Shown: positions 1 to 28,663 of the stretch, piece by piece | Layout: the number at the start of each line of letters is the position of its first letter | Position numbering within the stretch: the first letter of the stretch is position 1 | DNA from: a virus | Direction: 5' to 3' (one strand) | Length of the DNA: 28,663 bases | IMG/VR virus record: IMGVR_UViG_3300025326_000163 | Span: 1-28,663 of that record | The notes under the pieces: generated by a model | What the model was told of the DNA's origin: nothing | The model's input: the letters and a program-made list of their open reading frames with translations, nothing else | The model's database searches: none | Translations under genes and position numbers: made by a program

Positions 1-2
1 CT

Positions 3-86
3 ATTGACGAAGATGACTGGCACAGCATTCGGGATGCGATTGATGAAATGATCGCATTATGCAAACAACTTAATTCAACAACTTGA
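3..86 (+). CDS. C-terminal fragment of an upstream gene
   Basis: An open frame enters from the left edge and stops at TGA 84-86, leaving 27 residues. The visible tail is acidic then helical (DDWHSIRDAIDEMIALCKQL). The next gene starts 14 bases downstream with its own Shine-Dalgarno, as expected in a packed phage operon. Too little is present to name a function. The frame could be chance, but it is the only one open to the edge and it ends right before a well-formed ribosome binding site. Confidence 0.5.
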   Translation: MDEDDWHSIRDAIDEMIALCKQLNSTT

Positions 87-100
87 AAGGAGATTTTAAC

Positions 101-376
101 ATGACAGAAAATCAGCGTGCGGTGCTTGTGACAACCACGCACCGCGGCGTATTTTTTGGGTATGCGGAAAAAACCGATGGAGAGACTATTAAGTTAAGCC
201 GCGCCCGTAATTGTATCTACTGGCACGGGATCAAAGGATTCCTGGCTTTGGCCGCGTCGGGGCCAACAAAGGAATGCCGGGTCGGTCCTCCTGCGGATAT
301 TGAATTGCGGGGGATTTCGTGTGTTGCCGAATGCACACCGGAAGCCGTTGCGGCTTGGGAAAAGGGGTATTGGTAA
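101..376 (+). CDS. DUF6948-like phage protein
   Basis: This 91-residue protein begins MTENQRAVLVTTTHRGVFFG. A longer reading from TTG 83 is possible, but ATG 101 has an AAAGGAG eight bases upstream and is preferred. The N-terminal RAVLVTT-HRGVFFGY, central ARNCIYW and C-terminal CTPEAVAAWE blocks match what I remember of DUF6948, a small domain common in phages and plasmids with no known role. It has no membrane segment or signal peptide. Its stop overlaps the start of the next gene (TAATG), so the two are probably translationally coupled. The family name is from memory; the reading frame itself is well supported. Confidence 0.8.
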   Translation: MTENQRAVLVTTTHRGVFFGYAEKTDGETIKLSRARNCIYWHGIKGFLALAASGPTKECRVGPPADIELRGISCVAECTPEAVAAWEKGYW

Positions 377-1125
377 TGTGCATTTTGCGCGGAAGCCTTT
401 CCTCTGAAATGAGGTTGTTGTGCGGCTACGGCACCGGCGACGGCTACGGCGACGGCGACGGCAACGGCAACGGCTACGGCTACGGCACCGGCGACGGCTA
501 CGGCGCCGGCGACGGCAACGGCAACGGCTACGGCGACGGCAACGGCAACGGCTACGGCAACGGCAACGGCAACGGCAACGGCTACGGCAACGGCAACGGC
601 TACGGCAACGGCACCGGCGACGGCAACGGCGACGGCAACGGCAACGGCTACGGCTACGGCACCGGCAACGGCAACGGCTACGGCGACGGCAACGGCTACG
701 GCTACGGCGACGGCAACGGCAACGGCTACGGCAACGGCTACGGCGACGGCAACGGCAACGGCAACGGCAACGGCTACGGCGACGATAGCGATAGTATTAT
801 CTACTGGATGCAATCACTTCCAATGCTTGACCCGGCAATAGACAAAGCCGGAGCGATTTTAGCTTACTGGCTATCCAACGCAGATGGGACTCCGGCTAAC
901 GGTGGCAGTGGCACAAAAGCGAGGGTTGGTCTTGTCGAGGAAATTTCAGGACCACTCAAAATTTGCACAAAAAACGCCTTACACGGAACACTCAAACCTC
1001 CGAAATGGAGTGGCGAGCGCGTATGGATCGTTGCTCTATACCCGCCCTTTCAGTTTCAGGAAGATAAGATTGCCTCGCTCAGACGAGAATTTATTGCTAG
1101 TTGTAACTTTAGCGGAGGAAACTAA
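376..1125 (+). CDS. Gly-X dipeptide-repeat protein with conserved C-terminal domain
   Basis: The start ATG overlaps the upstream stop. The 249-residue product has a 16-residue leader, then residues 17-136 made of exactly 60 Gly-X dipeptides where X is only Asn, Tyr, Asp, Thr or Ala. A C-terminal domain follows (about 137-249) with DPAIDKAGAILAYWLS, ALHGTLKPPKWSGERVWIVAL and a final LRREFI. I recall this C-terminal domain in other phage and metagenomic proteins with variable N-terminal repeats, but know no function. The other frames through the repeat are open only because of its composition. The frame used here is the one that runs into the non-repetitive domain and ends next to a gene with a strong Shine-Dalgarno. 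Confidence 0.75.
   Translation: MCILRGSLSSEMRLLCGYGTGDGYGDGDGNGNGYGYGTGDGYGAGDGNGNGYGDGNGNGYGNGNGNGNGYGNGNGYGNGTGDGNGDGNGNGYGYGTGNGNGYGDGNGYGYGDGNGNGYGNGYGDGNGNGNGNGYGDDSDSIIYWMQSLPMLDPAIDKAGAILAYWLSNADGTPANGGSGTKARVGLVEEISGPLKICTKNALHGTLKPPKWSGERVWIVALYPPFQFQEDKIASLRREFIASCNFSGGN
424..783 (+). repeat. 60-copy degenerate hexamer repeat (GGC-NNC)
   Basis: The 360-bp tract is an uninterrupted run of GGC followed by AAC, TAC, GAC, ACC or GCC. It lies in frame in the Gly-X protein. Its 5' part also holds a higher-order repeat: two successive units read GYGTGDGYG(D/A)GDGNGNGY. Copy-number change by slippage would keep the frame. Confidence 0.95.
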
Positions 1126-1126
1126 A

Positions 1127-1345
1127 ATGAACGCATTTGAACGCTACGAACGCACCAACGCCCTCGCTTTCAATCATGAGGACGAGGCATATCAGATGTA
1201 TCTCGAACAGAAACGTGACCGCGAAGAAGCCGAAGGCGAACTCGAAAATGTTTTGCGTTCGGTGGAACTTGGAAACGGAACGGTAACAGAAGTGAAACGG
1301 ATCCGGGAGCTAGTGAGGTTTCTTGGGATCAATTTACAGCTTTAG
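1127..1345 (+). CDS. Small charged helical protein
   Basis: This 72-residue protein starts at an ATG nine bases after a GGAGG. An upstream extension exists, but it only runs antiparallel through the preceding gene. The sequence is rich in Glu, Arg and Lys (YLEQKRDREEAEGELENVLR) and is probably largely helical, with a short hydrophobic end (VRFLGINLQL). It follows the Gly-X gene without a gap. I do not recognise the family. The coding call rests on the ribosome binding site and the operon spacing. Confidence 0.6.
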   Translation: MNAFERYERTNALAFNHEDEAYQMYLEQKRDREEAEGELENVLRSVELGNGTVTEVKRIRELVRFLGINLQL

Positions 1346-1356
1346 GAGGACATGGC

Positions 1357-1554
1357 ATGCCCGATACCAGGAAAACAAACAAAGCGAATGCACCGTTAGG
1401 CAACGCGGACGCTACGCCCGCGTTGAGCGCCGGGTTAGAGCGCACTGGAGAAACAAATGACCGCTGTTATGCTGATTTGTATAGGGATGACCTGGGGGAT
1501 GTGCCACACGGTTATACGACAAGAGTACCTGACGATGGCGGCCTGTATGGCTGA
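1357..1554 (+). CDS. Doubtful small ORF across an attC-like site
   Basis: An AGGAGG at 1344-1349 precedes two candidate starts. ATG 1352 gives only 15 residues; ATG 1357 gives 65 (MPDTRKTNKANAPLGNAD...). Residues about 14-29 are simply the translation of an attC-like hairpin, and the end overlaps the next small ORF in another frame. This may be a short cassette gene whose 3' end reads into the recombination site, or a remnant. No family is recognised. Confidence 0.3.
   Translation: MPDTRKTNKANAPLGNADATPALSAGLERTGETNDRCYADLYRDDLGDVPHGYTTRVPDDGGLYG
1395..1443 (+). other. attC-like site, degenerate left half
   Basis: GTTAGGCAAC (1395-1404) and GTTAGAGCGC (1434-1443) flank a perfect 8-bp hairpin, CAACGCGG (1401-1408) with CCGCGTTG (1418-1425). 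The right part, TTGAGCGCCGGGTTAGA, recurs almost exactly at 5189-5205. A canonical RYYYAAC on the left is missing, so this looks like a rearranged or decayed site. Confidence 0.45.
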
Positions 1555-1612
1555 ACGCGACTATCAACGACAGCACACTCCGAATCAGTCAACTAATTGG
1601 AGCCTGAAATGA
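1457..1612 (+). CDS. Small protein with hydrophobic N-terminus
   Basis: ATG 1457 has a GGAG six bases upstream and opens a 51-residue frame. It begins MTAVMLICIGMTWGMCHTVI, a possible short membrane segment or signal-like stretch, followed by a polar, Gln-rich tail. Its stop overlaps the start of the next gene (ATGA, 1609-1612), suggesting translational coupling. It overlaps the doubtful ORF at 1357 in another frame; the ribosome binding site and coupling favour this one. No family is recognised. Confidence 0.5.
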   Translation: MTAVMLICIGMTWGMCHTVIRQEYLTMAACMAERDYQRQHTPNQSTNWSLK

Positions 1613-2217
1613 AAGCACCCAAAGGCAGCAGTGGTGGATTTGAAAAGCATCCCCCTGGTCCGGCCGCAATAGTGTGTACTCGCATTATCGACCTTGGAAC
1701 GGTCCATAACGAGCGAAAGCTGAAAGACGAGCACAAAATCATGATCGGATTTGAATCGTCTGAACTTATGGATACCGGCGAGAATAAAGGGAAACCGTTC
1801 ATGGTGTTCGCGAATTTTAATTTCACCATGTACCAGAATTCTTTCCTGTGCAAATTCATCGAAGCATGGCGAGGCAAGCCGTTCGGCGACCAAGTCGATG
1901 CGGATGCTTTCGATTTCCATTTGCTGCTCGGGAAGCCGGCATTTGTGAATATTGTCCACAATGGGGATTACGTGAACATTCAATCTCCAATGCCACTGCC
2001 GAAGGGGATGATTCCGCCACATCCTGTTAGCGAGCTTCTGATTTTCGATATGCAGACACAAGATCATTCTGTGTTTGAAATGCTTTCGGAGAAAATGCGG
2101 GAACGGTTGAAGAAGGCAAAAGAATGGGGGAAGCTCGGTTCTAACGGTTCACTAGAACCGCCCGCCGGCCATCCGGCGTCCGAACCGCCGTTCGATGACG
2201 ATATACCTTTTAATTAA
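1609..2217 (+). CDS. Putative phage ssDNA-binding protein
   Basis: The 202-residue product starts at ATG 1609, six bases after a GGAG. An upstream in-frame TTG (1597) has no ribosome binding site. The body (PPGPAAIVCTRIIDLGTV, then KHKIMIGFES-like and WRGKPF blocks, and LLGKPAFVNIVHN) matches a phage family I recall in recombination/replication modules, with an OB-like strand pattern. The C-terminus ends PPFDDDIPFN, closely resembling the acidic DDDIPF tip by which bacterial SSB recruits partners. A recombination nuclease (3939-4832) and NinG (7651-8064) lie in the same region. Binding to single-stranded DNA is therefore inferred, not shown. Confidence 0.6.
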   Translation: MKAPKGSSGGFEKHPPGPAAIVCTRIIDLGTVHNERKLKDEHKIMIGFESSELMDTGENKGKPFMVFANFNFTMYQNSFLCKFIEAWRGKPFGDQVDADAFDFHLLLGKPAFVNIVHNGDYVNIQSPMPLPKGMIPPHPVSELLIFDMQTQDHSVFEMLSEKMRERLKKAKEWGKLGSNGSLEPPAGHPASEPPFDDDIPFN

Positions 2218-2248
2218 GCCCCTTTTAGTTTATAGTGTCCGGGGCTTA
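2215..2248 (+). terminator. Stem-loop after the ssDNA-binding gene
   Basis: TAAGCCCC (2215-2222) pairs with GGGGCTTA (2241-2248) around an 18-base loop. There is no U-run after it, so it is a weak or Rho-assisted terminator at best, or an mRNA-stabilising hairpin. The upstream stop codon is the first three bases of the stem. Confidence 0.35.
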
Positions 2249-2265
2249 CATAAATAGGGCACAAA

Positions 2266-2691
2266 GTGAGAAAGAAGGAATGTTTTAAGTGCAGTAAGGA
2301 AAAAAGCATTACCCAATTCTACCGCCACCCAAAAATGGGGGACGGTAGATTGGGAAAGTGCAAAGAATGTACCAAAAAGGACGTAGCTGAAAACTATCGG
2401 GCCAATAAGCCACATTATATAGAGTATGAAAAAAGGCGGTTTCAGAAATATGCCAGAAAAATAGCGGCTAAGTCTTACCAGATTAAAAGACGGAAAGAAA
2501 AACCAGGCAGGTATAAAGCGCAGACCACAGTTAGTAATGCCATCAGGGATGGAAGATTGCTGAGAAAGCCATGTGAGGTATGTAAAAATGTTAAATCTCA
2601 GGCCCACCACGATGATTACCGGAAGCCATTGGTTGTCCGATGGCTATGCCGAAAACATCATCTCGAACACCATGGGAAAATTGCTTACTAA
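2266..2691 (+). CDS. HNH-like zinc-binding protein
   Basis: The 141-residue protein has two metal-binding parts. An N-terminal four-Cys knuckle has CxxC pairs at 6/9 and 32/35. A C-terminal HNH-like part has C103xxC106, HH 114-115 in QAHHDDYRKP, and C128xxH131. The middle is very basic. The pattern AVSNAIRDGRL...PCEVC...AHHDDY...VRWLC is frequent in phages and usually annotated as an HNH endonuclease; nicking or structural DNA binding are both possible. GTG 2266 is assumed as the start. The only nearby purine-rich signal is weak, so translation may depend on the upstream gene. Confidence 0.6.
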   Translation: MRKKECFKCSKEKSITQFYRHPKMGDGRLGKCKECTKKDVAENYRANKPHYIEYEKRRFQKYARKIAAKSYQIKRRKEKPGRYKAQTTVSNAIRDGRLLRKPCEVCKNVKSQAHHDDYRKPLVVRWLCRKHHLEHHGKIAY

Positions 2692-2723
2692 AATGCATCG
2701 AATTTGGAATTAGAGGACAAGAA

Positions 2724-2957
2724 ATGAAAACCTGCCTTAAATGCCGGCATGCGGCGTGGGATCTAACCGCCGCAGGGAAGCTACATCCGTCAGGAGGCGG
2801 GCTGTGCAGATACCCGTGGAAGATGCCGCAACTCCCGGCCTCAATGTATTGGGTTGGGCACGAACCCAATCCGTGCGGCGGGTATATATCGCGCAAGAAT
2901 GATCTGAAAGACCATTGCTCATACTTTAATGAGCCGCCCGACAAGCAAGGAGACTAG
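2724..2957 (+). CDS. Small cysteine-rich phage protein
   Basis: ATG 2724, seven bases after AGAGG, gives 77 residues starting MKTCLKCRHAAW. The longer reading from 2640 runs back into the previous gene and lacks a ribosome binding site. Cysteines at the N-terminus (CxxC) and in CRYPW, NPCGGYI and DHCSYF suggest a small zinc-binding fold. I recall this arrangement (KC-HAAWD-TAAGKLHPSG, PWKMPQLPASMYW, CGGYI) as a hypothetical family in proteobacterial phages. The function is unknown. The gene ends four bases before the next start. Confidence 0.65.
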   Translation: MKTCLKCRHAAWDLTAAGKLHPSGGGLCRYPWKMPQLPASMYWVGHEPNPCGGYISRKNDLKDHCSYFNEPPDKQGD

Positions 2958-2961
2958 GAAC

Positions 2962-3219
2962 ATGGGCAAAACTACAGGCAAACCGACATCCCCCGGGCAG
3001 CAGGATAGCCCGTCCGCCTTAAATGACGGGGTAGATTGCGCTTGTGGAAACAGACAGCCGCACATGAGATTAGAAAGGTCTGGGATAATGTATTGCGTAT
3101 GGTGGGTTGGTTGCGAATTGCATGGGATGTTTAATTGCGGCGGAGGAGTGGTAGACGAAGCGTTAGCTGAGTACAGACGCATTTTACAGCTAGCTAAAAA
3201 ATTAGCACAATCTAACTAG
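2962..3219 (+). CDS. Hypothetical protein with CxC and Cys motifs
   Basis: ATG 2962 follows an AAGGAG at 2947-2952 and gives an 85-residue protein. The first 25 residues are polar and probably disordered. A Cys-containing core follows (DCACGNRQPHM, MYCVWWVGCELHGMFNCGG), then a helical tail (ALAEYRRILQLAKKLA). The cysteines could bind zinc. The stop TAG (3217-3219) directly follows ATCTAAC, which has the form of an attC-type RYYYAAC end. No family is recognised with confidence. Confidence 0.6.
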   Translation: MGKTTGKPTSPGQQDSPSALNDGVDCACGNRQPHMRLERSGIMYCVWWVGCELHGMFNCGGGVVDEALAEYRRILQLAKKLAQSN

Positions 3220-3236
3220 TATTAGAGTTGGGTTTC
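3210..3236 (+). other. Stem-less cassette boundary
   Basis: ATCTAAC (3210-3216, RYYYAAC) is followed after only ten bases (TAGTATTAGA) by GTTGGGTTTC (3227-3236), the GTTRRRY start of the next unit. It has the two core sites of an attC but no stem-loop. AACTAGTATTAG (3214-3225) recurs at 3884 (one change) and 7279. Confidence 0.45.
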
Positions 3237-3248
3237 GGAGGTTCTTAT

Positions 3249-3428
3249 ATGCACGTTTACAGATTCTTGCTTCGGCTGTGGGGTACGCGCCACGCGAAGA
3301 GCAGAAGTTTCCGGCATCGCTGCAAGTTTGTTTGGGGATCACGATTATCCGAAAGCGTGAGTTACAAACTACTGGAAAAGTCTATTGAGTACGAGAAACC
3401 TAACGACAAGTTGTGCGGCGGCGCGTAA
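3249..3428 (+). CDS. Small basic protein in cassette-like unit A
   Basis: ATG 3249, seven bases after GGAGG (3237-3241), gives a 59-residue, Arg/Lys-rich protein (MHVYRFLLRLWGTRHAKSRS). TTG 3228 is a less likely start because it lies inside the GTTGGGT core. The gene nearly fills a unit bounded by GTTGGGTTTC (3227) and GAAACCTAAC (3395). The last eight residues are encoded by the attC-like stem and the stop lies in its loop, as is common for integron cassette genes. No family is recognised. Confidence 0.5.
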   Translation: MHVYRFLLRLWGTRHAKSRSFRHRCKFVWGSRLSESVSYKLLEKSIEYEKPNDKLCGGA

Positions 3429-3460
3429 GCGCCGTCCGAACGAACGCCGTGTTATACGGC
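3395..3460 (+). other. attC-like site between units A and B
   Basis: GAAACCTAAC (3395-3404) is the left core and GTTATACGGC (3451-3460) the right core. Between them is a 9-bp stem: 3416-3424 pairs with 3429-3434 and 3436-3438, with a GTAA loop and T3435 left unpaired. The left core complements the start of unit A (3227-3236) with a single G.T wobble. Confidence 0.65.
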
Positions 3461-3488
3461 ATTTGTAGTTTAACAAAAGGAGAAAAGT

Positions 3489-3875
3489 ATGAACACAGCA
3501 AGCGCAGTATTTATGTCTGTAATTGGGTTTGTTTTTCTGGTGCTGATTCTTATGTTCGGGCTTCCCGTCTACTCGGTTTGGCAGAAAGGATTAGCCGGAG
3601 AGGCCGAGTTAAAACAAGCTGAATGGAACAGGCAGATTGCCGTGCGTGAAGCCCAAGCACAATTCGACGCCTCGAAGTTAAAGGCACAGGCAGAGATTGA
3701 ACGCGCAAAAGGAAACGCCGAAGCCAACAAGATCATTGCCGGCGGGCTTGGTGGACCAGAAGGATATTTGCGGTATCTGTACATTGATGCGCTTTCGCAC
3801 AACAAGAACGCGCAGATTATCTATGTGCCGACCGAAGCCAACCTTCCGATACTTGAGGCTTCGAGACGCAAGTGA
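3489..3875 (+). CDS. Membrane-anchored SPFH-like C-terminal protein (unit B)
   Basis: ATG 3489 follows AAAGGAG (3476-3482). The 128-residue product has one N-terminal membrane segment (about residues 6-30, SVIGFVFLVLILMFGLPVY). A long charged helix follows (EAELKQAEWNRQIAVREAQAQ...AEIERAKGNAEANKI), then a short C-terminal part (YLRYLYIDAL, IIYVPTEANLPI). The helix and tail resemble the part after the SPFH/prohibitin domain of HflK-type proteins, without the SPFH domain itself. Phages carry such shortened forms; the role at the inner membrane is unknown. The gene sits in a unit whose ends, GTTATACGGCAT (3451) and ATGCCGTATAAC (3875), are perfect 12-bp inverse complements. Confidence 0.7.
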   Translation: MNTASAVFMSVIGFVFLVLILMFGLPVYSVWQKGLAGEAELKQAEWNRQIAVREAQAQFDASKLKAQAEIERAKGNAEANKIIAGGLGGPEGYLRYLYIDALSHNKNAQIIYVPTEANLPILEASRRK

Positions 3876-3938
3876 TGCCGTATAACTAGAATTAGGCCAC
3901 CTATTTCCTGAATATAATACACGAATCAGTCAACAATT
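3875..3938 (+). other. End of unit B plus recurrent leader element (copy A)
   Basis: ATGCCGTATAAC (3875-3886) is the RYYYAAC-type end of unit B (third base A instead of Y). Instead of a hairpin it is followed by TAGAATTAGGCCACCT, an AT-rich stretch, and CGAATCAGTCAACAATT ending one base before the next start codon. A second copy is at 7279-7324, and the CAGTCAAC part also occurs at 1586 and 11406. Confidence 0.6.
3891..3918 (+). promoter_or_regulatory. Possible sigma70-like promoter in the leader element
   Basis: TATAAT (3913-3918) is a perfect -10 box. The hexamer 16 bases upstream (ATTAGG, 3891-3896) is a poor -35. A start near 3926 would leave a leader of about 13 bases before ATG 3939, a gene with no Shine-Dalgarno. 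The other copy of the element does not conserve TATAAT, so this is tentative. Confidence 0.3.
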
Positions 3939-4832
3939 ATGATCTACACCAATAAGCGCGGACTACCAGAGGCGTATTGCAATGCAGTACGCCGACAGCC
4001 GTATGACAACGAGGGCACGCTATCAACCACGACCTTGATCCGTCCTCCTCAATTGGTGCAATTGGAGAAGAAACATTGGGATGAAATAGAAACCGATGTC
4101 GAGGATGCGCTTTGGAGTCTGGACGGTAGCGCAGACCACTATATCCTTGAACTTGCCAAAGACGCGGGCGATTACACCGAATTTCGGCTATTCTGGGAAA
4201 TGGATGGCGTGAGAATTTCCGGGAAACCGGATCTGTTGACAGTTTTAGGCGTGCTAGTGGATCATAAACGCACCTCAGTTTGGGTAATCAAGGATGCGCT
4301 GAAAAATGGCAAAGCTGAATGGGATCAGCAATTGAATATCAACGCCGAGTTGATTCGACTGAATAACGATTTCCTGGCGTATGCGAATTGTTCGCTGATG
4401 CCTGAACCCAGAGCATTAAGAGTTATCGCCCGGGCGCGTGACTGGCGGCCTTCCGAAGCCGCGAAATACGACGATTACCCGCACAAAATAGAGATCATCA
4501 AAATCGAAATGTGGCCGCGCGAAAAGTGCCAGGAATTCATTCGCGATCGGATAAGACTGCATTCGCTTGAAACTCCTCCGCCGTGCTCACTTGAGGAGCG
4601 ATGGGCCAAGCCCGGCCAGTGGGCGGTAATGGGCAAAAAGAAAGCACTCAGGCTGTTAGCGTCCGAAGAAGATGCCCTGCAATGGGCTTCGATTGAAGGG
4701 ATAGATAACCCGAAGATAGAATTCAGGCCGGGCGAATCATTTAAACGCTGCAAGGAAGGGTATTGTTCTGTGGCAAAATTCTGTCCTCAATTTAACGCCG
4801 AGCAAAATTCCGCCGAGCAATTGGATGAATGA
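3939..4832 (+). CDS. PD-(D/E)XK exonuclease with probable Fe-S cluster
   Basis: The 297-residue protein has the PD-(D/E)XK nuclease core: ISGKPDLL with Asp98, then VDHKRTS with Asp108 and Lys110, and a Gln-rich helix after it (DQQLN, about 129-133). Cys14 near the start and Cys271, Cys276 and Cys282 near the end (CKEGYCSVAKFC) reproduce the one-plus-three cysteine spacing of the 4Fe-4S nucleases Cas4 and AddB. It would digest DNA ends for phage recombination, probably with the ssDNA-binding protein at 1609-2217. ATG 3939 has no Shine-Dalgarno; it follows the AATCAGTCAACAATT leader element directly. The nuclease class is fairly sure; the exact partner is inferred. Confidence 0.75.
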   Translation: MIYTNKRGLPEAYCNAVRRQPYDNEGTLSTTTLIRPPQLVQLEKKHWDEIETDVEDALWSLDGSADHYILELAKDAGDYTEFRLFWEMDGVRISGKPDLLTVLGVLVDHKRTSVWVIKDALKNGKAEWDQQLNINAELIRLNNDFLAYANCSLMPEPRALRVIARARDWRPSEAAKYDDYPHKIEIIKIEMWPREKCQEFIRDRIRLHSLETPPPCSLEERWAKPGQWAVMGKKKALRLLASEEDALQWASIEGIDNPKIEFRPGESFKRCKEGYCSVAKFCPQFNAEQNSAEQLDE

Positions 4833-4837
4833 CTCCC

Positions 4838-4906
4838 ATGACCAAGACCAAGAAAGTAACCAAGCGCCGTAAAGGCCGGTCCGCACGAGCGAATGGTTGG
4901 GCGTAA
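4838..4906 (+). CDS. Possible 22-residue basic peptide
   Basis: ATG 4838 opens MTKTKKVTKRRKGRSARANG, ending at TAA 4904-4906 inside the cassette core GTTGGGCGT. It starts six bases after the nuclease stop, with no clear Shine-Dalgarno. It may be a real short basic peptide read through by coupling, or only the translation of half an attC-like site. Confidence 0.25.
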   Translation: MTKTKKVTKRRKGRSARANGWA

Positions 4907-4916
4907 ATGGAGGCAC
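4888..4916 (+). repeat. 29-bp cassette head repeat, copy 1
   Basis: This 29-bp segment recurs at 9674-9702 with one difference. It holds AGCGAATG, the core GTTGGGCGT (4896-4904), and a GGAGG Shine-Dalgarno that serves the gene starting at 4919. Confidence 0.85.
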
Positions 4917-4918
4917 AG

Positions 4919-5191
4919 ATGTACGGAATTTTACAACAGAAATACCTGGATTCGGTTGGTGGTGCAGGGCACCAAAGCGCAGTTGAATTGCTTGGTAAAT
5001 TCGACACTCTCTATGCCGCTGCGAATGCGTTGATGGTTGAGATTGGCATGGACGGAGAGGTTGATACCGGCAACCCAAAGATAGTGAAGATAGTGGCAGT
5101 AATGGATGCCCTGCATGATATCGACGACGGTAACCCATTGACGCCCAACGCAGAGCTAAGGCGCGAGCCGCGCAGCGGCGAGTCGCCTTGA
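4919..5191 (+). CDS. Hypothetical helical protein in cassette-like unit C
   Basis: ATG 4919, shortly after GGAGG (4909-4913), is chosen over ATG 4907 because the equivalent start in the sister unit at 9704 has the same spacing. The 90-residue product is mostly helical (YGILQQKYLDSVGGAGHQSA, then ANALMVEIGMDGEVDTGNP and IVKIVAVMDALHDIDDG). The last 13-15 residues come from the attC-like site and are probably dispensable. The unit is bounded by GTTGGGCGT (4896) and ACGCCCAAC (5141), perfect 9-bp inverse complements. No family or function is recognised. Confidence 0.6.
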   Translation: MYGILQQKYLDSVGGAGHQSAVELLGKFDTLYAAANALMVEIGMDGEVDTGNPKIVKIVAVMDALHDIDDGNPLTPNAELRREPRSGESP

Positions 5192-5208
5192 GCGCCGGGT
5201 TAGAACGC
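5141..5208 (+). other. attC-like site between units C and D
   Basis: The left core is ACGCCCAAC (5141-5149), containing a perfect RYYYAAC. The right core is GTTAGAACGC (5199-5208). AGCTAAGGCG (5154-5163) pairs with CGCCTTGAGC (5184-5193) apart from its last base, leaving G5190 unpaired. Inside it, CCGC and GCGG form a second stem. An unpaired base in an otherwise paired L arm is the hallmark of attC sites read by integron integrases. Confidence 0.7.
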
Positions 5209-5210
5209 GA

Positions 5211-5525
5211 ATGCCGATACGGCCCGAGAACAAAGCACGCTACCCGGCAGATTGGAAACTGCGAAGCCGGTTTGTGCGGCACTACCGAGCAAAGAACCGC
5301 TGCGAGTGGTGCGGAGCCGAGAACGGACAACCGCACCCAGTAACAGGCAGCACGGTTGTTCTGACCACGGCCCATGTGTGGGACGACAGACCGGAAGCGG
5401 CAAGCCTCTTAAACCTTGCCGCGCTCTGTCAGAAGTGCCACAACGGGCACGACGCCAAAGCCAGGCAAGAGAGACGGAAGGAACGATTGAGGCACGAGAG
5501 TGGACAAGATGTTTTTGCGTTCTAA
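5211..5525 (+). CDS. HNH-type endonuclease-like protein (unit D)
   Basis: The 104-residue protein has a compact Cys/His arrangement: C31xxC34 (CEWCGAENG), a His in TTAHVWDD (His55), and C73xxC76HNGH, followed by a basic Arg/Lys tail. This resembles phage HNH nucleases, with His55 the likely catalytic residue. ATG 5211 lies three bases after the core GTTAGAACGC; no strong Shine-Dalgarno is visible. The stop TAA (5523-5525) is within the unit's end, GCGTTCTAAC (5517-5526), which perfectly complements its start over 10 bp. It could act as a homing-type nuclease or a packaging cofactor; no partner is evident. Confidence 0.65.
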   Translation: MPIRPENKARYPADWKLRSRFVRHYRAKNRCEWCGAENGQPHPVTGSTVVLTTAHVWDDRPEAASLLNLAALCQKCHNGHDAKARQERRKERLRHESGQDVFAF

Positions 5526-5607
5526 CGGTGTTTTCAGGCGCACAGCCGATGATCCTAGATAGGGCGCGGCACTTTCTCGCGTCGCCTGGAAAACATTGTT
5601 ATGCCTC
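5517..5607 (+). other. attC-like site between units D and E
   Basis: The left core is GCGTTCTAAC (5517-5526) and the right core GTTATGCCTC (5598-5607). TTTTCAGGCG (5531-5540) pairs with CGCCTGGAAAA (5583-5593) over 10 bp with one extra unpaired G. The roughly 40-base central part is loosely structured. Size and layout fall in the usual attC range. Confidence 0.7.
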
Positions 5608-5619
5608 GGAGGCTTGAAG

Positions 5620-5832
5620 ATGGATGACATTGAGTTTCGCTGGAAATGGAAGCCAGAGAAAGGCGCTTCTGGTTCGTACAAAAAGGAAAGACGGATTTTG
5701 CAGTACAGAGTACAACGAAGCCAGAAGATCGCAAACGGCGACTTTACTTTGCCGAAATGGGAGCCGTGGAAAGATGTGCAAGAGGCCCAACGCCGGAAAT
5801 CACGGGCCGGCGTAGCCGGTCCCGTGGATTGA
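5620..5832 (+). CDS. Small basic protein in cassette-like unit E
   Basis: ATG 5620 lies seven bases after GGAGG (5608-5612), which is only a few bases inside the unit start GTTATGCCTC. The 70-residue product is rich in Trp, Lys and Arg (MDDIEFRWKWKPEKG, YKKERRILQYRVQRSQKI) and might bind nucleic acid. The last 15 or so residues and the stop (TGA 5830-5832) are inside the attC-like hairpin. No family is recognised. Coding is supported by the ribosome binding site and by fitting exactly into the unit. Confidence 0.55.
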   Translation: MDDIEFRWKWKPEKGASGSYKKERRILQYRVQRSQKIANGDFTLPKWEPWKDVQEAQRRKSRAGVAGPVD

Positions 5833-5848
5833 CTTGTTAGCAGGCAAA
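5782..5848 (+). other. attC-like site between units E and F
   Basis: The left core is GAGGCCCAAC (5782-5791); the right core is GTTAGCAGGCAAA (5836-5848). The stem pairs 5799-5811 with 5815-5819, 5821-5826 and 5828-5829, leaving T5820 and G5827 unpaired, with a three-base loop. The left core matches the complement of unit E's start in 8 of 10 positions. Confidence 0.7.
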
Positions 5849-5851
5849 CAA

Positions 5852-6436
5852 ATGCTGAGAGTATTGATAGCGTGTGAGTTTTCGGGGACCGTGCGACGGG
5901 CCTTTAACGATCTTGGCCACAATGCCTGGTCTTGCGATCTGCTGCCAGCCGAGGACGGCTCGGCTTACCACTACCAGACGGATGTGCTGGAGTTACTGAC
6001 ACGCACACAATGGGACTTGATGATTGCACACCCGCCATGCACACACTTGGCTGTAAGCGGAGCGCGGTGGTTTAAGGGAAAGCAGAAAGAACAGGCCGAG
6101 GCATTGGAATTTGTACAAAAGCTGATGGATGCCACAGTGCCAAGGATTGCGATAGAGAACCCGATTTCTATTATTTCCAGCCGGATACGGAAGCCGGACC
6201 AGATTATTCAGCCATTTGAATACGGACATCCCTACAGAAAAACGACTTGCCTATGGTTAAAAAATCTGCCAAGGTTGACTCCCACGGACATAGTTGAAGG
6301 GAGAGAGCAAAAATGCTGGAAAGAACCGCCACACCCAGATCGGTGGAAAAGAAGGTCAAGGACCTACGAAGGAATAGCCCGCGCAATGGCCGACCAGTGG
6401 GGTGGGTTGATGGGCGAATTGCCGCATCCAGAATAA
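5852..6436 (+). CDS. Cytosine-specific DNA methylase (phage type)
   Basis: ATG 5852 (MLRVLIACEFSGTVRRAF) is chosen over TTG 5834, which lies inside the GTTAGCAGG core. The 194-residue protein shows the S-adenosylmethionine-binding start LRVLIACEFSG, an Asp-containing strand (SCDLLPAEDG), the catalytic-type HPPCTHL motif with Cys63, and IENPIS, corresponding to the ENV-like motif of C5 methylases. It is shorter than restriction-linked methylases, as usual for phage forms, which may mask DNA from host restriction. Its present C-terminus (PPHPDRWKRRSRTYEGIARA) overlaps the homing endonuclease gene; a second, diverged copy of that C-terminus lies after it (6878-7030). It is the main gene of cassette-like unit F. 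Confidence 0.75.
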   Translation: MLRVLIACEFSGTVRRAFNDLGHNAWSCDLLPAEDGSAYHYQTDVLELLTRTQWDLMIAHPPCTHLAVSGARWFKGKQKEQAEALEFVQKLMDATVPRIAIENPISIISSRIRKPDQIIQPFEYGHPYRKTTCLWLKNLPRLTPTDIVEGREQKCWKEPPHPDRWKRRSRTYEGIARAMADQWGGLMGELPHPE

Positions 6437-6885
6437 CCGGGTTAGCTAATCGTGTACACGGGCATTCATCACCAGAACATCGAACAGCAACATACAGGTC
6501 CTGGGAAACAATGCGCGCAAGATGTAGAAACAAGCACGATCCTTCGTATCAACTATACGGTGGTCGTGGAATTAAAGTGTGCAAACGTTGGGATAGCTTC
6601 ATCATGTTCCTGAAAGACATGGGGGAGCGCCCACTGAACACAACAATAGATAGAAAAAACTGCAATGGAAATTACAAGCCCTCCAATTGTCGCTGGTCAA
6701 CGCCGAGCGCGCAGCAAAGAAACAAACGTAACAACAGACTTATTCAGTTTCGAGGTGAGATCATGCCTCTTGTAGCTTTATCAGAGTTAAGCGGTGTCCC
6801 ATACCACAGACTTTGGGAGCGCATAGTTCGTAGAGGATGGAGCGTTGAATTAGCCATATCGAAAAAGAGCCAGGCTTATGCGTAG
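6313..6885 (+). CDS. HNH-type homing endonuclease inserted in the methylase gene
   Basis: The conserved core YRSWETMRARCRNKHDPSY, YGGRGIKVCKRW and DRKNCNGNYKPSNCRWSTP is typical of phage free-standing HNH homing endonucleases. The C-terminal part (MPLVALSELSGVPYHRLWER) looks like the helix-turn-helix target-binding module that often follows. ATG 6313 has GGGAG nine bases upstream and gives 190 residues including an AT-hook-like GRPVGW; GTG 6397 or ATG 6511 are shorter options. The first 124 bases overlap the methylase end in another frame. It probably cuts methylase genes lacking the insertion and spreads by repair. The family is fairly sure; the start is not. Confidence 0.75.
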   Translation: MLERTATPRSVEKKVKDLRRNSPRNGRPVGWVDGRIAASRITGLANRVHGHSSPEHRTATYRSWETMRARCRNKHDPSYQLYGGRGIKVCKRWDSFIMFLKDMGERPLNTTIDRKNCNGNYKPSNCRWSTPSAQQRNKRNNRLIQFRGEIMPLVALSELSGVPYHRLWERIVRRGWSVELAISKKSQAYA

Positions 6886-7030
6886 TTCGCCGCCAGGACC
6901 AGACCGGTGGAAGGAACGAAGCCGCACTTACGCAGGCATTGCGGCTGCGATGGCAGCACAGTGGGGTTTGCCTGCTAACGCCCTGCGTGAGCCGCACGCC
7001 GGAAACAAAGACGAGGAGTCCCTGAAATGA
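6878..7030 (+). pseudogene. Displaced original C-terminus of the methylase gene
   Basis: The frame from ATG 6878 reads MRSSPPGPDRWKERSRTYAG then IAAAMAAQWGLPAN. Residues 5-28 parallel the current methylase C-terminus (PPHPDRWKRRSRTYEG, IARAMADQWG) at protein level, with clear DNA divergence. This is what remains when a homing endonuclease inserts near the 3' end of a gene and brings its own version of the last codons. The segment includes the unit F end TTTGCCTGCTAAC (6967-6979). Its stop overlaps the next start, so it may still be translated as a 50-residue peptide, but it has no independent function I can infer. Confidence 0.65.
6967..6997 (+). other. End of cassette-like unit F
   Basis: TTTGCCTGCTAAC (6967-6979) is the perfect 13-bp inverse complement of the unit start GTTAGCAGGCAAA at 5836-5848. 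A short hairpin, GCGTG with CACGC, follows, but no right-hand GTTRRRY core is seen, so the site looks truncated. Confidence 0.6.
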
Positions 7031-7275
7031 CCGAAGAAAAGAAAGCAGCAGATGGCGCATCGGAAGGCGTGTCGGACTCGACGCAGTTGTTGGGCTACCC
7101 AGCAACCCATACCGTGCATTGGCCATCAGGGCCGGTAGATGCTTGTGAAAAGCACGCTAAACAATTAGCTGCTTTCGGTCGCCACCTTGGCGTTCACATT
7201 GCCGTAACAGTGGCACCTGACAACGCTCAGTGCTACAACTGCAAGCACGAAGCCGGATTGCCAAATAGAGAGTAG
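7027..7275 (+). CDS. Hypothetical phage protein with C-terminal CxxC
   Basis: The 82-residue product begins at an ATG that overlaps the upstream stop (ATGA) and has a GAGGAG about ten bases upstream. After a polar N-terminus it has HTVHWPSGPVDACEKHAKQL, a helix (AAFGRHLGVHIAV) and AQCYNCKHEAGLPNRE. The two cysteine blocks (ACEKH and CYNC) probably hold a metal. I recall similar small proteins with W-P-x-G-x-V-x-A-C-x-x-H in phages, without known function. The gene ends at the second copy of the leader element. Confidence 0.6.
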   Translation: MTEEKKAADGASEGVSDSTQLLGYPATHTVHWPSGPVDACEKHAKQLAAFGRHLGVHIAVTVAPDNAQCYNCKHEAGLPNRE

Positions 7276-7324
7276 TCCAACTAGTATTAGGCCACCTGGA
7301 ATTACTACACGAAATCAGTCAACA
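7275..7324 (+). other. RYYYAAC end plus recurrent leader element (copy B)
   Basis: GTCCAAC (7275-7281) is a perfect RYYYAAC. It is followed by TAGTATTAGGCCACCT, a short AT-rich part, and CGAAATCAGTCAACA directly before ATG 7325. It matches the element at 3884-3938 apart from a 5-6 base length difference in the middle. No complementary GTTGGAC start was found upstream. Confidence 0.6.
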
Positions 7325-7654
7325 ATGAGCATATCCGAACAGCGCGCCGAGCAGGCTTTGCGATATCTGGCCGAGACCGATGCCGAATGCGCTCGTCTGG
7401 AAAGCTACTTCAATGGATTGGACCGGATGAAAAGCCCGGTACGCTCAGAGGCGTTCAATGCTTCATTGAAGAATTCAAATGGCGAGCGAGATCATGAATC
7501 TTATGCCTCGATGTCGTATAAAAACCATCTTGCCGCGATGGCATTAGCCGAAGAAGACTATCTCAAAGTGAAATTAAAACGTGAGACAGAGACGCTGGTT
7601 TGGGAACACTGGAGATCGGTGAACAAAAATAAACGGGAAGGGGTCGTAGTGTGA
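7325..7654 (+). CDS. Hypothetical phage helical protein upstream of ninG
   Basis: The 109-residue product is mostly helical and charged (SEQRAEQALRYLAETDAECA, then an Arg/Ser-rich loop and a second helix ending LVWEHWRSVNK). ATG 7325 has no Shine-Dalgarno and is preceded directly by the AATCAGTCAACA element. The 3' end overlaps the GTG start of ninG (GTGTGA), so translation is coupled. Its position suggests a role in the recombination module. The family is not known to me, though proteins of this size with a similar central RMKSPVRSEAF block occur beside phage recombination genes. Confidence 0.55.
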   Translation: MSISEQRAEQALRYLAETDAECARLESYFNGLDRMKSPVRSEAFNASLKNSNGERDHESYASMSYKNHLAAMALAEEDYLKVKLKRETETLVWEHWRSVNKNKREGVVV

Positions 7655-8064
7655 AAAAGAAGAAGCTAAAAAAACTTCCAACCCTGAAAAATACTCTATG
7701 GAAACTCATGTCCAGAGTAGTACGCCAGGTTTATGCCAACCATGACGGGCATGTAACATGTGTGTGTTGTAACCGAGGCTATCACTGGAAAGAATTGGAC
7801 GCTGGACATTTCATCCCAAGATCGAGAGGAGCTGGAGTATATTTCGACTGGTTCAACGTACATCCGCAATGCAAGGCATGTAACAAGCCGCTTTGGAATG
7901 GCGAAATGGGAAAGATTTGGTATTACGAGTGGATGCTTTCCACCTATGGCTCGGAGGAAATAGATCGGCTGAAACGGTTATCTCATGGAACCGGAAAATG
8001 GGATCGTGGCTGGCTGGAAGAACAGATCGAACATTATAAGGCGTGCGAACTTGAATTATCATAA
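7651..8064 (+). CDS. ninG: NinG/Rap-type recombination nuclease
   Basis: The 137-residue protein carries the diagnostic NinG block: a C37xxC40 pair, YHWKELDAGHFIPRSRGAGV, and HPQCKACNK with C74xxC77. In lambda, NinG (Rap) is a structure-specific endonuclease that cuts branched recombination intermediates; the metal-binding Cys/His set and the GHFIPRS motif support the same role here. It is shorter than lambda NinG (about 200 residues), as many phage homologues are. GTG 7651 overlaps the upstream stop. With the PD-(D/E)XK nuclease and the ssDNA-binding protein it forms a recombination set. Confidence 0.85.
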   Translation: MKKKKLKKLPTLKNTLWKLMSRVVRQVYANHDGHVTCVCCNRGYHWKELDAGHFIPRSRGAGVYFDWFNVHPQCKACNKPLWNGEMGKIWYYEWMLSTYGSEEIDRLKRLSHGTGKWDRGWLEEQIEHYKACELELS

Positions 8065-8281
8065 CCTGAACCCGTTTCTCCGAAGACCGGACCAGATTCT
8101 GGAAGCGAAAGAATGGTATACCATGGGCTGCGGATCGTGCGGGAATCATGTCTTGAAACGAGACAAAACGGCGTATCATTGCTCGATGTCAGTCCAGGAA
8201 TATCCTGGGTTAGACAACAAGACCTGTTTACTATGGCGAAGGAAAACCAAAACGACTGGAGCGTTAGAATATGGAAAATGA
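8051..8281 (+). CDS. Small zinc-knuckle-like phage protein
   Basis: The frame encodes LRRPDQILEAKEWYTMGCGS followed by CxxC, YHCSMS and KTCLLW. This is a four-cysteine pattern I recall in short phage proteins beside ninG that start with a charged helix. TTG 8051, nine bases after AAGG and overlapping the ninG end, is the most likely start; ATG 8123 would drop the helix. The stop overlaps the next start region (8271). The function is unknown, perhaps a structural zinc-binding protein. The start is uncertain. Confidence 0.5.
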   Translation: MNYHNLNPFLRRPDQILEAKEWYTMGCGSCGNHVLKRDKTAYHCSMSVQEYPGLDNKTCLLWRRKTKTTGALEYGK

Positions 8282-8546
8282 AAAAGGTGTGCCAGTAAAA
8301 AACTACTTTAAACTACGCGCCAATTCTGGCGAGAATTTCCAAATTACACCGGATGGGCGGATTTTTTGGGCGCAGCGCGAAGTAGAGACGGACGATGAAT
8401 TTCGCGTGGCGATGGTTGAACTGAAAGATGCTTTAAGGGTTGAGTACACCATTCGGCTCAATGGGTTTATCAGTCTGCAAGATGCAACCCAGGAACTGGA
8501 TACACAGGCAACCACGATAGAAAATAGAGCCTCCAGTTTGCTGTGA
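8271..8546 (+). CDS. Hypothetical protein
   Basis: This 91-residue protein starts at ATG 8271, about ten bases after a GGAG, inside the end of the previous gene. It reads MENEKGVPVKNYFKLRANSG, a strand-rich part (NFQITPDGRIFWAQREVETD), then helices (FRVAMVELKDALRVEYT and DATQELDTQATTIENRASSL). A strand-rich start with a helical tail is all that can be said. Its stop overlaps the GTG start of the next small ORF, consistent with a translationally coupled series. No family is recognised. Confidence 0.55.
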   Translation: MENEKGVPVKNYFKLRANSGENFQITPDGRIFWAQREVETDDEFRVAMVELKDALRVEYTIRLNGFISLQDATQELDTQATTIENRASSLL

Positions 8547-8656
8547 GCGCCGATCCCGACGACTGGTGGAAAGCCGATGCGTTGCGAATACGCGCTCATG
8601 GGATACGAACTGCTATCAATGTATTGATGAATATGGAGACCGAGAAAGGAGATTAA
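8543..8656 (+). CDS. Small coupled protein, 37 residues
   Basis: GTG 8543 overlaps the upstream TGA (GTGTGA pattern, as at ninG) and opens 37 residues, MSADPDDWWKADALRIRAHG and on to MNMETEKGD. The DDWWKADALRIRAHGIRTA stretch looks like a genuine amphipathic helix. The stop directly precedes a further start with a strong Shine-Dalgarno. Coupling and amino-acid composition support it; the function is unknown. Confidence 0.45.
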   Translation: MSADPDDWWKADALRIRAHGIRTAINVLMNMETEKGD

Positions 8657-8659
8657 AAA

Positions 8660-8779
8660 ATGGAAATCACAAGAGCACAACTATTTAACATGGCGGCAAC
8701 CATTATGGTGGTGTCATGGCAAACCCAGCTAACGCACATTTATCAAACGACCAGTACGGACAGCAAATGGCACTTATAA
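8660..8779 (+). CDS. Small protein, 39 residues
   Basis: ATG 8660 follows AAAGGAG with eight-base spacing, one of the best ribosome binding sites in the region, and opens MEITRAQLFNMAATIMVVSW then a polar tail. The N-terminal half is moderately hydrophobic. A second ORF (8716-8838) overlaps in another frame, so one of the two may be a shadow. No family is recognised. Confidence 0.4.
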   Translation: MEITRAQLFNMAATIMVVSWQTQLTHIYQTTSTDSKWHL

Positions 8780-8838
8780 ATGTAATGTATTCGATTGAGC
8801 AAACCATGGTGCAAAAAAGAATTATGGTTGTTGCCTAA
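8716..8838 (+). CDS. Possible small overlapping protein, 40 residues
   Basis: ATG 8716 opens MANPANAHLSNDQYGQQMAL then INVMYSIEQTMVQKR and VVA, ending at TAA 8836-8838 exactly within an attC-like GCCTAAC. That is where the other cassette genes end, which is its main support. The ribosome binding site (GGTGG) is weak and the ORF overlaps 8660-8779 in another frame. Confidence 0.35.
   Translation: MANPANAHLSNDQYGQQMALINVMYSIEQTMVQKRIMVVA
8829..8838 (+). other. Solitary RYYYAAC core
   Basis: GTTGCCTAAC ends the small ORF and has the form of a cassette end. Its exact inverse complement, GTTAGGCAAC, is at 1395-1404, about 7.4 kb away; a nearer partial match (GTTAGACAAC) is at 8209. No stem-loop follows. 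It may be a remnant. Confidence 0.35.
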
Positions 8839-8870
8839 CGCCGTTTTAAAATGTATTCGTAGGGGAAACC

Positions 8871-9083
8871 ATGAACGAAGAACAACGAAGCATGACAGAT
8901 GAAAACGCCGACGCTTGGTCAATGATTGCTCCCGTGCATCAAATACAACGACTGACCGACTGGGCCAACATGCTTGAGGCGCGGGTGAAAGAATTTAACC
9001 CGCAATATAGGGCATATCCTTGGGGGCGCAACGCGCGTCCCCTACAAAAAACAATCGACAAACGAAACAATGAAACTAGGTAA
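8871..9083 (+). CDS. Hypothetical protein, 70 residues
   Basis: ATG 8871, five bases after AGGGG, gives MNEEQRSMTDENADAWSMIA followed by HQIQRLTDWANMLEARVKEF and a basic end. The central part is probably an amphipathic helix. The C-terminal PWGRNARPLQK is encoded by a GC-rich hairpin (GGGGGCGC and GCGCGTCCCC, about 9021-9042). CCCCTAC in its right arm complements GTAGGGG at 8859, so the gene may sit in a variant of the cassette layout. The stop overlaps the next start. No family is recognised. Confidence 0.5.
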   Translation: MNEEQRSMTDENADAWSMIAPVHQIQRLTDWANMLEARVKEFNPQYRAYPWGRNARPLQKTIDKRNNETR

Positions 9084-9654
9084 TACCAGAGATGCAATTC
9101 ACGATGCCTTGGCATGGGGATATTTGCAAAAAAACAATGGGTTTATCGAATACATGACCTATCTTGCCAAGATCGACAAATCGGGATTCTCACGGGATAA
9201 TACGATGGATTTCCTTGAAGCTGGCTATATCTGTGCGGCTATCAATATCCTCCCAGGTCATTTGGGGGCTTGGCTCAAATTCTCCTATGGCCCAGAGGAT
9301 TCCAGAACAATACAATCCATGCTTGCCTCTCATTTACGATTTCAGCTTTTCCCTATCTCCAATCCGAAAAAACATTACCGCATGATCGCAATTGCCGAAA
9401 CTTCGCTCGAAGGGTATCGCTTGCGGATTCATCAAAACCGGGATTTACCGCTACAGATTTATGCCGAGAGATCGGGAGTGTGGCCGGCGAATTGGGATCG
9501 GGATGGGTGGGAAAAGAGGAAAGATGAGATACACGACACAATCAGGAATTGGGATGCGGAAGGAGTAGGACAGATTTCCAGGATGGTGAAAGCATTGCGG
9601 GGAGATTTGGAAGGGCAAAGACCGGCAGAGGTCTTGTCGGAGTTAAGAGCCTGA
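9070..9654 (+). CDS. Phage protein, possible late antitermination (Q-like) factor
   Basis: The 194-residue protein begins MKLGNTRDAIHDALAWGYLQ and contains AGYICAAINILPGHLGAWLKFSYGPE, then a long basic, Trp-rich C-terminal half (WPANWDRDGWEKRK). The size, the LGAWLKFSYG block and the position near the end of the early operon recall Q-type antitermination proteins, which let RNA polymerase read into late genes. The resemblance is weak and the late operon here is on the other strand, so this is only a candidate. ATG 9070 overlaps the previous gene and has no Shine-Dalgarno. Otherwise hypothetical. Confidence 0.4.
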   Translation: MKLGNTRDAIHDALAWGYLQKNNGFIEYMTYLAKIDKSGFSRDNTMDFLEAGYICAAINILPGHLGAWLKFSYGPEDSRTIQSMLASHLRFQLFPISNPKKHYRMIAIAETSLEGYRLRIHQNRDLPLQIYAERSGVWPANWDRDGWEKRKDEIHDTIRNWDAEGVGQISRMVKALRGDLEGQRPAEVLSELRA

Positions 9655-9673
9655 TATCTTGAATCTCATTTAT

Positions 9674-9702
9674 AGCGAATGGTTGGGCGTAAACGGAGGC
9701 AC
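9674..9702 (+). repeat. 29-bp cassette head repeat, copy 2
   Basis: This differs from 4888-4916 at one base. It carries the core GTTGGGCGT (9682-9690) and the GGAGG (9694-9698) for the gene at 9704. The genes that follow the two copies are unrelated. Confidence 0.85.
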
Positions 9703-9703
9703 T

Positions 9704-9892
9704 ATGTATTACCAGATATGTCCGAAGTGTGACGGCCAAGGAGTTGTGTCAAAGCCGCCATACGTTGCCGGTGACGTGCACCAGTGGACATCAACATGTA
9801 CATCGTGGACGTGTGATGTTTGTCGCGGACAAAAAGTTTTATTGGTTCCGTGCGTGACGCCCAACGTTCTGGATGAGCCGCGCCGCAAATGA
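9704..9892 (+). CDS. DnaJ-like zinc-finger protein (unit G)
   Basis: ATG 9704 follows the GGAGG of the repeated cassette head. The 62-residue protein has two CxxCxGxx-type repeats, CPKCDGQG and CDVCRGQK, the signature of the DnaJ central zinc finger, with a polar linker between them. Such mini-DnaJ zinc proteins occur in phages with no established role. The unit starts at GTTGGGCGT (9682) and ends at ACGCCCAAC (9857-9865), perfect 9-bp inverse complements. The last nine or so residues lie beyond this core. The stop overlaps the next start (ATGA). Confidence 0.65.
   Translation: MYYQICPKCDGQGVVSKPPYVAGDVHQWTSTCTSWTCDVCRGQKVLLVPCVTPNVLDEPRRK
9857..9865 (+). other. RYYYAAC end of cassette-like unit G
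   Basis: ACGCCCAAC complements the unit's start GTTGGGCGT (9682-9690). No convincing stem-loop or right-hand core follows; the next gene begins 24 bases downstream. Confidence 0.5.
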
Positions 9893-10053
9893 AGAAACAG
9901 GAAACAGCGCAACGTAACCGGCGTCGGCTCCAGACCGACAAGATTGTGAAGTATGTTCTCAGCAAGCACCTTACTTGCGAGCATGACAACATGCACGACT
10001 GTAACAGGTGTTTGGCTCGCTGGATAAGAGAGGCATTAGCCAAGTTTGCCTAA
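9889..10053 (+). CDS. Small basic Cys/His protein
   Basis: ATG 9889 overlaps the previous stop and encodes 54 residues: a basic N-terminus (KKQETAQRNRRRLQTDKIVK), then HLTCEHDNMHDCNRCLARWI and a helical end. The Cys/His cluster (C, H, H, C, C) could hold a zinc ion. It may bind nucleic acid. No Shine-Dalgarno is visible; translational coupling is likely. No family is recognised. Confidence 0.5.
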   Translation: MKKQETAQRNRRRLQTDKIVKYVLSKHLTCEHDNMHDCNRCLARWIREALAKFA

Positions 10054-10054
10054 A

Positions 10055-10183
10055 ATGAACAGGAAACGTGGGTTTCTCGTGGTTCGCAAATCCTGGGGTT
10101 GGGGGGTCGTTAGACTGCGCCGCCGACGAATACGAAGGATGTTAGTATGGCGTAAGATACGCGGAAAATGGAAGTTTAAATAG
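10055..10183 (+). CDS. Very basic 42-residue protein
   Basis: ATG 10055 begins one base after the previous stop. The product, MNRKRGFLVVRKSWGWGVVR then LRRRRIRRM and a Lys/Arg-rich end, is extremely basic with Trp residues. It could bind DNA, RNA or membranes. No ribosome binding site is seen beyond coupling, and such composition can occur by chance. Confidence 0.35.
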   Translation: MNRKRGFLVVRKSWGWGVVRLRRRRIRRMLVWRKIRGKWKFK

Positions 10184-10219
10184 CGGGAGTAGGCCAGCGG
10201 CTGATGCTGATGTAAAGTT

Positions 10220-10243
10220 CCTGACAGATCGAGCCCTGTCAGG
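10220..10243 (+). promoter_or_regulatory. Hairpin upstream of the 10258 gene
   Basis: CCTGACAG (10220-10227) and CTGTCAGG (10236-10243) form a perfect 8-bp stem with an 8-base loop, ending 14 bases before ATG 10258. There is no long U-run, so it is more likely an operator-like dyad or a translation-control hairpin than a terminator. Confidence 0.4.
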
Positions 10244-10257
10244 CTTTGGATTCTGCC

Positions 10258-10809
10258 ATGGCTAGAACCGACGAAGAAAAGGAAGCACTCAAAGTCTTTC
10301 TACGTGAAAGACTCCTCATTGTCTGGCGCGGTCAGGTAGATGACTGGGAGGATGGGGTAAACTGGATCGCGAACAAGACCGGCTATTCAGTCGAGTTCTT
10401 CGAGAAAACGATTATCCCGTATCTGTGCGATTGGAACAGGCAGAAAGATTTGGCCGATGCCAAGGGCAAGTTCATGGCCGAGCTTCCGAATATCGGCCCG
10501 TTCATACGGAAGCAGAAGTACAAGAACCCTTTACCGTATCAGTTCACTGAACTAAAAGCGGGGATTCATGAAACCAATCAAGCAAAATGTCATTGCGGAA
10601 GAACAGCGGCCATTCTTGCCTTTGGAGAGTATCTTTGCTCATGGCACTACTCTGCGAAATACTGTAATGCCGGGAATACAGGACTCGACAGGCTTAGAAA
10701 AGCCTATCAAAACAGGATCCCGGCAAAGCCCGAAGAACAACTATTCGACTATCTGCGTAGATCGCTTCACATCGGAGCAAGAAAGAAAGCTGGTATGGTA
10801 TCGGATTAA
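10258..10809 (+). CDS. Hypothetical protein with CxC/Cys-His motif
   Basis: ATG 10258 (MARTDEEKEALKVFLRERLL) is preferred over TTG 10246. The 183-residue protein is helical with a central Cys/His part: AKCHCGRTAAILAFGEYLCS followed by WHYSAKYC. This probably binds zinc. It starts a small group of genes after a hairpin-bearing gap. Downstream of its stop the other frame looks coding (see the frame-change note at 10735-10900), so the real protein may be longer. No family is recognised; DNA binding is a guess. Confidence 0.55.
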   Translation: MARTDEEKEALKVFLRERLLIVWRGQVDDWEDGVNWIANKTGYSVEFFEKTIIPYLCDWNRQKDLADAKGKFMAELPNIGPFIRKQKYKNPLPYQFTELKAGIHETNQAKCHCGRTAAILAFGEYLCSWHYSAKYCNAGNTGLDRLRKAYQNRIPAKPEEQLFDYLRRSLHIGARKKAGMVSD

Positions 10810-10887
10810 AGATTGGTCTCCTGATCTGGCTGGGTTTTTGTCTTCAATAGGAAAGACATTCGGCAAACCTGAGAAAACGAGGATCAA

Positions 10888-11130
10888 ATGGAAAGGTTAA
10901 AAAATCTGGGATCGAACAATATTCTCCTTGTTGCGATAATTATCATGGCTAGTATTGTAGTCGGTGGCATATTCTTGACCATGCTTGTAATAAATGTAAT
11001 AAAATCACAATCTCTCATAGAAGCCCGCGATAGCTGTCTTGTGTTGGCAGAGAGACAGAATCAGGAGATTGTCGAATTACGGGAAGTGGTGGATATTATG
11101 AGACCGTTGGTCAGGAAATACGGTCATTGA
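10888..11130 (+). CDS. Small membrane protein with coiled-coil tail
   Basis: The 80-residue product has a short basic start (MERLKNLGSNN), one strong membrane segment (about residues 12-38, ILLVAIIIMASIVVGGIFLT), and a helical tail rich in Glu, Gln and Leu (RQNQEIVELREVVDIMRPLV). Membrane-then-coiled-coil is the layout of spanin subunits and of phage inner-membrane accessory proteins. It is not beside the endolysin, so a spanin role is uncertain. ATG 10888 has an ACGAGGATC nearby as a weak ribosome binding site. Confidence 0.5.
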   Translation: MERLKNLGSNNILLVAIIIMASIVVGGIFLTMLVINVIKSQSLIEARDSCLVLAERQNQEIVELREVVDIMRPLVRKYGH

Positions 11131-11168
11131 GGATGGGAACGAAGAGTCAGAGCGGGAGGTTATATTAT

Positions 11169-11468
11169 ATGGCATACGCAGACGATAATTGGGCAAAACT
11201 GGTCCCTGATTTGTTAGGCGCAGTGCTTGAGACCTTCCCGTTCATCCCCCCTGCCCGTGAGGTTGCCGGCGAAAATGGAAACTTTGTGGTCGAATGGCAA
11301 TGTGCTGGGAAGTATTTTGAAATCGAGGACGCCGGTGACGGAACCCTGGCAATAATGACCGAAATTGACGGTGTGTATCGTCACTGGGTTTTGACGCCAC
11401 AAAAACAGTCAACTATTATTTTGACATATTGCCTTTCAGGCCAAGGTACATCCTTTCACCCAAGATAA
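11169..11468 (+). CDS. Hypothetical protein at the end of the plus-strand operon
   Basis: ATG 11169, nine bases after GGGAGG (11154-11159), is chosen over ATG 11133, which lacks good spacing. The 99-residue product reads MAYADDNWAKLVPDLLGAVL, then mostly strands (NFVVEWQCAGKYFEIEDAGD, LAIMTEIDGVYRHWVL). The last 22 or so residues run through the convergent end of the holin gene and past a CAGTCAAC element, so the original gene may have been cut here and given a chance C-terminus. No family is recognised. Confidence 0.5.
   Translation: MAYADDNWAKLVPDLLGAVLETFPFIPPAREVAGENGNFVVEWQCAGKYFEIEDAGDGTLAIMTEIDGVYRHWVLTPQKQSTIILTYCLSGQGTSFHPR
11406..11425. other. CAGTCAAC element with dyad at the convergence point
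   Basis: CAGTCAACTATT at 11406 matches the leader elements at 1586, 3930 and 7317. Here GTCAA (11408-11412) and TTGAC (11421-11425) form a small inverted repeat exactly where the plus- and minus-strand genes meet. Confidence 0.4.
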
Positions 11469-11793
11469 AGCTGGTTGGCATGCCTATAAGCTCAAACGCC
11501 AAGGCCTGTAATTCTGGCGTAGAGGCACGCATCATAATAACCGTCCCTACTGCTATGGATAGGGCTGCTGCGATGTACCTGAACGATCCACGGAGGTCTA
11601 CTACCCATTGTGAAGGGGTTCCGTTAGGATTATCCAACAAAGCCATGGCTTTCAAACGCTCTATATTAGCATTTTCTAATTTAATCTGATCGTCTACCGA
11701 CAAACCGATCCATTTCCTCGATACGGTAGCGAACAGATTCTTGAATAGGTCTATTGCGGCTGGCGCTACGACTGAGGCGAGAATAGTTTCCAT
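11416..11793 (-). CDS. Candidate holin
   Basis: This is the last gene of the late operon. ATG 11793 has GGAG six bases upstream and overlaps the endolysin end; a start at 11823 would be longer but lacks a ribosome binding site. The 125-residue protein begins with a hydrophobic stretch (METILASVVAPAAIDLFKNL), has a polar middle, then two membrane segments (RYIAAALSIAVGTVIMM and the LAFELIGMPTSFILG region) and a short charged tail. The layout and the neighbouring endolysin fit a three-membrane-segment holin such as the GTA-holin-like family. Holin would permeabilise the inner membrane for lysis. Assignment is by topology and position. Confidence 0.55.
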   Translation of the reverse strand: METILASVVAPAAIDLFKNLFATVSRKWIGLSVDDQIKLENANIERLKAMALLDNPNGTPSQWVVDLRGSFRYIAAALSIAVGTVIMMRASTPELQALAFELIGMPTSFILGERMYLGLKGNMSK

Positions 11794-11795
11794 GA

Positions 11796-12188
11796 TTACT
11801 CCGGGATTTTGCAGTGCTGGCAATTGGTAAGCTCATAATGAGGCCCATCGAAGAAACCTTTGAAGTCTCCTCCCCATCTAATCCCTATTCCCAATTTATG
11901 GGCCGTCTCTTTCACAAAATCGGCAAAATCCACGATCTTGTTTTTATCCGCCCAATCCACCGGGTAAGGCATGACATCCACAGCGCACGATGGTTCATAG
12001 TTATGATTTGACTCGCCCCATCTCGCTTTCGACCTTCCGTTGCGGAAGGCCTCCTCTTGGGCTTCTTTCCCTCTGTGACCGCAGAGTATCTTGCAATCTT
12101 CGGTCTTGATGACTTCGCGGAAAAGTCTTTGCAGGTCTGGATGGCAGGTATCTAGAAGCGAAAGTGATTTTTGAGAATAGGAAGGCAT
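11796..12188 (-). CDS. Endolysin, M15-type peptidase
   Basis: The 130-residue protein shows the zinc peptidase M15 pattern. GHRGKEAQEEAFRNGRSKAR contains the conserved Arg/Gln-rich helix, followed by His62 (ESNHNYEPSCAVD), Asp71 and His117 in DGPHYEL as zinc ligands, with WGGDF just before. M15 phage enzymes cut the L-Ala-D-Glu or D-Ala peptide bonds of peptidoglycan. ATG 12188 is preferred to GTG 12194 because of the spacing from GGGA. It has no signal peptide, so release would rely on the holin directly downstream. Confidence 0.85.
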   Translation of the reverse strand: MPSYSQKSLSLLDTCHPDLQRLFREVIKTEDCKILCGHRGKEAQEEAFRNGRSKARWGESNHNYEPSCAVDVMPYPVDWADKNKIVDFADFVKETAHKLGIGIRWGGDFKGFFDGPHYELTNCQHCKIPE

Positions 12189-12209
12189 AGGCACGTCCCG
12201 CAGTTCATC

Positions 12210-12407
12210 TCAGTTTCTGAATGTATTGTCTGGCCTGGTCCCCCAGTTATCCCGTTCGCCTCTTGGGGTGTAGAGGTCTTTCCTTATTTCCGAGATGGAG
12301 ATTTTCAATTCCTGAATTGAGTCTTTAAGATGAGTAAGCTCAGAATAAACTATTCCCCCGAAGACAGCGGCGAAGATGATGATTTCGATTATCCTTGTGG
12401 TGTTCAC
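12210..12407 (-). CDS. Small membrane protein in the lysis region
   Basis: GTG 12407, just after AAGGGAAG, gives 65 residues; an in-frame ATG at 12476 gives a longer reading. After TTRI comes a membrane segment (IIEIIIFAAVFGGIVYSELT), then a coiled-coil-like stretch (LKDSIQELKISISEIRKDL) and a polar tail. A membrane segment plus coiled coil beside an endolysin suggests a lysis accessory (spanin-like or holin partner). It is shorter than typical spanins and no outer-membrane lipoprotein partner was seen. Confidence 0.5.
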   Translation of the reverse strand: MNTTRIIEIIIFAAVFGGIVYSELTHLKDSIQELKISISEIRKDLYTPRGERDNWGTRPDNTFRN

Positions 12408-12528
12408 ATGAGGCTTCCCTTGTGTAATTAGCATAAATGGAAGATGTGCCGCCAGAGAAATTAGTTTTTCTACCATTAGACATTTTCCTGAGTTGCTGTG
12501 AATTGTGTGGTGGTAGTTTGGTCATTGC

Positions 12529-12933
12529 TCATTTGAATGGGATTCCTATTGAAAGACCTATTGCGGGATCGACTTTAAAATCTCCTGATTTGACCGGGGG
12601 AATGATGTTGAGTCTCCCGTTCCAGCCTTTGCCCTGGTATTTTAATTCCGGGATGAGAAACGGGACAGGTTTGTTAAGATACCCGCTAATCAATCCTGTG
12701 TTATATCCAACCGAAAGAGGGCCGGCTGAACCCAGCGTATTACCATATCCAGCATAGAGACTGTTTTTCCCGATAGAGTTTTTATAACCTCCAACCCCGA
12801 AATAACCTGAACTGTCTTTAAGACCCACCCTCATTCCTAATCCGGGATTCGATTCATTATATTTCCCAGCATTGCCTGGATGCCTGGAAAGCAAATGGAT
12901 TATGGCTTCCAGCGATTGAGGGTCTAGTTCCAT
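12529..12933 (-). CDS. Hypothetical Gly-rich strand protein
   Basis: The 134-residue protein starts MELDPQSLEAIIHLLSRHPG, then turns Gly/Tyr/Asn-rich with repeated strand-like segments (YNESNPGLGMRVGLKDSSGY, YAGYGNTLGSAGPLSVGYN), ending LSIGIPFK. The alternating pattern suggests a beta structure. Proteins like this occur in the late operons of podoviruses, but I know no function. The start follows the previous stop directly (TAAATG), so translation is probably coupled. Confidence 0.6.
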   Translation of the reverse strand: MELDPQSLEAIIHLLSRHPGNAGKYNESNPGLGMRVGLKDSSGYFGVGGYKNSIGKNSLYAGYGNTLGSAGPLSVGYNTGLISGYLNKPVPFLIPELKYQGKGWNGRLNIIPPVKSGDFKVDPAIGLSIGIPFK

Positions 12934-13347
12934 TTAGATGGGTTCAGGCTGCTTAGCCAGCTCGATGCGTTTCGCCAGTTCGGCCCCCGGCAGCGGCACA
13001 AACTGCGTGCCATCGTGGGTGTAGGCGATGACACCTTCCTGCTTGAAGTCCGCCGGCATCGCGGAGTCCGCCAGGCGCAAATAGCGCTTGCCCGATGGCG
13101 GCGTCATCACGCCCAGCTCGTGGTCGAGCACGAAGCCGCGCTGCTCGCCGCCGAATTCGCCCGTGACGGCATCAATGGTGTAGAGCACTTTCGGGATCAC
13201 CGCAGAGGCCCCGGTCTGCTTATTTGTCACCGGGTCGAGTTCGACGCGCAGCGTGATGTCACCCTGCTGCACAAAGCGGCAATGGTGCTTGACGTAAGTG
13301 CCGTCTTCGCGGAGTTCGGCGTAGTAATTTCCAGTATCGAGTATCAT
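12934..13347 (-). CDS. Hypothetical protein with higher GC, possible recent acquisition
   Basis: ATG 13347 lies eight bases after AGGAG. The 137-residue product begins MILDTGNYYAELREDGTYVK and is strand-rich (GDITLRVELDPVTNKQTGA, FGGEQRGFVLDHELGVM), ending in a Pro/Glu tail. No family is recognised. Its third codon positions are visibly richer in G and C than in the flanking tail and lysis genes, which suggests transfer from another genome. It sits between the tail fibre and the lysis region, where phages often carry extra genes. Confidence 0.6.
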   Translation of the reverse strand: MILDTGNYYAELREDGTYVKHHCRFVQQGDITLRVELDPVTNKQTGASAVIPKVLYTIDAVTGEFGGEQRGFVLDHELGVMTPPSGKRYLRLADSAMPADFKQEGVIAYTHDGTQFVPLPGAELAKRIELAKQPEPI

Positions 13348-13366
13348 TTCATTTGCTCCTTAGTTA

Positions 13367-14593
13367 TTAACCTTTGAGAACGATGGCGTGGATTGCTCCA
13401 TAGCCACTAGTTGAGTCTGATCCTACTGAGGTTGCTGTTAACGAAAGCACCAGCGTTCCAGAAACAGTAACTCTCAGAATTCCACCTACCGGGACCTGCC
13501 AGTCAGTAGCTATGGCTACGACAAACTTTGAACTGCGCAGATCGCCGAATGAATCGTATGCTAATACAGTTGCCCCGCCAGAGTTTTTACCCGCTGAGGC
13601 AATTACTATACCTGCGGTTCCACCTTTAGTCGCGTAGACTAAGGCTGAAACTATGATACGATCACCAGCCACTACTGAGCCTAAATCTAGTGTAGTAAGT
13701 GTTGTGCCGGTAGCAATTGTGATGCCAGAGCCGGAATTAGTTACCTCCGTCCTCTGCACCCGCGCGAGCCCGACTGTGCCGGCGGTCATTACGCCGTAAC
13801 CGTCGAATACCACCGTGCCGTAAGCGAGAGTTATAGTATAATTGGGGTTTTGCAGGATGGCGTACGCTGCTACGATGGAATCGTACAGGCCGATAAAATT
13901 ATCGCTCCGTTTGACCCATTGCCATTTTTCGGTGGCCCCATCGGAAAATGCCACCGCCGCTTCTTGCCCAGTGGTGCCGGAACGAACAATTATTTTTGTG
14001 GTGCTGGCAGCAGAATTCTGGAAAATCTGCCCTGTCTGGAACGTCCACGCCCCGCTTGCCGTCGGCGATCCGGCGATGGTGCCGGAGATCGTGGTACCGG
14101 AGAGCGTGCCGTTGACGTGCCTTATTTTTTGCTCAACCAAAAACCCGTTTGCAGCGGCGTTGACCATGATTTTAATCGACTGTAACGGGTAAACCGTTGT
14201 ATCAGCCGATGTTTCGTTGATTGTATTGGATGCGGTGGCTCTGGCGAGAGCCACGTTGTTCGATGTATCGGTCGATACGACATCGCAATACCATCCGGCC
14301 GTCAAGGTAGCCGCGTCCGTAAGAGTAAGCGTTACTCCGGAACCAGATACCTGTATGACTTTATTGTAATGAGTCGCCCCCAGCGTGGTATTCGTTGTAA
14401 CCGCCGTCGGGCCGTTGTCGAAATGCGTTACTAATTCCGCATTGATGGCATCGGCAAGAGTTTTGACAGGATCGGACAGTTTACCCTTAATGGTGGAGTA
14501 TTTTACCTTATTGGCCTCTGTTACCGACCCGTCATCAGAGGGAGGAACTGAGTTATATCCGGATGTGCTATTGGATGAGTATTTTGTTCCCAC
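13367..14593 (-). CDS. Tail fibre / receptor-binding protein
   Basis: GTG 14593, eight bases after AGGAG, gives a 408-residue, Thr/Ser/Gly/Ala-rich protein with very few charged residues, typical of trimeric fibres. The N-terminal 40 residues are polar; a strand-rich domain (SGSGVTLTLTDAATLTAGWY) follows; then a collagen-like/beta-helix run (NGTLSGTTISGTIAGSPTAS); then a C-terminal domain (GSVVAGDRIIVSALVYATKG ... GYGAIHAIVLKG). No enzymatic motif of a tailspike depolymerase is visible. Position after the ejection genes equals that of the P22 tailspike gene. Receptor binding is inferred. Confidence 0.65.
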   Translation of the reverse strand: MGTKYSSNSTSGYNSVPPSDDGSVTEANKVKYSTIKGKLSDPVKTLADAINAELVTHFDNGPTAVTTNTTLGATHYNKVIQVSGSGVTLTLTDAATLTAGWYCDVVSTDTSNNVALARATASNTINETSADTTVYPLQSIKIMVNAAANGFLVEQKIRHVNGTLSGTTISGTIAGSPTASGAWTFQTGQIFQNSAASTTKIIVRSGTTGQEAAVAFSDGATEKWQWVKRSDNFIGLYDSIVAAYAILQNPNYTITLAYGTVVFDGYGVMTAGTVGLARVQRTEVTNSGSGITIATGTTLTTLDLGSVVAGDRIIVSALVYATKGGTAGIVIASAGKNSGGATVLAYDSFGDLRSSKFVVAIATDWQVPVGGILRVTVSGTLVLSLTATSVGSDSTSGYGAIHAIVLKG

Positions 14594-14617
14594 GGCGGTT
14601 CTCCTGATTTTTCCCGT

Positions 14618-16687
14618 TTATTGCTCTTGTAGAGCCTGCAAATACGTAACAGCCGCCGCCACTTCCGGGCCGGTATATTTTTTCGGTTCTGCGGCTTTCA
14701 GCAGTGCGTCGATACCTTCGTCCGTGGTTAGCAGTTTTTTATATGCTCCCGGTAGAAGTTTCCTGGTAAGGAAACCACCTAAAAAGATGGTCGATCCACC
14801 GTGTCCTGTGCTCAATCCGGTCGCGGTTCTGGCTAATTCAACGTCTTTACCGACAACGCCTTGGGTAGCCTTTTCCGGACCTCGCGGAACAATGCGATCC
14901 ATATATGCCCTGACCCTCAATAATTTGCCAAGCCGTTCTTTGTCGTCAGCGAATAGATTCATAAAATTTTTGTCCTCTTTCCAGTTTTTCAGCAATGACC
15001 TGAGATCGACGCCTGATCTTCCTACTTCACTGGAAATGGGACTGGTCGATTTGGCGATGAGATCGTCCGCCCACGATCCTTGCAGGGATTTTATGATTTG
15101 TTTATCGTTTCCGAGAAGCTCCGTTATGATTTCGCGTTGCTCCGGTGTAGATCTGGACCACGCGGATTGAATATCCTTGACGGTCAGAGGACCGCGCTTT
15201 TTAGTGGCTTTTTCTATCACCGCACCCAATGGTGTTGCCCCGACTTCGGCAAGATCGTTCATTGTTTTTGCGTATTTCACCCTGGCTTCTTTCAAGACAA
15301 CGGCCCCGGGAGATATTCTGGATTCCCCTGCCTTATCCAGGGCATCTTCCATGAAACCCTTCATCAAATTTGCTCCGCGTTTTTGCGATGCCTTCTGTAC
15401 ATCTGTCAATATTCCTCCGGAAGGTTTCGCTTCGACTGTGTAATCGTGGAGCCACGATTGAACCGATCTGATATCGAACGCTCCCTTCGAGGGAAGTCTT
15501 TTAAGTTGTCTTCTGAGATAAGTGATTGTTGCTTTATCGGCTTGCCCGAGATTTTTTGCCTGTCTCATGGATTTGATTTCTGAAACTATTCCCTGTTTTA
15601 CCGGAGTAGTATCAATCGTCCTTTTCGCCTTATCGAGCATTGCCGCTCGATCCAATGCGGCCTCGAATTCCGGAACGCGGGATGATTTCAGGGAAGCAAT
15701 TTTAGCAACAGTCTTCCCAGCGAGGGCTTGGGATGCCGTTTCCGCAGTAGTCCCCCCTGCTATTTTCTTGACCCAGCCTATAATCCCGGTTAGATTATTT
15801 TCCGATCTGACCGCCGACGATTCCGGGAACGCTCCGGCAACTTCTCCTTCGGCTGCCCTTACTCCTTCCCCCAATCCTCTTTCGGATGCGGACAATTGCC
15901 CGCCGAATTCTTTTTGAAGTTTTTTCCCTTCCTGTATCAGGATCTTTCTTTGCGGGTCGCCGACAACTTGTGGTAATTCTGCCTTGTAAGCCAAACGATG
16001 CGACGGCCTGAGTGCGTCGATTCCAGCCTTCCCCAAGGCTCCGATTGCAGACGGAGCCATCGCCCCGGTCATTTCCGCATAGGGATTACCGGGGAATATT
16101 TCATTCGCTGTTGCCGCACCGGTTCCCGCTGTCAAACCGGAAGCAAGCGATTTACCCATTCCGATACCGCCAATTCCAGGCGCGGCGAGACTAGACCCGA
16201 CATAACCCGCTACTTTACGACCGAATTGAGCTTCCGGATCCGGTTCCGGAGTTGCCTCCAGTTGCCTCAATTTATCGGTAATAAACGCCGTCGGGCTCCA
16301 ATTTTTCTTTCCGGTCAACATGGCCGGGATTTCCCCAACAGTCCCGATGCCCAATCCAGCGAGAAATCCTGGTGCCCCGCCGACGGCTCCACCGGCCGCT
16401 GCGAGCACTACAGGAGGCGCAATACCGCTTTCTACCGCAGATCCAGCATATTGAGCGGCACGACGTTTCATATCTTCCGGGACATCCCGGCCAAGCTGGA
16501 ATGTTCCGTAGCCTTTGATTCGATCCAATACAGCTTGATCCAATACAGCGGCTTGTTTTTCTTTCTTTTCACCCGTGAATACTCCCCGGCTGCGGAGTTC
16601 ATCGAATGCAGCAGCTTGATCTTCTGTCATTTCCCCCGATGAGCGCCGACGCGCTAACTCAACCAAAGCATCGCTTTTTTCGCTCAT
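14618..16687 (-). CDS. Large DNA-ejection (internal virion) protein
   Basis: This 689-residue protein is the last of three consecutive candidate ejection genes and overlaps the previous one by four bases. It has a charged N-terminus (MSEKSDALVELARRRSSGEM, with EDQAAAFDELRSRG), a Gly/Ala-rich hydrophobic stretch (about 90-125, APPVVLAAAGGAVGGAPGFL) that may insert into membranes, and a long helical remainder. Size, place and the mixture of helical and Gly-Ala-rich segments match P22 gp16-type proteins, which leave the capsid with the DNA and form a conduit through the cell envelope. Sequence similarity to a specific family is not claimed. Confidence 0.6.
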   Translation of the reverse strand: MSEKSDALVELARRRSSGEMTEDQAAAFDELRSRGVFTGEKKEKQAAVLDQAVLDRIKGYGTFQLGRDVPEDMKRRAAQYAGSAVESGIAPPVVLAAAGGAVGGAPGFLAGLGIGTVGEIPAMLTGKKNWSPTAFITDKLRQLEATPEPDPEAQFGRKVAGYVGSSLAAPGIGGIGMGKSLASGLTAGTGAATANEIFPGNPYAEMTGAMAPSAIGALGKAGIDALRPSHRLAYKAELPQVVGDPQRKILIQEGKKLQKEFGGQLSASERGLGEGVRAAEGEVAGAFPESSAVRSENNLTGIIGWVKKIAGGTTAETASQALAGKTVAKIASLKSSRVPEFEAALDRAAMLDKAKRTIDTTPVKQGIVSEIKSMRQAKNLGQADKATITYLRRQLKRLPSKGAFDIRSVQSWLHDYTVEAKPSGGILTDVQKASQKRGANLMKGFMEDALDKAGESRISPGAVVLKEARVKYAKTMNDLAEVGATPLGAVIEKATKKRGPLTVKDIQSAWSRSTPEQREIITELLGNDKQIIKSLQGSWADDLIAKSTSPISSEVGRSGVDLRSLLKNWKEDKNFMNLFADDKERLGKLLRVRAYMDRIVPRGPEKATQGVVGKDVELARTATGLSTGHGGSTIFLGGFLTRKLLPGAYKKLLTTDEGIDALLKAAEPKKYTGPEVAAAVTYLQALQEQ

Positions 16688-17739
16688 TGTCCTAGTGCCT
16701 TTTTGAGCAAATCTTCGTTTGACATATTCTTGAATTCTGGTTTTTCGTTCTTACCCGGTCTATCCGGCCTATGCCTCGACAGACTTTCGGATAGATTTTT
16801 TCTTGCAATATTTCTTGCCATTGTCGTGTAGGGATTATTCTTGCCGGACGAATATGGTTGAATTTTATTTATATCAATACCGATATTGTCGGCAAGTTGC
16901 CCCCATTCTTCCGGAATCTCGTAATCTTTTCCTTTGTAATTGGAAATTTCAGATTTGATGATTGCAGAGAAAAGATTGGAGAAGTTCTCCGCACGTTTCC
17001 TGTTGTGCGCTTCCGGCAAGCCAAAAGCCGGGCGAATATCCATCGCCCTCTTGATGTCCGGCTCGGACGCGGCTCCCTTCTGGAAGGCTTGCGCCAGAAA
17101 ATCGAACTGCTCTATGGCCGATTGAGCATTGGTAACGTCTTGATCTCCGGCATTGGCCCAAACTTTCACTCTTTCGATATTCCCGCCAACTCTGCCTGAA
17201 ATTTTTGTCAGGGCGGGAATGATGTCCTTCATAAGATTAAGAGCATTAAGACCGGAAGTTACTTTCGTTACTGTATCTGCTGGAACGGCTTTTAAAACTG
17301 GGCCTTCCTGTTTATCTCCACCTCTACCGATAGTCGCCGCTAAATCAGCAAGTTTCTTTGCTCCCTCAACATCGCCCATGCCAAGCAACTGTTGCATGGC
17401 CCCGCCCAAATCCGCTTTCCCAGGTGCCCCTGGAGAACTCATTTCTTCATTCGGTTCGTAAACTGGTGCTTTGGGTTGTTGGAAATTACTGCGGAATATT
17501 TCTCGCTGACGAATGGCTTGACTGACAAATGGCGCTGTCTCCGGGTAAAGTTCTGTGAATCCCTGGATATCCTCATCCTGATATTCTCCAGCCACAATAC
17601 CGGATAAAACCGACCTTAATTGTGCTTGATTACCTTCGTCGGATAAATTGAAACGCCGCTTGCTAATTCTTATCGTCGGTTCATCCGGGTCTGTAGGCGT
17701 TAAGTCTCTTAACGAGAGCGAATTGGGGCGCATTGGCAT
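16684..17739 (-). CDS. DNA-ejection protein, second of three
   Basis: The 351-residue product (MPMRPNSLSLRDLTPTDPDE) has a polar N-terminal half with Pro/Gly-rich linker (about 94-120), then helices (AQSAIEQFDFLAQAFQKGAA, NRKRAENFSNLFSAIIKSEI) and a charged tail ending LKKALGQ. It overlaps the downstream gene by four bases and lies five bases after the upstream one. In P22 order this is the gp20 position. Its helical composition without recognised domains fits an internal virion protein, but the call rests mainly on gene order. Confidence 0.5.
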   Translation of the reverse strand: MPMRPNSLSLRDLTPTDPDEPTIRISKRRFNLSDEGNQAQLRSVLSGIVAGEYQDEDIQGFTELYPETAPFVSQAIRQREIFRSNFQQPKAPVYEPNEEMSSPGAPGKADLGGAMQQLLGMGDVEGAKKLADLAATIGRGGDKQEGPVLKAVPADTVTKVTSGLNALNLMKDIIPALTKISGRVGGNIERVKVWANAGDQDVTNAQSAIEQFDFLAQAFQKGAASEPDIKRAMDIRPAFGLPEAHNRKRAENFSNLFSAIIKSEISNYKGKDYEIPEEWGQLADNIGIDINKIQPYSSGKNNPYTTMARNIARKNLSESLSRHRPDRPGKNEKPEFKNMSNEDLLKKALGQ

Positions 17740-17743
17740 AAAA

Positions 17744-18475
17744 TTATTTCATCGTCAATTTTTGAAGTATCGGTTCCTGCCTCCAGCTTGAGCCGCTGCT
17801 TGTCCCTGTGCTGCCGGACTCTCCCCAGCTTTCGGCGGTGCTTTCCGAACCTTTACCCAACAAGAAAGCCTGCAATTCCTGCTGCAAGCGTTGTTGCGCG
17901 ATTTCCGCAGGTAGTCCGGATAATTGCGCTTCCATTTGCACTTTGCCGATAATGGTATTGAGGATATCTTTATCAATTCCAGTGACGGCCTGGAGCGTAT
18001 CGGCATCCGCTAATGCAGATGCTTCTCCTATGCTTCTGGCGGAATCCATGTCGAAATTAGACATTGCCTGCTCACCGAACGAAGACCCTCCTAAACCTCG
18101 TAATCCGACCGATTGACCCAGTTCCCCTCTCCGGCGCGCGATGGCTTCTTGAATCGGGTTCAATCTTGCCTGTCTTAACGCACCTTGATTCCCCAACAAA
18201 GACGATCTGGCCGTCCCCATTTTCGATATAAAATCATCCACTCCTCCGGATAAAACAGGGGACAAATTACGGTATGAAGCCAACGATTCTTCTTGTAATG
18301 CCCTAATCGACGGATCGAGCGACAAAGTTCCATTTTGGAACGAGGAAAACGGAGTTTTTGTTACACCGAATGTCGTTTTCTGGCCGCTTTTGCTTCCTTG
18401 TTTGCTCCAGCTGCTTTGCGCGCTGGATTCCTCCGTCTCGCCGCCGCCGAACAATGTTTTAGTTATGTCGCCCAT
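17744..18475 (-). CDS. DNA-ejection protein, gp7-like
   Basis: The 243-residue product starts MGDITKTLFGGGETEESSAQ, a short Gly-rich start of the type seen in P22 gp7-like proteins. It has a Ser-rich linker, helical segments (DPSIRALQEESLASYRNL, NPIQEAIARRRGELGQSVGL) and a very Ser/Gly-rich end. The start overlaps the previous gene by 13 bases, so translation is coupled. The helical body with Gly/Ser flanks suits a protein that unfolds and leaves the capsid. Assignment by start motif and position. Confidence 0.55.
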   Translation of the reverse strand: MGDITKTLFGGGETEESSAQSSWSKQGSKSGQKTTFGVTKTPFSSFQNGTLSLDPSIRALQEESLASYRNLSPVLSGGVDDFISKMGTARSSLLGNQGALRQARLNPIQEAIARRRGELGQSVGLRGLGGSSFGEQAMSNFDMDSARSIGEASALADADTLQAVTGIDKDILNTIIGKVQMEAQLSGLPAEIAQQRLQQELQAFLLGKGSESTAESWGESGSTGTSSGSSWRQEPILQKLTMK

Positions 18476-19029
18476 TTTTTGCCTCTGATCGAATAAATGT
18501 ATTCATCGCCTCTTATATCTCCCATGGGGATTTTGCCTACTGCGTGAAATACATTAGGCGGGAAATAGTTCACGCATTTGTCGAATAAGACCGTCGATTC
18601 CTTCAAACTTTTTACCACGCAGACCCCGGTTTTCTTCGAGTAACGAATCATCTGGAAAAACGCAATACAAGTCCGCAGAATATTTCTCTTCGTGGCCCAT
18701 GGGAAAAAATGAACGTGCGGCTCGATTCTCCAGTCGTCGCCTTTTACTGCAATCAGCGCGATCAAACCCATGCCGTCAAACTCACGATTTCTGTCTTCCA
18801 CGACGTAAAACGGAAGTCTGTTTGCAGCTTCCAGCATTTTTAGCAGGAAATCTTCCTGCGTATTTATGTCCGATAAGAGTGGAATCGGGTGATGTTTATG
18901 GGCAACCCATACGATCGAGATATCTTTTGAGAATCCAGACCCCGTTGCATTTTCAGTTATCTGTAACGGCCTGATATGAGGTCTATCGTGCTTAAACAGC
19001 CGATTTCTTGCTTTTTTGTGATTGTTCAC
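18463..19029 (-). CDS. P22 gene-14-like (acyltransferase-fold) head protein
   Basis: The 188-residue protein starts at a GTG overlapping the hub gene's stop. It contains RPLQITENATGSGFSKDISI, a middle part (NRLPFYVVEDRNREFDGMGL), EPHVHFFPWATKRNILRTCI and a C-terminal strand GDEYIYSIRGKKW. The strand-helix order looks like a GNAT acyltransferase fold, and P22 has a small protein of this kind (gene 14, DUF2824) between the tail hub and the first ejection gene, the same place. A role in head assembly or ejection-protein handling is inferred; the acetyl-CoA-binding loop is not obvious. Confidence 0.55.
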   Translation of the reverse strand: MNNHKKARNRLFKHDRPHIRPLQITENATGSGFSKDISIVWVAHKHHPIPLLSDINTQEDFLLKMLEAANRLPFYVVEDRNREFDGMGLIALIAVKGDDWRIEPHVHFFPWATKRNILRTCIAFFQMIRYSKKTGVCVVKSLKESTVLFDKCVNYFPPNVFHAVGKIPMGDIRGDEYIYSIRGKKWAT

Positions 19030-20561
19030 ACTTCAATTTTCATTATGTCGAATAATTGAGATGACGTTACGGATAATTCGAGATTGAACCCAGCGCCTCT
19101 ACCGATTGGGGAAAATCCTTTGGACGAAACTCTGTCGGCATAGAAAAATCCCGAATTCCAATAAAACAATCCGCCGAAATACCCCGGCCCACCCCAATAC
19201 CCTCCTGGGTCTCCAACTGGAGGTCCTTCCAGGGGAACGGTGCAAGTATTGATTGCATAATCCTCTCCCCACTCGAAATCCATGATTAGATCGGCATCGG
19301 CAATGCGCCGGTAAAAAACTCTCCCCCTCAATTGTTGTAACTGGGGATTGAAATTTCCAATATTGTCGTAATATTTCGATCTGCGAAACGCTTCAATGGT
19401 GGTATTACCGTTATCCCCATCCCCGGTTCCTTCCAGACAATAAATGTTCCCCGTTGAATCTCCGAAAAAGACAAAATAATCGTCTGTCCCGGGAGAGCGC
19501 ATGTAAACTGCGGTATTTGTGGAAAATGACGATGTATGCCCGGTTTTATAAATCGACCATGGGGAAAATCCGACTGAAAGCATATCCTTGAAAAAAACAA
19601 GCAGTTTATTCGAGCCTGCAAAAAAATATACTTTCTGCCTCTGCTGGTCGTAAACTGAAATGCAGTCAGTCAAATTTTCAACAGTAGGTCGTATCCACCG
19701 CGATAGATCGTCGCCTTTGATATCGCCGTAAGTGTCGGTAGACCTGACGGATTCCACACCGCCGCCTTTTTTCATGTAAAAAACATCGTCCCCGGTAAGA
19801 ATCATGGTTTCCGTACCGGTGGCGAACGACCCCGGATAAAATGGATCCCATTGGAAATTGACCGAACTTGTACCGGATAATTTCCACAAACTCCCGCCTT
19901 CGGTGGAAATTATCAACGTGCCGTAAAACGGCGCTACCCCGTTTATCGGGCGCAAATCCGGCGTTACCATGTAGAAAGCTTCGTTCCCGGTACTGAACGA
20001 TGAATCCTTCGCCCTCAGAGTCGTATTATACGAAGTCGGAGTTTCAAAAGCCGATGCCACAAGAAGATGCGGCGTATCGTTCCCGGCCTTTACATTGAAC
20101 AGCCACATCCTCCCAAGATGAACGAGTCCGTATTTCGCATATAGATCGACCCCCAATCCAGTCGTAAGCGTTGTTAATGCCGAACCGTCCCATTTTTTTA
20201 CAACGGTCAGTTTGGATATATCGGTTATTACCGAATAACCGCCCAGGGTCCATGTGACGCCTCGCAATTTAGAGGCCGTATTGACCGTTCCTTTCGATGT
20301 AAAGGTCGAACCGTCCCACAAATAAACCGTATTTGCCGACTGAACCAGCGTTGTTTCAACATCCGCCGAGGTAATCAACTGGACAAATCCGTTTATTGAA
20401 GCTGCATTAGTAGCCGTCCCCTTGTTGTCGAATGGTTTTCTCGGACGAAAATGAGTATCTCTGGATCCAAGCTCAAAATTGTATCCGAGCGTGCATTCTT
20501 GATCTTGAACGAGTGTTATATCCTGCTCATTGAGGCCGCCTTCAAAAGTAAGGGTAGCCAT
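19026..20561 (-). CDS. Tail hub protein, P22 gp10-like
   Basis: The 511-residue protein is strand-rich throughout, with regularly spaced Trp/Gly/Asp turns (TVYLWDGSTFTSKGTVNTAS, VKKWDGSALTTL, GSLWKLSGTSSVNFQWDP, NIYCLEGTGDG), the look of a beta-propeller. It begins MATLTFEGGLNEQDITLVQD, a block I associate with P22-like packaged-DNA stabilisation proteins (gp10, 472 residues). These form the hexameric hub below the portal-adaptor ring. It follows the gp4-like gene with an overlapping start (TAATG) and precedes the gene-14-like protein, the same order as in P22. Confidence 0.65.
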   Translation of the reverse strand: MATLTFEGGLNEQDITLVQDQECTLGYNFELGSRDTHFRPRKPFDNKGTATNAASINGFVQLITSADVETTLVQSANTVYLWDGSTFTSKGTVNTASKLRGVTWTLGGYSVITDISKLTVVKKWDGSALTTLTTGLGVDLYAKYGLVHLGRMWLFNVKAGNDTPHLLVASAFETPTSYNTTLRAKDSSFSTGNEAFYMVTPDLRPINGVAPFYGTLIISTEGGSLWKLSGTSSVNFQWDPFYPGSFATGTETMILTGDDVFYMKKGGGVESVRSTDTYGDIKGDDLSRWIRPTVENLTDCISVYDQQRQKVYFFAGSNKLLVFFKDMLSVGFSPWSIYKTGHTSSFSTNTAVYMRSPGTDDYFVFFGDSTGNIYCLEGTGDGDNGNTTIEAFRRSKYYDNIGNFNPQLQQLRGRVFYRRIADADLIMDFEWGEDYAINTCTVPLEGPPVGDPGGYWGGPGYFGGLFYWNSGFFYADRVSSKGFSPIGRGAGFNLELSVTSSQLFDIMKIEV

Positions 20562-21253
20562 TAGCGGTATGAATATCCGTAATATGACGATGGGTTATCA
20601 TGCCTCAGAAACGCATACAGCCTCGATTTAGCATTGTTGTAAGCGGCGTCTTCAACCAATAATCCTAAATCTTTATCGGATTTCATAAAGAAGAACCTTC
20701 GAGCCGCCATGGAAACAAATGAATAATGTTCTTCGTTGTTGTGAAACGGCATGGTATCCGACGAATTGGAAACCATGACAGAAGCTTCATAATCATAGGC
20801 AAGACTACGGTTGTTGTAAGTGGAATTCGGTACGTTATAAAAAGCGATTTTCTTCGTAGTCGTATTGTCCCAATACCAGTAATTCGGCGCGCCTTCCGTT
20901 GTCTTGTAAAGAAGATCGTAATGCTGGAGCAATTCTTCCCCGCCTTTGTATTCGTAAATCCTGGTTCCGTCGGTTGCGTCGTAAAATGACGCAATTCCGA
21001 AAAAACGGATGAAACCAGCCGCTAATGCGTAACTTCTGGTTGAAGTCAGCAAAGTAATCGTGCCAGATGTTTTTTCGTATGGAACAAGTCTTTCGGAAAC
21101 AATCTCGGCGATTTCGTCTTGAATAGCGATTTGAGACAATGAAATATCCGAGGCATGCTGCGTGTCACCGAAAGTCGTTATGTCGTCATCTCCACCGCGA
21201 ATAATTCCATTTATTCTCAAAACCCGATTAACCGAGTCTATGAAAGTCGCCAT
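20561..21253 (-). CDS. Head-tail adaptor, gp4-like
   Basis: ATG 21253, six bases after GGAG, is preferred over the slightly longer reading from 21265. The 230-residue product starts MATFIDSVNRVLRINGIIRG and has an N-terminal helix bundle (IAIQDEIAEIVSERLVPYE), a strand part (GTITLLTSTRSYALAAGFIR, TDGTRIYEYKGGEELLQ) and a Tyr-rich C-terminal tail. This fits the P22 gp4 / T7 gp11 adaptor class that forms the ring under the portal. Its first 23 codons plus ribosome binding site are duplicated upstream (see 21321-21407). Confidence 0.65.
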   Translation of the reverse strand: MATFIDSVNRVLRINGIIRGGDDDITTFGDTQHASDISLSQIAIQDEIAEIVSERLVPYEKTSGTITLLTSTRSYALAAGFIRFFGIASFYDATDGTRIYEYKGGEELLQHYDLLYKTTEGAPNYWYWDNTTTKKIAFYNVPNSTYNNRSLAYDYEASVMVSNSSDTMPFHNNEEHYSFVSMAARRFFFMKSDKDLGLLVEDAAYNNAKSRLYAFLRHDNPSSYYGYSYR

Positions 21254-21271
21254 GTAAGACTCCAAAAAGAA
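21185..21271. repeat. 87-bp direct repeat, gene-proximal copy
   Basis: Identical to 21321-21407, 136 bp away. It contains the first 23 codons of the gp4-like gene, its start (21253) and its GGAG ribosome binding site. Confidence 0.95.
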
Positions 21272-21274
21272 TGG

Positions 21275-21299
21275 TTTTTGAAGTCTTAGACTTCAAAAA
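21275..21299. terminator. Perfect 11-bp inverted repeat, bidirectional terminator-like
   Basis: TTTTTGAAGTC (21275-21285) and GACTTCAAAAA (21289-21299) form a stem with a TTA loop. The A/T ends would give U-runs in both directions. It lies between the first terminator of the tandem pair and the gp4-like gene. Confidence 0.6.
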
Positions 21300-21302
21300 G
21301 AA

Positions 21303-21320
21303 GGGGGCGTTAGCCGCCCC
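21303..21320 (-). terminator. Rho-independent terminator, gene-proximal copy
   Basis: Read on the minus strand, GGGGCG and CGCCCC pair (6 bp, 5-base loop), followed by CTTCTTTTT. Its seventh base pair was lost at the duplication junction. Confidence 0.65.
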
Positions 21321-21407
21321 GTCATCTCCACCGCGAATAATTCCATTTATTCTCAAAACCCGATTAACCGAGTCTATGAAAGTCGCCATGTAAGACTCCA
21401 AAAAGAA
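21321..21407. repeat. 87-bp direct repeat, upstream copy
   Basis: Identical to 21185-21271. It holds a full copy of the gp4-like ribosome binding site and start (ATG 21389), but the reading frame then runs through the terminators and ends at 21228 as a 54-residue hybrid. Confidence 0.95.
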
Positions 21408-21426
21408 GGGGGCGTTAGCCGCCCCC
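21408..21426 (-). terminator. Rho-independent terminator after the coat gene
   Basis: On the minus strand GGGGGCG pairs with CGCCCCC around a GCTAA loop and is followed by TTCTTTTT. It is a classic intrinsic terminator about 40 bases after the coat protein stop. Confidence 0.8.
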
Positions 21427-21464
21427 AATTTATTGCTATTTTGTTGTTAGTAGTATTCTCGGTA

Positions 21465-22547
21465 CTACGAGATGTCCTTACACAGGGTCTGGATTTTCAC
21501 AATCCAATTCCCATTGAGGATTTTCGTAGCATGCCACGCCTTCCATGAAACCTGACCGATTTCATTGAACGCATCGGCGATGCCGGACGATCCGGGCTTG
21601 TGATAGATGATCTCGATAGGTTTGTCCCTGTTCTCATCCATCGTCTTTACGGAAGTGCCGAATGCCGCTCCGAGCCCGACCGTGCCAATCGCGTCCTTGC
21701 CGTAAACATACGATGTATACACATCGTTGGTATCGACGGATGTGCCGCGAAAGACATTTGAGGTTGAGGTTGTACCGGCTCCGGTTTCGATGGGAGCGAT
21801 TTCGGTAGTCACCCAGCGAACGCCTCCGACAGCGCCGTGTTCGCCCACGAGCGTTTCAGTATACCCGCCGTATTGCTCGACACCGACATACCCGGTAATA
21901 GCGCGAATGTCGATTTCCACATCGGGGTGGTTAATACCGAAATAACTGGCGCGAACAGTCGATGTATTGACGTTCGTTGAACCAGTTCCCATCGGGAACA
22001 ACTTCATTGCGGAATTACGTTGAAGTTTGTTGACCGCCCACTTCACATCGTTTGTCAGCATCTCGGCGACCACGGCGCTCTTATTCGCCGCGCCAGAGGC
22101 GTAGCGAACTTGAGAAGCGTTGTCGAATTCGAGACGGGCAACCGAATTCAACGACTCTCCGGCGTTTGCGCCGAGAACATCCATGAGCGCCATCGTGTCG
22201 GAGTCGATATTGAACAAGTCAATTTCTTCTGCCAGGGTGATGCCGTTGGCATACTTGGCTACAGCCTTCGAGATGTTGGTATAGGTCGGGCGAACCGTGG
22301 TGCGGCCGATACCGAAAGCTACTGTGGAACCGGGGGACGCCTGAGTGAGCGCCGTGGTTACCGCAGCAAGGTTTTCGATTCGACGCCACAATACGGTGGC
22401 CGAACCCTTTTTCTTGTCCAAAGTTCCGGGTCGGGTGCCATTGAAAAACGGCAACACCTTACGGGCCGCACTCAGAAGTCCACGGACATATACGTTATTG
22501 ACTTCTCCGGGGAGGTCTGAGGTACTGGTTGTTAAAACAATAGCCAT
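21465..22547 (-). CDS. Major capsid protein, N4-gp56-like
   Basis: The 360-residue protein starts MAIVLTTSTSDLPGEVNNVY, with an AAGG about eight bases upstream. The order of blocks (RGLLSAARKVLPFFNGTRP, SATVLWRRIENLAAVTTALT, KYANGITLAEEIDLFNIDSD, NAGESLNSVARLEFDN) matches what I know as the N4-gp56 family of HK97-fold coat proteins. In that fold it forms the icosahedral shell. The scaffold-like gene lies directly upstream and a strong terminator directly downstream, as expected for the most expressed virion gene. P22 itself has a different coat family. Confidence 0.8.
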   Translation of the reverse strand: MAIVLTTSTSDLPGEVNNVYVRGLLSAARKVLPFFNGTRPGTLDKKKGSATVLWRRIENLAAVTTALTQASPGSTVAFGIGRTTVRPTYTNISKAVAKYANGITLAEEIDLFNIDSDTMALMDVLGANAGESLNSVARLEFDNASQVRYASGAANKSAVVAEMLTNDVKWAVNKLQRNSAMKLFPMGTGSTNVNTSTVRASYFGINHPDVEIDIRAITGYVGVEQYGGYTETLVGEHGAVGGVRWVTTEIAPIETGAGTTSTSNVFRGTSVDTNDVYTSYVYGKDAIGTVGLGAAFGTSVKTMDENRDKPIEIIYHKPGSSGIADAFNEIGQVSWKAWHATKILNGNWIVKIQTLCKDIS

Positions 22548-22552
22548 CTTTA

Positions 22553-23218
22553 TTACCTTCTATTAGTGGCCCACCATCTATCGAATTCAGTATCGGACAT
22601 ATTAAGCGGTTCGCTAGAACCGGATTTCTGCTGAGTTGTAGACATGGCCTTTTGACTTGCCTTGGCCGCTCGCTGATTTTCCATCAATTGAGGATCGGAA
22701 CGCACCTGAAAGACTTTGCCGGCCTCGGAGGCGATAACATCCAGGGCTTCGTTCAGAGCATTCGGGTTTACGTTCCTGTTATCCCAGATTCGCTTGAAAA
22801 TCCGGTCATCCCGGTATTTCTTCTCAAGCAGAATCTCCGCGTAAACAGAGTCAATTTTCAGTTTATCAGTGACTTTTGCGACCGCCTTGTTGACCTCGGT
22901 ATTCAGTTTTTCCAGTTCTGCGTTTTTCCTGATCTCCGTAACGGAATTCGCCAGCTCCCTCAATGTCCCGCCGATAACGGTATTTTGATAAGCCTGGTAT
23001 TTATTCCACCCTTCCAGGTCGGAGACTGGATCCGGCACAGCCAAAGGCTGTGCGTATTGCGGCGGTTGCTGAACTTGAGGCTGAACTTGAGGCTGAAAAT
23101 TCTTTACTTCCTCCTCGACATTATACTTCTTGGCAACATCCGCCAGAGTAGGTTGAGGGGCTTCTTTTACTTCCGTTTCAACAGGCGCATCGCTCTGCTG
23201 AGCATTTTCTTCATTCAT
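22553..23218 (-). CDS. Scaffolding-type protein
   Basis: The 221-residue product is acidic and Gln/Pro-rich at the N-terminus (MNEENAQQSDAPVETEVKEA, then QPQVQPQVQQPPQYAQP), helical and charged in the middle (NSVTEIRKNAELEKLNTEVN), and ends in a polar tail (SSEPLNMSDTEFDRWWATNR). This disorder-helix-tail design and the location just upstream of the coat gene are typical of scaffolding proteins, which guide capsid assembly and then leave. The start overlaps the previous stop and has GGAG upstream. The N4-gp56 phages I know carry a similar gene here. Confidence 0.65.
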   Translation of the reverse strand: MNEENAQQSDAPVETEVKEAPQPTLADVAKKYNVEEEVKNFQPQVQPQVQQPPQYAQPLAVPDPVSDLEGWNKYQAYQNTVIGGTLRELANSVTEIRKNAELEKLNTEVNKAVAKVTDKLKIDSVYAEILLEKKYRDDRIFKRIWDNRNVNPNALNEALDVIASEAGKVFQVRSDPQLMENQRAAKASQKAMSTTQQKSGSSEPLNMSDTEFDRWWATNRR

Positions 23219-23411
23219 TTATGTTCTCCAATCTTAAAAATATCACCCAAATATCGAATCCTTCCTTTTTGGCGGATTCGTGCTTCCAGACCTCCGTATT
23301 GTCGTTACGGGGATCGTGGCCCGGAATGACCGGTCTTTGATCCATGATTGTTTCAATCACGGACATAAATCGCGGATCAGTTTTCAATTCAAGAAGATAT
23401 TCGTTATTCAT
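23211..23411 (-). CDS. Small hypothetical protein upstream of scaffold
   Basis: The 66-residue product (MNNEYLLELKTDPRFMSVIE) starts at an ATG overlapping the previous stop (ATGA) and its end overlaps the scaffold start. Sequence blocks include TIMDQRPVIPGHDPRNDNTE and WKHESAKKEGFDIWV. The last part (EGFDIWVIFL) is hydrophobic. No family is recognised. The tight coupling on both sides shows that it is a genuine member of the head operon. It may be a minor head or assembly factor. Confidence 0.6.
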   Translation of the reverse strand: MNNEYLLELKTDPRFMSVIETIMDQRPVIPGHDPRNDNTEVWKHESAKKEGFDIWVIFLRLENINE

Positions 23412-23722
23412 GCGGCTTCCAAAAGTATTTGGAGGATCAGATGTTCTTCTTCATTCATTTCTTCTTGAACCTCGATCAACCTTTTCTGCGATTTTTCATA
23501 TTTATCATTTATCTGCTGTTCGGCTTTTACAAACGCATCATGGAAGTTTACCATCGCTATTTCAACATTATCTGCAAGACGTGCTTTTTGTTCCAGCTTC
23601 TTTGCCGCTTCAAAATCCGCTTTCTCTGCGGCAAGCCGGATAAGCCGAATCAATAGTTGCGATTGCCCCGCTTTGTGAGACCATGCTGCCCCAAGTTCCC
23701 AATGAAGTTCCTCCGGCGACAT
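23408..23722 (-). CDS. Helical coiled-coil protein of the head operon
   Basis: The strongest part is the C-terminal 80 residues: RLAAEKADFEAAKKLEQKAR, then FHDAFVKAEQQINDKYEKSQ and a Glu-rich end. This is a long charged coiled coil. ATG 23722 gives 104 residues, but its ribosome binding site spacing is poor and the first 37 residues overlap the previous gene in another frame. TTG 23649 or a nearby start would avoid most of the overlap. The stop overlaps the next start. It could be a scaffold-like helper. No family is recognised. Confidence 0.55.
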   Translation of the reverse strand: MSPEELHWELGAAWSHKAGQSQLLIRLIRLAAEKADFEAAKKLEQKARLADNVEIAMVNFHDAFVKAEQQINDKYEKSQKRLIEVQEEMNEEEHLILQILLEAA

Positions 23723-23897
23723 AACTCCCAGCCGTGCCAACCTCGGTGAAGTCTCCGAGCGCCGGAGACGCGGTAGTCTGAGATGGGGTGACTGTGTTGT
23801 CGCAAACAGCGCATTTGATGTCATCCGTTGACTCCCATCCGCCATCCAGCATGAAGGCAAGGGCTTCGTTGAAAACGATCAGATCGCCCCTGGCCAT
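23610..23897 (-). CDS. Head-operon protein, probably truncated
   Basis: The 95-residue product begins MARGDLIVFNEALAFMLDGG with a TAATG overlap after the portal gene and an AGGGA ribosome binding site. The blocks WESTDDIKCAVCDNTV, ALGDFTEVGTAGSYVAGGTS and LGTWGSMVSQSGAIATIDSA resemble a phage family I recall as about 120-130 residues that continues with a Trp- and Thr-rich strand region. Here the sequence leaves that pattern after IDSA and stops 14 residues later, with the next gene overlapping in another frame. A deletion or frameshift probably removed the C-terminal third. The family role is unknown. Confidence 0.55.
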   Translation of the reverse strand: MARGDLIVFNEALAFMLDGGWESTDDIKCAVCDNTVTPSQTTASPALGDFTEVGTAGSYVAGGTSLGTWGSMVSQSGAIATIDSAYPACRRESGF

Positions 23898-26044
23898 TAT
23901 TCCCTGGCTCCGGTTGCTTCGGCCAATTTACCATTGGCATCGCGTGTAATTTTGACCTTAATCGGCTTATTCATATGGTTGATAAGAGTGCTTACTGTTT
24001 TGTTCATTTCCGATAATTTGTTGTCCACTTCCGATGTCTGTTTCTCTGAAATGGACAAAATCTTGTCGAGAGAACCGACGATGGCATTTATTTCCGATAT
24101 AGATATCACCGGTCCCTGCTGACTACCGGCGGATTTCGCCACTTCCAATTGAGCCTTGAGCACGCTCAATTCTCCTTCGAGCTGCGTTTTGAATTCAGTG
24201 ACATTTATCTGTGTTTCCGCGCGCATCTGCGCTTCAACCATCTTGGCTTCATTAACCGCCTTAACGATGGCAAGTTCTTTTTCAAGCTCGAATGTTTGCG
24301 CTTTAAGCTCATCAATGGCTTTCTGCGCCTCTTGCTTGACCTGAGCGACTTCCGGAGATTCTTCCGGAATATTTATATATCTTTCAGGATTCTTAACCCC
24401 GGCATCTTGGTAAGCCTGTTTTGCCAATTCCAGGACATTCGGGATATCCCTTGTTTTCTCGTTCCCGAGAAGGAAAGCCGTTACGTCATTCGTCCGCGTA
24501 GCCCTCGCCTTTTCTCCCAATGCGCCCCTTGAACCCACCACATCGAATACTACGTTATCTGGTATTTGATCGCGGGTTACGCGCATGAAATCCGGGGCAT
24601 CCAATTCCGGGTTATAAAACGTATATCCTTCCAGGTTTGCCTTGTTCAATTCATGCTGCATGTAGAGAAACGGCCTAAGAGCATGTCTTTCCTGTTTATC
24701 CACGAATTCAGCAGTACGAATTTCCGCCTTTACATCCGCCGTGGTAATTTCGGTTGCGGTTTTGTCAGTTGAATCGCCGCCCGCTCCCGAACGGATAGCA
24801 TTGATGCCCAACCCCTGATTCAATTGTCCGATGATGAATTCCAACCCTATCATGGCGGATTGCGGATCTCCTGCCTGTATTTCCTTTATTCCATAGGTCC
24901 CTTTGACGCCGATTTTGGCCCCGGGAGCCATTCTTGGCCCGCCATCGAGAACCATTTGAGGATCGTTTGCATCGTAAGCAATCGGCGGTTCCACCTTCAT
25001 TGCCATCGAATCCACCAGCTTGTTCGCCAACTGGCTTCCCAATTTTTGCAACGGTGCCAGCTTGATAAGTGGCGACGTGGAATACGGATCGCGAATGTCC
25101 ATCCGTTCGTAGCCTGAATAAATTATGGACGGATAAGGAAGTTCGTTCGGCGCGTAGTAAACGATAATGTCGTTTGCGAGAATGACTTTTGAATTCGGGA
25201 GAACGATGGGGCTATCCCCGCGCTCTATTTCCAGGTCTCCGTAATATTTAATTAACTCGATATCGTCCGTTTCAACATCCTTGTTGTCATGTTTCTGCTT
25301 CCCACTCTTTTTCACCCTTTCGATGTTTTCTGCCATCCAGCCGTCGCCAACGGCCATTTGCCGAAGTAGATATAACGGGATGAAATCCACCAGGATCATC
25401 GAACCGGTGTAAAACAAATCTGTCCCTACTACCGATGGTGACGGGTCAGGATATGAATTCCACATGGAATATGGAACCCATACCGGTGCCGATACCTGGT
25501 TTATGCCGGAACCATCGGTATATCGGATCCGATTATCCATGCGGATTTCAGCGACATAAGAACCGTGGTGGAGAGCTTCCTTTACGGACAGTTCATACCG
25601 GGCTTTCAAGCCGAAATCCATATGTTGCTGAACCAGCAATGCCCGATAGGCTTTATCGGTAAAATCCTGCGATCTTGCGTTTACTTGTTTAGTCCCGGTA
25701 TTGGGATCCAAAATCGCAGGCAATTCTGCATGGGACTCGAACCATGAACGGTTCGTCGGAAACGTCAATCGCATAACATCGGCGGTAATGATCTCAGAAG
25801 CCTTCGCCAACTCCCCTAACTCCATGACTGAACGCCATTCGGGGTCGATTTTTTTCCCGTCCCTGGAAAACCGTTTCATCGGCTCCATCGCAACCTGCCG
25901 GTCCACTTCCTTCCAGATTATTTCATGGGACTTGCGAAATTTCTGATCTTTACGCGATTTATATTCAGAACGTATCTTATCCGCACATTTGTCCCAATCT
26001 TTACGGGAAATTTTTCTTTTTTTGATACCGTTTATATCCGTCAT
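23897..26044 (-). CDS. Portal protein
   Basis: The 715-residue product is directly downstream of the terminase and close in length to P22 gp1 (725). It has a charged start (MTDINGIKKRKISRKDWDKC), a strand-rich clip/wing part (SAPVWVPYSMWNSYPDPSPS, WMAENIERVKKSGKQKHDNK), the typical helical crown part with DIRDPYSTSPLIKLAPLQKL and MAPGAKIGVKGTYGIKEIQA, and a long C-terminal coiled coil (about 590-700). Portal proteins form the 12-fold ring for DNA entry and exit. Gene order, length and domain layout agree; sequence family is not named. Confidence 0.8.
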   Translation of the reverse strand: MTDINGIKKRKISRKDWDKCADKIRSEYKSRKDQKFRKSHEIIWKEVDRQVAMEPMKRFSRDGKKIDPEWRSVMELGELAKASEIITADVMRLTFPTNRSWFESHAELPAILDPNTGTKQVNARSQDFTDKAYRALLVQQHMDFGLKARYELSVKEALHHGSYVAEIRMDNRIRYTDGSGINQVSAPVWVPYSMWNSYPDPSPSVVGTDLFYTGSMILVDFIPLYLLRQMAVGDGWMAENIERVKKSGKQKHDNKDVETDDIELIKYYGDLEIERGDSPIVLPNSKVILANDIIVYYAPNELPYPSIIYSGYERMDIRDPYSTSPLIKLAPLQKLGSQLANKLVDSMAMKVEPPIAYDANDPQMVLDGGPRMAPGAKIGVKGTYGIKEIQAGDPQSAMIGLEFIIGQLNQGLGINAIRSGAGGDSTDKTATEITTADVKAEIRTAEFVDKQERHALRPFLYMQHELNKANLEGYTFYNPELDAPDFMRVTRDQIPDNVVFDVVGSRGALGEKARATRTNDVTAFLLGNEKTRDIPNVLELAKQAYQDAGVKNPERYINIPEESPEVAQVKQEAQKAIDELKAQTFELEKELAIVKAVNEAKMVEAQMRAETQINVTEFKTQLEGELSVLKAQLEVAKSAGSQQGPVISISEINAIVGSLDKILSISEKQTSEVDNKLSEMNKTVSTLINHMNKPIKVKITRDANGKLAEATGARE

Positions 26045-26045
26045 T

Positions 26046-27479
26046 TCAGCCCCAATTACTCATGCCCGCATAAGATTGTTGTGGTTTCGCTCTGACGGGT
26101 TGCGTCATGGCATGACGCCTCATCTGCACCGCGTAACGGGTAGCGTCCATCAAGTCATCGTTGAGTTTTACGATTTCACCGTCCTTGCGATGGTACATTC
26201 GCCACTCATCGAACCAATCTTTCAGGTGCGAAAATACCTTGAACCGTCCGGTTTCCATGCGCGATAGAATTTCCAGAACGCCGACTTCGACGCCATTCCC
26301 TCCTTGGCCTTCCTTTTGCCCTATCGAGGGTGGATTTGAGAATGGCTGGAAGTGCATGTTACAACCCATGGATCGGTATAAATCCGCCATGGGTTTGCCG
26401 GATTTCGGGTCATGCTTCATTCCGTCATGCGGCCATGCGATTGGAACCCATTCCCCACGCGATTTGATGGCTTGCGCATGGACTTCCAATAAAGCCTTGG
26501 ATTGTTTCCAAACATCGTAAACGTAGATTACGTCCGTGTCCCGATCCCATGCGAGACATACCAGCGCAGCCGGGTGATCCCACCCGAAATCCACCGCGAA
26601 GATTCTCGCCCAATGACCGGGAATAACTATCGGATCGGTTTTGAGAACGTCTTCATTCACCGGATACACGATACCTGTGCCCATCATCGGCACACCCCGG
26701 CGGCGCATTTCTCTTTCGTGAGACGGGATTGCCCCTAATTTCTGTTCCTGTTTTTCGGGAGTCATGTGAGGCGCATCGTCCCATTCCGCGTGGACGACAG
26801 CCTGTCCCATTTTTAGATCGTTTACGAATTGATGCACTACGTTCGTAAATCCTTCTTCCGGGGTGAAGGTCAGGAACAAGATACCATTGGTGGCGAAAGT
26901 CCCACGAAGCATTTGCGACCATACGTCCGCAGGCGGTTCTTCGTCACCCCAACCGCCGTCGATACGGTATCCCATGAATTTCTTCGCACCTTGCTCATAG
27001 GCACGAAAATAAACTTTCGACCACCCGCCGGAAACGTGTTTCACCAAAACGGAATCGTAAGCGTTTGGGACTCCGGGCTTTCTCGTAGGCTCCCCGATGA
27101 ACTTCTTCGGAACCGCTCCGGTCCCGAGCGACCGGTCATCCGTGGGCTCACCGAAGATTTCACGTTGGCATCGGTCACGAGTCGTTTCGTTCGTGGTACT
27201 GGCAACCATCCATTCGACCGGCTTATCGAATCTATACCCTTCCCACCACGCAGGATACAGACCGGTTAAATGAAACGCCGTCTCCATCGCGCCGCAAAAT
27301 GTCTTTCCGACCTGATTCCCGGCGATTAACGCTCTTTGAGCGGCCAGTCCACCGCCCAGTCCATGAGCATGGTGAAACTTTTTTTGATAACCATACGGCT
27401 CGTAGAATTCGAGCCTATGCGTATTCCGGTAATTTTCTATTTGCGATACGAGATTTGTTACGTCTTCAAGTTTATTCAT
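26046..27479 (-). CDS. terL: Terminase large subunit
   Basis: The 477-residue protein carries the packaging motor motifs: Walker A GNQVGKT at 54-60, Walker B YRIDGGWGDEEPP with Asp179 and Glu180, and the coupling motif LTFTPEEG (203-210). The nuclease domain has Asp297 in AVDFGWDHP, Asp352 in AWPHDGM, and Asp442/Asp445 in DDLMDATRYA, as in RNase H-fold terminases. It is full length. It pumps DNA into the prohead and cuts concatemers. ATG 27479 has no clear Shine-Dalgarno and lies just after a repeat-rich gap. No small terminase was recognised in the window. Confidence 0.9.
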   Translation of the reverse strand: MNKLEDVTNLVSQIENYRNTHRLEFYEPYGYQKKFHHAHGLGGGLAAQRALIAGNQVGKTFCGAMETAFHLTGLYPAWWEGYRFDKPVEWMVASTTNETTRDRCQREIFGEPTDDRSLGTGAVPKKFIGEPTRKPGVPNAYDSVLVKHVSGGWSKVYFRAYEQGAKKFMGYRIDGGWGDEEPPADVWSQMLRGTFATNGILFLTFTPEEGFTNVVHQFVNDLKMGQAVVHAEWDDAPHMTPEKQEQKLGAIPSHEREMRRRGVPMMGTGIVYPVNEDVLKTDPIVIPGHWARIFAVDFGWDHPAALVCLAWDRDTDVIYVYDVWKQSKALLEVHAQAIKSRGEWVPIAWPHDGMKHDPKSGKPMADLYRSMGCNMHFQPFSNPPSIGQKEGQGGNGVEVGVLEILSRMETGRFKVFSHLKDWFDEWRMYHRKDGEIVKLNDDLMDATRYAVQMRRHAMTQPVRAKPQQSYAGMSNWG

Positions 27480-27480
27480 T

Positions 27481-27559
27481 AAACTTATTCACAAGATTCC
27501 ATAGTCGTTAAGCTGTTCCAGCCATCAAGCTGTTCCAGCCATCTCAAAACTTATTCACA
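27481..27559. repeat. Nested direct repeats between radical SAM and terminase genes
   Basis: AAACTTATTCACA occurs at 27481-27493 and 27547-27559. Between them AAGCTGTTCCAGCCATC is duplicated in tandem (27510-27526 and 27527-27543). Fifteen of its bases recur at 27642-27656 inside the radical SAM gene, where they encode DGWNS. Confidence 0.9.
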
Positions 27560-28496
27560 CATTGTAAGCCACGCATTGTTCACAAATAGTTCCGGTAACG
27601 TCTTTTCTCAAATGAGCTGAACGCAAGTTTTGAAAAGAAAGGCTGTTCCAGCCATCCATGAAAGGTACTTCGTTTAAATCCGCCATCGTCCATTTATCCG
27701 CCGCATCGAAACAGCAAGCCGAAAGTTTTCCATCGTGAGTAATGTGACCTTCGGTAAAAGCCGACCAGCAAGGAAGCGGATCGCGCAACGCCCCCAACCT
27801 TGCTTGATTCCCGGCCGTTGGCCTGTAACCCAATTCGCGCTCGCGCTGCGCGGACAGGTTTCCCATCGAATACAGCGGTAGCCAGTAATGTTGGTCTACA
27901 TATGGAAGAATTTCTTCCACCAATTCCTGCATTTTATCCTGCTGTTCTCCATCGTATTTGATACTGGAGGCATAAAGCCGGCAGGCATATTTACCTTGCT
28001 CGCGAACCCAATAAGTATTTTTGAGATTCATGAGCGATTGAACCCATAACTTCGATTTGACCCCGGCAACTTTCTCGAATTGTTCCGGGTCGGCATTGTT
28101 CATGCTGAATTTCAGCGAATCCAGACCGGCTTCCATGCACGCCTTTACTGTGGATGCATCCGCCAAACTTCCGTTCGTTGTCAAAAATACATATGGAAAT
28201 CCGACTGTTTTGGCATACGAAATAGCCTCCGGCAACCAACCGCACATGAACGATTCGCCGATGTAAAATACCCCCAGTTCACGAACCCCCGATTGGTACA
28301 TCTCCAGTACGATACGTTCGTAAAATTCACGATCCATCCCACCGCGTTCTTTCATTCTCAGCCGGTGTGCACAGAATCCGCATCGGTAATTACATTGCGA
28401 CGTTAATTCTATTTTTACCGATTTCGGGGCCGGAAGGATCGCATGACGATATTCAGGGGGAATTCCGGTTATTGCGTCGATTCTATCGGTAATCAT
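27555..28496 (-). CDS. Radical SAM/SPASM-type protein
   Basis: The 313-residue protein has the radical SAM signature CNYRCGFC (Cys35, 39, 42), binding the 4Fe-4S cluster that cleaves S-adenosylmethionine. A GE-type motif (GVFYIGES) and YVFLTTNGSLADASTV follow, as in barrel strands of this superfamily. Its C-terminal Cys243, Cys261-262 (ACCFDA), Cys305 and Cys308 (CEQC) look like a SPASM domain holding an auxiliary cluster. Such enzymes modify peptides or sugars; phages carry them near head genes without a known substrate. ATG 28496 overlaps the upstream stop (ATGA), so it is co-translated with the partial gene at the right edge. Confidence 0.85.
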   Translation of the reverse strand: MITDRIDAITGIPPEYRHAILPAPKSVKIELTSQCNYRCGFCAHRLRMKERGGMDREFYERIVLEMYQSGVRELGVFYIGESFMCGWLPEAISYAKTVGFPYVFLTTNGSLADASTVKACMEAGLDSLKFSMNNADPEQFEKVAGVKSKLWVQSLMNLKNTYWVREQGKYACRLYASSIKYDGEQQDKMQELVEEILPYVDQHYWLPLYSMGNLSAQRERELGYRPTAGNQARLGALRDPLPCWSAFTEGHITHDGKLSACCFDAADKWTMADLNEVPFMDGWNSLSFQNLRSAHLRKDVTGTICEQCVAYNV

Positions 28497-28663
28497 TTTT
28501 CCTTTTTATGAATTGAATTGAGTTTTGAAATCCATTTCCTATCGCAAATATTCATTGCATCCTGCGCTTCTTTCCACCAGATCGAGGCCCCCGGCGCATC
28601 GCGATATTCATGCATCGCCGGAACCCCCAGCGTCCAATGCAGGATTTTCCCTTTTATGGAATC
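28493..28663 (-). CDS. C-terminal fragment of a gene upstream of radical SAM
   Basis: An open frame runs in from the right edge and stops at 28493-28495, overlapping the radical SAM start. The 56 visible residues read SIKGKILHWTLGVPAMHEYR, DAPGASIWWKEAQDAM and a basic end. The HWTLGVPAMHEYRDAP...WW stretch reminds me of the end of some glycosyltransferase-like proteins, in which case the pair could make or modify a sugar, but this is a weak resemblance. Coupling to the radical SAM gene is firm; the function is open. Confidence 0.6.
   Translation of the reverse strand, partial: DSIKGKILHWTLGVPAMHEYRDAPGASIWWKEAQDAMNICDRKWISKLNSIHKKEK

Follow-up and report, generated by a model that had tools for sequence, protein, structure and literature searches.

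The window analysed in this study, meaning the whole stretch of DNA, is an entire IMG/VR virus record (IMGVR_UViG_3300025326_000163) of 28,663 bases. The replicon is a tailed phage, with TerL (phrog_2) and a portal protein (phrog_1216/332) encoded in the window. A second, longer record, G002 (39,503 bp), comes from an almost identical phage. It overlaps the window at both ends and adds the missing 10.8 kb, and the genome is therefore essentially complete and circularly permuted. This longer record breaks exactly within a low-complexity tandem GGCNAC repeat with a Gly-Asn/Asp/Tyr ORF (420–785), which reveals the permutation. At 21184–21425, a 91-bp repeat that holds a gene start is present in copies that are 99% identical and 136 bp apart, each adjoined by a GGGGGCG..CGCCCC hairpin. 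Inspection of ORFs suggested a Radical-SAM-like protein at 27555–28496 (minus strand) and, in L049, a run of sugar/glycosyl genes (epimerase, aminotransferase and glycosyltransferases; 5620–11588); a 306-aa ORF of L049 (3291–4211, minus strand), within the 10.8 kb outside the window, resembles by eye an IS1595/ISXO2-type transposase. Profile searches of G000, G002 (39.5 kb) and G003 identified neither a tyrosine recombinase (PF00589) nor an integron integrase (TIGR02249), and an Rfam search of the window returned zero matches.

The left part of the window contains cassette genes that all lie on the plus strand and are separated by attC-like hairpins. Gene C (4919–5191), preceded by the Shine–Dalgarno (SD) sequence GGAGG, encodes a protein without assigned function; gene D (5211–5525) encodes an HNH endonuclease (phrog_1571); gene E (5620–5832), also with SD GGAGG, encodes 70 aa without assigned function and has its stop codon within site E; and gene F (5852–6436) encodes a member of a DNA methyltransferase family (phrog_757). 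The last cassette gene (7027–7275) starts within the loop of site F. A separate one-gene block carries a gene at 3489–3875 without a Pfam match. Homologues of the methyltransferase at 78 loci showed no cassette association elsewhere. Between 6313 and 6967, an HNH-like ORF lies 3′ of the methyltransferase gene, and the 3′ end of that gene (DRW..RSRTY.GIA.AMA.QWG) is repeated downstream with 71% identity (6362–6403 versus 6926–6967), a layout suggestive of an insertion that brought in a homing gene and an additional gene end.

A covariance model (CM) built from 24 attC bottom strands, exclusively of bacterial genomes and class-1 plasmids, matched three sites of the main array, namely site C (5143–5205; E = 3e-9), site D (5520–5604; E = 0.0074) and site E (5785–5842; E = 6e-9), as well as the site of the one-gene block (3398–3457; E = 1.3e-6). 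Site F (6973–7095) was found by an explicit attC detector and is missed by the covariance model because of its long terminal loop, which holds the SD GAGGAG and the ATG (7027) of the next gene. Several partial sites are also present: a degenerate remnant at 1398–1440 with an intact R″/L″ half (E = 0.11) has 25 bp in common with site C; a truncated half-site forms the left end of the main array at about 4853–4904, where GTTGGGC stands beside CATTCGCT in a 29 bp repeat (D10); and a second truncated half-site at about 9667–9690, followed by SD and ATG, lies farther right. For all of these the attC top strand is assigned to the minus strand, and the recombinogenic bottom strand of site C accordingly reads on the plus strand.

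On the plus strand, site C reads GCCCAAC...GTTAGAA, its R′ box GTTGGGC on the minus strand being GCCCAAC at 5143–5149; site E reads GCCCAAC...GTTAGCA; and site D reads TTCTAAC...GTTATGC, with R′ GTTAGAA on the minus strand. Sites C and E thus have one perfect R box each and D a near match, and the TAA stop codon of the HNH ORF sits within a box of site D. All three sites contain GTT, spacers of 4–6 bases, an L stem of 9–10 bp and a single unpaired G, located on the plus-strand right arm. The first-pass annotation had proposed a contiguous head-to-tail array with perfect or near RYYYAAC motifs, short spacers, a stem with an extrahelical base and GTT at three boundaries (5141–5208, 5517–5607 and 5782–5848). 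These features are all present, the units do run head to tail, those boundaries are off from the true sites by no more than 3 to 6 bases, and scoring of the extrahelical base gave a consistent result. The three sites it recognized are real, but the array is larger, including site F, the 3398–3457 site and the half-sites at about 4853–4904 and 9667–9690; that annotation also did not recognize the replicon as a phage.

Both the covariance model and DNA folds recovered an L″/L′ stem with unpaired central spacers, and folds of the plus strand gave the L stem with an unpaired base in sites C, D and E and in the 3398 site. The folding check proposed earlier therefore held for the hairpins, although the strand to fold is the plus strand of the window. 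Stems in the phage attC set covary in an alignment that was itself fitted to the model. Fold energies relative to shuffled sequences were unremarkable for site C (z = -0.85) and lower for D and E (z = -2.8 and -2.4); energy alone does not discriminate attC sites and was rejected as a test. The explicit detector found four sites in the left 11.4 kb, where dinucleotide shuffles gave a mean of 0.11 and a maximum of 2 (0 of 100 reached four). The covariance model gave zero matches in the structural half of the window, and the single detector match among structural genes (14131–14202) is likely due to chance. Sites C, D and E are genuine attC hairpins, and with at least two attC sites close together and no intI the array qualifies as a CALIN.

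Three copies of CTAATWCTA/GTT with variable right sides are present in the window and may resemble attI1. Read on the minus strand, they form putative attI-like junctions with the cut between the two parts, namely GGCCTAATACTA-GTTGGAC at the array end (7279–7293), GGCCTAATTCTA-GTTATAC (3884–3898) and CTAATACTA-GTTAGAT (3214–3225). The repeat to which they belong (AACTAGWATTAGGCCACC...CACGAA(A)TCAGTCAACAAT; 3214–3225, 3884–3941 and 7279–7325) is located at the right ends of cassette blocks, before core phage genes, and only the first 12 bases of the copy at 3214 are common with the others. These repeats could be read as attI sites on the minus strand and as promoters on the plus strand (TATAAT near 3913), and judging from their sequence the two longer copies (3884 and 7279) also look like promoter leaders.

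The relationship between sites and genes differs from that of the canonical cassette, in which the ORF is sense to the attC top strand and attC lies at the 3′ end of the gene. Extrahelical bases are defined on the R″–L″ arm (PMC2727003), and they occupy this arm in the window when the minus strand is read. On the gene-sense strand the extra base lies on the right arm, whereas in 15 of 15 class-1 attC controls it is the left arm of that strand that carries the unpaired base. Ordinary sites have a C directly before GTT, which appears here only in the minus reading, and the covariance model, which describes the bottom strand, matches the plus strand at the 3398 site as well as at C, D and E. These three signs agree that the recombinogenic strand is the coding strand of the cassette genes, with the attC top strand on the minus strand and the genes on the plus strand, opposite to ordinary cassettes. 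It follows from this orientation that the plus strand is the one to fold and that the crossover box is the left AAC box, not the right GTT. The earlier proposal that the extrahelical base sets strand choice was correct in that the base is present at C, D and E but missed this orientation, assuming instead that ordinary cassettes of usual polarity (attC top strand in gene sense) had been captured from a bacterial integron. Two features that also occur in ordinary arrays would fit such a capture: stop codons fall within or close to the left AAC box (TTCTAA of the HNH gene is one example), and ORFs begin shortly after the right GTT. The extra base on the wrong arm, the strand matched by the covariance model, the C before GTT, a crossover in the left box of a related contig and the SD asymmetry across phages (both described below) make it very unlikely.

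Two natural comparisons define exact cassette boundaries. Contig L008 is 99.98% identical to window positions 6977–17671 (10.7 kb) and does not contain 5149–6978, that is, the HNH, ORF E and methyltransferase cassettes. Its junction joins 5148/5149 directly to 6978/6979 in the AAC boxes of sites C and F, which is G/TT on the minus strand, as inverted polarity predicts. The left piece of L008 is short (about 160 bp) and differs by one SNP and a 9 bp indel in its gene C allele; L008 therefore represents a different array state and need not be a simple excision product or a descendant of the window array. In the second comparison, L142 and L166 (the latter carrying a terminase) have one cassette in common that is 82% identical, with both ends within 2–6 bp of G/TT cuts, unrelated flanks and genes antisense to the attC top strand. 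A search with the exonuclease protein for close relatives returned only near-identical records, and therefore no empty-site relative was found. As far as contig comparison can tell, the junctions in L008 and L142/L166 are of the kind that an integron integrase acting at the R′ box would leave.

Without an integron integrase, the same differences could in principle arise if similar hairpins recombine homologously or illegitimately, a route that has been offered for the origin of phage CALINs (Qi et al., PMC9892861). The mosaic nature of phage genomes and the fact that this phage encodes no integrase are consistent with such a process. However, sites C and F have only AACGC in common at the L008 junction, both ends of the L142/L166 cassette fall at G/TT, and the attC sites are maintained with covarying stems, and we regard an origin by these routes as unlikely.

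The survey was based on a 15–17 base core of site C, searched in viral and bacterial collections, and on a second core searched in viral contigs; most contigs were found with these two attC-derived patterns, and the sample represents one broad attC type. At a CM threshold of E ≤ 1e-3 it comprised 149 viral and 271 bacterial sites; sites within one contig are not independent, and comparisons should rest on counts by locus. A polarity heuristic based on ORF length proved too weak for phages and was replaced by codon usage and then by a test for SD+ATG. According to codon usage, the genes ran opposite to the attC top strand in 35 viral loci, with it in five and tied in two; the bacterial loci were divided as 4 opposite, 38 same and 1 tied. 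Of 146 viral sites, 87 had SD+ATG leaving the R″ box on the bottom strand and 1 had it on the top strand; of 147 bacterial sites, the numbers were 6 and 26, respectively. Counted by locus, the inverted to ordinary ratio was 32:0 for viruses and 2:20 for bacteria. The two tests conflict in a few GC-rich loci (L157, L164 and L220), and the codon call for L220 is also against gene homology; the SD test is therefore trusted more. L157, L164, L156 and L159 are ordinary by codon usage and inverted by the SD test; L015, likewise ordinary by codon usage, has no SD. When loci were picked by the HNH protein regardless of attC, all 28 CM matches (six contigs) were on the strand of the HNH match. None of 26 contigs encodes an integron integrase above the curated cut-off. 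From these sequence-level tests, inverted polarity is general among the sampled phage contigs, which represent dozens of phages. One phage contig (L220; 3300017747_002940) contains 13 attC sites in 5.5 kb (302–5093), among the densest arrays seen, all on the HNH gene strand. In L139, L153, L157, L162, L164 and L167, nearly identical attC cores precede different genes in different phages, and the cores themselves comprise the first protein residues as well as SD and ATG, which lie in the loop.

Most of the signal might have come from contigs wrongly labelled as viral, which would in fact be bacterial integrons that hold reverse-oriented cassettes, since some surveyed contigs are short and without a terminase match. 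Bacterial loci retrieved by the same site sequence are nevertheless ordinary (20:2), TerL, portal or tail genes are present in the window, L166, L140, L154, L045, L162 and others, and the phage isolates PH101 and P12002L also read as inverted; mislabelling is thus extremely improbable as the main source. A different possibility is that the main present role of the hairpins is in phage mRNAs, as RNA leaders or insulators, and that recombination belongs only to their ancestry. Each hairpin does lie upstream of a gene on the coding strand, and SD and ATG are wholly within the site at 20/146 viral sites, because of which an additional role of the hairpin in mRNA is possible. Yet the extrahelical base, the R boxes and GTT are kept although no RNA role needs them, and related contigs have different cassette boundaries at the cut site. 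A mainly RNA-based function is in our judgement quite unlikely, and the leader and recombination roles may coexist.

CALINs have been described in virulent phages (Qi et al., 2023; PMC9892861), where five of six phage attC sites recombined with attI1 through IntI1 and phage attC bottom strands were recombined by IntI1 at rates like those of attCaadA7. The arrays studied here resemble those: both belong to tailed phages, carry attC but no intI and in some cases include methyltransferase genes. Different from our reading, no polarity inversion was reported in that study, and TJE1 and PH101 were called typical arrays (PMC9892861). Based on annotated genes, TJE1 is a phage with ordinary polarity, whereas the PH101 site (record 76,529–76,585, genes on the minus strand) and the P12002L site (30,005–30,059) read as inverted; the CM scores of these two are weak (E 0.02–0.3), and the sites read here may differ from those assayed (PMC9892861). 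Compared with class 1 cassettes (aadA, dfrA, cmlA and others), the phage sites have the same R and L boxes, UCS, extrahelical base and G/TTRRRY, but a class 1 cassette has its ORF first, in the direction of the top strand, and attC behind it, whereas a phage cassette has attC ahead of the ORF and the bottom strand as coding strand. In VCR mutants with inverted extrahelical bases (Bouvier et al., 2009; PMC2727003), the strand used flips and the crossover shifts to the R″ box, as for the phage sites and L008 relative to the genes; those mutants are a laboratory construct, and the phage inversion is a natural and common state. Bottom-strand orientation also matters for cassette excision in sedentary chromosomal integrons (PMC11023631); there the inversion concerns the entire array and its direction relative to replication, whereas in phages it concerns the ORF relative to attC within each cassette. 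We found no description of cassette-polarity inversion in the open-access literature.

The second phage core was found in one of about 670 bacterial genomes sampled, that of a Simplicispira. Its array of seven attC sites adjoins the bacterium's own intact integron integrase (intI), and a single one of the seven is phage-type and is the sole site with SD+ATG on the bottom strand. The phage-type cassette carries a 54-aa gene antisense to the array, whose protein gave no phage match. This looks like a phage-type cassette within a bacterial integron, and the direction of transfer would presumably be from phage to bacterium.

Taken together, we consider it very probable that the window carries an integrase-less CALIN of a tailed phage, with cassettes of inverted polarity whose coding strands are recombined by an integron integrase of the host or of another element in the cell. 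The attC bottom strand, which an integron integrase folds and cuts, is the coding strand of the cassette genes, and the mobile unit in gene sense would consist of attC, then SD and start codon (sometimes in the attC loop), the ORF and its stop. With the crossover in the AAC box directly upstream of the hairpin, phages could acquire, lose and trade whole cistrons, each of which would arrive with its own hairpin leader and ribosome-binding site, and new cassettes may enter at the attI-like junctions (CTAATWCTA/GTT) at the 3′ end of each block. Our preferred reason for the inversion is that the arrays might be fixed antisense in phage operons, so that only reverse-oriented cassettes would be expressed; as a result, the cassette pools of phages and bacteria would be functionally separate although still able to recombine. 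A broader proposal also seems somewhat favoured, namely that phages keep a separate, polarity-inverted cassette pool in which attC provides the 5′ leader and start region, and that host integron integrases shuffle this pool, from which cassettes leak into the integrons of bacteria, their genes ending up antisense and silent there.

The rule usually taken for granted, that the ORF is followed by attC and is sense with its top strand, is reversed in the sampled phage arrays, and this reversal across dozens of phages suggests that phages keep their own version of the gene-swapping system. Surveys that assume ordinary polarity would mis-assign the boundaries of phage cassettes. Phage-type cassettes are a possible source of the reverse-oriented cassettes in bacterial integrons, and polarity may serve as a label that separates phage-type from bacterial cassettes in any array, by which gene exchange between phages and integrons becomes testable.
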